DNA of 47,951 bases from Alphaproteobacteria bacterium. Its GTDB lineage: Bacteria > Pseudomonadota > Alphaproteobacteria > GCA-002720895. The notes under the pieces were generated by a model. That model was not told where the DNA came from. It saw nothing but the letters and a program-made list of their open reading frames with translations, and searched no databases. A program made the translations under genes and the position numbers. This document shows positions 1-47,951 of this stretch, piece by piece. Where the stretch lies: contig JAKUPP010000006.1 of the NCBI GenBank assembly GCA_022450705.1, positions 1-47,951 on the forward strand. Reading direction: 5' to 3'. The stretch's first letter is position 1; every line of letters starts with the position of its first letter.

Positions 1-417
1 ACTCTTGCAGGGGCATTTATTGGGGGAATTATTGTTACGCAATCTGGAATTTTTAAAAGTTTGCTTTTATGCGGTATTTTACAAATGTTATCTAATTTAT
101 TTTATGCCATCCAAGCCTATATAGGATACAACATTGGTTTTTTAATTGTAACAATTGGTTTTATGGATCTAGCCAGTGGAAAGGGGACGGCTGCTTTTAT
201 TGCTTATTTATCGAGTCTTTGTAATGTTCGTTATACAGCTACACAATATGCTCTTTTATCTGCTCTTGCTTCATTTGGCAGAACGTTCCTTTCTTCACCT
301 GGTGGTTATTTGGTAGATACAATTAATTGGATTCCTTTTTTTATTTTTACTTCTATTGCCGCAATTCCTGGAATCTACCTTCTTATAATTCTAAAGAAGA
401 AGAATAGCCCTTTCTAA
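1..417 (+). CDS. ampG: AmpG-like muropeptide MFS permease, 3' end only
   Basis: The frame is open from base 1 to a TAA at 415-417, so this is the C-terminal 138 residues of a gene that begins before the window. Family: AmpG imports GlcNAc-anhydroMurNAc peptides across the inner membrane for peptidoglycan recycling. Seen: several hydrophobic segments and the stretch YTATQYALLSALASFGR, which I recognise as close to FSATQFALLSALSAVGR near the end of E. coli AmpG, then a conserved PGGYLVD turn, a last membrane helix and a short basic tail (LKKKN). A TTG at 61 is an internal codon, not a start. The context is a phosphate porin downstream. Other PAT-type MFS carriers are possible but less likely. 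Confidence 0.8.
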   Translation, partial: TLAGAFIGGIIVTQSGIFKSLLLCGILQMLSNLFYAIQAYIGYNIGFLIVTIGFMDLASGKGTAAFIAYLSSLCNVRYTATQYALLSALASFGRTFLSSPGGYLVDTINWIPFFIFTSIAAIPGIYLLIILKKKNSPF

Positions 418-467
418 ATATTAATGTAAAAAAACAACATATTTCCAAAAAAAAACAAGTAATAAAT

Positions 468-509
468 TTGTAATATTTTTGACCATTTCTTGTAGTACAA
501 ATTTACTAT
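468..509 (+). promoter_or_regulatory. PHO-box-like promoter of the phosphate porin
   Basis: Two degenerate 7-mers spaced by four bases, TTGTAAT-ATTT-TTGACCA (468-485), resemble the PhoB direct repeat CTGTCAT-N4-CTGTCAT. About 16 bases downstream is AAATTTACTAT, whose TACTAT (504-509) can be the -10. The pstS promoter has the same layout, with a better PHO box, nearly the same spacing and an AAATTTACACT -10. The second half-site here is poor, so PhoB control is an inference that rests mainly on this shared layout. Confidence 0.42.
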
Positions 510-551
510 GTTTAACTTTGAGTTTATTAATAACTTTGATAGGCAATAATT

Positions 552-1811
552 ATGAAAAAAAAATTAATAATAGCCCCAGCATTAATTGCAATTAATTTAA
601 TATCAGTTGTTAGCGCAGATACAGGGCTCAAGTGGGAGTCTAAAAATAAAAATATTAAAGGCCAAATCTTTGGTCGAATTAACATTCAATCAGGGTTTAC
701 CGATACTGATGATAACGCAAATACAATAACCACTAATAGCGATTATTTATATTATAGAAGAATCAGGCTTGGCGCATTAGGCCAAATTGGTCCAGTTTCT
801 TTTAAAATTGAACCTGATTTTGCACCATATATGGAGACTGTTTTAGATGGCAATATTGATTTTAAAGACGTTTGGATCGGATATCAATTTAAAATGAATG
901 GTATTAAACATAAATTTATAGTTGGTAACGACCAAACACCTTGTGGTTTGGAAGTTCAAAACAGTAGTCGTTTTACGAATCATATTGAGCGTCATGGAAC
1001 ACTAAGTTCTTGGTGTCAAGGTGAGCGTAGCAAAGGATATAGATTGCTATCTAGTGGAAAAAATTGGACAACACATTTAAGTTATTCTGTTGGTGAAGGT
1101 CAAAATTCTGATACTGATTTAACACATGGGACTTATGGTACCCGTATTACTTATTCACCACTAGCATTTAATAAAAAAGAAAAACAATGGTTGCACACAG
1201 GTTTTATGTGGGGATACAATAAAGTCGACGGAGGTGATAATGATTGGGGTTCTAGTAGCACCGATGCATCTCGTTTTATAAGTTCTGGCCCAAGACTAAA
1301 TATTTTGAAAACTGGCGAACATAAAGATGCCACACGTTACGGCATTGAACTTGCTTTCGGGCAAGGACCATTAGATGTTCAATATGAAAGAATGTGGATG
1401 TCAGTTGATGGTTGTGGTGGAGATGCTTTAACAGGTGGATCTTGTACTTCTGTTGCTGCTGAATATGATTTTAGCGCATGGGCGCATTATGTTACTGCTT
1501 CTTATTTTTTACCTTTTGGACAAGGTAAAAGAATGAGAGCCTATAATTCTAACAAAGGTAGGTATGAAAGAATTAAAGCTAGTAATGCTGCAATGGTTGC
1601 GTATCGTTACGGATACCAGGATTATGCGGATGCTGCTAATAATAAAACTAGAGGCGACATAACAGATCATACATTTACTCTTAATTATTTTTTTAATTCA
1701 CATCATAGCGTTCAAGTAGAATACTACACAGCTACGTTTGACTTCTCAAATACAACAAACACATCTGATGAAGCTGATGTATTCCAATTAAATTGGAGAA
1801 TTGATTTTTAA
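552..1811 (+). CDS. OprP/OprO-like phosphate-selective porin
   Basis: A 419-residue outer-membrane beta-barrel of the Porin_O_P type, which channels phosphate or polyphosphate across the outer membrane. Seen: an N-terminal signal peptide ending near VVSADTG, alternating aromatic/polar strand patterns, a mature start in the order GQIFGRINIQSGF as in OprP-like porins, LGALGQIGPVSFKIEPDF, VWIGYQF in the first strands, and a C-terminal strand ending in Phe (FQLNWRIDF), the usual barrel-assembly signal. It contains four cysteines in two close pairs, unusual for a porin. It is convergent with pstS, sharing stop-codon bases, and has a PHO-box-like promoter. The family call is good; the substrate (phosphate) is inferred from context. 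Confidence 0.82.
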   Translation: MKKKLIIAPALIAINLISVVSADTGLKWESKNKNIKGQIFGRINIQSGFTDTDDNANTITTNSDYLYYRRIRLGALGQIGPVSFKIEPDFAPYMETVLDGNIDFKDVWIGYQFKMNGIKHKFIVGNDQTPCGLEVQNSSRFTNHIERHGTLSSWCQGERSKGYRLLSSGKNWTTHLSYSVGEGQNSDTDLTHGTYGTRITYSPLAFNKKEKQWLHTGFMWGYNKVDGGDNDWGSSSTDASRFISSGPRLNILKTGEHKDATRYGIELAFGQGPLDVQYERMWMSVDGCGGDALTGGSCTSVAAEYDFSAWAHYVTASYFLPFGQGKRMRAYNSNKGRYERIKASNAAMVAYRYGYQDYADAANNKTRGDITDHTFTLNYFFNSHHSVQVEYYTATFDFSNTTNTSDEADVFQLNWRIDF

Positions 1812-1821
1812 TTAAAATCAG
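1801..1821. terminator. Hairpin centred on the shared porin/pstS stop codons
   Basis: TGATTTT (1802-1808), loop TAATT, AAAATCA (1814-1820) form a 7-bp inverted repeat with a possible T-G pair outside it. It covers both TAA stops, which overlap in the tetramer TTAA at 1808-1811. It could end transcription from both sides. It is entirely AT except two pairs and lacks a long U tract, so confidence is modest. Confidence 0.35.
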
Positions 1822-2851
1822 CTAACCATGCTAGCGATAGGCTTAAAGAATTTGTTCTTATTTCAGCTCTTTCTGGATCAGGAGAAGGGATTAAACCTTT
1901 TTCTTGTAAATAACCACCAGTTCCAAATGATTTTTCACTAGTAAATTCGGCGATATATTCACTGATACCAGGAATGTTACCTACGTGCGCATTTTTAACA
2001 TAAAAAAATAAAGAACGAGAAACCGGATACTTACCAGAAGAAATATTTTCAAAAGTTGGAGCATTATCTTCGACAATTGAGCCTTGAAGCTTATCTTTGT
2101 TTTGATCTAAAAAACTATAACCAAAAACTCCGAAAGCTTTAGGATTTTCTTCTAATTTTGAAATGATTAAGTTATCATTTTCTCCAGCTTCAATATAAAC
2201 CCCATCTTCACGAACTGTGTGACAAAGTTTTTTAAAAGCTTTTTTATCAGTTTTTTTCATAGCTTTAATTTCCGGGAATTTTTTGCATCCGCCTTGCATA
2301 GCAAGTTCTACAAACGCATCACGAGTTCCAGATGTTGGAGGAGGTCCAAGTACTTCAATTTTTTGATCAGGAAGAGATGGATCTACATCTTTCCAAGTTT
2401 TGTGTGGATTTGGTACTATACTACCATTAACCATTACATTTTTACCAAGAGCCAACCAAATGTGTTTTCTATCTATTTCCATTTGAGGAGCACTTTTGGA
2501 GTTTGCTATAACAATACCGTCATAACCAACTTTAACTTCAGTAATTTCAGTTATGCCGTTATCAGCACATTTTTTTACTTCTTTAGCTTTAATACGTCTA
2601 GAAGCATTGGTGATATCAACATGAGAAGGACCAATTCCTTGACAAAATATTTTTAAACCACCACCTGATCCCGTACTTTCAACGACAGGAGTTTTAAATT
2701 TGGTTGAAATACCAAATTTTTCAGCAACAACTGTTGCAAAAGGATAAACTGTACTTGATCCTACAATTCTTATTTGATCACGGGCCTGCACCACGTTTGC
2801 TGTTAAAATTATTGTTGTTGCAGTTAATAAAGATTTAGTAAAATTTTTCAT
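1808..2851 (-). CDS. pstS: Phosphate ABC transporter substrate-binding protein PstS
   Basis: A 347-residue periplasmic phosphate-binding protein. Seen: a signal peptide (about residues 1-23, ending VVQARD), the N-terminal family block RIVGSSTVYPFA, and the phosphate-contacting ESTGSGGGLK and TNASRRIK segments, followed by GTRDAFVELA. The start is supported by AGGA (2859-2862), 7 bases upstream, one of the few clear ribosome-binding sites in the window. No pstC, pstA, pstB or phoU gene is adjacent, so its membrane partners must be elsewhere or absent. Its tail overlaps the porin gene by 4 bases. It lies behind a good PHO box and is very probably induced by phosphate limitation. Confidence 0.93.
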   Translation of the reverse strand: MKNFTKSLLTATTIILTANVVQARDQIRIVGSSTVYPFATVVAEKFGISTKFKTPVVESTGSGGGLKIFCQGIGPSHVDITNASRRIKAKEVKKCADNGITEITEVKVGYDGIVIANSKSAPQMEIDRKHIWLALGKNVMVNGSIVPNPHKTWKDVDPSLPDQKIEVLGPPPTSGTRDAFVELAMQGGCKKFPEIKAMKKTDKKAFKKLCHTVREDGVYIEAGENDNLIISKLEENPKAFGVFGYSFLDQNKDKLQGSIVEDNAPTFENISSGKYPVSRSLFFYVKNAHVGNIPGISEYIAEFTSEKSFGTGGYLQEKGLIPSPDPERAEIRTNSLSLSLAWLADFN

Positions 2852-2882
2852 ATAAGATTCCTATAAATTAGTTAATAAAACT

Positions 2883-2923
2883 AGTGTAAATTTGACCATT
2901 TATTCATTACAGTTTTATGACAT
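2883..2923 (-). promoter_or_regulatory. PHO box and -10 element of pstS
   Basis: On the minus strand, 2923-2906 read ATGTCAT-AAAA-CTGTAAT, close to the PhoB consensus CTGTCAT-N4-CTGTCAT (two 7-mers, 11-base period). TTTACACT follows (2890-2883), with TACACT as a plausible -10, and pstS starts 32 bases further on. No good -35 is present, as expected for an activator-dependent Pho promoter. The gap from here to glnD (to 3013) holds nothing else that I recognise. Confidence 0.65.
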
Positions 2924-3013
2924 AAATAAAATAAATTTATTACATAATTTTTTAGTGCTGAAAATTCAGTAAAAACAAGATATAAAGGGTTTAATGAAAG
3001 GTTTTAAAAATTT

Positions 3014-5701
3014 ATGGTTTATTTGTTAAAAGATCTAAGACTTAATAAATATTTGTTTAAAATTAATAAAAAAAAATCAATTTTAAATCAAAATTTTTTT
3101 ATTAAAGAATTAAAATATTTTTACAAAATAAAAAATAAAAAATTATTAGAAAATTTCAAAAAAAATAATAACGGTCTAGAATTTGCTAATAAACGGTCTT
3201 TTCTTTTAGATGAAGTTATTGACAAGTGTTATAAAGAATATGTAATTCATTTTGACAAAAATATTAAAAATTTTGAATTTTCTATAATTGCAACTGGCGG
3301 ATTTGGTAGAAAAGAATTAGCTCCTCATTCTGATATTGACATTCTTTTCCTTCATTCTTTAAAAGATAAAAAAAATTTAAAAAGTTTGGTAAAACCCATA
3401 CTACATACTCTTTGGAATTTAGGGTTAAGAGTGGGATATGCTACACGGACAATCCAAGAGTGCATAATTTATAGTAAAAAAGAGCTTGATGTTTGTACTT
3501 CTATTTTAGAAAGCAGATTTATTGTTGGTAATAAAAAGATTTACGAAAACTTAATGAAACAATATAAAAATAAAATCGTTGAAAGATACGGGAAAAAATT
3601 TATTGAAGCAATTTTTTTAGAAAGAGAAAAGCGGCTGAAGGAAATTGGAGACACTAGATATTTATTAGAACCAAATGTTAAAAATGGGAAAGGATCTATA
3701 AGAGATTTACAAACTCTTGATTGGATTGGTAAATTTTTTTACAAAATACAAAATTTGAATGATTTAATTAGTCATAAAATATTAGATAAAAATTCAGCTG
3801 AATCATTTATTAAAGCAAAAACTTTTTTTTGGTCAGTAAGATCTCATTTGCATATTTTATCTGACAGACCGAATGAACAGTTAAGTTTTGAATTTCAAAA
3901 TTTAATAGCGAAAAAATTAGGATATAAAAAAAGCAGAGCGTTATCGCATGTAGAAAAATTTATGAAAGAATATTTTTATACTGCAAAAAAAGTAAGCGAT
4001 TTAATTAGAATATATTGTAGTTTTATAGAAGATAAGGAAAAATTATATCCCAACTTAAAAATAAAAAAATCGAAAGAAATTGAATTCGAGAATTTTATTA
4101 TAAAAGATAAAAGAATTGATTTTTCAAAAAATTTCAGATTTAAAAATTTTTTTTTAAATAATTGTACACTTTTTTTTAGAATTTTAGAGATAGCCCAAAA
4201 AAAAAATTTAGACATCCATCCAAAAGCTGCGAGTTTAATATTAGATAATATAAAAAGAATTGAAAAAAAAATTAAGAATAATAAAGAACTTTTATTTTCA
4301 TTTATAAAAATTTTAACTTCTAAAAATAAAACAGAAAAATTTTTAAAATTAATGAGTGATTTAGGACTCTTAGGAATTTTAATTCCTGATTTCAAAAGAA
4401 TATCAGGGCACATCCAATTTGGAGGTTTTCACACTTATACCGTTGATGAACATACTTTAAAAGCTATTGGATATATTAATGATATTGAAATGAAAAAGGA
4501 TATTAAGGAAAATTTATTATACTCCAACATTTTTTCTGAAATTATTTCTAGAAAAATTCTTTATATTGCAATGTTTTTTCATGATTTGGGAAAAGGGACA
4601 GGTAGGGACCACTCGATCGTATCTAGTGAAATTGCAAAAGAATTTTGTTCTCACTTGGAAATGGACCAAACAGAAAAAAATACAATTATATGGTTGATTA
4701 GGAATCATTTATTGATGAATAAAATTTCTCAAAAAAGAGATATAGATGATACAAATACGATTTTTGAATTTGGAAAAAAGGTTCAATCGTTGGAACAACT
4801 GAAATTATTATTTATTTTTACAGTGGCTGACATGAAAGCAACAGGAAAATCAATTTGGAATAATTGGAATAAGTATCCTCTAGAAAAACTTTTTTTAAAA
4901 ACAAGAAATTTATTTTTAGGCAGTTCTATAAATGTAAATAAAAATATAATTGAAAATTTAAAATCAAAATTAAAAAAAGATAAAAACTTACGTCCCAAAA
5001 AAAAAATAGAAAATTTTTTAAAAACACTTCCTAAAGAAATTTATTTAAATAATGACAAAAGTAAAATAGTTAAATTTCTACAAATAATTCAAAAGTCTAG
5101 AGAAAAAAATTGTATAAAAATTTTTCAAAATATAGAAAAATTAGCTACAGAAATAATAATTTATACTAAAGATAAGCCAGGATTATTGTATAAATTATCG
5201 GGAGCAGTAACTATTTCCGGTTTTAATGTAGTGGAAGCAAAAGTATCTACATTAAATAATGGTATGGCATTAGATATTTTGTGGGTAAGGGATTTAAATG
5301 GTTTAATGCTAGACAAATTATACCATTTTTCAAAATTACAAAAAAAAATGTTGGAAATTTTATCAAATGATAATTTGTTAGAAAAAGAAATGAAAAATGA
5401 AAGAGAAAAAAGTTTAAAAAAGAATCTATTTAATATAAATACTAAAATATTTATTGATAATAATTCTAGTAAAAAACACACAATTTTAGAAATTAATACT
5501 TTTGATAGAATAGGCTTAATTTATGATCTAACAAAAAAATTATATAAATTAGGATTAAAAATAAGTAGCGCTAAGATTTTAACAATGGGAAAAGGTGCAA
5601 ACGAAATTTTTTATATTCAAGATTTTAGAGGAAATAAAATTTTATCTAATAAAAAAATTAATAAATTAAAAACGAGTATAACAACACTATTAAACAATTA
5701 A
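3014..5701 (+). CDS. glnD: GlnD, PII uridylyltransferase/uridylyl-removing enzyme
   Basis: An 895-residue glutamine sensor that uridylylates PII at low glutamine and removes UMP at high glutamine, so it controls nitrogen assimilation. Domains in order: nucleotidyltransferase with GGFGRKELAPHSDIDIL (about residues 95-112), the GlnD central helical region, an HD hydrolase domain with FHDLGKGTGRDHS (about 520), and two C-terminal ACT domains (about 715-785 and 820-895). The length fits the family. It heads a glnD-murJ-trpS row conserved in alphaproteobacteria; murJ starts 10 bases downstream. The N-terminal 60 residues are Lys/Asn-rich and poorly conserved, so the exact start is less certain than the rest. 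Confidence 0.95.
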   Translation: MVYLLKDLRLNKYLFKINKKKSILNQNFFIKELKYFYKIKNKKLLENFKKNNNGLEFANKRSFLLDEVIDKCYKEYVIHFDKNIKNFEFSIIATGGFGRKELAPHSDIDILFLHSLKDKKNLKSLVKPILHTLWNLGLRVGYATRTIQECIIYSKKELDVCTSILESRFIVGNKKIYENLMKQYKNKIVERYGKKFIEAIFLEREKRLKEIGDTRYLLEPNVKNGKGSIRDLQTLDWIGKFFYKIQNLNDLISHKILDKNSAESFIKAKTFFWSVRSHLHILSDRPNEQLSFEFQNLIAKKLGYKKSRALSHVEKFMKEYFYTAKKVSDLIRIYCSFIEDKEKLYPNLKIKKSKEIEFENFIIKDKRIDFSKNFRFKNFFLNNCTLFFRILEIAQKKNLDIHPKAASLILDNIKRIEKKIKNNKELLFSFIKILTSKNKTEKFLKLMSDLGLLGILIPDFKRISGHIQFGGFHTYTVDEHTLKAIGYINDIEMKKDIKENLLYSNIFSEIISRKILYIAMFFHDLGKGTGRDHSIVSSEIAKEFCSHLEMDQTEKNTIIWLIRNHLLMNKISQKRDIDDTNTIFEFGKKVQSLEQLKLLFIFTVADMKATGKSIWNNWNKYPLEKLFLKTRNLFLGSSINVNKNIIENLKSKLKKDKNLRPKKKIENFLKTLPKEIYLNNDKSKIVKFLQIIQKSREKNCIKIFQNIEKLATEIIIYTKDKPGLLYKLSGAVTISGFNVVEAKVSTLNNGMALDILWVRDLNGLMLDKLYHFSKLQKKMLEILSNDNLLEKEMKNEREKSLKKNLFNINTKIFIDNNSSKKHTILEINTFDRIGLIYDLTKKLYKLGLKISSAKILTMGKGANEIFYIQDFRGNKILSNKKINKLKTSITTLLNN

Positions 5702-5711
5702 ATTTTCTTAA

Positions 5712-7241
5712 ATGAAATTAATAAAACCTTTTCTAACAATAAGTGGCTTAACATTTGTAAGTAAAATTTTAGGTTTTTTCAGAGATATTTTAATAGCTGC
5801 ATTTGTAGGAGCTGGCTTTATAGCAGATGTTTTCTTTGTAGCCTTTAAACTTCCAAATTTTTTTAGACGTTTGTTTGCAGAAGGAGCATTTTCTGCAGCA
5901 TTTATACCAATCTTTTCTTCAATATTAAAAAAAGATGGAAAAGCTAAAGCATTACGCTTTGGTTCGGAGGTTTTATCTTTACTTTTTTTTATTCTATTTT
6001 TAGTAATAATAATTTTCGAATTTTTAATGCCATTAGTTGTATACTTCCTTGCTCCTGGTTTTGCTCAAGATCCTTCTAAATTAAACTTATTAATTGAATT
6101 ATCACGCATAACTTTTCCATATTTATTTTTTATTTCTTTGGTTTCTTTGTATACCGGCGTACTTAATTCTTTTAATAAATTTGCAATTGGAGCTGCGTCT
6201 CCAATACTTTTAAATCTAACTTTTATAATATTTATATTTTGTTTTAGAGAAATTTTCGAAACAAAAGGACATATGTTGTCTTGGGCAGTCTTTTTTGCAG
6301 GCCTTTTTCAATTAGTTTTTTTAATAATCGGAATATTTAGAAACAATCTAGAAATTTTTTTTGTTAAACCAAAATTTTCTAAATATATAAAGAAATTATT
6401 TAAATTAATTATACCCGGAGCAATTGGCGCTGGCGTCATTCAAATAAACTTGTTAGTAGATGTAATTCTAGCGTCATTTTTAAATACAGGTTCAATATCA
6501 TATTTATATTATGCTGAACGAATAAACCAATTACCTATTGCTTTAATTGGAGTTGCACTAGGAACTGCTCTTTTACCAACATTGTCAAAGCAAATAAGTC
6601 AAAATGAAAAAGGCAAAGCTTTATACACACAAAATCGTGCCATTGAATTTTGTTTATTATTAGCAATTCCTGCTTCTGTAGCAATATTTATAATAGCAGA
6701 ACCAATAATCGGTTCTTTTTTTGAAAGAGGAGAATTTTCTGCAACTGATAAACTGCTTTCTGCAAAAGCTCTACAAGCATTTGCTGTAGGAGTTCCTGCT
6801 TATGTTCTAGTTAAGATTTTAACACCAATTTTTTTTGCAAGACAAAATACTGTAACACCAGTAAAAATTGCAATTTTTTGTGTATTTATAAATTTTTTAT
6901 TTAATATTATTTTGATGCAATTTTATCAACATGTTGGAATAGCAATTGCTACGGCTATATCTTCTTGGGTGAATTGTATATTGCTTTTTTATATTTTATT
7001 AGAATCTAATGAAATTGTTTTTGATAAAATGCTGAAACTAAATTTTAAGAAAATTCTTATAATAAATATAATTTTTGGAATTCTTGTTTTTTATTTTAAA
7101 GATTTTATAAATATATTTTCTAATTATAAATTTTTAAATTTGTCAATTTTTGTTTTAATAAGTATTAGCGTTTATTTTTTATTATTGAATTTTTTTAAAA
7201 TTTTTATTTTTTCAAATTTTCAATTATTTAAGTTAAGATAA
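5712..7241 (+). CDS. murJ: MurJ, lipid II flippase
   Basis: A 509-residue polytopic inner-membrane protein of the MVF/MOP superfamily that flips lipid II to the periplasm. Seen: the family's N-terminal signature, with SKILGFFRDILIAA, then FKLPNFFRRLFAEGAFSAAF, and about 12-14 hydrophobic helices through to residue 500. Later blocks such as YYAERINQLPIALIGVALGT and FFERGEFSATD are also typical of MurJ. The length is as expected. It lies between glnD and trpS, the usual alphaproteobacterial position, with 4 bases before trpS, so the three are probably co-transcribed. Confidence 0.95.
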   Translation: MKLIKPFLTISGLTFVSKILGFFRDILIAAFVGAGFIADVFFVAFKLPNFFRRLFAEGAFSAAFIPIFSSILKKDGKAKALRFGSEVLSLLFFILFLVIIIFEFLMPLVVYFLAPGFAQDPSKLNLLIELSRITFPYLFFISLVSLYTGVLNSFNKFAIGAASPILLNLTFIIFIFCFREIFETKGHMLSWAVFFAGLFQLVFLIIGIFRNNLEIFFVKPKFSKYIKKLFKLIIPGAIGAGVIQINLLVDVILASFLNTGSISYLYYAERINQLPIALIGVALGTALLPTLSKQISQNEKGKALYTQNRAIEFCLLLAIPASVAIFIIAEPIIGSFFERGEFSATDKLLSAKALQAFAVGVPAYVLVKILTPIFFARQNTVTPVKIAIFCVFINFLFNIILMQFYQHVGIAIATAISSWVNCILLFYILLESNEIVFDKMLKLNFKKILIINIIFGILVFYFKDFINIFSNYKFLNLSIFVLISISVYFLLLNFFKIFIFSNFQLFKLR

Positions 7242-7245
7242 ATAT

Positions 7246-8244
7246 ATGAATAGAATATTTTCAGGAGTTCAACCAACAGGAAATTTACATTTAGGAAATT
7301 ATTTAGGAGCAATTAAGAATTGGGTTTCTCTACAAAAAGATTTTGAATGTATATTTTGTATTGTTGATTTACACGCCATTACTATTAAACAAGATCCAAA
7401 AGAATTAGAAAATAATACTCTGGAAGTAACAGCAGCGTATTTAGCTTCTGGAATTGATCCTGAGAAAACTATAATTTTTAACCAAAGCGCTGTATCTGCT
7501 CATACAGAATTAACATGGTTGCTTAGTTGTTTTACACCTATTGGTTGGTTGAATAGAATGACTCAATTTAAAGAAAAAGCTGGTAAAAAAAAAGATAATG
7601 CTGTCTTGGGCTTGTATAGTTATCCCGTATTAATGGCATCTGATATTTTGGCATATAAAGCAACACATGTTCCGGTAGGAGAAGATCAAAAACAACACTT
7701 AGAATTATCAAGGGATATTGCAGGTGCTTTTAATCAGGCCTATTCAACAGATCTTTTTCCTATTCCTGAACCACAAATTTTTGGAGAAGCTACAAGGGTT
7801 ATGAGTTTAAGAAATGGAAAAAATAAAATGAGTAAATCTGATGAGTCAGATTATTCTAGAATAAATATAACTGATACTAAAGATTTAATAAATTTAAAAA
7901 TACAAAAGGCTAAAACTGATCCTTACCCTTTACCATCTGAAAAGAAGGAATTAGAAAACAGACCTGAAGCAGAAAATTTATTAGGAATATATTCAGCTTT
8001 AAAGGATGAAAAATTTGATGATGTGATGAAAGAAATGTCAGGTAAAGATTTTTCTAGCTTTAAAAAGTTATTAAGTGAATTGACTATAGATAAAATAGAG
8101 CCAATTTCAAAAAAAATGAACGACTATTTAAAAAATAAAGATTATTTGAAAAAAATTTTAGAAGAGGGTAAAAAAAAAGCTAATGATATTTCCTCAAAAA
8201 ATTTATTAGAAATAAAAAAAACTATTGGTCTATTGATTATTTAA
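7246..8244 (+). CDS. trpS: Tryptophanyl-tRNA synthetase
   Basis: A 332-residue class I synthetase charging tRNA-Trp in the cytoplasm. Seen: the HIGH-type motif in PTGNLHLGNYLGA (about residues 10-22), the tryptophan/ATP pocket blocks DLHAIT and SYPVLMASDILAYKA, VGEDQKQHLELSRDIA, and the KMSKS loop in KNKMSKSDES (about 192-201). Full length. It is the third gene of the glnD-murJ-trpS row. Confidence 0.97.
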   Translation: MNRIFSGVQPTGNLHLGNYLGAIKNWVSLQKDFECIFCIVDLHAITIKQDPKELENNTLEVTAAYLASGIDPEKTIIFNQSAVSAHTELTWLLSCFTPIGWLNRMTQFKEKAGKKKDNAVLGLYSYPVLMASDILAYKATHVPVGEDQKQHLELSRDIAGAFNQAYSTDLFPIPEPQIFGEATRVMSLRNGKNKMSKSDESDYSRINITDTKDLINLKIQKAKTDPYPLPSEKKELENRPEAENLLGIYSALKDEKFDDVMKEMSGKDFSSFKKLLSELTIDKIEPISKKMNDYLKNKDYLKKILEEGKKKANDISSKNLLEIKKTIGLLII

Positions 8245-8268
8245 TTTTATTGTATTATATGTTTGATT

Positions 8269-8814
8269 ATGGATATTGAGACAGAATTAACACCAAATCC
8301 TGAGACCTTAAAATTTATTGTTGATAAAAAATTTATCTTTCAACATGGTATTGAGATTAAAAACGAAAAAGAAGCTAAACAATATAAATTTATTAAAAAC
8401 TTTTTTGAAGTAAAAGGAATAAAAAGTATTTTTATAGGTGAAGATTTTTTTGCTGTAACAAAAGAAAAGAATATTACTTGGAGTTTATTAAAAACAAAGA
8501 TACTTACTTTTATACTTGATTCTATTTCTTCAAATAAAGTTTTAATCGAAAAAAAAACTAAGAGTAAAGAAGTTAAAAAAACGAAAGATAAATTATCAAA
8601 TAAAATTGAAAAAATTATTGATGAAAAAGTCAGACCTGCAGTAGCTAGAGATGGAGGGGATATAATTTTCGAAAGTTTTGACAAAGGTATTGTTTATTTA
8701 AAACTTAAAGGAGCTTGTTCAGGTTGTCCAAGCTCTACAGCGACATTAAAAGACGGGATTGAAAATTTATTAACACATTATTTCCCAGAAGTTAAAGAAG
8801 TAAGAGCAATTTAA
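8269..8814 (+). CDS. Nfu-type iron-sulfur scaffold/carrier protein
   Basis: A 181-residue protein with an N-terminal Nfu_N domain (TELTPNPETLKFIVDKK) and a C-terminal NifU-like domain whose GACSGCPSS carries the CxxC that binds a [4Fe-4S] cluster for delivery to target enzymes. I chose ATG 8269 (MDIETELTPNP) because Nfu proteins begin just before the xTEATPNP block; a TTG two codons upstream (8263) is the alternative. The middle (about residues 90-120) is a Lys-rich linker. It lies 24 bases after trpS. Mitochondrial and alphaproteobacterial Nfu share this two-domain form. Confidence 0.9.
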   Translation: MDIETELTPNPETLKFIVDKKFIFQHGIEIKNEKEAKQYKFIKNFFEVKGIKSIFIGEDFFAVTKEKNITWSLLKTKILTFILDSISSNKVLIEKKTKSKEVKKTKDKLSNKIEKIIDEKVRPAVARDGGDIIFESFDKGIVYLKLKGACSGCPSSTATLKDGIENLLTHYFPEVKEVRAI

Positions 8815-8835
8815 GTACCTTTATTTACTAAATAG

Positions 8836-8864
8836 TTGTATATAACAAATAATTGTGGTATAAT
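8836..8864 (+). promoter_or_regulatory. Sigma70-type promoter before the glucosaminidase gene
   Basis: TTGTAT (8836-8841), a 17-base spacer and a perfect TATAAT (8859-8864), 26 bases upstream of the ATG at 8891. It is one of the best -35/-10 pairs in the window and separates the cell-wall gene from the trpS-nfu unit. Confidence 0.6.
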
Positions 8865-8890
8865 ATAACTTACATACTATATATAGTAGA

Positions 8891-9772
8891 ATGAATAAAT
8901 CAAAAAAAAGAACAAATCCAAAAAAATTACATATTTCCTATAAATATATAATATTTTTCTGTGCAGTATTTGCTACTTTCAATTTTTTTATACAAAAGTT
9001 AGCATATCAAAATGAGGGAAAAAATTATCCTCAAGTTCAAAATATGAGATTTAACCAAGTACAGAGCAATAAATTTAATAAAGTAATAGAAGAAAATAAA
9101 AAAATTAATGTTAAAAATGATTTTTCAAATTATACAGTTGCTGAAAGAAAAAAATATTTTATTGCTAATATATTTCCAATTTTACATAAAACAAATCAGG
9201 ATATTTTAATAAAAAGAAATATATTTTTTGAGATAGAAAAAAAAATACAAAATAATAACTTAAATGTTCTAGAAGCTGCAATTCTAAAGAAGTTATTTAA
9301 TGAATTTAAAGTTAAAAATAATGATTTAAATGAATTAAAAAAAAGAATTGATATTGTTCCAGCATCTCTTGGTATTGCCCAGGCTGCTATTGAGAGTGGA
9401 TGGGGAACATCAAGATTTGCTGTAGAAGGCAATGCTTATTTTGGACAAAAGGTTATAGGAAAGAAGGCAAATGGTATTAAACCTACTGATTCTGAAAATC
9501 CTTTAATTAAAGTTAGATCTTTTAAAAATTTAAATGATTCTGTTAAAGCTTATATAAATAATTTGAATACACACTTTGCATATAAAGATTTTAGAAAATC
9601 TAGATATGAATTAAGATCCTTTGGAAAAACATTAGAAGGTAGAATTTTAGCTAACCAACTAATAAAATATTCAGAAATAGGTGACGACTATATTGAAAAC
9701 ATCCAAAAAATTATTAAGAAAAATAATTTAAGCAAGTTTGATTTTATCGAATATAGAAGCGCTCAACGTTAA
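8891..9772 (+). CDS. Bax-like N-acetylglucosaminidase, membrane anchored
   Basis: A 293-residue protein with one N-terminal membrane segment (about residues 19-38), a linker, and a C-terminal glucosaminidase domain of the Bax/FlgJ type that cleaves peptidoglycan glycan strands in the periplasm. Seen: IVPASLGIAQAAIESGWGTS with the likely catalytic Glu168, GNAYFGQK, VRSFKNLNDSVKAYINNLN and the helical YRSFG-like ending, the order found in Bax proteins. It has its own promoter. Its 3' end overlaps the convergent deacetylase gene by TTAA (9769-9772). Family confidence is high; the biological role (wall turnover) is inferred. Confidence 0.85.
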   Translation: MNKSKKRTNPKKLHISYKYIIFFCAVFATFNFFIQKLAYQNEGKNYPQVQNMRFNQVQSNKFNKVIEENKKINVKNDFSNYTVAERKKYFIANIFPILHKTNQDILIKRNIFFEIEKKIQNNNLNVLEAAILKKLFNEFKVKNNDLNELKKRIDIVPASLGIAQAAIESGWGTSRFAVEGNAYFGQKVIGKKANGIKPTDSENPLIKVRSFKNLNDSVKAYINNLNTHFAYKDFRKSRYELRSFGKTLEGRILANQLIKYSEIGDDYIENIQKIIKKNNLSKFDFIEYRSAQR

Positions 9773-10776
9773 GGATTTAAAAACTGAAATCCTGACCATC
9801 TCCATTTATTATTATCATTAATTGTACAATTAATCCTAGTTCGTCCTTTTGGAAAAGCCCTGTCAAAACGGATTTCGATTCTTTTATTCCCTAATTTAGT
9901 TAAATCTGCCTTTATATTATGAGAGGGATAACATCGTATTAAGCCTTCTAAATCATCTAATAAGGTAAAGCCTAATAAAGGAGGGTTGATATCTGTTATT
10001 ACTTTGTTTTCAGGTAAAACATTTTTTATTTTTAAACCATAAGAATTAGCTGCAAATTTAAAACGCTTCAAATCTCCATACTGTTCGTTCATTGAAAATC
10101 TTGGTAATTCAAAAATGTCAATTCCATTGTATATACCACCTGACTGCTGACCAAACGCTGCTTTGAAGTAATTTTTAGTAATTTCTTTTATTTCTGAACT
10201 ATATTCTCCATATGGATATGCAAAAATATCAGGCACATATCCAAGATTTTTTAAAAAATCATCGCTAGCTTCCTCGATTTCACTGATTATTGTTTCCTTT
10301 TTTTTACCAACAAGATGAAAGTGATTTTTTGTATGATGTCCGATTGTTACACCGCGATTATTCATTTCTTTTAATTGTTCCCAGTTCATATAATTTTTTG
10401 AATTAGAATTAACCGGTCCAGTAGAAACAAAAATTGTAAAAGGCAGTTTTTTTTCTTTGAGTATGGGCCATGCTTTCTTATAAATACTAAAAAAAGCATC
10501 ATCAATTGTTATCGCAACAGTTTTTTCAGGTAAATTTTTATTGTTTTGTAAAGCATCAATTATTGTTTCAATTGAAACAACATTATAATTATTTTTTATT
10601 AACTCATCTAAATGCTTTTTAAATTGAGGCATCCTAATGTTAGTAGAAGGATAATTATTTTCACCAAACCTATGATATACAAAAACTGCAATAGAATTTT
10701 CTTTAGCAAGCAATTCATTAATAAAAACAAATAGTGCAAGCAATAAAGTTATTATAATTTTACTTAGTTTAAACAT
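9769..10776 (-). CDS. Secreted NodB-type polysaccharide deacetylase
   Basis: A 335-residue carbohydrate esterase 4 family protein with an N-terminal signal/anchor (about residues 5-24). Seen: VYHRFG start block, NodB motif 1 as TIDDA (residues 90-94, usually TFDDG) with the two metal/catalytic Asp, motif 2 as HHTKNH (147-152, metal His148 and His152), a YPYGEYS motif 3, and a C-terminal beta domain (about 250-335) ending RINCTINDNNKWRW, a layout I know from other proteobacterial deacetylases. It probably removes acetyl groups from a cell-wall or surface sugar; the substrate is unknown. It is 4 bases downstream of the dipeptidase gene, so they are likely one operon. The Gly-to-Ala change in motif 1 is mild. 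Confidence 0.85.
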   Translation of the reverse strand: MFKLSKIIITLLLALFVFINELLAKENSIAVFVYHRFGENNYPSTNIRMPQFKKHLDELIKNNYNVVSIETIIDALQNNKNLPEKTVAITIDDAFFSIYKKAWPILKEKKLPFTIFVSTGPVNSNSKNYMNWEQLKEMNNRGVTIGHHTKNHFHLVGKKKETIISEIEEASDDFLKNLGYVPDIFAYPYGEYSSEIKEITKNYFKAAFGQQSGGIYNGIDIFELPRFSMNEQYGDLKRFKFAANSYGLKIKNVLPENKVITDINPPLLGFTLLDDLEGLIRCYPSHNIKADLTKLGNKRIEIRFDRAFPKGRTRINCTINDNNKWRWSGFQFLNP

Positions 10777-10780
10777 CTTT

Positions 10781-11332
10781 TTACATCATTGGTTTTTTTA
10801 ACATATTATTCTTTATTATTTTATATTTTTTTGAATTAAATAATTGATAGTGCCACCATTCTTTGTTATAAAAATCCCAACCCGAAGCCGACATTATTCC
10901 TAATAAAATAAATCTATTTTTTTGTGCTTCCTTAGTTATTGATATATTTCCATGAAAAGATTTTGAAGTAAAGTTATCAAACTTGGTTCCCATATTTAAT
11001 TCATTATTATTTTTATTTACTAATGTAAGATCAATAGCCACACCCCTTGAGTGCGGAGAACCTTTTTTTGGATTAGCTATAAAATTTTCATCAGGAGTAT
11101 GTTTCCAAAGTTTCCACTGTGCTTCACTTGGTCTAAAAGCATCATAAATTTTTAATTTTAAGTTTAATTTCTTAGCCAATTGTATACTTCTTTCAAAAAA
11201 AGGTACGGCTTCTTTATGTAAATAACAGTCTTTTTTTTTATAAATTTGTTTACCAGTAAAATTTTTTTTTGTAGCGTAGAGTAGATCTATTTCTATAGGG
11301 TATTTTTTTTTTGTTATTTTTATTAGACTCAT
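10781..11332 (-). CDS. VanX-type D-alanyl-D-alanine dipeptidase
   Basis: A 183-residue zinc dipeptidase of the VanX/DdpX family, which hydrolyses D-Ala-D-Ala. Seen: the VanX residues all present, Arg68 in DAFRP, zinc ligands His94 and Asp101 in SPHSRGVAIDLTL, Glu158 and the third ligand His161 in EWWH. No signal peptide is visible, so it should act in the cytoplasm. No vanH, vanA or other resistance gene is near, so a role in D-Ala salvage or wall turnover fits better than glycopeptide resistance. It shares an operon with the deacetylase and is divergent from tsaB across 36 bases. Confidence 0.88.
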   Translation of the reverse strand: MSLIKITKKKYPIEIDLLYATKKNFTGKQIYKKKDCYLHKEAVPFFERSIQLAKKLNLKLKIYDAFRPSEAQWKLWKHTPDENFIANPKKGSPHSRGVAIDLTLVNKNNNELNMGTKFDNFTSKSFHGNISITKEAQKNRFILLGIMSASGWDFYNKEWWHYQLFNSKKYKIIKNNMLKKPMM

Positions 11333-11368
11333 GAATTTTTTTTATAAAGAATTTTAAATGTTATAAAA

Positions 11369-12025
11369 ATGAATATATTAGCTTTCGACACAAGTACAGA
11401 AAAATTTTCTATTTCTATATTAAAAAATAATAAAATTGTTTTAAATTTATCAAAAATATTAAATAAAACATATTCAAAATTTTTGGTATCTATTTTAAAA
11501 AAATCATTAGAAAAAAGTAATTTAGATATTAAAAAAATAAATTGTATTTTAATATCTTTAGGCCCAGGATCTTTTACTGGTATAAGAATAGGTATTGCAG
11601 CTGCAAAAGGATTAGGCATACCTCATAAAATTAATATTTTAGGTTATAATAATATGGATATTCTAGTAAATTCCGTAGATAAAAAAATTAAAAAAAATGT
11701 AATAACTATAATAAAAAGTAAAAAGAATGATTACTACTTTCAGGTTTTTAACACAAAAAAAAAACCATTAACAAAAACCTCATTCTTTTCTATTTATAAT
11801 TTACCTAAATTATTTTTTAATAAAAACGTAGTCTTTTCTGGTGATTTAGATCTAGATTTAATTAAAGAAATAAAAAAAAGAAAAAAAAATGAATTTTTTT
11901 TATATAAAAAAAAATTTTCTAATGCTCGAATGTTAATTAATTTAATAAAAGATAATCAATATATTGCAAAAAAAACGACTTTAGACCCCATATATGTATA
12001 CAATCACTACGCTATTAAGAATTAA
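11369..12025 (+). CDS. tsaB: TsaB, tRNA t6A biosynthesis partner protein
   Basis: A 218-residue ASKHA-fold protein that pairs with TsaD (and TsaE) to make N6-threonylcarbamoyladenosine in tRNAs reading ANN codons. Seen: the N-terminal MNILAFDTSTE phosphate loop and the hallmark SLGPGSFTGIRIGIAAAKG (about residues 67-85). The C-terminal half is short and Lys-rich, as usual for TsaB in small genomes. In many alphaproteobacteria tsaB is followed by rimI and then a fur-type gene; here rimI is absent and the Fur-family gene follows after 44 bases. Confidence 0.93.
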   Translation: MNILAFDTSTEKFSISILKNNKIVLNLSKILNKTYSKFLVSILKKSLEKSNLDIKKINCILISLGPGSFTGIRIGIAAAKGLGIPHKINILGYNNMDILVNSVDKKIKKNVITIIKSKKNDYYFQVFNTKKKPLTKTSFFSIYNLPKLFFNKNVVFSGDLDLDLIKEIKKRKKNEFFLYKKKFSNARMLINLIKDNQYIAKKTTLDPIYVYNHYAIKN

Positions 12026-12069
12026 TTTAATATTTTAATTTTTTATTATATTATTAATATTATTAAAGA

Positions 12070-12510
12070 ATGGAAAATATAAAACATTTAGATATTTACG
12101 AATTATGTAAAAAAAGTGGTGTAAAATTGACATCACAAAGAGAAATTATTGCTGGTGTAATAAATAATTCAAAAGATCATCCAGATGTTGATAAAATCTA
12201 CCAAAGAGCAAACAAGAAAAATAGCAAAATTAGTTTAGCAACTGTTTACCGCACTGTAAAATTATTTGAAGATGCAAACGTTATTATAAAACATGATTTT
12301 AAAGATGGTAAAGATAAGTCAAGATACGAACCAGCTACCAAGTGGGAGCACAATCATTTAATCGATGTAGTAACTGGCAAAGTTATAGAATTTCAAAACC
12401 CGGGTTTTGAAAAATTATCAAGAAAAATTGCAGAAAAAAAAGGATATAAAGTGATAGGATATAAGTTGGAATTATTTGCAATAAAAGAAGCATGTAAAAA
12501 AATAAAATAA
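12070..12510 (+). CDS. Fur-family metalloregulator (alphaproteobacterial Fur/Mur type)
   Basis: A 146-residue DNA-binding repressor. Seen: N-terminal winged helix with LTSQREIIAGVI and the recognition helix ISLATVYRTVKLFED, then the metal/dimer domain with WEHNHLIDVVTGKVIEF. The CxxC of classical Fur is absent: the family block reads LIDVVTGK, as in the alphaproteobacterial Fur/Mur branch, several of whose members respond to manganese. Whether iron or manganese is sensed cannot be read here. It follows tsaB. The 44-base gap contains TATTAT-like repeats but no clear operator. Confidence 0.85.
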   Translation: MENIKHLDIYELCKKSGVKLTSQREIIAGVINNSKDHPDVDKIYQRANKKNSKISLATVYRTVKLFEDANVIIKHDFKDGKDKSRYEPATKWEHNHLIDVVTGKVIEFQNPGFEKLSRKIAEKKGYKVIGYKLELFAIKEACKKIK

Positions 12511-12579
12511 AAATTACTAAATTAATTAAGGAAAAAAATTATACTTAGACATAAATATAATCAGGCAAAAAAAAGACGA

Positions 12580-13530
12580 ATGTGCCTTAGTCCTGGAAAA
12601 AAAAAAAAATTTTCAAATAAAAAAGACTGGTTAGTTAAGCCTGTAAGTTCAATAAAAAACCTCATTTTAAATTCCTACATTTTGGATAGAAGAAGAATAA
12701 AAAAAAAATTAAAATCTGTTAAGTATAAAAATTTTGAAGTTCGTTTAGCAAAAAATTTTAAGGATATAGATGCTGCACAAAAATTAAGATATAAGGTATT
12801 TTATGAAGAATTAAAAGCTAAACCAACTATTAAAAATATTTTGTATGAAAAAGACTTTGATGAATTAGATCCATTCTGTGACCATCTTTTGGTAATTGAT
12901 CATAGTAAAGGTTTAGGACGTAAATCAATAGTTGGAACTTATAGATTGATTAGAAGACCTATGACACAAATTCACGGTAAATTTTATACAGAAGGAGAGT
13001 TTGATATAAAAAAGATTTTAAAAACAAAGGGGGAAATTTTAGAACTCGGTAGATCTTGTGTTGATAAAAATTATAGAGATAAACCCATTATAAAATTATT
13101 ATGGAAAGCTATTTCTGCATATATGGAACATTATAAAATAAAAATTTTATTTGGTTGTGCGAGTTTTCCAGGAATAAGTTATAAAAAATATAAAGAACAA
13201 TTATCATTTCTCTATCATTACCATTTAGCACCAGAATCAATAAGGCCTAGTGCTTTACCTCCAAATAAAATTCAACTTAATCACTGCGAAAAAAAATCAT
13301 TGAATAGTTATAAAATATTTAAATCCTTACCTCCTTTACTAAAAGGATATTTAAGATTAGGAGCATATGTTAGTGACGGAGCATTTATAGACAAACAATT
13401 TAATACAATAGATATTTGTATAGTTTTAAAATCCAGTTTGTTAAAACAAAGATATTTAAATCTCCATAAAAAGGGAGTAAAAGATTCAAAAATAATTTTC
13501 CTAAAAAATTTTTTAAAAAGGAAAAAGTAA
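12580..13530 (+). CDS. OlsB-like GNAT N-acyltransferase
   Basis: A 316-residue protein of the OlsB/hemolysin-like acyltransferase family. OlsB attaches a 3-hydroxyacyl chain from ACP to ornithine, the first step of ornithine lipid synthesis. Seen: VRLAKNFKDIDAAQKLRYKVFYEE, CDHLLVID, IVGTYRLIR, and ILELGRSCVDKNYR, the conserved core of this family (about residues 50-170), then a PlsC-neighbour-type C-terminal region. The next gene, 10 bases on, is an OlsA/PlsC-like acyltransferase, supporting a two-step acyl-lipid pathway. A run of 13 A (12597-12609) lies at codons 6-10. The frame is also open upstream of the ATG with AAGGA before an ATT codon. Ornithine as substrate is inferred. Confidence 0.75.
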   Translation: MCLSPGKKKKFSNKKDWLVKPVSSIKNLILNSYILDRRRIKKKLKSVKYKNFEVRLAKNFKDIDAAQKLRYKVFYEELKAKPTIKNILYEKDFDELDPFCDHLLVIDHSKGLGRKSIVGTYRLIRRPMTQIHGKFYTEGEFDIKKILKTKGEILELGRSCVDKNYRDKPIIKLLWKAISAYMEHYKIKILFGCASFPGISYKKYKEQLSFLYHYHLAPESIRPSALPPNKIQLNHCEKKSLNSYKIFKSLPPLLKGYLRLGAYVSDGAFIDKQFNTIDICIVLKSSLLKQRYLNLHKKGVKDSKIIFLKNFLKRKK

Positions 13531-13540
13531 ATCAATCATA

Positions 13541-14305
13541 GTGATTTTAATATTTTTAAGAATTGTAATTTTTCTACTATTTATCCTAATTCTCTTACCT
13601 TTTCAATTAGTAATCGTTTTTTTGATAAAAAAATATACGTTTGTAATTCCTTATTTTTTTCATAATTTATGTCGTAGAATTTTTGGAATTAAAATTGAGA
13701 TTTGTGGTAAAGCTACTGCTAATTTTCCTGTTCTTTTCATATCTAATCACGCTAGTTATTTAGATATAATGATTTTAGGAAGTCTTTTTAAAACATCCTT
13801 TGTTGCAAAAAAAGAAATTGCAAAATGGCCATTATTTGGAATTTTAGCTAAACTTCAAAACACAATTTTTGTTGATAGAAGAATTTCATCATTAAAAAGC
13901 CAAGAAAATCAAATTGTAGATCATTTAAATAAAAAAAAAAATTTAGTTATTTTTCCTGAGGGCACAAGTAGCGATGGCAATAAAGTTTTACCTTTTAAAA
14001 GCTCATTATTTAATATTTTTGAAGAAAATTTAGATTCAAAAATATTTGTTCAAACTATAACAATTGTATATAAAAAGATTAATGGTATTTATTTAAATCG
14101 AAAAGATAGAAAAGATATAACGTGGCATTCAAACATGGATTTTATTCCAAATATTTTTAATGTTTTAAAAAAATTTAGTATAGAAGTGGAAGTTATTTTT
14201 AATGAGGAATTTATTCCAAATAAAAAATGGGATAGAAAAAAAATAGCTTTGCAATGTTGGAAGAAAATAAATTATAATTTAATAAATAGTTTATATAGAA
14301 AATAA
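13541..14305 (+). CDS. PlsC/OlsA-like 1-acyl acyltransferase
   Basis: A 254-residue membrane-associated acyltransferase starting at GTG. Seen: an N-terminal hydrophobic helix (about residues 2-28), the catalytic HX4D motif in NHASYLD (His70, Asp75), VDRR (about 107-110), and the acyl-acceptor binding FPEGTSSDG block. The family acylates lysophosphatidate or, for OlsA, lyso-ornithine lipid. Its position directly after an OlsB-like gene suggests the OlsA role, but a PlsC role in phospholipid synthesis cannot be excluded. miaB starts 22 bases downstream. Confidence 0.82.
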   Translation: MILIFLRIVIFLLFILILLPFQLVIVFLIKKYTFVIPYFFHNLCRRIFGIKIEICGKATANFPVLFISNHASYLDIMILGSLFKTSFVAKKEIAKWPLFGILAKLQNTIFVDRRISSLKSQENQIVDHLNKKKNLVIFPEGTSSDGNKVLPFKSSLFNIFEENLDSKIFVQTITIVYKKINGIYLNRKDRKDITWHSNMDFIPNIFNVLKKFSIEVEVIFNEEFIPNKKWDRKKIALQCWKKINYNLINSLYRK

Positions 14306-14327
14306 TTTTTTTGTTTAATAATACATT

Positions 14328-15671
14328 ATGTTAGAAAAATTTAAGGTAAAGACTTTTGGCTGTCAAATGAATGTTTATGATAGTCAAAAAATTAGTGAAA
14401 TTTTTTTTGATCTTGGATATAAAAATACTTTTATAGATCAAGAAGCAGACTTTTATGTAATAAATACTTGCCATATAAGAAATAAAGCAAAAGAGAAACT
14501 TTATTCTGAGCTAGGCAAAATTTATAAGATAAAAAAGAATAGAAATAAAAAAAATAGAAATACAATTGTTATAGTTGCGGGATGTGTAGCTCAGGCTGAA
14601 GGCGAGGAAATATTTAAGAGAGCTCCTTTTGTTGATATAGTTGTTGGTAGTCAATCTTATCAAAAATTACCTCATTTAATAAAAAAAATAAAAAATAAAA
14701 TAAAAAATAAAAAATTTGTTGAACTTGATTTTGAACCTAAATCTAAATTTGATCATCTTCCAAAAAATAAATATATTCATGAAGTTTCAAGTTATTTAAC
14801 AATACAAGAAGGATGTAATAAATTTTGTAAATTTTGTGTAGTTCCTTATACTAGAGGACCTGAATATTCAAGAAGTGTAAAAGAAATTCTCAATGAAGCA
14901 GAACTTTTAGTAAATAATGGAACAAAAGAAATAATATTATTAGGTCAAAATGTAAATGCTTACCACGGGCAAGACCTGAATAATAAAGAATGTAATTTAG
15001 GAAAATTAATTTATATTTTAGCAAAAATAAAAGGATTAAAAAGAATAAGATATATGACGGCTCACCCCAAAGATATGCATGATGATTTATATAAAGCACA
15101 TAAAAATGTAGAAAAATTAATGCCTTTTTTACATCTGCCTATACAATCTGGTTCAAATAAAATTCTAAAAGCAATGAACAGAAATTATTCTGTTGAAGAA
15201 TATTTAAAAATAATAAATAAAGTAAAAGAGTTTAGAAAAGATATAGTTTTTTCATCTGACTTTATTGTAGGGTACCCTGGAGAAACTAAAGAGGATTTTC
15301 AAAAAACATTAGATTTAATTGATAAAGTAAAATATGTACAATCTTTTTCGTTCATATATAGTCCCCGACCAGGAACAACTGCTTATAATTTAAAAGATAA
15401 TCTTAAAGAAAGTGAGAAAAAAAGAAGACTGAGTGTCTTGCAAAATAAATTAAGATTTTATCAAGAAAATTTTAATAAAAATTTTGTTAAAAAATCATTA
15501 AATGTTCTATTCAGTAATTCAATAAATGAAAAAAATTATCAATCACTTGGATATTCACAATACATGCAGCTAGTAAGAATTAATAATAAAAAAGATATGC
15601 AAGGAAAAATTGAGGACATAAAGATTAAAAAAAGTTTTTATAAAAGTTTAGAAGCTGTGTCTTTAAATTAA
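14328..15671 (+). CDS. miaB: MiaB, tRNA 2-methylthio-N6-isopentenyladenosine synthase
   Basis: A 447-residue radical SAM methylthiotransferase that adds a methylthio group to i6A37 of tRNAs. Domains: N-terminal UPF0004 with the three auxiliary-cluster cysteines (in FGCQMN, INTCHIR and AGCVAQAEGEE), the radical SAM motif in EGCNKFCKFCVVPYTRG (CxxxCxxC, about residues 160-176), and a C-terminal TRAM domain (about 380-447). Full length. The order miaB-phoH-ybeY-corC-lnt is conserved in alphaproteobacteria. Confidence 0.96.
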   Translation: MLEKFKVKTFGCQMNVYDSQKISEIFFDLGYKNTFIDQEADFYVINTCHIRNKAKEKLYSELGKIYKIKKNRNKKNRNTIVIVAGCVAQAEGEEIFKRAPFVDIVVGSQSYQKLPHLIKKIKNKIKNKKFVELDFEPKSKFDHLPKNKYIHEVSSYLTIQEGCNKFCKFCVVPYTRGPEYSRSVKEILNEAELLVNNGTKEIILLGQNVNAYHGQDLNNKECNLGKLIYILAKIKGLKRIRYMTAHPKDMHDDLYKAHKNVEKLMPFLHLPIQSGSNKILKAMNRNYSVEEYLKIINKVKEFRKDIVFSSDFIVGYPGETKEDFQKTLDLIDKVKYVQSFSFIYSPRPGTTAYNLKDNLKESEKKRRLSVLQNKLRFYQENFNKNFVKKSLNVLFSNSINEKNYQSLGYSQYMQLVRINNKKDMQGKIEDIKIKKSFYKSLEAVSLN

Positions 15672-15689
15672 GAATTTACAATTAAATAT

Positions 15690-16619
15690 TTGATCAAAAA
15701 TTTAGAAAAAAATATAATTGAGTTTGAAGATAATAGTATTTTAAAAATAATGCTTGGAGTTTTTCATAAGAATCTTGAAATTATTGAAAAAGAATTAAAT
15801 GTCACTTTGTTTCCAAGAGGAAATATTATCTCAATAGATGGAGAAATAAAAAATATTTTAATTACAAAAAATACACTATCAAAATTATATGAAAGAGCCA
15901 AGATATCTGAAATAATTGAAAAAAGAGATGTAGAATCAATAATACAAAATATGAAAAAAAATAATTCTTCAAAACTTTCAATAAAAACACCAAAAAAAGA
16001 GATTTGGCCTCGTACAGATGGACAAACTAAATTATTTAAAGAAATATTAGATAAAGAAGTTTTATTTGTAATTGGACCTGCTGGAACCGGTAAAACATTT
16101 ATAGCTGTTAGTCATGCAGTATCCATGCTTACTTCTGGTTTAATTAACAAAATTATTATTTCTCGTCCTGCTGTCGAAGCAGGTGAAAAGCTAGGATTTT
16201 TGCCTGGAGATTTAAAAGAAAAAATTGATCCTTATTTAAGGCCAATATATGACTCTTTTGATGAGAATCTTCCAAGAGATAAAGTTTTAAAATTAATCGA
16301 AAATCAAAAGATTGAAATTGCTCCTATTGCTTATTTAAGGGGAAGAACGCTAAGTAATTCATATATAATATTAGATGAAGCACAAAACACTTCCCCAATC
16401 CAAATGAAAATGTTTTTAACAAGACTTGGTGAAAATTCAAGAATGGTTGTAACTGGTGATATAACTCAGATTGATTTAAATCCAAAAGACAAAAGTGGTT
16501 TGACAGATGCAATTAGCAATTTAAAAAAGATTAAAGATATTTCATTTGTTTATTTAACTGAAAAGGATGTTGTAAGACATCCGCTAGTACGAAAAATAGT
16601 AAAGGCATATGATAAATAA
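15690..16619 (+). CDS. phoH: PhoH-like ATPase
   Basis: A 309-residue PhoH/YbeZ-family P-loop protein, thought to act with YbeY in ribosome or RNA quality control. Seen: Walker A GPAGTGKTF (about residues 131-139), SRPAVEAGEKLGFLPGD, Walker B ILDEAQN (about 227-233), and VVTGDITQIDL. The start used is TTG 15690, with no ATG nearby before the conserved N-terminal segment. Its stop shares one base with the ybeY start. The name comes from Pho regulation in E. coli; no PHO box is visible here. Confidence 0.93.
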   Translation: MIKNLEKNIIEFEDNSILKIMLGVFHKNLEIIEKELNVTLFPRGNIISIDGEIKNILITKNTLSKLYERAKISEIIEKRDVESIIQNMKKNNSSKLSIKTPKKEIWPRTDGQTKLFKEILDKEVLFVIGPAGTGKTFIAVSHAVSMLTSGLINKIIISRPAVEAGEKLGFLPGDLKEKIDPYLRPIYDSFDENLPRDKVLKLIENQKIEIAPIAYLRGRTLSNSYIILDEAQNTSPIQMKMFLTRLGENSRMVVTGDITQIDLNPKDKSGLTDAISNLKKIKDISFVYLTEKDVVRHPLVRKIVKAYDK

Positions 16620-17119
16620 TGCCAAATCATAGAATAAATATTTTTCTAGAAAGTAAAAAATGGGTAGATAAAAAAATATTTAAATCAAAAGAAAGTATTG
16701 ATAAGTTCATATATCACCTATCTCAAGAGACTATAAAGAAATGTTTTTTACAACCTAGATTCAAAAGATTCAAAAACTTAAAAACAAATGTTAATTTTAT
16801 TTTAGCAGATGACAAATTTTTAAAAAAACTAAATACTGCTTTTTTAAATAAAAAAAAACCAACAAACGTGCTATCATTTCCAAATGAAAACTTTTTTAAA
16901 AATAAAGAAAATTTTTTAGGAGAAATTTTTTTGTCATATGATACATGTAAAAAAGAAGCAAAAAAATTTAAAATAGACAGTAAAGATAGAATAGGGCATA
17001 TGATAGTACATGGAACTTTGCATTTATTAGGTTATGATCATAAAACAAAAGTCGATGAAAAAAAAATGATATATATTGAATCAAAAATTTTAAATTCTTT
17101 AGGTATAAATTATTATTAA
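16619..17119 (+). CDS. ybeY: YbeY endoribonuclease/rRNA maturation factor
   Basis: A 166-residue zinc metalloprotein needed for 16S rRNA 3' end maturation and ribosome quality control. Seen: TNVLSFPNE and the zinc motif HGTLHLLGYDH (about residues 124-134), the H-x3-H-x5-H pattern of the family. Its ATG overlaps the phoH stop codon by one base, so the two are translationally coupled, matching their functional link. The N-terminal extension (about 40 residues) is Lys-rich. Confidence 0.94.
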   Translation: MPNHRINIFLESKKWVDKKIFKSKESIDKFIYHLSQETIKKCFLQPRFKRFKNLKTNVNFILADDKFLKKLNTAFLNKKKPTNVLSFPNENFFKNKENFLGEIFLSYDTCKKEAKKFKIDSKDRIGHMIVHGTLHLLGYDHKTKVDEKKMIYIESKILNSLGINYY

Positions 17120-17137
17120 TTTTTTTTAAAATTTCTA

Positions 17138-17983
17138 TTGAATAAAAAATTCATTAACAAACTTAAGTTTTTTTTAAAAAAAAAAGATAATAAAATTCAA
17201 AATAACTTTGAAAATTTATTAAATGAGAGACTTAAGCAAGAAAAACCTCTAAAAATTAATGAAGAAAAGATTATTTCTAATGTTTTTCAATTACCAGAAA
17301 AGTTGGTTAATGATATTATGATACCTAGAACTGATATTATATCAGTTGATTCTAATTTAGATGTTAACAAACTTGTTAAAATAATTGGAAGAACTAGCCA
17401 CTCAAGATACCCTGTGTTTGCTAAAAGTAGAGATAATATTGTGGGCATGATTCATATCAAGGATGTAATTTCATGTTGGGAAAATAAAAAAATTAGAAAT
17501 ATTAAAAAATTAATAAGAGAAATATTATTTGCTCCTCATTCCATGAGTGTTTTAGATTTATTATTAAAAATGAGAACTTCACACATACATATGGCAGTTA
17601 TTGTTGATGAACATGGAGGCGTAGATGGTTTAGTAACAATAGAAGATTTAGTTGAAGAAATTGTTGGAGAAATTAAGGATGAACATGAAGCACAAAAAGA
17701 AAGTAAAAAAAATAAAGATGAATTAACTAAAGATGATGGAAGTGTAAAAATAAGTTCGAGAATGCTAATTGAAAAATTTGAAAAAAAATATGGAATTAAT
17801 TTTCCCGATAAAGAAGATATAGGTGATATTGATACGATGGGCGGACTGGTATTTCATATGTTTGGTAGAGTCCCACTAAAGGGTGAAGTTATAAAACATT
17901 CAAATGGATGTGAATTTGAAATTTTAGGTGCTGACTCTAGAAGAATAAGAACAATATTAGTTAGAAACCATGTATTTAGGTAA
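17138..17983 (+). CDS. CorC/TlyC-like CBS-domain protein
   Basis: A 281-residue soluble protein starting at TTG 17138. Seen: the entry block LPEKLVNDIMIPRTDI, a CBS pair (about residues 65-195) with SRYPVFAKSRDNIVGMIHIKD and VDEHGGVDGLVTIEDLVEEIVGEI, and a C-terminal CorC_HlyC transporter-associated domain (about 205-281). There are no membrane helices, so this is the short CorC form, not the membrane-bound HlyC/CNNM form. Family members are linked to Mg/Co efflux; the C-terminal domain probably binds a nucleotide or regulates a partner. It sits before lnt, as usual. Confidence 0.9.
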   Translation: MNKKFINKLKFFLKKKDNKIQNNFENLLNERLKQEKPLKINEEKIISNVFQLPEKLVNDIMIPRTDIISVDSNLDVNKLVKIIGRTSHSRYPVFAKSRDNIVGMIHIKDVISCWENKKIRNIKKLIREILFAPHSMSVLDLLLKMRTSHIHMAVIVDEHGGVDGLVTIEDLVEEIVGEIKDEHEAQKESKKNKDELTKDDGSVKISSRMLIEKFEKKYGINFPDKEDIGDIDTMGGLVFHMFGRVPLKGEVIKHSNGCEFEILGADSRRIRTILVRNHVFR

Positions 17984-18008
17984 CTAATTTTTTTTAAATT
18001 TACCAGCT

Positions 18009-19586
18009 GTGAATAATGAATTTATTTTTTTTTTTACAAATAATACAAAGAAAAATTTAAAATATATTTATTCTTTTTTTCTAGGAATCACACTAGTCGC
18101 ATGCTTCCCACCCTTTAATTTTTGGCCATTACTTTTTCCATCTTTAACTTTTATTTTTTTAAAAAGTTATAATGCAGAATCTGAAAAGGACGCTTTTTTG
18201 ATTGGGTGGTTCTTTGGCTTATCTTTTTTTATGTTTAGTTTGTATTGGATTTTTAATTCTTTTTTAATTAGGTCAGGTACATACATACTACTTCTACCAA
18301 TTTGTCTTCTATCTTTTTCTTGTTTTCTTGCTCTTTTTATAAGTTTTATAACTTATTTAAATTATAAATTTAAAACTAATTTAATTTTTAATATTACTTT
18401 CTTTTCAATTTTCTGGACTTTTAGTGAAATTTTCAGGGGATATTTATTGACTGGCTTTCCGTGGAATTTATTAGCCCATACTCTCTCGGACTTCGATGCC
18501 TTAATACAGATTTGTTCTATAATAGGAGCATACGGTTTAACATTTTTTATAATTTATTTTATTTTAGCATTAAGTATTTTTATTTTAAATTTTAATAAAA
18601 AAAGAAAATACTTTTTGTTTTTATCTTCCTTTTTTATTTTTGCTTCTATTTTTTTCTATGGAATTAATAGACTAAATAATTCAAACTTAAATATATATGG
18701 TTCCGATGTATTTAGAGTAGTTCAACCTAATATAAATCAAATTGATAAATTAAATATTTCAAAAATAGAAAATAATTATAAAAAGTTAATAGATACAAGT
18801 TTCAACAACAAAATGGGCTCTTTGAATAAGTCTGATAATTTAGTTATTTTTTGGCCAGAAACTGCAATATTTAATTTTAATCATATTTATGATTTTAATA
18901 TTTTTAAAAAATTAAATAATAATTTGAAAGAGAATGAGTATGTCATTACTGGAATTTTTAGGAATGAAGACAAAGATTATTATAATAGCATATCGATTAT
19001 TGACAGAAATTTATCAGTAGATTTTGTTTATGATAAAATCCATTTAGTGCCTTTTGGCGAGTATATTCCCTTTAGTAACTTTTTAAATTTTTTTGGATTT
19101 AATTTTTTAGGTTTAAAAAAGGGATATAAAAATCAAAAAATAGTTGAATATAAAAATTTGCCTAAATTTAAACCGTTAATTTGTTATGAATCTATTTTTT
19201 CAGGAAAATTTATAAAAAATAAAAACGAGCCAGTTTTTTTAGTAAACTTTACTAATGATGCTTGGTTTGGTAATACAATTGGGCCATATCAGCATTTTGT
19301 TAATTCCAAATTTAGAGCTGTAGAAGAGGGAAAGCATTTAATTAGAGTAGCTAATACGGGAATTTCTTCTTCTATAGATCCGTTTGGAAGAGTATTAGAG
19401 AAATTAACTTTAAATTCTTCTGGCTATTTTGATACAAAAATTTTTATTGGAAATAAAAACAACGTACCTATAAAAACTATTTTTAGTAAATATAAAAATA
19501 ATTTGGTTATAGTGTTATTAATAATTTTGTTTTTTTTATTAAGTATTTTAAAATATCAAACTCACAAAGGAAAAAAAAAAAGTTGA
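18009..19586 (+). CDS. lnt: Lnt, apolipoprotein N-acyltransferase
   Basis: A 525-residue inner-membrane enzyme that adds the third acyl chain to the N-terminal Cys of lipoproteins. Seen: about six N-terminal membrane helices (residues 17-220), a periplasmic nitrilase domain with the triad Glu in WPETAIF (about 284), Lys in [12 protein letters not shown] (about 343) and Cys in ICYESIF (about 392), and a last helix near 500-517. The start is GTG 18009; no ATG lies closer to the first helix. Its TGA overlaps the metK TTG as TTGA. It would mature lipoproteins such as the one starting at 47744. Confidence 0.95.
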
Positions 19587-20743
19587 AAGAATATACATTT
19601 ACAAGTGAATCAGTCTCAGAAGGACATCCTGATAAGGTTTGTGATTTAATTTCTGATAGTATCGTTGATCTTTTTTTATCGAAAGATCCTGAGTCTAGAG
19701 TTGCAGCTGAAACAATGGTTACAACTAATAAAGTTGTTATTAGCGGAGAAGTTAATGGACCTGATGTATTTAAAGAAACATCACTTGAAGAGTTAGTGAG
19801 AAATACAATAAAAAAAATTGGATATGAACAAGAAGGGTTTAACTGGAAAACTGTATCAATTGAAAATAATCTTCATCAACAATCAGAAGATATTGCAATT
19901 GGTGTAAATAAAAAGAACGAAAAGGAACAAGGCGCAGGTGATCAAGGAATTATGTTTGGGTATGCATGTAATGAAACAAAAGAATTAATGCCTGCTCCTA
20001 TTTATTATTCTCATTTAATTTTGGAATCGTTAGCTAAATCTAGACATAAAGGTGATAACAAACTGTTACTTCCAGATTCTAAGAGTCAAATAAGTTTGGA
20101 TTACAAAAACGGGAAACCTTATAGAGCAAGCGCTATTGTCGTATCAACACAACACGATCCAAGCTTAAAACAAGAAGATGTTAAAGAAATTGTTAGACCA
20201 TATGTAATTGACTCATTGCCCAAAGGCTGGATGTGCGAAGAAGAAAACTTTTTTGTGAATCCAACTGGAAGATTTGTTATTGGGGGTCCAGTTGGCGATT
20301 CTGGTTTAACAGGAAGAAAAATAATAGTTGATACATATGGAGGAGCAGCACCACATGGAGGAGGAGCCTTTTCTGGAAAAGATCCAAGTAAAGTTGATAG
20401 ATCGGGCGCATATGCAGCTAGATATTTAGCAAAGAATATTGTTGCTGCAAAACTTGCAGAAAAATGCACTATCCAACTTTCATATGCAATTGGAATTGCA
20501 AAACCAATTTCAATTTATATTGATACTCACGGCAATAGTAAAATAAAAGGCAACGAAATTTCCGATAAAATATCCGAAATTATGGATTTATCCCCATATG
20601 GAATAAAAAATAAATTATCGTTAAATAGACCAATCTATAGCCAAACTGCTGCTTACGGGCATTTTGGTAGAAAACCCGGAAATAATGGAGAATTTTCATG
20701 GGAAAAAACTGATTTGGTTGAATCTTTAAAAAATATTTTTTGA
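19583..20743 (+). CDS. metK: MetK, S-adenosylmethionine synthetase
   Basis: A 386-residue enzyme making SAM from methionine and ATP. Seen: [17 protein letters not shown] at the N-terminus, the ATP loop [12 protein letters not shown] (about residues 116-127), the P-loop-like [20 protein letters not shown] (about 257-276). The start is TTG 19583, fixed by the conserved [11 protein letters not shown] block only four residues in; it overlaps the lnt stop (TTGA) and its own stop overlaps trmB in the same way. No SAM riboswitch can fit because there is no leader. Confidence 0.97.
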
Positions 20744-21408
20744 AAAAGTCTAAAAAAATATTAATACCTTTATTTTATAAAAAAAAACCAAGACGTCCTT
20801 TAAGTAAAAAACAAAAAGGATTATTAAAATTTACATTACAAAAATTTTTATTTAAAAAAGAAAAAGTTCAAAATAGTAAAAAAAGATTTCTAGAAATAGG
20901 CTTCGGGTATGGAGAAAATATAATACATTTGTCCAAAAAAAATGGTGATAAACTAATTATTGGCTGTGAAATTTATGAACCAGGTATAGCAAATTTAGTT
21001 TCAAAAATTGAAAGTGAAAATTTAAAAAATATCTATATTTTTCCAGAAAATATTTTTTCCTTGTTAAGTAAATTGAAAAAAAATTCAATTGAAAAAATTT
21101 TTATACTTTACCCAGATCCATGGCCAAAAAAAAAACACTATAAAAGAAGATTAATATCTAGCGTATTTTTGAATAAAATTAATAGTGTTCTAAAAACAAA
21201 CGGAATAGTTTTTGTATCTACTGACTCAGAAGATTATTTAAAAGTAATTCTAAATAATTTTTTATTGAATAAAAATTTTTTGTGGGTTAATAAAAAAATC
21301 TCAAATTGTTATAAAAGACCTAAAGACTTAATTGAGACTAAATACGAAAAAAAAGCAAATATTAAAAATAATAAAAAATATTTTTTAAAATTTAAAAAAA
21401 TATGTTGA
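20740..21408 (+). CDS. trmB: TrmB, tRNA (guanine-N7) methyltransferase
   Basis: A 222-residue class I methyltransferase making m7G46 in tRNA with SAM. Seen: SAM-binding [11 protein letters not shown] (about residues 50-60), and the family motif [16 protein letters not shown] (about 126-141). Many orthologues have xHxKRR here, so the active site is intact. The start is TTG 20740, overlapping the metK TGA (TTGA). The normal alphaproteobacterial neighbour rimP does not follow; instead there is an 82-base leader with a terminator-like hairpin. Confidence 0.93.
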
Positions 21409-21464
21409 ACAATAATTTCAAAATATTAGATTATATATAGTTTATATATTCATTATTATTTTTT

Positions 21465-21491
21465 AAATGGGCTTTAAGCCCATTTTTTTTT
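21465..21491 (+). terminator. Strong intrinsic terminator or attenuator directly before nusA
   Basis: AAATGGGC (21465-21472), loop TTTAA, GCCCATTT (21478-21485), then a T run to 21491. The GGGC/GCCC core is striking in this AT-rich sequence and makes this the best intrinsic-terminator match in the window. It lies only 13 bases before the nusA ATG, inside what would be its leader. It either ends the trmB transcript or works as an attenuator for the nusA operon, which NusA itself could influence. No separate nusA promoter is visible downstream of it. Confidence 0.7.
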
Positions 21492-21504
21492 GGTTTATAA
21501 AATT

Positions 21505-23010
21505 ATGTTACTAGAAAACACAGAGTTAATACAAACAGCAGAAAATATTGCCGAAGAAAAAGGTATAGAAAAAGAACTAGTTTTTGAAGCAATTGAAAAA
21601 GCTATATCAAAAGCTGGAAAAGTTAAATACGGAAGTGATTATGATATTAGAGGCAGCATTGATAGAAAAACAGGAAAAATTAGTTTAGCAAGATATCAAG
21701 AAGTAAAAAAAGAAGTAGAGGATAATTTAATTGAAATAAGTCTAAAAGATGCAAAAAAAAAAGAAAAAAATATAAAAATTGGAGAATTTATTATTGAAAA
21801 ATTACCAGATATTGATATTGGAAGAATATCTGCACAAGTCGCAAAACAAGTTTTAGTTCAAAATATAAAAGAAGCGGAGTCAGTTAAAAACTACGAATTA
21901 TATAAGGATAAGGTTGGAGATACTATCAGTGGATTAGTTAAAAGAATGGAATTTGGAAACATAATTATTGATCTTGGTAACGCTGAAGGTGTGATAAAAA
22001 AAGATGAAATGATTCCACGCGAAAATTTAAGAAGAGGAGATAGAGTTAAAACCTATCTATACAATGTTAGTCAAGATACTAAAGGGCCTCAGATTTTTTT
22101 ATCTAGAACCCACCCACAATTTTTAGCCAATTTATTTAAACAAGAAGTTCCTGAAATCAATGATAATATTATTGAAATTAAATCCGTTGCTAGAGATCCA
22201 GGTTCTAGAGCAAAAATAGCAGTTTATTCTTCTGATAAAACAATAGACCCGGTAGGCGCATGTGTAGGAATGAGAGGATCAAGAGTTCAAGCAGTAGTAA
22301 CCGAATTACAAGGAGAAAAAATAGATATAGTCACTTGGTCTGAAGATAAAGCTACTTATATAGTAAATTCTCTAGCTCCAGCACAAATTAATAAAGTTAT
22401 TTTCGAAGAAGATACTGAAAAAATTAAAGTAATTATACCTGAAGATCAGTTAAGCCTTGCAATTGGTAGAAAAGGGCAAAATGTTAGATTAGCTTCTATA
22501 CTAACAAATTGTGAAATAGACATAATTGATGAAAAAGATGAAAAAAATAAAAGAAATGAAGAAATAAAAAGGATTTCAGACACATTTATGAAAGAACTCG
22601 ACGTGGATGAAGTGATAGCGCATTTATTAGCAACAGAAGGTTTTTTATCAATTGAAGAAATAAGCCAAGCTGTTGATACAGATTTTAAAGCAATTGAAGG
22701 TTTCGATGAAAATCTTATAAAAGATCTTAAAGATAGAGCTACGCAAAACATGGCAAAAAGAAAAGTAGAATTAGAAAAGAAGAAAGTTGAGCTAAATATT
22801 TCAAAAGATTTAGAAAGTATAACAAACTTCACATTAACTGATTTAATTAAATTAGGCGAAAACAATATTAAAACTATGGATGATCTAGCTAATTTAGCAA
22901 GTGACGAACTTATCGAAATGCTAGATATAAATAAATTAAAAAAAACAGAAGCAGACGAGATAATAATGAAAGCAAGAGAAAGTTGGTTTAAAGGAGATAA
23001 AAAGAAATAA
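21505..23010 (+). CDS. nusA: NusA transcription termination/antitermination factor
   Basis: A 501-residue RNA polymerase-binding factor. Domains: N-terminal domain (1-130), S1 (about 135-200), two KH domains with ARDPGSRAKIAVYS and AIGRKGQNVRLA (about 235-345), and C-terminal helical repeats (about 350-501) typical of proteobacterial NusA. I chose ATG 21505 (MLLENTELIQTAE) over TTG 21490, because the conserved N-terminus begins there and the TTG falls in the terminator's T run. Its hairpin leader suggests transcription-level control. infB follows after 4 bases; the ylxR gene usual between them is absent. Confidence 0.95.
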   Translation: MLLENTELIQTAENIAEEKGIEKELVFEAIEKAISKAGKVKYGSDYDIRGSIDRKTGKISLARYQEVKKEVEDNLIEISLKDAKKKEKNIKIGEFIIEKLPDIDIGRISAQVAKQVLVQNIKEAESVKNYELYKDKVGDTISGLVKRMEFGNIIIDLGNAEGVIKKDEMIPRENLRRGDRVKTYLYNVSQDTKGPQIFLSRTHPQFLANLFKQEVPEINDNIIEIKSVARDPGSRAKIAVYSSDKTIDPVGACVGMRGSRVQAVVTELQGEKIDIVTWSEDKATYIVNSLAPAQINKVIFEEDTEKIKVIIPEDQLSLAIGRKGQNVRLASILTNCEIDIIDEKDEKNKRNEEIKRISDTFMKELDVDEVIAHLLATEGFLSIEEISQAVDTDFKAIEGFDENLIKDLKDRATQNMAKRKVELEKKKVELNISKDLESITNFTLTDLIKLGENNIKTMDDLANLASDELIEMLDINKLKKTEADEIIMKARESWFKGDKKK

Positions 23011-23014
23011 TTTT

Positions 23015-25060
23015 ATGAATAATAAAGATAGAAAAACAACTACGATAAAACAAACTTTTTCATATGGTAAGTCTAAGACTGTAACTGTAGAAGTAGTACA
23101 AAAAAAAAAAATAAATAAAGAAAAAACTATTCAAACTAATAAAAATGAGAAAAAACTAAAAATTTCTAGTAAACCTAGAAAAAAACTAACTATTAACAAA
23201 AGATTTCACCCTTCTTTTAAAAATAAAATTTTTGAAAATAGACAAGGAAAAGTAAAAGATAATTTTACTAATCAACAAGATGAAAAGAAAAAAATTATTA
23301 AAGAGGTAACAGTTCCTGAGATTATTTCGGTTCAAGAATTAGCAAAAAGAATGGCTGAAAAATCTTCTGATGTTATGAAAGCTTTAATGAAGAACGGCGT
23401 TATGGTTACTATTAACCAAAATATAGATGCAGATACAGCTGAAATTATAGCTGGAGAATTTGGACATAAAGTTAAAAGGGTTGATGATTTTGAACTAGAA
23501 GAAGATTTAAAAAAAAAAGAAGTTGATGATAAAAAAGATTTAGTAGAAAGAGCTCCAATCGTAACAATTATGGGCCATGTTGATCATGGAAAAACAACTT
23601 TGTTAGATGCATTTCGTTCAAGTAGCGTTGTTTCTAAGGAGCATGGCGGGATAACGCAACATATTGGAGCTTATAGAATCATGTCAAAATCTAAAAAATT
23701 TATAACATTTTTTGATACTCCCGGACACGAAGCATTTACTGCAATGAGAGCACGTGGAGCTAAAGTAACTGATATAGTAATCTTAGTAGTTGCCGCGGAC
23801 GATGGGGTTAAAGAAACAACTATTGAAGCTATAAATCATGCAAAAGCTGCAAATGTGCCAATTATTGTTTGTATAAATAAGATCGATCTAAATGAATCAA
23901 ATCCTCAAAATGTAAAAAATCAATTAATGGAGCACGAAATTATTTCAGAAGAAATGGGAGGAAAAAATTTGTTTGTTGAGGTATCTGCAAAGTCAAAAAC
24001 AAATTTAGAAAAACTTGAAGAGGCAATTTTATTACAAGCAGAAATTTTAAATTTAAAAGCTAACCCTTCAAAGAAAGCCAGCGGAATTATTGTTGAATCA
24101 AAAGTTCAACAAGGAAAAGGATCTACTGCAACTGTTTTAATTCAAGAAGGATCATTAAAAATTGGAGATATTTTTGTTGCCGGACCTTCGTATGGAAAAG
24201 TAAGAGCAATGAGTGATGATTTAGGTAAGAAGATAATTCAAGCAAAACCAGCAGTACCTGTTGAAATAATAGGTATAACAGGAACACCAGTTGCAGGAGA
24301 TGAGTTTAATGTTGTTGAAAATGATGCGAAAGCGAAAGAAATAGCAAGTTATAGATTACATAGGTCTAAAATTAGACAAGTTGAACCACTTACAAAAGAA
24401 AGTTTAGAGAAAAAACTTAGCGATAAAAGTAATATAAAAATTAAAGAATTAGGTTTAATTTTAAAATCAGATGTCCAAGGATCTTTGGAAGCAATTATTA
24501 ATGGTATAGAAAAATTTAAAAATGATGAAATAAAAATAAAAATTGTTCATAAAGCTGTAGGAGAAATAAACCAATCAGATATTGCGCTTGCAGTAGCATC
24601 GGAAAGTTCTGTAATTGTAGTAGGGTTTAATGTTAAACCAAATAATTTAGCTAGAGATTTAGCTAAAAGAGACAAAATAGATATTAAGTTTTTTACAGTT
24701 ATATATGAACTACTTGACTACATAAAAGATAGCATGAGCGGTCTTTTAGTTCCTGATAAAAAAGAAGTTTTAAATGGAAAAGCTAAAATTAAAGAAATAT
24801 TTAAGATGTCTAAAATTGGAAAAATTGCAGGTTGTGAAGTAATCGAAGGTAAAATAGAAAAAAATGCTAAAATTAGATTACTAAGAGATAATAAAGTGAT
24901 TTACGATGGAAAATTAAATAGTTTAAAAAAGTTTAAAGAAGAGGCTGCTGAAGTTAAAGAGGGAAGTGAGTGCGGTATGGTTTTAGAAAATTTTCAAGAT
25001 ATCAAACAAAACGATATTTTAGAATCTTATGTTATAGAAGAATTAAAAAGAAGCTTATAA
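23015..25060 (+). CDS. infB: Translation initiation factor IF-2 (short N-terminus)
   Basis: A 681-residue GTPase that brings initiator tRNA to the 30S subunit. Seen: a Lys-rich N-terminal arm (1-90), an IF2_N region ([18 protein letters not shown]), G1 GHVDHGKTT (about 187-195), G3 DTPGHEAF, G4 NKID, domains II-IV and the C2 tRNA-binding end. The G domain starts about residue 180, well earlier than in E. coli, so the N-terminal region is strongly shortened as in small genomes. Start ATG 23015. Confidence 0.97.
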
Positions 25061-25080
25061 TCTAAATTATATTTTTTTAA

Positions 25081-25446
25081 ATGAAGAATAATATAAAATC
25101 ACAAAGGCAATTAAGAGTCGGCCAGCAGTTAAAACATTTAATTTCTGAAGTTATTCTAATAGGCAATTTCGAAAATGAAAAATTGAAAAAAACCCAAATT
25201 ACAGTAACAGAAGTCAATATAAGTCCAAATTTAAAAAAAGCAGATGTTTTTGTGATTTCTAGAAACGATAAAAAAAGTTTTATCAAGTGTTTAAACGAAA
25301 AAAAATTTATTTTTAAAAAGGAAATTGCCGAAAAATTAAATTTAAGATATGTTCCAGATTTAAATTTTTCATTTGATAATAGTTTTGAATATGCCAATAA
25401 AATTGAAAAAATTTTAAAAGAACCAAAAGTACTTAAAGATTTATAA
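25081..25446 (+). CDS. rbfA: Ribosome-binding factor A
   Basis: A 121-residue KH-like protein that binds immature 30S subunits and helps process the 16S rRNA 5' end. Seen: SQRQLRVGQQLKHLISEVI near the N-terminus, VTEVNISPNLKKADVFV, and LRYVPDLNFSFDNSFEYANKIEKIL at the end, the conserved tripartite pattern. It sits between infB and truB, the standard place, 3 bases before truB. Confidence 0.93.
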   Translation: MKNNIKSQRQLRVGQQLKHLISEVILIGNFENEKLKKTQITVTEVNISPNLKKADVFVISRNDKKSFIKCLNEKKFIFKKEIAEKLNLRYVPDLNFSFDNSFEYANKIEKILKEPKVLKDL

Positions 25447-25449
25447 TTT

Positions 25450-26193
25450 ATGAATCCATTAAATAATGATTTGAACGGGTGGCTGGTTATTAATAAAGAT
25501 TTGGGAATGACATCAAGACAGGTTGTTAATATTATAAAAAAAACATTAAATGTAAAAAAAATTGGTCATGCCGGGACTTTAGATCCTTTAGCAACAGGAG
25601 TTTTAGCTCTTGCAGTGGGAAAAGCAACAAAAATGGTAAAATATATAATGGATGGTATGAAAAAGTATAGTTTTACCATCAAATGGGGAATTTCAACTGA
25701 TACCCAAGATGCTGAAGGTAAGATTATTGCAAAATCAAATAAGAAATTAGATAAAATTAAATTAAATTCAGTATTAAAAAGTTTTATAGGGGAAAAAAAT
25801 CAAATTCCGCCAAAATTTTCTGCTGTAAAAGTAAAAGGAAGAAGGGCTTATGATTTGGCAAGAAGTGGTAAAGATTTTTCATTGAAACCTAAAAAAGTTT
25901 TTTTAAAAAAGATTAAAGTTGTTGAAAACAAAACAGATAAAAATAACTATACAAAATTTGAAATTGAATCTGGAAAAGGTTTTTATGTAAGAAGTTTAGT
26001 TAGAGATATATGTAAGAAATTAAATATGGATGGCCATGTTATAGAATTAAAAAGAATAGAGTCAGAACCGTTTAATTTAGAAAGTTCTATATCAATTAAA
26101 GATTTTTTAAGATTACATGAAAAGAATGATTGGAAAAATAATTTTTTACCTATATATTCTGTTTTAAATAAAATTAAATATGTTGGAAAATAA
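25450..26193 (+). CDS. truB: TruB, tRNA pseudouridine-55 synthase
   Basis: A 247-residue pseudouridine synthase modifying U55 in the T loop of tRNAs. Seen: GWLVINKDLGMTSRQVV, the catalytic block HAGTLDPLATGVL with Asp45, QIPPKFSAVKVKGRRAYDLAR, and GFYVRSLVRDI. It is shorter than the E. coli protein (about 310), ending soon after the catalytic domain, so the C-terminal PUA-like part is reduced. Its 3' end overlaps rpsO by 14 bases. Confidence 0.95.
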   Translation: MNPLNNDLNGWLVINKDLGMTSRQVVNIIKKTLNVKKIGHAGTLDPLATGVLALAVGKATKMVKYIMDGMKKYSFTIKWGISTDTQDAEGKIIAKSNKKLDKIKLNSVLKSFIGEKNQIPPKFSAVKVKGRRAYDLARSGKDFSLKPKKVFLKKIKVVENKTDKNNYTKFEIESGKGFYVRSLVRDICKKLNMDGHVIELKRIESEPFNLESSISIKDFLRLHEKNDWKNNFLPIYSVLNKIKYVGK

Positions 26194-26449
26194 TTTAACT
26201 AAAGATAAAATTATAAGCGAGTTTCAGAAAAAAAATAAAGATACAGGATCTTCTGAAGTTCAAATAGCCTTATTAACAAAAAGGATAAATTCTTTAACTG
26301 AACATTTTAAAAAAAATAAGAAAGATAACCATTCAAGAGAAGGTATGATTAAATTAATAAGTAGAAGAAGAAGGCTGATTTTATATCTAAAAAAAAATAA
26401 TTTGAAAAGGTACGAAGAAATAATAAAAAAACTCAACTTACGTAAATAA
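26180..26449 (+). CDS. rpsO: Ribosomal protein S15
   Basis: An 89-residue 30S protein that nucleates central-domain assembly. Seen: [36 protein letters not shown] and [11 protein letters not shown], nearly the whole S15 signature. The start ATG 26180 lies inside the truB coding frame (14-base overlap); the S15 alignment supports this start because the normal first helix begins a few residues in. In E. coli S15 represses its own mRNA; the overlap with truB leaves little room for that structure. pnp follows 5 bases later. Confidence 0.95.
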
Positions 26450-26454
26450 TATTA

Positions 26455-28578
26455 GTGTTTGATATCATAAAAAAAGAAATTCAATGGGGCGGTAAAAAGC
26501 TAGTTCTTGAAACAGGCAGAGTAGCAAGACAAGCAAGTGGAGCGGTCTTAGCTACTTATGGAGAAACCACCGTTTTATGTACAGTGGTTGCATCTAAAGA
26601 ACCTAGAGAAGATGTAGATTTTTTACCTTTAACAGTAAGTTATCAAGAAAAAACATTTGCAGCTGGAAAAATACCAGGCGGATTTTTTAAAAGAGAAGCA
26701 AAACCATCAGATAAGGAAACATTGATATCGAGGTTAATTGATAGACCTATTAGACCTTTATTTCCTGAAAATTATTTTAACGAGACACAAATTATATGTA
26801 CTTTATTAAATTTAGATAAAGATACTAGTCCTGACGTAGTTGCTTTTATAGGAGCTTCTGCTGCTTTAGCATTATCTGGAGCACCTGTTCAATCAACTGT
26901 TGCTGCTGCTAAAGTAGGATACATTGATAAAAAATTTGTTCTTAATCCATCTAAATCTCAACTTGAAAATTCTGATTTAGAGTTAGTTGTTGCAGGTACA
27001 AAAGATGGAGTTTTAATGGTTGAGTCAGAAGTAAAAGAATTGCCAGAAAAAATAATGTTAGATGCTGTTATGTTTGCACATAAAGAATTTCAAGATGTAA
27101 TTAAATTTATTGAAACTTTTGCAAAAGGAAAAAAAGTATCTGAAATAGAATATAAAAACGAGAATGGAGATAAAAATTCAAAAGATCTATTTAGTAAAAT
27201 TGAAAAAAAATATAAAAATGATTTTGTTAATGCATATAAAGAAAAAGATAAAGCAATTAGATCAGATGCTTTGTTAGGAATTAGAAAAAAAATTACCGAA
27301 GAATTTATTGTAGAAGATAATGATGAGATAACAGAAAATTTGGTTTCGTCTGCAACAAAAAAAGTAGAAAAAGAATTAGTAAGATCTAGTATTTTAAAAT
27401 CTGGGAAAAGAATTGATGGAAGAGATACTAAAACTGTCAGACCGATTAAAGCCGAGGTCGGAGTTCTTTCCAGAGTTCACGGAAGCGCTCTTTTTACAAG
27501 AGGAGAAACCCAAGCACTGGTAGTGACTACATTAGGTACAAGTTTAGACGAACAAATTATAGATGACTTAGAAGGTGAGTTTAAAGAAAGTTTTATGCTA
27601 CATTATAATTTTCCACCTTATTCAGTTGGAGAAGCTAATATGCTTAGACCACCTGGTAGACGTGAAATTGGTCATGGTAAATTAGCATGGAGAGCAATTA
27701 AACCACTTATGCCAATTAAAGATAAATTTCCATATACAATCAGAGTAGTTTCAGAAATTACAGAATCTAATGGTTCTTCATCTATGGCAACTGTTTGTGG
27801 AACATCTCTATCATTAATGGATGCTGGCGTTCCTTTAGAAAAACCTATTGCTGGTATTGCAATGGGTTTAATCAAAGAAGAAAAAGATTATGCAATTCTT
27901 TCAGATATATTAGGCGATGAAGATCACTTGGGAGATATGGACTTTAAAGTTGCTGGAACTAAAGATGGTATTACTGCTCTTCAAATGGATATAAAAATTA
28001 CAAGTATAACAAAAGAAATTATGGAAAAAGCATTATCGCAGGCTCTGGATGGAAGAATTAAAATTTTATCGGAAATGGATAAAGCAATTGCTTCTTCTCG
28101 AAAAGAATTAAATAGTAATGCACCACAAATACAAACTATAAAAATTGATCCAGCTAAAATTAAAGATGTGATTGGCTCTGGTGGAAAAGTTATTAAATCT
28201 ATAACTGAAGAAACAGGTGCGAAAATTGATATTGAGGATGATGGTACTATTAAAATAGCTTCAACAGATTCAGAAGGCGGAAAATTAGCATTAGAAAAAA
28301 TTGAAAATATTACTGCAGAACCTGAAATAGACGAGATATATAGTGGTACAGTTGTAAAAACAATGGATTTCGGAGCTTTTGTTAATTTTATGGGATCAAA
28401 AGATGGTTTAGTTCATATTTCAGAATTAGCTGATAGAAGAGTAGGAAAGACCACTGATGTTGTAAAAGTTGGAGATAAAGTTACAGTTAAAGTCATAGGT
28501 TTTGATAATAGAGGTAAAATTAAATTAAGTATGAAAGAATTAAAACAAAAGAATGAAAAAAATTTTAATAGAGCCTAA
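26455..28578 (+). CDS. pnp: Polynucleotide phosphorylase
   Basis: A 707-residue phosphorolytic 3'-5' exoribonuclease and degradosome component. Domains: RNase PH 1 (1-220), helical linker (to about 300), RNase PH 2 (about 310-540), KH with [20 protein letters not shown] (about 560-620) and S1 (about 625-695) with [15 protein letters not shown]. Start GTG 26455 gives the expected [17 protein letters not shown]-terminus. Full length. Conserved rpsO-pnp pair. Confidence 0.97.
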
Positions 28579-28583
28579 ATAGT

Positions 28584-29090
28584 ATGGTTAAGAATAGTTT
28601 TACATATGATGATTTAATTGAATGTGCAAAAGGCAAACTTTTTGGAGAAGGAAATGCAAAACTACCCGCCCCGCCTATGCTAATGATGGATAGAATTACA
28701 AAAATTACCAAAGATGGAGGCAATTATAATAAAGGAGAAATTATTGCCGAATTAGATATTAAACCTAACTTATGGTTTTTTGATTGCCATTTTAAAAATG
28801 ACCCTGTAATGCCAGGATGTTTGGGTTTAGACGCGCTATGGCAACTAGTTGGTTTTTTCTTAGGTTGGCTAGGAGCTCCAGGTAAAGGAAGGGCATTAGG
28901 TGTTGGAGAAGTCAAATTTTCAGGCGAGGTATTAAATTTTGCAAAGAAAGTAAAATATACACTTCATATAAAAAAAGTAATTATTAAAAGATTAGCCCTT
29001 GCTGTTGCAGATGGTATTATGTCAGTAGATGGAAAAAATATTTATACTGCAAAAGATCTTAAAGTTGGACTTTTTAAATCTGAAAAATAA
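28584..29090 (+). CDS. fabA: FabA, 3-hydroxydecanoyl-ACP dehydratase/isomerase
   Basis: A 168-residue hotdog-fold enzyme that dehydrates 3-hydroxydecanoyl-ACP and isomerises the product to cis-3-decenoyl-ACP, the entry to unsaturated fatty acids. Seen: [13 protein letters not shown], the catalytic [19 protein letters not shown] with His69 and Asp83 (E. coli His70 and Asp84), and [10 protein letters not shown]. It lies 5 bases after pnp and 15 before the FabB-FabI gene, so the three catalytic steps (FabA, FabB, FabI) are encoded in a row. Confidence 0.96.
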
Positions 29091-29105
29091 ATTTGAGGTT
29101 TACTA

Positions 29106-31148
29106 TTGAAAAGAGTTGTTGTAACTGGAATTGGAATAGTTTCATGCATCGGAAATACTCTTAAAGATGTAACGGATTCTCTTTACAATGCTAAACCAGG
29201 AATAACTTTTAGTAAAGAACACGAAGAGCTCGGTTTTAGAAGCCACGTATATGGCAAGCCAGAAATAAATTTAGAAGAAAAAATAGATAGAAGAGTATTA
29301 AGATTTATGGGAGATGGAGCAGCTTTCAATCATATTGCTATGGAAGATGCAATCAAACATGCAAATTTATCAGAAGAACGCGTTTCAAATGTTGAAACTG
29401 GAATAATTATGGGATCAGGTGGCCCATCTACAAGAAATATAGTTGAAGCAGCAGAAATACTTAAAAAAGAAAAAAATTCAAAAAAAGTAGGGCCATTTAG
29501 AGTCCCTAGAGCTATGAGTAGTACAAACTCTGCAACATTAGCAACAACATTTAAAATTAAAGGAGTAAATTATTCAATTAGTTCAGCTTGCTCAACCAGC
29601 GCTCATTGCGTTGGTAACGCATATGAACTTATTCAAATGGGAAAGCAAAAAATTATTTTTGCAGGAGGTGGAGAAGAATTAGACCCAACTTTGTCTGTAT
29701 TATTTGATGCTATGGGCGCTTTATCATCAAAATATAATAAGGAACCAGGAAAATCATCACGAGCATATGATAAAGATAGAGATGGTTTTATTATTGCAGG
29801 AGGAGCAGGCGTCCTAGTAATGGAAGAGCTAGAAAGTGCTCTTAAAAGATCCGCAAAAATTTATGCTGAAATTGTAGGATATGGCGCAAACTCAGATGGT
29901 CATGATATGGTTCAACCATCAGGAGAAGGCGCAGTAAGGTGCATGAAGCAATCATTAAATGGCCTGAATTTAAAAATTGATTATATTAATACGCATGGAA
30001 CAAGTACTCCAATAGGAGATATTAAAGAAATTGAAGCAATGAAAGATTTATTTAAAGAAGACATGCCATGTTTTAGTTCAACTAAATCATTAACTGGGCA
30101 TTCATTAGGCGGAACAGGTGTTCAAGAAGCAATTTATTCTATATTAATGATGAATAATAATTTTATTTGTAAATCTGCGAATGTTGAAAATTTAGATCCT
30201 GAAGTAGAAGGATTACCTATTGTATTAGAAACTAAAAAAGATTGTGATTTTAATACTTTGTTGAGCAATAGTTTTGGTTTTGGGGGAACAAATGCCTCTT
30301 TAGTTTTTAAAAAATTTGATGCTGAAGAAAAAACTAATTCTATTCCAAAAAAAATTGATGCAGAAAATGAATTTCAAGGAAAAAAAGGAATTATATTTGG
30401 TGTCGCAAATGACCATTCATGTGCTTGGGGTATAGCTAACGGGTTGTTAGAAAAAGGGGCAGAATTATGTATTACCTACCAAAATGATTTATTAAAAAAA
30501 AGGGTAGAAAGTTTATGTAAATCAAAAAATGCATGTGTATTAAAATGCGACGTATCTCAGTCCAACAATATAGAAAATTTATATAAAGAGATAAAAAATA
30601 AATGGGGTAAAATAGATTTTATAGTTCATTCGGTTGCTTATTCAGATAAAAATGAATTAGCAGGAGAATATCTAAATACTTCTAAAGAAAATTTTTTAAA
30701 TACATTATTAATTTCTTGTTACTCTTTTACTGAAATTGCTCAAAAATTTTCAGATATAATTAATCCTCAAGGATCATTATTAACTTTATCATATTTTGGG
30801 TCTCAAAAAGTAATTCCTAATTACAATGTAATGGGAGTAGCAAAAGCAGCTCTTGAAACAAGCGTTAAATATTTGGCAGTAGACTTAGGGGATCAAAAGA
30901 TTAGAGTTAACGGTATTTCTTTAGGACCTATGAGGACATTATCGGGTGCAGCTATTAAAGATGCTAGATATATATATAATTGGACTGAAAAAAATAGTCC
31001 TCTTGGTAAAAGTATTAATTTTCAAGATTTGTCAGGTTCAAGCAATTATTTATTAAGTGATCAATCTAGCGGAGTTACAGGGGAAATTCATTATGTTGAT
31101 GCAGGATATAATGTTATAGGAATGATAAAACCCCCCGAAAAAGCTTGA
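29106..31148 (+). CDS. FabB-FabI fusion: beta-ketoacyl-ACP synthase I + enoyl-ACP reductase
   Basis: A 680-residue protein read in one frame with no internal stop. Residues 1-403 are FabB (KAS I), extending acyl-ACP with malonyl-ACP: [10 protein letters not shown] start, catalytic Cys162 in SSACSTSAH, His297 in [11 protein letters not shown], Lys327 and His332 in [12 protein letters not shown], each one less than E. coli numbering. Residues 404-422 are a charged linker ([10 protein letters not shown]). Residues about 423-680 are Fab[16 protein letters not shown] cofactor loop, HSVAY, Tyr563, Tyr573 and Lys580 in [12 protein letters not shown] (E. coli Tyr146, Tyr156, Lys163), and [17 protein letters not shown]. 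There is no Met in the linker, so FabI has no start of its own. The start is TTG 29106, fixed by the conserved first residues. Separate fabB and fabI genes lie next to each other in many alphaproteobacteria, so fusion by stop loss is easy to picture. Confidence 0.93.
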
Positions 31149-31181
31149 AAAGTTTGTTTAACTAACTTAATTTAACTTTAT

Positions 31182-31598
31182 ATGACAACAGAAACTAAAA
31201 ATAAATTTTTTTCGTTTTTAAAAAAAAATGGTTTAAAACCCACATCTCAAAGAAATTTAGTTGTAAAGCAACTTTTGAATGGAAAAGATAGACATTTCAC
31301 CGCAGAAGATTTGTACGATGAAATGAAACTAAAGAAAACAAATATTTCTTTAGCAACAATTTATAACACTCTTCATAGTTTTGTGGAAAAAAAAATTTTA
31401 AAACTTGTTTCTGTTAAAGAAGGTAAAGCAATTTTTTGTACTAATATGAAAAATCATTATCATTTTTTTAATCCAAAAACTGGAAAATTAACTGATATAC
31501 CTTTTCAAAAAATACAAATCAAAAAATTACCAAAACCACCTAAAGGTACAAAAATAGATAATATTGAAATTACAATTAATTTAAATACAAAGAATTAA
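31182..31598 (+). CDS. irr: Irr-like Fur-family iron response regulator
   Basis: A 138-residue Fur-superfamily protein. Seen: GLKPTSQRNLVVKQLL, HFTAEDLYDE, recognition helix ISLATIYNTLHSFVE, then NHYHFFNPKTGKLTDIPFQ and the ending LPKPPKGTKIDNIEITINLN, which I recognise as Irr (LP-PP-GT-I---V-V--L pattern). Irr proteins sense heme and control iron and heme genes. It follows the FabB-FabI gene by 33 bases; in rhizobia irr also neighbours fabA, but upstream. Its stop overlaps the convergent SH3 gene by TTAA. Heme sensing is inferred, not visible in a short motif. Confidence 0.86.
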   Translation: MTTETKNKFFSFLKKNGLKPTSQRNLVVKQLLNGKDRHFTAEDLYDEMKLKKTNISLATIYNTLHSFVEKKILKLVSVKEGKAIFCTNMKNHYHFFNPKTGKLTDIPFQKIQIKKLPKPPKGTKIDNIEITINLNTKN

Positions 31599-32047
31599 TT
31601 TTTTATTCCCCATAAATATTTTTTTTCGACCCATCCTTTATATTTTTTAATTTTTACTTTACAAAATACCTCATCACAATTTATAATTTTTCCGACAACT
31701 CCCTTTTTTACAATTGCACTTATAATATTATTATCTTTATATTTAAGTAGGTTTTGATCTTGCTTATTTATAAAAGTTCTTTTATTTGAAATCATACTTA
31801 CATGCACCCAACTTTCAGCACCATCTATATCTCTTATTTCTCTCCAATTATCACGTTCTCTTATTATTAAAATAGGTAAATTTTCTTTTTGATAAATCCA
31901 CTCAAGCGGCGCATCAAAGCTTGCGTTATGTCTAGAATATGTTTTTTCTTTTTTTATGGACGCATATTTTGGAGTAAATGTATAATCTCTTGAATAAAGA
32001 TTTATTGGAACAATTAAAAGAAGAAGTATAAAAAATATTTCTTTCAT
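31595..32047 (-). CDS. Secreted bacterial SH3-domain protein
   Basis: A 150-residue protein with a signal peptide (about residues 1-19, ending LYSRD) and SH3_4-type sequence: SRHNASFDAPLEWIYQKENL, LPILIIRERDNWREIRDIDG and AESWVHVSMISNKRT, then a second, weaker SH3-like half with VGKIINCDEVFCKVKIK and GWVEKKYLWG. These are common alphaproteobacterial periplasmic SH3 proteins of unknown function, probably cell-wall related. It lies 1 base after the E1-like gene and may share its operon. No enzyme motif is present. Confidence 0.82.
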   Translation of the reverse strand: MKEIFFILLLLIVPINLYSRDYTFTPKYASIKKEKTYSRHNASFDAPLEWIYQKENLPILIIRERDNWREIRDIDGAESWVHVSMISNKRTFINKQDQNLLKYKDNNIISAIVKKGVVGKIINCDEVFCKVKIKKYKGWVEKKYLWGIKN

Positions 32048-32048
32048 A

Positions 32049-32813
32049 TTAATTACATATGGGACATTTCTTATTTTTTTTAAACTTTATTTCTTTAAAT
32101 CTATTAAGAAGCAAATCTAAAATAATCAATTTTCCGACTGAGTTTTTTCCTATTCCTAAAATATCTTTTATAACTTCTACAGATTGTAATGATCCAGCGA
32201 TTCCTGCAATTCCACCTACTATCCCACAATCTTGATAATCTGTTTTATAATTATCCTGATTTATTTTAGGGAACATACATCTATAACAAGGATTATTTTT
32301 TGATTTAATCCATCCTTTTATAGTTGTTATTTGGGCTTCAAATCCTCTTAATGCAGCGGATACCAGAGTTTTTTTATTTCTAACACAACTTTCATTAATT
32401 AAATATTTAGTTTCAAAATTATCACTTCCATCAACAATTACATCATAACTTTTTAAGATGTTATCAATGTTTTGTTTTATTATTTTTTTTTTGTAAATAT
32501 TAATTTTTAATTTTGGATTTATTAATAATAATTTTTTTTTTGCAACTTCTACTTTAGATTTGTTAATACTTTTTTGATCGAAAAGCACTTGTCTTTGTAA
32601 ATTTGAAAGTTCTACTTTATCATAATCTGCTATACCTAAAGTACCAATACCTGCCGATGTTAAGTACATTGAAACAGGGGAACCTAATCCACCCATTCCT
32701 AAAATAAATACCTTAGACATTAATAATTTTTTTTGTCCATCAAGCCCTATATTTTTAAGGATAATTTGGTGGGCATATCTTTGAATATCTTTTTCACTTA
32801 ATGTTTTTAACAT
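32049..32813 (-). CDS. MoeB/ThiF/HesA-like E1-type adenylyltransferase
   Basis: A 254-residue E1-like enzyme that adenylates the C-terminus of a ubiquitin-like sulfur carrier (MoaD, ThiS or similar). Seen: RYAHQIILKNIGLDGQ, ATP loop GMGGLGSPVSMYL (about residues 36-48), the Arg finger block DYDKVELSNLQRQVLF, DGSDNFETKYLIN, a DCGIVGG block and two zinc CxxC pairs (CYRC and CPIC). There is no C-terminal rhodanese domain, unlike MoeZ or Uba4. It is 5 bases downstream of cysK. Which carrier it serves (molybdopterin, thiamine or cysteine synthesis) is not decided by the sequence. Confidence 0.86.
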   Translation of the reverse strand: MLKTLSEKDIQRYAHQIILKNIGLDGQKKLLMSKVFILGMGGLGSPVSMYLTSAGIGTLGIADYDKVELSNLQRQVLFDQKSINKSKVEVAKKKLLLINPKLKINIYKKKIIKQNIDNILKSYDVIVDGSDNFETKYLINESCVRNKKTLVSAALRGFEAQITTIKGWIKSKNNPCYRCMFPKINQDNYKTDYQDCGIVGGIAGIAGSLQSVEVIKDILGIGKNSVGKLIILDLLLNRFKEIKFKKNKKCPICN

Positions 32814-32818
32814 TTAAA

Positions 32819-33769
32819 TTAATTAAATAATGCGGTTGATAAATATCGTTCAGCAAAAGAAGGAATAACTACAACTATTTTTTTATTTTTCATTTCTTTT
32901 CTTTGAGCCACTTCAATCCCTGCAGCTAGAGCTGCTCCTGAAGAAATTCCAATTGGCAAACCTTCAACCTTTGCAGCCATTCTTGCTGTGGAAAATGCAG
33001 TTTCGTTAGCAATTTGTATTACTTCATCTATTGATTTTTTATTAAGAATTTTTGGTATAAATCCAGCGCCGATACCCTGAATTTTATGTGGTCCGGCTGC
33101 ACCTCCAGAAAGAATTGGACTATCTTCTGGTTCTACCGCAATAATTTTTATTTTTTTATTTTTTTTTTTTAATATTTTACTTACACCTGTTAGAGTACCG
33201 CCTGTTCCAACGCCCATTATAACAGCATCTAAATTTCCATTAGTATCATTTAAAATTTCTATAGCTGTTGTTTTTTGATGTATTTCAGGGTTTGCAGAAT
33301 TTTCAAATTGTTGCGGCATAAATGAATTTTTATTTTTTTTTTTAATTTCTAATGCTTTTTCTATTGCTCCTTTCATACCTTTATCTGCAGGTGTTAATAT
33401 AAGTTTTGCGCCAAGAAGTATTAGCATTTTTCTTCTTTCAACAGACATTGATTCTGGCATTATTAAAGTAAGTTGATAACCTTTAGCCGCGCAAACAAAT
33501 GCTAAACTTATACCTGTATTTCCTGAGGTAGGTTCAACAATTAAAGTATTTTTTTTTACTAATCCTAATTTTTCTCCTCTTTCAATCATAGCTAGCCCAA
33601 TCCTATCTTTTACTGAAGACAAAGGATTAAAAAATTCTAGTTTACATATAAGTTCTCCAAAACAATTATATTTTTTTGATATTCTAGGAACTTTTATTAA
33701 AGGAGTATTTCCAATAGTTTCTAAAATACTGTTATAAATTTTATTTCTTATAGTTTTTATTTTTTCCAT
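32819..33769 (-). CDS. cysK: CysK-type O-acetylserine sulfhydrylase
   Basis: A 316-residue PLP enzyme making cysteine from O-acetylserine and sulfide. Seen: IGNTPLIKVPRI, the PLP lysine in NPLSSVKDRIGLAM (Lys about residue 51), the substrate loop TSGNTGI (about 80-86), QQFENSANPEIH, the phosphate loop GTGGTLTG (about 190-197), and the C-terminal SSGAAL. It lies between an Rrf2 regulator and an E1-like gene; the spacing (3 and 5 bases) suggests an operon for sulfur assimilation. The SSVKDRI form marks it as CysK rather than CBS. Confidence 0.95.
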   Translation of the reverse strand: MEKIKTIRNKIYNSILETIGNTPLIKVPRISKKYNCFGELICKLEFFNPLSSVKDRIGLAMIERGEKLGLVKKNTLIVEPTSGNTGISLAFVCAAKGYQLTLIMPESMSVERRKMLILLGAKLILTPADKGMKGAIEKALEIKKKNKNSFMPQQFENSANPEIHQKTTAIEILNDTNGNLDAVIMGVGTGGTLTGVSKILKKKNKKIKIIAVEPEDSPILSGGAAGPHKIQGIGAGFIPKILNKKSIDEVIQIANETAFSTARMAAKVEGLPIGISSGAALAAGIEVAQRKEMKNKKIVVVIPSFAERYLSTALFN

Positions 33770-33772
33770 TAT

Positions 33773-34222
33773 TTAAATTGTAAAATCTATTTTTTTTTCT
33801 TTATTGATAAAATTCTGTATTTTTCCAAAGTTTTTATGCAAATCGTATATGCTAGTAGATTTAAAAGAATTTATAAGTTCATTTGTGGTTTCTGATATAA
33901 AAGGGTTAATAATTTTAGATCTTATTGGGGTATTTGTAATTTTTTTTTCTTTATTCACTTCTTCCATTTCTAAAACGGCATTATAAATATCAATAAGAAA
34001 TATATTTCTTTTTTCTCTACCAAGAGTGTATCCTCCATTTGGTCCTCTCGTACCTTTTAATATTGCATGCCTCACTAATTCTTGTAAGATTTTTTCTAGA
34101 TATCTTGATGGTATACCTTGTCTTTTTGTTATTTCACTTGCTCTCGTAGGTGAATGAGATGAATAAATAGATATATCTAAAACAGCTTCTATTGCATGTA
34201 AAAATTTTTTATTAAAAATCAT
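33773..34222 (-). CDS. Rrf2-family regulator without cluster cysteines
   Basis: A 149-residue winged-helix regulator. Seen: the DNA-binding half ITKRQGIPSRYLEKILQELV, then KGTRGPNGGYTLGREKRNIFLIDIYNAV, the Rrf2 signature (about residues 30-85). The IscR/NsrR three-cysteine [Fe-S] motif should follow, but the protein contains no cysteine at all. CymR of Bacillus is a cysteine-light Rrf2 protein that controls cysteine genes and binds CysK; the gene here sits 3 bases before cysK, which makes a CymR-like job attractive. That is inference from context, not homology. Confidence 0.85.
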   Translation of the reverse strand: MIFNKKFLHAIEAVLDISIYSSHSPTRASEITKRQGIPSRYLEKILQELVRHAILKGTRGPNGGYTLGREKRNIFLIDIYNAVLEMEEVNKEKKITNTPIRSKIINPFISETTNELINSFKSTSIYDLHKNFGKIQNFINKEKKIDFTI

Positions 34223-34234
34223 TTTTTTTGCTTT

Positions 34235-34684
34235 TTATAAACCTGTTGATCCAAAACCTGAACTTTTTCTTTTAGTAGTATGTTCATTAATTTTTTTCTT
34301 TTCTTTCCATTTTATTTTTTCCACTTTGGCGATTATTAATTGTGCTATTCTCATTCCTCTTTCAATTACAAATACTTTTTTACCATGATTGATTAAAATT
34401 ATTTTTATTTCTCCTCTATAATCTGCATCAATTGTACCAGGCGTATTAAGAACTGTTATCCCATATTTTGCTGCAAGTCCAGACCTAGGTCTTATCTGAG
34501 CTTCCAGGTTTTTTTTTAACGCAATCTTTATTCCCGTTGGTATTGTTATAAATTCTCCATTTTTTATTTTTATTTTATTTTTTATTGCAGCATATAAATC
34601 TAGTCCAGAACAATTTTCAGAACCATAATTTGGTAATGGCACATCTTTAGCATGGGATAACTTTTGTATTTCAATATTTAACAT
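34235..34684 (-). CDS. dut: dUTPase
   Basis: A 149-residue trimeric dUTP nucleotidohydrolase that keeps uracil out of DNA and supplies dUMP. Seen: the motifs in order, SGLDLYA, RPRSGLA (about residues 63-69), NTPGTIDADYRGEI, RGMRIAQLII and the C-terminal RKSSGFGSTG arm that closes the active site. Complete. The dut-coaBC-ubiE grouping is the alphaproteobacterial arrangement; 18 bases separate it from coaBC. Confidence 0.97.
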   Translation of the reverse strand: MLNIEIQKLSHAKDVPLPNYGSENCSGLDLYAAIKNKIKIKNGEFITIPTGIKIALKKNLEAQIRPRSGLAAKYGITVLNTPGTIDADYRGEIKIILINHGKKVFVIERGMRIAQLIIAKVEKIKWKEKKKINEHTTKRKSSGFGSTGL

Positions 34685-34702
34685 TGTATTTAATAAAAAA
34701 TT

Positions 34703-35899
34703 TTAATTTAAGTATAAAGACACTTCTTTAATAATTTTTTCAGCTAATTTTTTTTTTGTCATTTTACTCCAATTTTTTTGTTTGTTTTTTCCAAGCACAG
34801 ATATTTCGTTAAAATCACTACCTATAGGATTAAATTGATCACTTATTTTATTTGCAAATATAAAATCACATTTTTTACTTAAAAGTTTTTTTCTGGCATT
34901 ATTTATTAATAAGTTTGTCTCTGCGGCGAAGCCACAAACAATTTTTGGTCTTTTTTTTTTCAAATTTGAAATCATATGTAAAATATCTTTATTTTCCTTA
35001 TATTTTATTTGATTAAAAATATTTTCATTTTTTTTATATTTTTTATCTTTTTTTTTTATTTTCCAATCAGATACAGCTGCTGTTAAAAAAGCTATATCAA
35101 TTAAATTTTTTTTACATATTTTAATACTTTCATTAAACATTTCTTCTGCAGATTTAACTTTAATTAATTTCGTAACTTCAGGGGGCTCAATATATGTTTG
35201 CCCTGTTATAAGAATAGTTTCAGCTCCATAAGTATAAGCACAATTGGCAATTTCATAACCTTGTTTACCTGATGAAAAATTTGATATATACCTTACCGGA
35301 TCTATTGCTTCAATAGTCGGACCAGCAGTTACTAATATTTTTTTTTTATTTATTATTTTTTTTGTATAAAAAAAATCTTTGATATTTTTTTTTATTATTT
35401 TTATTTCTTCCATTCTTCCAAAGCCAATTTCTCCACAAGCTAAATTTCCTTTAGTAGGTCCAATAATCTTTACTTCCCTATTTTTTAATTCTTTTATATT
35501 TTTCTTATTAGCTGGATTTTCCCACATTTTTTTATTCATTGCAGGAACGATAAAAATTTTTTTATTAGCAGCAGCTAAAGTTGTTGAAGCTAAATCATCG
35601 GCATAGCCATTTGCTAATTTTGCAATAATATTTGCACTAGCAGGGCAAACAACTACCAAATCTGAGTTTCTTGTTAAATTAATATGCTCCATATGATTTA
35701 ACGATTCCTTTTTCGAAAAAATATCAGTATGGATTTTTTTATTTATTAATGAAGAAACTGATAATGGTGTAAGAAATTTTTGACCTGATTTTGTTAGAAT
35801 TACTTCTATATCAAAATTTTCATTTATGAGATATTTTAGTAAATCCAATGACTTATATGCAGATATACTTCCACTTATTATAAATAATATTTTTTTCAA
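34703..35899 (-). CDS. coaBC: CoaBC, phosphopantothenoylcysteine synthetase/decarboxylase
   Basis: A 398-residue bifunctional coenzyme A enzyme. N-terminal CoaC flavoprotein domain (1-180): FIISGSISAYKSLDLLKYL, active-site His in MEHINLTRNSD, PAMNKKMW. C-terminal CoaB domain (about 185-398): ILVTAGPTIEAIDPVRYI, SNFSSGKQGYEIA, AAVSDW and GFAAET. Complete. It lies between dut and ubiE; the ubiB kinase-like gene common between ubiE and coaBC in relatives is missing. Confidence 0.96.
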   Translation of the reverse strand: MKKILFIISGSISAYKSLDLLKYLINENFDIEVILTKSGQKFLTPLSVSSLINKKIHTDIFSKKESLNHMEHINLTRNSDLVVVCPASANIIAKLANGYADDLASTTLAAANKKIFIVPAMNKKMWENPANKKNIKELKNREVKIIGPTKGNLACGEIGFGRMEEIKIIKKNIKDFFYTKKIINKKKILVTAGPTIEAIDPVRYISNFSSGKQGYEIANCAYTYGAETILITGQTYIEPPEVTKLIKVKSAEEMFNESIKICKKNLIDIAFLTAAVSDWKIKKKDKKYKKNENIFNQIKYKENKDILHMISNLKKKRPKIVCGFAAETNLLINNARKKLLSKKCDFIFANKISDQFNPIGSDFNEISVLGKNKQKNWSKMTKKKLAEKIIKEVSLYLN

Positions 35900-35957
35900 T
35901 TTCTAATTTACTAAATAAATATGTAAATTATAGCAATAAAATAGAAAAATTAAACGA

Positions 35958-36665
35958 TTATGAATTTTGTTTTTTTCTACAAGAAAAAATGACCGCAACT
36001 CCAAAACTAAGATTATAATAATTAATTTTGTAAAACTTTTTTAAGTTTAAAATTTTACAAATTTCTTTTTGTGAAGGGAATTTTTTTATGCTTTCGATTA
36101 AATATTCATATGCTTCTTTATTACCGGCAATCTTTTTACCTATCATGGGTATAAAATTATCAGAATAAATTTTGTAAATAGTATTTATTGCTAAATTATC
36201 TACTTTACCAAATTCTAAACAAAGAAACTGACCATTTTTTTTTAACACTCTACTGATTTCATTTAAAGTTATATTTAGATTCTCGACATTTCTTAAACTA
36301 AAAGACATTGTCACTAAATCAAATGTATTATTTTTAAATGGTAATTTTTCTCCATACGATGCTAACCAGACTAAATTTTTTGATTTTAATTTTTTAAGTC
36401 CATAATTCATCATTTCTATATTTGGATCTACTAAACAACCTAGGTAATTATTATGAAAAGAAGGTTTTTTCATGATTTCATTAAAAATATCACCTGTTCC
36501 ACATCCAAGATCTAAAATAATATTTTTTTTTTTTGATTTTAATTCTATTAAATCGACAAATTTTTTTTTCCAGTTTCTATGTAATCCAAAACTCATTAAA
36601 TCATTCATTAAATCATATTTACTGGCTACACTTTCAAAAATTTTATTTATATTTTCTTTTTTCAT
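35958..36665 (-). CDS. ubiE: UbiE, ubiquinone/menaquinone C-methyltransferase
   Basis: A 235-residue SAM methyltransferase of ubiquinone synthesis. Seen: the family start VASKYDLMNDLMSFGLHRNWKK, SAM loop ILDLGCGTGDIF (about residues 50-61), VTMSFSLRNVENL, and the ending YYNLSFGVAVIFSCRK. Complete. Divergent from rpsT. A TATAAT at 36706-36701 on the minus strand could be its -10, without a clear -35. Confidence 0.94.
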   Translation of the reverse strand: MKKENINKIFESVASKYDLMNDLMSFGLHRNWKKKFVDLIELKSKKKNIILDLGCGTGDIFNEIMKKPSFHNNYLGCLVDPNIEMMNYGLKKLKSKNLVWLASYGEKLPFKNNTFDLVTMSFSLRNVENLNITLNEISRVLKKNGQFLCLEFGKVDNLAINTIYKIYSDNFIPMIGKKIAGNKEAYEYLIESIKKFPSQKEICKILNLKKFYKINYYNLSFGVAVIFSCRKKQNS

Positions 36666-36737
36666 TTTTCTATTTCTTTATTTTTTTTATTTAATTTAAA
36701 ATTATAGTTTTAAATATGAAAAAAAATTTAAAAAATG

Positions 36738-36766
36738 TTGGATTATTTTATAATTTTGTTTATAAG
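36738..36766 (+). promoter_or_regulatory. Sigma70-type promoter of rpsT
   Basis: TTGGAT (36738-36743), 17-base spacer, TATAAG (36761-36766), 27 bases before the rpsT ATG. Good spacing and position in the ubiE/rpsT divergent gap (36666-36793). Confidence 0.55.
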
Positions 36767-36793
36767 TGATTAAATATTTTTTTTATTAATTTT

Positions 36794-37054
36794 ATGCCTA
36801 TTACAAAGTCAGCTAAAAAAAGAGCAAGACAAGAAAAAATTAGAAATGCTAGAAACAAAGCAATTTCTATGAAAGCTAAAAAGAATATAAAAACACTTTT
36901 AGAGTTTATAGTTAAAAAAGATAAAAAAAAATCTCAGGAACTTTTTAAAATTTGTCAAAAACAGTTAACCAAGACTGGAAACCGTGGAATTTTAAAAAAA
37001 AAAAAGATTTCGAGAAAAATTTCATCCTTAAATAAGCAAATTAAAGCAATATAA
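36794..37054 (+). CDS. rpsT: Ribosomal protein S20
   Basis: An 86-residue basic 30S protein. Seen: the family start SAKKRARQEKIRNARNKA and the ending GILKKKKISRKISSLNKQIK. Complete. It has its own promoter (36738-36766) and a hairpin terminator (37069-37111). rpsT upstream of dnaA is a common alphaproteobacterial arrangement, with mutM usually upstream of rpsT but not here. Confidence 0.95.
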   Translation: MPITKSAKKRARQEKIRNARNKAISMKAKKNIKTLLEFIVKKDKKKSQELFKICQKQLTKTGNRGILKKKKISRKISSLNKQIKAI

Positions 37055-37068
37055 GACGATTCTTACCG

Positions 37069-37111
37069 TGTTGTATTTTTGCAACAGCAATATTTTATTT
37101 TTTTTTTTTTA
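37069..37111 (+). terminator. Intrinsic terminator after rpsT
   Basis: TGTTGTA (37069-37075), loop TTTT, TGCAACA (37080-37086) make a 7-bp stem with one G-U pair, followed by an almost pure T stretch to 37111. It lies 15 bases after the rpsT stop and isolates rpsT from dnaA. Confidence 0.65.
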
Positions 37112-37280
37112 AATTTAAATTTAGCTAATCTATTTAAAAAAAAATATAATTAGTTACACATAAAAATTGTGTCGGGGGTTATGCTGAAGACTAAACTTTA
37201 AATATCAGTTTGCTTATATATGATTCAATTAATTATATTATTCATAGCAAAATAGGTATTCCCCAAATTTCTTATCTAAT
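37112..37280. other. dnaA leader region with a G-rich island
   Basis: 169 bases between the rpsT terminator and dnaA. It holds a small inverted repeat ACACA-N7-TGTGT (37156-37172), then an unusually G-rich patch with GGGGG (37174-37178), a promoter candidate and one DnaA-box-like TTATTCATA (37238-37246, one mismatch to TTATNCACA). There is no cluster of boxes, so I do not call an origin. Most likely it is the dnaA promoter and leader. Confidence 0.4.
37210..37239 (+). promoter_or_regulatory. Candidate dnaA promoter
   Basis: TTGCTT (37210-37215), 18-base spacer, TATATT (37234-37239), 41 bases before the dnaA ATG. The DnaA-box-like TTATTCATA overlaps the -10, so autorepression by DnaA is possible. 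Moderate match only. Confidence 0.4.
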
Positions 37281-38636
37281 ATGAAAAGTATAAAAAAAAA
37301 CATAGAATCGGATGAAATTATTTGGTCTAACCTAAAATTACGCTTGAAAGAAATATATGGAGAGGCTGAGTATTCTAATTGGCTCAAATTATTAACATTT
37401 AGTAAGATAGAAAAAGATGTAATAGTTTTTTACGCTCCAACTAAGTTTATGTGCGATTGGATACTCTCACATTACGGAAAAAAAATATTATCATTGTGGA
37501 TAGAAAAAAATAAATCAATAAAAGATATATCCGTACATGTTTATAACGATAAAGAATCCAAGGAAAAAAACGAGAATTTCAAAAAAACTAATATTAAATC
37601 AGATACAGACGAGTTTGAAAATAACCTAGATCCAAGATTTACATTTAAAGATTTTGTAGTAGGTAAATCAAATGAACTTGCATTTTCAGCATGTAGAAGA
37701 GTTGCAGATTCTGAAGACGTTCCCTTTAATCCTTTGTTTTTGTATGGGGGAGTTGGTTTAGGTAAAACTCATTTAATGCATGCAATAGCTTGGCAAAGAA
37801 AGAAACTAAACCCTAAATTAAAAATTTTATATTTGTCAGCTGAAAAATTTATGTACGAATTTATAAAAGCTCTTAGATTGAAAAATACGGTTACTTTTAA
37901 AGAACAATTTAGATCTGTTAATTTATTAATGATAGATGACGTTCAATTTATTATAGGTAAAGAATCAACACAAGAAGAATTTTTTCATACTTTTAATGCA
38001 TTAGCTGACCAAAATAGACAAATGGTAATTTCTGCTGACAAATCCCCTTCAGACCTTGAGGGATTAGAGGAAAGATTGAGATCAAGACTTGGCTGGGGTT
38101 TAGTAGCAGACATTCATCCAACTACATACGAATTAAGATTAAGTATAATTGAAGCAAAAATTGAAAAATATAATATTGATTTATCAAAAGATGTAATAGA
38201 ATTTTTGGCACATAAAATAACATCTAGTGTGCGGGAACTTGAAGGTGCATTAACTAGATTAGCTGCCCATGTAACTCTAGTTGGAAGAAATGTTGATTTA
38301 GAAATTGCCGAAGATTTACTACAAGATTTATTACGAGCAAGCGATAGAAGAACCACAATTGATCAGATACAAAAAAAAGTTGCAGAACATTTTAATGTCA
38401 AAATATCAGATATGCATTCAGCCAGAAGATCTAGAACTGTTGCTAGACCAAGACAAATAGCTATGTTTTTATCTAAAAATTTAACTACAAGATCACTTCC
38501 CGAAATAGGTAGAAAATTCGGTGGAAGAGATCATACAACAGTAATTCATGCTATAAAAAAAATACAAGAATTAGTAAAAAACGATTCAAGTCTGTCAGAA
38601 GATATAGAAATTTTAACCCGTTCTTTACAAAGTTAG
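37281..38636 (+). CDS. dnaA: DnaA, chromosomal replication initiator
   Basis: A 451-residue AAA+ initiator. Seen: N-terminal DnaB-interaction domain (WSNLKLRLKEIYGEAEYSNW), linker (about 95-115), Walker A GGVGLGKTH (about residues 156-164), Walker B LLMIDDVQF, and the C-terminal DNA-binding domain with the DnaA signature GGRDHTTVIHA (about 413-423). Complete. It starts the dnaA-dnaN-recF-gyrB replication block. Confidence 0.98.
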   Translation: MKSIKKNIESDEIIWSNLKLRLKEIYGEAEYSNWLKLLTFSKIEKDVIVFYAPTKFMCDWILSHYGKKILSLWIEKNKSIKDISVHVYNDKESKEKNENFKKTNIKSDTDEFENNLDPRFTFKDFVVGKSNELAFSACRRVADSEDVPFNPLFLYGGVGLGKTHLMHAIAWQRKKLNPKLKILYLSAEKFMYEFIKALRLKNTVTFKEQFRSVNLLMIDDVQFIIGKESTQEEFFHTFNALADQNRQMVISADKSPSDLEGLEERLRSRLGWGLVADIHPTTYELRLSIIEAKIEKYNIDLSKDVIEFLAHKITSSVRELEGALTRLAAHVTLVGRNVDLEIAEDLLQDLLRASDRRTTIDQIQKKVAEHFNVKISDMHSARRSRTVARPRQIAMFLSKNLTTRSLPEIGRKFGGRDHTTVIHAIKKIQELVKNDSSLSEDIEILTRSLQS

Positions 38637-38655
38637 AATTTTTTTTTACTTAAAA

Positions 38656-38667
38656 AACTGTTATAAT
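38656..38667 (+). promoter_or_regulatory. Extended -10 promoter of dnaN
   Basis: TG-T-TATAAT (38659-38667), a perfect extended -10, lies 14 bases before the dnaN ATG in a 45-base gap. There is no good -35, as allowed for extended -10 promoters. The transcript leader would be very short. Confidence 0.45.
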
Positions 38668-38681
38668 AACATTCTAAATTA

Positions 38682-39809
38682 ATGAAATTACAATTGACGA
38701 AATCTAATTTTGTGAAATCACTTTCCTTCGTACAGAATATTGTTGAAAGTAAAGGGTCAATTCCCATTTTAGCAAATGTTTTGCTTGAAGCAAAACAAGG
38801 GAGATTAAATTTATCTGCAACTGATATGGATATAACAATTTATGATAAAATTAAAATAAATAATATTGAAGCTGAAGGGTCAACTAGCGTACCAGCGCAT
38901 ACTTTGTATAATGTAATAAAAGAGCTTCCAGATGATAATCCAATTGATTTGAGTTACGATCAGAATAGTAAAAAGCTACATTTGATGTCATCTAAATCAA
39001 AATTTGTTTTTTCATGTCTTACAAAAGATGAATTTCCAATTTCTTCAAATGAAAATTTTAAAATAAGCTTTGATTTAAAATCAGATATTCTGAGAGAAAT
39101 AATAGACAAGACGTATTTTGCTTCTTCTAATGAAGAAACAAGATATTATTTGAACGGCCTTTATATACATACTACCTCAGAAAATAATAAAAATTATTTA
39201 AGAGCCGTTGCAACTGATGGACATAGACTTGCGCAATATCAAATAAGCACTCCTCCTACAATTGCTAAAAACAATTTTGGCGTAATAGTTCCGAAGAAAT
39301 TGGTTTTTGAATTAAGAAAATTAATAGACGATATAAAAGATGGAATAAAAATTGATTTATCAGATAGGAAAATAAGATTTTCTTTTAATGAAACAGTAAT
39401 AGTGTCAAAATTAATTGATGGTAAATTTCCTGATTATGAGAAAGTAATACCTAAAAATACAAGCAATGCTTTTTCTATAAATAGAAAAAAATTTCTAGAA
39501 TCTGTTAATAGAATATCAACAATTTCATCAGAAAAATCAAAAGCAATTAAATTAAATTTAAATAAAGATAAAATAACAATATCTGCAAGCAATTTAGAAG
39601 AGGGAGGAAGTGGAGTTGAAGAAATAAATATAAAATATAGTGGTCCAAGTTTAGATATAGGATTTAATTCTAGTTATCTTAAAGAAATAATGAGTCAATT
39701 TACACTAGAGGAAATTACTATATTATTTTCAGATTCTACTGCACCTACAATTATTAAAGATACTTCTAAGTCTGAAAGTCTATATGTTTTAATGCCTATG
39801 AGAGTATAA
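38682..39809 (+). CDS. dnaN: DNA polymerase III beta subunit (sliding clamp)
   Basis: A 375-residue clamp that tethers the polymerase to DNA. Seen: SFVQNIVESKGSIPILANVLLEA, ATDMDITIYDKI, LRAVATDGHRLAQYQI (about residues 170-185), FPDYEKVIPK and the C-terminal YVLMPMRV, all diagnostic. Complete. It has its own extended -10 promoter. recF begins immediately after the stop. Confidence 0.98.
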   Translation: MKLQLTKSNFVKSLSFVQNIVESKGSIPILANVLLEAKQGRLNLSATDMDITIYDKIKINNIEAEGSTSVPAHTLYNVIKELPDDNPIDLSYDQNSKKLHLMSSKSKFVFSCLTKDEFPISSNENFKISFDLKSDILREIIDKTYFASSNEETRYYLNGLYIHTTSENNKNYLRAVATDGHRLAQYQISTPPTIAKNNFGVIVPKKLVFELRKLIDDIKDGIKIDLSDRKIRFSFNETVIVSKLIDGKFPDYEKVIPKNTSNAFSINRKKFLESVNRISTISSEKSKAIKLNLNKDKITISASNLEEGGSGVEEINIKYSGPSLDIGFNSSYLKEIMSQFTLEEITILFSDSTAPTIIKDTSKSESLYVLMPMRV

Positions 39810-39815
39810 GTGTTT

Positions 39816-40976
39816 ATGAAATTAAGATCTGTTTATTTAGAAAATTTTAGATCTTATGAAAAATTAAATATAGAAATCAAAAATTTTAAATATGTTATCT
39901 TAACTGGAAAAAACGGTATAGGAAAAACAAATATACTTGAAGCTATATCATTCTTATCTCCTGGGAAAGGTTTCAGAAATAGCAGATTAGATGAAGTTAT
40001 AAACAATAATTCAAACTCAAACCAAAGTTCTATCTTTTTCATAATTGAAAAAGAAAACCAGAAAAATGAAATTGGAGTAGGTTTTACAAAAGAAAATGTT
40101 GATAATAAATTTCAAGGAAGAAAAATAATCCACTTAAATGGAAAAAAATTAAAAAGACAAAGTGATTTACCTAACCTAGTTTCTTTAATTTGGTTAACTC
40201 CAGAAATGGATATCTTTTTTAGAACAAATTCGTTATTTAGAAGAAAGTTTGTTGATAGATGTATCTTTAATTTGAAGCCTGAATATTTAGATAATTTAAA
40301 AATTTATGAGAAAAATTTAAATGAAAGAAATAAAATATTAAAAGATATATCTACAAAAAATCTTTGTTACATAGAGGGTAAAAATGTTGAAAAAGATTTA
40401 TGGCTGAAAAAAATAGAAGAAAAATTAGTTAATGAAGGAATAAAAATTTTGGAGGAAAGAATTAAATTTTCAAATGATTTTAATTCTATATCAAATAATT
40501 CTAAAAGTTTTCCAAAAATAAATATTTCATTAGTTGGCGATATAGAAAATCTTTTATTAACTGAAAAATTAGATTCAGTTAAAGGAATGTATATTCAAAA
40601 ATTGCAAAGTAGCAGAAGAATAGATTCTATAAAAGGAAGTATTTCATGTGGTCCAAATAAAAGCGATTTAAAAGTTGTTTTTTTAAAAAAAAAACTATTA
40701 GCTGAAAAATGTTCGACTGGAGAACAAAAAATTATTTTAATATCTTTAATTATTCAATTTTGTAAATTAATGAATAATAAAGGAAATTTTCCAATTCTTT
40801 TATTAGATGAAATTGTAGCTCATTTAGATAGTAAAATTAAAGCTACATTATTCGAAGAACTACAAACTTTGAAAAACCAGGTTTGGATGTCAGGATCAGA
40901 TAAAAATCTTTTTTCTGACATAATTAATCAAAAAGAAGTAGTTAATTTAGAAATTGAAGATTTGTTAAAACAATAA
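39816..40976 (+). CDS. recF: RecF, recombination/replication repair ATPase
   Basis: A 386-residue SMC-like ABC ATPase that helps load RecA at gaps with RecO and RecR. Seen: LRSVYLENFRSYEKL start, Walker A GKNGIGKTNILEAI (about residues 33-46), SPGKGFR, the ABC signature STGEQKIILISL (about 298-309) and Walker B ILLLDEIVAHLD (about 328-339). I take ATG 39816 as start because the family begins MxLxxLxLxNFR; GTG 39810, abutting the dnaN stop, is the alternative. Neither has a clear ribosome-binding site. Confidence 0.95.
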   Translation: MKLRSVYLENFRSYEKLNIEIKNFKYVILTGKNGIGKTNILEAISFLSPGKGFRNSRLDEVINNNSNSNQSSIFFIIEKENQKNEIGVGFTKENVDNKFQGRKIIHLNGKKLKRQSDLPNLVSLIWLTPEMDIFFRTNSLFRRKFVDRCIFNLKPEYLDNLKIYEKNLNERNKILKDISTKNLCYIEGKNVEKDLWLKKIEEKLVNEGIKILEERIKFSNDFNSISNNSKSFPKINISLVGDIENLLLTEKLDSVKGMYIQKLQSSRRIDSIKGSISCGPNKSDLKVVFLKKKLLAEKCSTGEQKIILISLIIQFCKLMNNKGNFPILLLDEIVAHLDSKIKATLFEELQTLKNQVWMSGSDKNLFSDIINQKEVVNLEIEDLLKQ

Positions 40977-40979
40977 TAA

Positions 40980-43466
<2,487 letters not shown>

Positions 43467-43474
43467 TTTTTAAG

Positions 43475-44125
43475 ATGAATAAAAATTTTTTATATATAGC
43501 TATCATATTGTTTATAAGTCTATTTTTACCTAGATTTACTTATTCAGTAAATGAAGCAAAAGAAGATAACAAAGGAGGTGTAGAGTCCTTCGAAGATTTT
43601 GCGAGAGAAAAAAGACTAGGCTTTGATCAAAAGGAAAGAGACTCTATTCATATAACTAGACAGAGATTAATTAAAGCCATCGAAATGGGCAATCTAGAAA
43701 ATATTAAAAAATTTATACATGATAATGGTACAGATTTAAATTTTACTACTGTTCAAGATGGTACAAATCCGTTCGTACATGCATCCGCTATAAATAAAAT
43801 TGAATTAGTTAAATTTTTTTCTAGTGAAGTAGGTGTTAAAATTGATGTTACCGATGCTTTTGGAAACACTGCTTTAATGAAAGCATCTGAAAAAGGACAT
43901 GTAGAAATAGCAGAATATTTAATTAATAATGGATCTGATATTAATTTTCAAAATAAAGAAGGAATAACACCATTAATGGTAGCTGCAGAAAAAAATAATT
44001 TTTATGTATTTAAATTGTTGTTAGATAAAAATGCAGACACATCTAAGTCAGATTACACTGGAAGAACGATTAAAGAGATTGCAGAAAATAGTAGAGATAA
44101 AAGAATATTAAAATTATTAAATTAA
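43475..44125 (+). CDS. Secreted ankyrin-repeat protein
   Basis: A 216-residue protein with a signal peptide (about residues 1-26, hydrophobic IAIILFISLFLP) and about four ankyrin repeats from residue 70: AIEMGNLENIKKFIHDNG, then NKIELVKFF, FGNTALMKASEKGHVEIAEYL and EGITPLMVAAEKNNFYVFKLL. Ankyrins bind proteins; a periplasmic partner is likely but unknown. It is 8 bases after gyrB and may be read through from it, though no functional link is evident. It has no enzyme motif. Confidence 0.85.
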   Translation: MNKNFLYIAIILFISLFLPRFTYSVNEAKEDNKGGVESFEDFAREKRLGFDQKERDSIHITRQRLIKAIEMGNLENIKKFIHDNGTDLNFTTVQDGTNPFVHASAINKIELVKFFSSEVGVKIDVTDAFGNTALMKASEKGHVEIAEYLINNGSDINFQNKEGITPLMVAAEKNNFYVFKLLLDKNADTSKSDYTGRTIKEIAENSRDKRILKLLN

Positions 44126-44138
44126 AAATTTTTTAATT
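44120..44138. terminator. Possible bidirectional terminator between two convergent genes
   Basis: AATTAAAAA-T-TTTTTAATT is a perfect 9-bp inverted repeat spanning the stop of the ankyrin gene and reaching the stop of the membrane-protein gene. It is purely AT, so a chance palindrome cannot be excluded. Confidence 0.3.
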
Positions 44139-44538
44139 ATTCTTTAATTCTTTTATATCCTAAAACAAAAAGGGCAACAGTTAGTACAAAAATTATTGGA
44201 CCAGTATTTATTTCGTTATTACCAAATTCAATAAAAAAAATTGGATTATAAATAATTGCTATACCTGCGAAAATTCCAGCATAAACATTATCTTTTTCAT
44301 CAGAATAAAATTTATAAGTTAAAACTAGAGCGCTAACGAATAGATAAATTCTCAGTATTGCAAAATATAAAATCGGAACTGGAAGAAGTCCAACTAAAAG
44401 CAGAACCCCAGGTACAATAAAAAAATATGTTTGAGGATCTAATTTTAAAATTTTTAAACAGTATTTTTTAATTAAATCAAAATATTGGTTTAAATCTTTA
44501 ATATCAAAATTACTGTTATTTTCTTTTTTTTCTGCCAT
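44137..44538 (-). CDS. Small integral membrane protein, function unknown
   Basis: A 133-residue protein with a charged N-terminal 35 residues and about four hydrophobic segments (TYFFIVPGVLLLVGLL, LYFAILRIYLFVSALVL, IFAGIAIIYNPIFFI, GPIIFVLTVALFVLGY). The pattern LRIxxF...YNPIxPIxF resembles the uncharacterised DUF6804-type membrane proteins, from memory and at low certainty. It is divergent from gmhA across 75 bases. No enzymatic motif is visible and I do not assign a function. Confidence 0.65.
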   Translation of the reverse strand: MAEKKENNSNFDIKDLNQYFDLIKKYCLKILKLDPQTYFFIVPGVLLLVGLLPVPILYFAILRIYLFVSALVLTYKFYSDEKDNVYAGIFAGIAIIYNPIFFIEFGNNEINTGPIIFVLTVALFVLGYKRIKE

Positions 44539-44613
44539 AAGAAATATATAGTTTTATTTTTTAAACTACCTAACTAATAATACTAATATTATTAAATAAT
44601 TCAAAACTAAGAT

Positions 44614-45201
44614 ATGAGAAAATTAAATGTAAGAAAAATATTTGAAAATGAAATAAATGAACACATTTCAAGTATTGACTTTTTTTTAAAGAATCACTTT
44701 GATGAGTTTAATAATTTTTTAAATCTTGTAATTAAAACTCTAAAAAAAGGTAATAAAATAATTTTATTTGGAAATGGCGGTAGCGCATCTGACGCGCAAC
44801 ATATAGCTACAGAATTAGTTGTAAAATATAAAAAAAAAAGAAGATCTATTCCTGCAATTTCTTTATCAACTGATACTTCTGCGTTAACTGCTATTGGAAA
44901 CGATTTTTCATTTAATCAAATTTTTGCACGACAAATTGAATCTATCGGAAAACCAGGAGACATTGCTATTGGTATAACTACTTCAGGAAAAAGTGTAAAC
45001 GTAATTAATGCATTAAAATTAGCAAAAAAAAAAAAAATAAAGTCTATTATTTTAACAAAACAAAAATGTCCAAATAGAAAACAAATAGAAAAGTTTTCTG
45101 ATTTTATCCTTGGTGTCCCAGCTGAAGAAACATCTAGAATACAAGAACTTCACATTTTAGTAGGACATTTAATGTGTGCTGTTATAGATGAAGTTTTTTA
45201 G
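44614..45201 (+). CDS. gmhA: Phosphoheptose isomerase
   Basis: A 195-residue SIS-domain enzyme converting sedoheptulose 7-phosphate to D-glycero-D-manno-heptose 7-phosphate, the first step of LPS core heptose synthesis. Seen: GNGGSASDAQHIATELVVKY (about residues 52-71), LSTDTSALTAIGNDFSF, ITTSGKSVNVINAL and the catalytic-end block ETSRIQELHILVGH. Complete. A 13-A run (45024-45036) lies inside it. hldE follows after 8 bases, so the heptose genes are paired. Confidence 0.94.
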   Translation: MRKLNVRKIFENEINEHISSIDFFLKNHFDEFNNFLNLVIKTLKKGNKIILFGNGGSASDAQHIATELVVKYKKKRRSIPAISLSTDTSALTAIGNDFSFNQIFARQIESIGKPGDIAIGITTSGKSVNVINALKLAKKKKIKSIILTKQKCPNRKQIEKFSDFILGVPAEETSRIQELHILVGHLMCAVIDEVF

Positions 45202-45209
45202 TTAAAAAT

Positions 45210-46670
45210 ATGTCAAAGAAGATATCTGAAAATATTTTATCATTATTAAATTGTAAAGTTTTTTGTCTCGGCGATCTCATGTTAGATAAATATATAGTTG
45301 GAACTACAAATCGAATATCGCCTGAAGGGCCTATACCTGTTTTAGATATAAAAAAGGAAGTCGGAATGTTAGGTGGGGTTGGTAATGTTGTTAGAAATTT
45401 AAGTACATTAGCAACAGAAACTTATTTAGTTAGTTTGGTTGGAGATGATTTGGCTAGCAAAGAAGTAGAAAAAAAATTAAATAATATAAATGTTTATAAT
45501 AATTTAATTAAGGATCCTAGTAGACCAACAATTATCAAATCACGTTTTATAGCAAATAACCAACAAATACTTAGAGTTGATAAAGAAAAAATAACCTCAA
45601 TCAATAAAAAAATAGAAAAAAAGGTATATGAATTTTCAAAAAAACAAATTTTAAAAACCAATGCAGTTGTTATATCTGATTATAATAAAGGTTTAATAAC
45701 AGAAAATATTTTAAAAAAAATAATAAGTTTTGCAAAAATTCATAAGAAACCAATAATAGTTGATCCAAAAAGTTCAAACTTCTCAAAGTATAGAGGAGCT
45801 ACAATAATTACTCCAAATATTAAAGAATTAGAGGCTGTATTAAAAAAGAAAATAATTAATGAAAAACAAATTATTGATTTTTCTAGAAAATTAATTTCAA
45901 AATTTAATTTTAATTATTTGTTAGTAACTATGGGAAAATCTGGAATGATTTTAATTTCAAGAAAACAAAAAAAAATAGTAAAGTTAAAGGCAGAATCAGA
46001 AGAAGTTTTTGATGTTTCTGGTGCTGGCGATACAGTTGTATCTTATATAGCTGCAGGATTGGCTAGTTCATTAAAAATAGAAGAAGTTGTAGAAATTGCT
46101 AATTTAGCTGCTGGTGTTGTAGTAAATAAAACAGGAACATCAGTAGCTCATTTATCTGAAGTCTTGCTTTCTATTAATAAAAACAATTATCATTTGTCCA
46201 AAGTTATGGACTTTTCAGAAGCAAAAAAAATTATAAATTTTTGGCTAAATAAAAAAAATAAAATCGGTTTTACAAATGGTTGTTTTGATTACCTTCACCC
46301 TGGGCATATTTCTTTGTTTAAACAGGCAAAAAAAAAGTGTTCTAAATTAATAGTTGCGATAAATTCTGATAATTCTGTTGTAAAAAATAAAGGCCCTTTA
46401 AGACCAAAACAAAAATTAAATACAAGACTTCAAATTTTGAATTCAATCCCCTTTATTGACTTAATTATTGTTTTTTCTGATAAAACCCCTCTTAACATTA
46501 TTAAAAAAATTAAACCACATTTACTAATTAAAGGAAGTGATTATAGAGAAAGTCAAATTGTAGGTGCCAAAGAAGTCAAAAAATACGGGGGAAAAATTTT
46601 GAGAGCAAAAACATTAAAAAACTTTAGTTCATCTATTATTATTGATGAAATATTAAACACTTCTTTTTAA
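45210..46670 (+). CDS. hldE: HldE, bifunctional heptose kinase/adenylyltransferase
   Basis: A 486-residue ADP-heptose enzyme. N-terminal ribokinase-like domain (1-320): GDLMLDKYIVGTTNRISPEGPIPVL and the active-site DVSGAGDTVVSYIAA (about residues 268-282). C-terminal nucleotidyltransferase (about 345-486): TNGCFDYLHPGHISLFKQAK with the HxGH motif, and LIKGSDYRESQIVGA. Complete fusion form. It pairs with gmhA; gmhB and hldD are not in the window. Its stop overlaps the convergent gene in TTAA. Confidence 0.95.
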   Translation: MSKKISENILSLLNCKVFCLGDLMLDKYIVGTTNRISPEGPIPVLDIKKEVGMLGGVGNVVRNLSTLATETYLVSLVGDDLASKEVEKKLNNINVYNNLIKDPSRPTIIKSRFIANNQQILRVDKEKITSINKKIEKKVYEFSKKQILKTNAVVISDYNKGLITENILKKIISFAKIHKKPIIVDPKSSNFSKYRGATIITPNIKELEAVLKKKIINEKQIIDFSRKLISKFNFNYLLVTMGKSGMILISRKQKKIVKLKAESEEVFDVSGAGDTVVSYIAAGLASSLKIEEVVEIANLAAGVVVNKTGTSVAHLSEVLLSINKNNYHLSKVMDFSEAKKIINFWLNKKNKIGFTNGCFDYLHPGHISLFKQAKKKCSKLIVAINSDNSVVKNKGPLRPKQKLNTRLQILNSIPFIDLIIVFSDKTPLNIIKKIKPHLLIKGSDYRESQIVGAKEVKKYGGKILRAKTLKNFSSSIIIDEILNTSF

Positions 46671-46676
46671 AAAGAA
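46661..46676. terminator. Palindrome centred on the shared hldE/asparaginase stops
   Basis: TTCTTTTTAAAAAGAA is a perfect 16-base palindrome centred on the shared TTAA (46667-46670) and followed by ATTTTTTC on the plus side. A U-rich trailing stretch makes it a candidate bidirectional terminator; with an AT-only core the hairpin is weak. Confidence 0.35.
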
Positions 46677-47707
46677 ATTTTTTCAAAAAAATTATTTTTT
46701 TTTAAAAAAATATTTCTTTTTTTTTCATTTTTAAAACTTTTATATGCTAATGCTAGCTTAGCATATGTGGTTTCAAAACTTATTCTATCCAAATATTTTA
46801 CATTTAAATTTAATAAAGATTTTAAACTTGCATAAATATTTTTATTTTTTTCTGAAATAGGAGAGATATAAAAAGGAATTTTTTTGTGTCTGTTCTTTTT
46901 TATAAATTTTTCTAGTGAAAAATTTTCTTTAGTACTGCCTCTGGTGCTAGCTGTACCAGAATGGTATAACGTATGTAAAACAGCTTTTGGTTTTATTTTA
47001 TTAAAATTATAAATATCATAATTTAATCCAGGATATGGATTTATAATTAGAATTTTTTTTGAGAATCTAAATTTATTATTTAATTTATTAGTATTACCAT
47101 TCTTTTTTATAGAAAAAATAGATGGATTTTTTTTTTTCGTAAATTGAAATTTATTGTTTTTAAAATTACAAAATATGCCACTATATCTAGCATTTAAAAC
47201 ATTATCATAAGCATTTATTTGTTTTACCCTACTTCCTAGATAAAAAGATACAGAGCTTTCTTTAGGATTTTTATAGGATACATAAGTACCTTGGAGTTTT
47301 ATTTTTAAAATAAAATTTATTGCAGCTTCCAAGTTTTTTTTTCCAGTAGCATTTTTTTCTTTAATTGGTTTGTCACTACTAACTAAAATAACTGGTTTAT
47401 TAAAATTATAAAAGTATTGTGATAAAGCAGAAGAAGTAAAAGAAAGAGTATCAGTTCCATGTGTAATTATTATTCCTGAATAATCATTATTCCAGTTTTC
47501 TTCAATAGATTTAACGATACTATTCCAGTCATCTGGAATAGCATTTTCGCTTAAGATATTAATAGGTTGTATAATTTTAAAAAGGACTTCTTTGCTAGTT
47601 TTTTTTAAAAATGATTGCAAATAATTTTTTTGTGAAACATTAATTATATTTTTTTTTTTTTCACTTCCTATTGTTCCACCAGTTAATATTAGTAATATTG
47701 TTTTCAT
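46667..47707 (-). CDS. Asparaginase/glutaminase-like protein
   Basis: A 346-residue protein of the type I/II L-asparaginase family, which deamidates asparagine to aspartate. Seen: both threonine motifs, TGGTIGS (about residues 9-15) and THGTDTLSFTSSAL (about 80-93), a KNLEAAINFIL helix, and YLGSRVKQINAYDNVLNARYSG, a block typical of asparaginases. The C-terminal third is more divergent, with GTASTRGSTKENFSLEKFI, so an altered substrate is possible. No signal peptide is visible. It converges with hldE by 4 bases and is divergent from the lipoprotein gene. Confidence 0.78.
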   Translation of the reverse strand: MKTILLILTGGTIGSEKKKNIINVSQKNYLQSFLKKTSKEVLFKIIQPINILSENAIPDDWNSIVKSIEENWNNDYSGIIITHGTDTLSFTSSALSQYFYNFNKPVILVSSDKPIKEKNATGKKNLEAAINFILKIKLQGTYVSYKNPKESSVSFYLGSRVKQINAYDNVLNARYSGIFCNFKNNKFQFTKKKNPSIFSIKKNGNTNKLNNKFRFSKKILIINPYPGLNYDIYNFNKIKPKAVLHTLYHSGTASTRGSTKENFSLEKFIKKNRHKKIPFYISPISEKNKNIYASLKSLLNLNVKYLDRISFETTYAKLALAYKSFKNEKKRNIFLKKNNFFEKISF

Positions 47708-47743
47708 ACGATATTATAAAATAAATTACATTATTAAGAAAAA

Positions 47744-47951
47744 ATGTCTCGATTATTAGTATTTTTTTTAATTTTTTTTACGTATAGTTGTTCTTCTTTT
47801 AATACGGAACCCAAGTATACAATGAGAACATTCGACAAAAATGATCCTAAAATTTTGTTGATGCCTGTGGATATATCAATTTGTGAGCTAACTTTAGCTG
47901 GAATGTGCGAACCTAACGCTTCTTGGACTCAGAATTCAAAAGATAATATTA
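47744..47951 (+). CDS. Lipoprotein, 5' part only (cut by window end)
   Basis: An open frame from ATG 47744 to the last base, 69 residues so far with no stop. Seen: a type II signal peptide, MSRLLVFFLIFFTYSCSS, with a lipobox TYSC and Cys16 as the likely lipidation site, then NTEPKYTMRTFDKNDPKILLMPVDISICELTLAGM. Family not recognised; ILLMPVDISI could begin a conserved periplasmic domain. It would be an Lnt substrate. The 36-base gap before it (47708-47743) has no clear promoter. Confidence 0.7.
   Translation, partial: MSRLLVFFLIFFTYSCSSFNTEPKYTMRTFDKNDPKILLMPVDISICELTLAGMCEPNASWTQNSKDNI

Follow-up and report, generated by a model that had tools for sequence, protein, structure and literature searches.

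A rimP-leader-type terminator hairpin directly before nusA in Alphaproteobacteria without detectable rimP, and its probable role in NusA autoregulation

A terminator hairpin of the rimP-leader type stands directly before nusA in the 47,951-nucleotide stretch of alphaproteobacterial DNA analysed here (the window), in a genome in which no rimP was found. This element is probably a rimP-leader attenuator that was kept after the loss of rimP and that now acts as an autoregulatory attenuator of NusA. The element is of a known kind and its arrangement, a rimP-leader on nusA in several reduced alphaproteobacterial families, is new. The evidence lies in the identity, place, copy number and conservation of the hairpin and in the absence of rimP from the genomes searched.

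The rimP-leader was described as a terminator whose stem, GGGc(...)gCCC, is conserved and is followed by a U-stretch; it stands ahead of rimP-nusA-infB, 4-130 nt from the gene start, with no visible antiterminator (Naville & Gautheret 2010, PMC2965389). In the same report rimP headed the ranking of genes for which attenuators had been predicted, and the discoverers named its leader the most ubiquitous transcription attenuator. A search of titles, abstract openings and word counts found no announcement of a rimP-leader on nusA after rimP loss.

The locus and its leader

The trmB gene for tRNA (guanine-N7)-methyltransferase (20740..21408, plus strand; PF02390, 153.9 bits) ends with its stop codon at 21408, and the ATG of nusA lies at 21505, so that the intergenic sequence reads as 96 bases (21409-21504). 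The nusA gene (21505..23010, plus strand), whose 501-aa product is the proposed effector behind the leader, carries PF08529, PF13184 and PF00013 above cut-off, with its S1 domain at 21.5 bits against a Pfam cut-off of 22. The next gene is infB, encoding IF2 (23015..25060, plus strand; PF11987, PF00009, PF04760). Pfam confirmed the identities of TrmB, NusA, MetK and IF2 in the window; in relatives, the trmB and metK genes that precede nusA were assigned from a motif or on visual inspection. In many Alphaproteobacteria a small ylxR-type gene sits between nusA and infB. Such a gene is missing here, where infB starts 4 bases after nusA (23010-23015).

The intergenic sequence opens with an A+T-rich spacer (21409..21464, plus strand), the candidate promoter region of the leader, which contains the genus-shared blocks ATTAGATTA and TTATATAT. 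The hairpin follows at 21465..21485 (plus strand), assigned by fold, conservation and the covariance model R1 described below. It reads AAATGGGCT-TTA-AGCCCATTT and forms nine perfect pairs, four of them G-C, around a loop of three, with a core TGGGC...GCCCA in which the GGGC/GCCC part reads AAATGGGC...GCCCATTT. Its folding energy is -10.7 kcal/mol, and 2 of 200 shuffles folded equally well. A run of nine T's (21483..21491, plus strand), the first three of which are paired in the stem, makes the terminator U-tract, and 13 unconserved bases (21492..21504, plus strand) remain ahead of the start codon. The stem thus ends 19 nt and the T-run 13 nt before the nusA start, and the first stem base is 40 nt from the start codon. 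The original prediction, a GGGC/GCCC hairpin in rimP's place within 96 bases between trmB and nusA, with a T run ending 13 bases from nusA, proved right on the sequence. Since the T-run ends only 13 bases from the ATG, transcription of a nusA mRNA whose leader has the usual length has to run through the hairpin. A transcription start downstream of the hairpin would have to lie within these 13 poorly conserved bases.

The predicted fold of 21405-21510 contains the hairpin and weak A-U helices, and inspection by eye revealed no RNA antiterminator in it. A tRNA search of the window found none, and blastn of the leader against phages gave no match.

Absence of rimP

The Pfam domain RimP_N (PF02576) is present in 329 of 385 genomes of the class. 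It was matched in none of the six genomes of the window's order at E ≤ 0.001, nor in the window's own genome even at E ≤ 10. A profile built from 20 RimP proteins, mostly of small alphaproteobacterial genomes, gave no hit at E ≤ 1 in any of 25 rimP-less genomes, of which six belong to the window's family, and recovered 10 of 10 held-out low-scoring controls. An earlier claim that rimP is absent therefore stands at the locus, and the search for the gene elsewhere ended without a match in the genomes searched, those of the order being 54-89% complete (79% for the window's own genome, 54-89% for the other five). That completeness is what could be said for a rimP hidden in missing parts of the assemblies or diverged beyond recognition, an explanation that is barely credible against the negative profile result, which extends to five single-contig f98 and f30 genomes that are 99-100% complete (f98, f30, f141 and the like are family codes used in this analysis). 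It is further opposed by the window itself, in which trmB and nusA are contiguous and the usual place of rimP is consequently empty.

The 56 class genomes without RimP_N comprise 5 of the window's genus and 51 others. Among the latter, 36 were used for nusA loci and 15 were dropped, 14 with no NusA and one with fragments only (G078). Some of the genomes counted as rimP-less may just be incomplete. One contig (L052, genome G148) breaks off 490 bases upstream of nusA, and the NusA that it encodes differs little from that of a rimP-positive locus (L098).

The usual gene order had been given as trmB-rimP-nusA. In a partial check, 15 of 25 rimP-positive nusA loci carried a TrmB peptide motif no more than 1.5 kb upstream, as did 4 of 30 rimP loci from small genomes and 17 of 41 rimP-less nusA loci.

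Identity of the hairpin

The covariance model R1 was built from 37 aligned hairpins upstream of rimP in rimP-positive Alphaproteobacteria and contains no rimP-less sequence. Over the 48-kb window it gave a single significant place, 21462-21492 on the plus strand, at 25.8 bits and E 0.0002, the E-values of this home-made model being rough. The runners-up were the hairpin's own complement (12.3 bits) and a first unrelated place (11.9 bits). In the alignment of the 37 leaders the stem is paired in 97.3% of cells and both sides change in 3 of 8 pairs; the GGG/CCC columns are invariant by construction, as possession of the TGGG..CCC[AG] core was the criterion for entering the alignment. The pair adjoining the core is G-C in 36 of the 37 rimP leaders and A-U both in the remaining one and in the window, which is a two-sided change.

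Beyond the window, R1 matched 15 of 40 other rimP-less loci at E<0.05, each time before nusA, in six families: 4/4 in the window's genus, 4/4 in f98, 3/3 in f30, 1/1 in f141, 1/1 in f143 and 2/2 examined in f68. A hairpin of f169 (L048) was picked up by the hairpin scan and missed by R1. Among 25 rimP-positive nusA loci, which are the best NusA matches and come in part from R1 training genomes (e.g. G122, G063, G320), R1 located the leader at E<0.05 in 21, at a distance of over 500 bases on the 5' side of nusA. That a model derived from rimP-positive genomes matches in several rimP-less families supports the proposal that nusA took over the old leader when rimP was lost.

Rfam gave no match in the window at gathering scores. 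At E ≤ 10 only sub-gathering matches appeared, the strongest of which aligned RF02420 with the strand complementary to the hairpin. The Rfam rimP family, RF01770, concerns the same operon and likewise consists of a hairpin with a U-tract, and the window aligned weakly to its model positions 30-102; it is, however, described as a gammaproteobacterial family, and its gathering score of 47 bits was missed at 15.7 bits.

RF02420 (Bp1_162, 'Burkholderia sRNA') aligned to 21447-21490 on the minus strand. At the start of its consensus stand an A-run and a UGGGCG...CGCCCA hairpin, as a rimP-leader-like hairpin and its T-run would read in reverse complement, and for that reason RF02420 may be a rimP-leader read on the wrong strand.

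Occurrence and conservation across genomes

A hairpin with a T-run was found upstream of rimP in 47 of 70 rimP-positive regions and contained GGG..CCC in 38 (shuffle means 1.0 and 0.15); these regions are a non-random sample, made up of the 30 best of 40 small genomes and 40 hand-picked high-scoring plus-strand matches. Upstream of nusA the scan returned a hairpin in 18 of 41 rimP-less loci, 16 of them with GGG..CCC (shuffle mean 0.2), and in 1 of 25 rimP-positive loci, where GGG..CCC was never seen (shuffle mean 0.2). The TGGG..CCC[AG] core with a U-tract was present before rimP in 37/70 and before nusA of rimP-less genomes in 13/41, and it was found in none of 25 rimP-positive genomes within 260 bases before nusA. 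Reading the core backward as a control gave 1, 0 and 0 in these three sets. Counts on the other strand were 5, 3 and 0, and the hairpins are near-palindromes.

The exact pattern TGGGC-N3-6-GCCCATTTTT occurred in 9 of 18 genomes searched, as a single copy in each and always just before nusA, and its backward control pattern did not occur. Five of these nine genomes belong to the window's genus and four to f98. The other nine are G005, a genome of the window's family in which the NusA search gave no match, and genomes of f30, f141 and f9; f30 and f141 carry a GGTGGG/CCC(A/G)CC form of the leader. In the window's own genome the pattern AAATGGGCNNNNAGCCCATTT is found at one place, matching both strands as a palindrome.

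Within the window's genus, all 17 stem columns (21465-21472 and 21477-21485) are invariant in 5/5 genomes, and the T-run is invariant to 21490 in 5/5, so that the proposed check of hairpin conservation in relatives came out positive. Invariance falls to 1 of 4 alignment columns in the loop, 32 of 58 columns in the spacer and 2 of 15 alignment columns in 21491-21504 before the ATG.

This pattern of conservation bears on a plainer explanation, namely that the hairpin serves the trmB operon as a normal 3' terminator and lies before nusA by chance, and that polymerase reaches nusA by reading through or starts at a promoter that escaped notice, with no regulation involved. The hairpin does begin 56 bases after the trmB stop, where it would end that transcript, and hairpins with T's arise by chance in such A+T-rich DNA: a generic terminator scan of 19000-27000 found 3 against 2.9 expected. 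The scan is not significant alone, and the significance rests on conservation and on the leader motif. Both speak against a mere trmB terminator, as the leader core is common to the hairpins before rimP in other families, the exact pattern adjoins nusA as a single copy in 9/9 genomes that have it, and the stretch behind the hairpin is short and unconserved. In the rimP-less family f98, trmB precedes the hairpin in one genus, and in another, g179 (L067), the gene there reads by eye as metK; the upstream gene varies while the link of the leader to nusA stays. A trmB terminator is accordingly regarded as unlikely.

The hairpin might also have arisen anew in the genus and resemble a rimP-leader by convergence, a short G+C-rich stem and a T run being simple to make. 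The stem has just nine pairs, and rimP-less nusA loci with no such hairpin are common (23 of 41, all 4/4 of f9 included). Nevertheless, R1 was trained without rimP-less sequences and ranks this hairpin first and alone in 48 kb, two families hold one TGGGC/GCCCA core per genome, and the pair next to the core shows the two-sided change that is shared with one of the 37 rimP leaders. Convergence is thus rated very improbable, and descent from a rimP-leader is retained as the preferred reading.

How often rimP was lost was considered on a NusA tree made by a quick method from the first 335 residues of 89 rows. The presence of rimP requires 12 changes on this tree, and the starred, well-supported branches force only 2. 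The rimP-less families that bear the hairpin fall in four places, and no starred branch links any of them to its neighbours; the tree puts f9 beside f141 and the window's genus (support 90, unstarred), and a warning of long-branch attraction attaches to the grouping of the L064 group with L097. Several independent losses of rimP are therefore likely. NusA was found in five of the six genomes of the window's order. It is 88-89% identical in the marine Alphaproteobacteria AG-464-G09 (a single-cell genome) and the MAGs SP38, SP2998 and MarineAlpha6_Bin4; the record titles of SP38 and SP2998 give Pelagibacteraceae.

Intrinsic terminators seem scarce in the window. Scans of 1-27000 and 28000-47951 found 18 terminator-like places, and the nusA leader was the only one (1/18) outside ORFs of at least 80 aa. 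The leader would be a regulatory RNA retained in a reduced genome, in a window whose scanned parts contain no other terminator-like hairpin outside the longer ORFs.

Proposed mechanism and comparison with known systems

Termination, read-through, the position of the promoter and NusA as the effector are inferred in the following model. RNA polymerase that has started at a promoter within the spacer or farther upstream, or that has continued from trmB, would transcribe the hairpin and U-tract before reaching nusA, and a fraction of polymerases would stop at the hairpin. Polymerase-bound NusA would favour formation of the hairpin in the exit channel and thereby increase stopping. At high NusA, transcription of nusA-infB would decrease, which would limit the synthesis of NusA and IF2. 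Regulation by NusA through the hairpin in this organism is suggested by analogy with Bacillus subtilis and by the pattern of retention. The original prediction set a leader left fused to nusA and an attenuator through which NusA tunes its own operon side by side as alternatives; the comparative evidence favours the two together, with control by NusA as the probable function. Against this reading stand the incompleteness of the order's genomes, the score below the RF01770 gathering value, a promoter score no better than that of shuffles, the f169 hairpin missed by R1, and the fact that rimP-less genomes do not generally keep the leader, 23 of 41 loci having no such hairpin.

Several properties of the rimP-leader attenuator are shared by the window's element: the GGGc...gCCC core, the U-stretch right after the stem, the position at the head of the operon with infB next, the stem lying 19 nt from the first gene (range 4-130), the lack of a visible antiterminator by eye, and the lack of a larger conserved aptamer. 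It differs in that nusA takes the first position, with rimP missing, and in that the T-run ends 13 nt before nusA; rimP as first gene is the usual position of the rimP-leader and not part of the RNA element. A further difference lies in the pair flanking the TGGGC/GCCCA core, which is A-U in place of the usual G-C.

Both RimP and NusA were weighed as effectors of the rimP-leader, and NusA was favoured (PMC2965389). In B. subtilis, a NusA-stimulated intrinsic terminator ahead of nusA controls NusA synthesis (PMC12288461). The window's element resembles that leader as an intrinsic terminator ahead of nusA, but NusA control in B. subtilis is experimental and here it is proposed, the phylum is distant, and rimP (ylxS) heads the operon there (PMC2965389, PMC12288461). 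RimP is not the effector in rimP-less cells, since such cells have no RimP, and that the leader has stayed with nusA where rimP was lost agrees with NusA in this role.

The leader might instead have been kept for another regulator, such as NusG, Rho or translation status, and this has a small though real chance of being correct, as the cases of NusA feedback cited are those of E. coli and B. subtilis, neither of them alphaproteobacterial (PMC2965389, PMC12288461). It is countered by the leader staying with nusA in several families once rimP is gone, and by the stimulation of about 75% of intrinsic terminators by NusA in B. subtilis (PMC12288461). NusA consequently remains the preferred effector.

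A bolder form of the NusA model has about an even chance of holding: the UGGGC/GCCCA hairpin would be a dedicated NusA sensor whose stem sequence is read by NusA, beyond any strength that it has as a terminator, and which was kept for nusA alone after a possibly repeated loss of rimP. If so, the rimP-less Alphaproteobacteria would constitute a natural deletion series separating NusA from RimP as effector. A leader on nusA without detectable rimP is in itself a natural deletion that argues for NusA, and not RimP, as the sensor. The version with 40 nt from stem to start would be a very short circuit and an easy one to test in vitro.

Cis-regulatory RNAs are also known from the streamlined marine alphaproteobacterium Ca. 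Pelagibacter ubique (Meyer et al. 2009, PMC2704228), and in this respect the window's leader is alike. The abstract of that paper names a riboswitch class and leaders of the genes for S2, S12 and the signal recognition particle protein, and the word count of nusA for PMC2704228 is zero.

Promoter search and minor observations

A promoter search upstream of the stem in the window gave a best score of 9 against a shuffle mean of 9.1. Over the 37 rimP-positive leaders the mean best score was 7.4 against 6.6 for shuffled sequences, a slight excess.

In the rimP-less family f68 (0.9-Mb genomes), a GGCGGGG-type terminator precedes nusA at L064 1404-1437 and at L066 3047-3080, and a promoter-like TTGCAT-N16/17-(T/C)ATAAT lies about 25 bases upstream of the terminator in both genomes. 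The scores of the promoter-like sequences are 9 and 8 against shuffle means of 8.2 and 8.5, so that their recurrence is the sole hint.

Elsewhere in the window, at 29106-31148 on the plus strand and directly 3' of a FabA gene, a single 680-aa ORF fuses a beta-ketoacyl synthase (Pfam match 1-360) with an enoyl-ACP reductase (432-669). The relative G004 (L154 1066-3126) has an ORF of 686 codons whose ends match those of the window's synthase-reductase fusion, the comparison covering the ends.

Follow-up and report, generated by a model that had tools for sequence, protein, structure and literature searches.

A predicted FabB–FabI fusion protein encoded next to fabA in a small marine order of Alphaproteobacteria

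Type II fatty acid synthesis is the standard example of a pathway carried out by separate enzymes and a mobile acyl carrier protein (ACP). In type I fatty acid synthases and polyketide synthases, a ketosynthase and an enoyl reductase are found in one chain. The protein described here resembles these type I synthases in having a ketosynthase and an enoyl reductase on a single chain, but it differs from them in consisting of two type II (FabB and FabI) domains only. A Pfam analysis detected no ACP, acyltransferase, dehydratase or ketoreductase in the fused chain, which places it outside the type I fatty acid synthases. The alphaproteobacterial fabA-fabB-fabI cluster has the same three genes in the same order and of the same subfamilies, and the fused FabI is of the cluster type; in that cluster, however, FabB and FabI are separate proteins. 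FabA isomerises trans-2- to cis-3-decenoyl-ACP, FabB extends the cis-3 isomer, and FabI completes each cycle (PMC3896788).

The gene lies in a window of 47,951 nucleotides (the whole stretch of DNA that was analysed, contig JAKUPP010000006.1 of assembly GCA_022450705.1), and the coordinates of its parts and neighbors are given in table 1. Its translation is a single frame of 680 residues without internal stops. With this gene's base composition, random sequence would have a stop at about 1 codon in 11, which amounts to about 60 over 680 codons. The TTG start codon is conserved in the four other fused loci that contain the 5′ end. The product is probably a bifunctional elongase/enoyl reductase, with two complete domains joined by a short flexible linker. 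This agrees with the sequence-only reading, which had described a complete KAS I and a complete FabI in one frame: both domains were matched over their full length, and the catalytic residues were found at the positions which that reading had assigned to them.

Table 1. Features of the fused gene and its neighbors (positions within the window)
Feature	Position	Strand	Remarks
fabA (3-hydroxydecanoyl-ACP dehydratase/isomerase)	28584..29090	+	PF07977, 159.5 bits; directly upstream
fused fabB::fabI gene	29106..31148	+	680 aa; TTG start, TGA stop
FabB / KAS I half, residues 1–405	29106..30320	+	NCBIfam PRK07967; C162, H297, K327, H332
linker, residues 406–422	30321..30371	+	without in-frame ATG/GTG/TTG; predicted disordered
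FabI half, residues 423–680	30372..31145	+	PF13561; Y563, Y573, K580; cofactor motif
Fur-family regulator (Irr-like by position)	31182..31598	+	PF01475; directly downstream

The NCBIfam model PRK07967 (beta-ketoacyl-ACP synthase I) matches residues 1–405 at model positions 1–405 of 406, with 680.7 bits and thus above its cut-off of 630, and Pfam detected the N- and C-terminal ketoacyl-synt domains in the KAS half. The four residues C162, H297, K327 and H332 are invariant across 22 aligned loci. The closest solved relatives are beta-ketoacyl synthases of the Brucella type, e.g. 3lrf. Like the FabB proteins of Brucella (3lrf) and E. coli (1fj4), the KAS half is a full-length catalytic domain with Cys-His-His and Lys, but the fused protein differs from them in bearing a C-terminal FabI domain. 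Identity between the KAS half and FabB relatives is mostly 55–70%. By family membership, this half is predicted to be a KAS I that forms dimers and extends cis-3-decenoyl-ACP.

The Pfam domain adh_short_C2 (PF13561) covers the FabI half completely (positions 1–236 of 236, 256 bits), in keeping with the earlier statement that both halves align from end to end. NCBIfam FabI models match residues 423–676; the best of these, PRK06505, scored 363.6 bits and fell below its cut-off of 446, the FabI cut-offs of NCBIfam being narrow subfamily thresholds. The stand-alone FabI of the home order just passes its own subfamily cut-off (455 against 452). Judged by these matches, the fused copy is best filed under FabI at large, without assignment to any NCBIfam FabI subfamily. 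The solved FabI proteins 3k2e and 5koi align end to end with it, and the likeness extends to a full-length domain with the Tyr-x9-Tyr-x6-Lys motif; the catalytic Tyr-x6-Lys and the second Tyr upstream are present as Y563, Y573 and K580. All 22 aligned loci have Y573 and K580, and relatives have either Tyr or Phe at position 563. The FabI half is predicted to be an NAD(P)H-dependent enoyl-ACP reductase, expected to form tetramers as in known members of the family.

The fused copy differs from 3k2e and 5koi in that it has no start of its own, that its N terminus is tethered to KAS I, and that it carries clade-only changes at residues 439 and 606, both of which sit in conserved cofactor-pocket motifs. 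Residue 439 (30420–30422) is Cys in all fused FabI copies and Ile or Leu in 71 others. Residue 606 (30921–30923) is Leu in all fused copies, and the others have Ala or Pro, with one Ser. The start Met of the relatives' FabI is replaced by Phe in all fused copies.

The linker has 17 residues (19 in one relative), somewhat shorter than the approximately 19 residues of the sequence-only reading, which was right in finding it free of Met. In none of the five genomes spanning the linker does it contain an in-frame ATG, GTG or TTG. Its pairwise identity between relatives ranges from 6 to 62%, with one in-frame difference of two residues. Pairwise comparison of five fused genes (dS 0.3–1.35) gave dN/dS values of 0.03–0.10 for the KAS half and 0.08–0.19 for the FabI half, demonstrating strong purifying selection on both, with the FabI half evolving faster than the KAS half; the linker comparison comprises 16–18 codons, a length at which dN/dS is too noisy. 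The linker pattern fits a flexible tether with little sequence constraint between two enzymes that are probably both working.

An AlphaFold2 model of the monomer, which says nothing on assembly, was built on an alignment (A2) that reads in-frame neighbors through their stops. It had a mean pLDDT of 77 and a pTM of 0.63, with pLDDT below 50 at residues 409–420 and low-confidence loops in the FabI half, including residues 608–635. The model predicts two folded parts with a disordered linker. Superposition of the KAS half on 3lrf, the FabB of Brucella, gives a TM score of 0.96. In a structure search all 50 matches shown were KAS enzymes, so the identity of the FabI half rests on its sequence.

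All five home-order genomes that cover the junction (G000, G002, G003, G004 and G005, representing two genera) have the stop-free fusion. It is full length in G002, G004 and G005 and starts from residue 64 in G003 (contig edge), with 79–91% identity. In the sixth genome, G001, the contig edge falls inside the linker; the frame is open up to this edge, and the linker residues present, ESFLENEFEGKKG, are as in G003. Named records with the fused gene are the single-cell genome AG-464-G09 and the metagenome-assembled genomes MarineAlpha6_Bin2, MarineAlpha6_Bin4 and SP38, some of which may be the same genomes as those above, and the two lists must not be summed. The fusion is fixed in a small marine alphaproteobacterial order that includes the MarineAlpha6 bins. 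The window itself belongs to a draft genome that is fragmented into 101 contigs and 79% complete, which could favor an assembly or sequencing error that joined two genes. However, the probability of such an artefact, already thought low in the earlier reading, is close to nil, because the same junction recurs at 79–91% identity in five separately assembled genomes, one of them from a single cell, and the indels in the linker stay in frame.

A query of 160 residues spanning the junction was searched against 385 Alphaproteobacteria and 399 genomes drawn from the phylum. Among the matches listed for these two sets, stop-free matches over the whole query came from the home order only; a very divergent fusion could have escaped the search of the 385 genomes, and the result covers the matches listed. 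About 20 other genomes among the 385 Alphaproteobacteria match across the junction in frame, all with one or two stops. Several long read-through candidates (G336, G120, G309, G228, G381, G125, G245, G300 and others) were rejected, since all have a stop directly after FabB. Loci L017 and L018, in which FabB seemed at first to be fused on its upstream side, were found on inspection not to be fused. The suggestion that the fusion might be restricted to a SAR11-like clade did not hold: the home clade is a MarineAlpha6-like order. Nor is the fusion a trait of SAR11 as a whole: in the SAR11 loci L052 and L053 the two genes are separate and abut. No paper describing a FabB–FabI fusion was found in a search limited to open-licence literature, in line with the earlier remark that this pair is not known to have been described as a fusion. 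Both halves add new members to well-known families, and the two-domain architecture appears to be undescribed.

The fused gene starts 15 bases after the end of fabA, confirming its position directly after this gene, and fabA is upstream in those fused loci that hold the 5′ flank. The Fur-family gene has the same downstream position in fused loci L036, L037, L038 and L040. The neighborhood from truB to the Fur-family gene appears to be old. In most of the relatives examined, fabB and fabI are separate and adjacent, and the two often share a frame that is interrupted by one stop. They may overlap by a few bases, as in L056 and L013, or lie as much as about 190 bases apart. The PS1-clade loci have an in-frame FabI that begins 57 bases past the FabB stop.

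In a maximum-likelihood tree of 72 FabI domains, the fused copies form a single clade (100/100). Its neighbors are the cluster-type FabI proteins of L056, L013 and the PS1 clade, and the stand-alone FabI from the genomes that carry the fusion lies apart from it. In a tree of 64 KAS domains the fused clade was likewise supported by 100/100, next to L056, SAR11 and L013. The single fused clade in both trees indicates that the fusion arose once and in place, in the ancestor of the order, from the local fabA-fabB-fabI cluster. The stop codon of fabB would have been lost, the short spacer to fabI would have turned into coding sequence, and the start Met of FabI would have been lost. A derivation of the linker from the spacer is suggested by their similar lengths. 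The route to a fusion would be short, given that many relatives have FabI in frame behind one or two stops.

Some further features of gene order were observed. The order truB-rpsO-pnp-fabA-fabB-fabI-Fur-family (25450–31598) is common to Caenispirillum (L054) and MarineAlpha3 (L041), and pnp/rpsO lie downstream on the opposite strand in SAR11, PS1 and rhizobial loci. Two relatives with a FabI close to that of the fusion, L013 and L056, have a FabI start that overlaps or directly adjoins the stop of FabB. This arrangement suggests translational coupling of FabB and FabI without fusion. In a comparison involving L052 and L053 (SAR11) and L095–L099, the FabI located beside FabB in SAR11 groups with the stand-alone FabI type of the home order (100/96); SAR11 FabB, unlike its neighboring FabI, groups with the fused KAS. 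The SAR11 fabA-fabB-fabI cluster thus seems to carry a different FabI paralogue.

A second, stand-alone FabI is present in five other home-order genomes (G001–G005), and in G002 it is held in the hemA-fabI-aroC region. It was not found in the draft of the window's own genome. Loss of the gene from this genome was considered and set aside, since the hemA-fabI-aroC region appears to be missing from the draft, in which aroC was not found and hemA was found only as a 40% paralogue. With a second FabI retained in the other five, the fused FabI need not be essential.

The earlier reading held that the pair ties together the first and last steps of the elongation cycle. Both enzymes are indeed present, and the statement can be refined: the two steps directly follow one another across the boundary between cycles. 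As FabI completes each cycle (PMC3896788), its product, acyl-ACP, is the next substrate of FabB. Channelling by the fused pair may be envisaged on this basis. With KAS I as dimers and FabI as tetramers, as in known members, the fused chain would be drawn into a higher assembly; FabB and FabI would be fixed at 1:1, and acyl-ACP leaving the FabI site could be extended nearby by FabB. After FabA, FabI and FabB would draw on the trans-2 and cis-3 isomers of decenoyl-ACP, respectively, and the ratio of the two competing activities at the C10 branch would be fixed by the fusion and buffered by the free second FabI. Since ACP is outside the fusion, intermediates remain able to diffuse away; with ACP free and another FabI present in the five other genomes of the order, strict channelling is unlikely. 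The claims made here are accordingly modest, namely that the fusion would provide co-localisation and a fixed stoichiometry, and a neutral fusion has to be regarded as a serious rival. It is considered quite unlikely that the enzyme is adaptive and partly channelling and determines the split between saturated and unsaturated chains at the FabA branch through its 1:1 ratio, with a FabI re-tuned at residues 439 and 606 for this role.

There is nearly an even chance that the fusion is neutral, i.e. that in a streamlined genome the stop was lost by chance and the enzymes work as before, with no catalytic benefit. Such an event is consistent with the tight gene packing of an AT-rich genome of roughly 1 Mb, with the one stop that alone separates fabB and fabI in many relatives, with the unconserved linker sequence and with the untethered ACP. 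It is less easily reconciled with a frame that is open across two genera and a linker of near-constant length (17–19 residues); reversion to two genes was seen in none of six genomes, a weak point since re-splitting may be rare. The fused FabI may instead be specialised or reduced, serving in branch control or having an altered cofactor or chain-length preference, while the stand-alone FabI does the bulk of the reduction. The second FabI in G001–G005, the clade-only substitutions at 439 (otherwise Ile/Leu) and 606 (otherwise Ala/Pro) and the faster evolution of the FabI half point in this direction, but all catalytic residues are kept, dN/dS is well below 1, and an operon FabI together with another FabI is found in other Alphaproteobacteria too; such a specialisation is a tentative possibility, on the unlikely side. 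It is improbable that the gene functionally yields two proteins, with a separate FabI released through internal initiation or by proteolysis in the linker. The predicted disorder of the linker would allow for cleavage, but the five genomes spanning it have no in-frame ATG, GTG or TTG there, and the position of the ancestral FabI Met is now Phe.

A natural and fixed fusion of FabB and FabI would offer an existing system for testing whether flux or membrane unsaturation is altered when consecutive steps are tethered, or when the ratio between the enzymes that compete after FabA is fixed. KAS enzymes are inhibited by cerulenin and thiolactomycin, and FabI by triclosan. In the fused protein, the targets of these two inhibitor classes would be located on one chain. 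The fused gene may also serve as a clade marker for this uncultured marine order.
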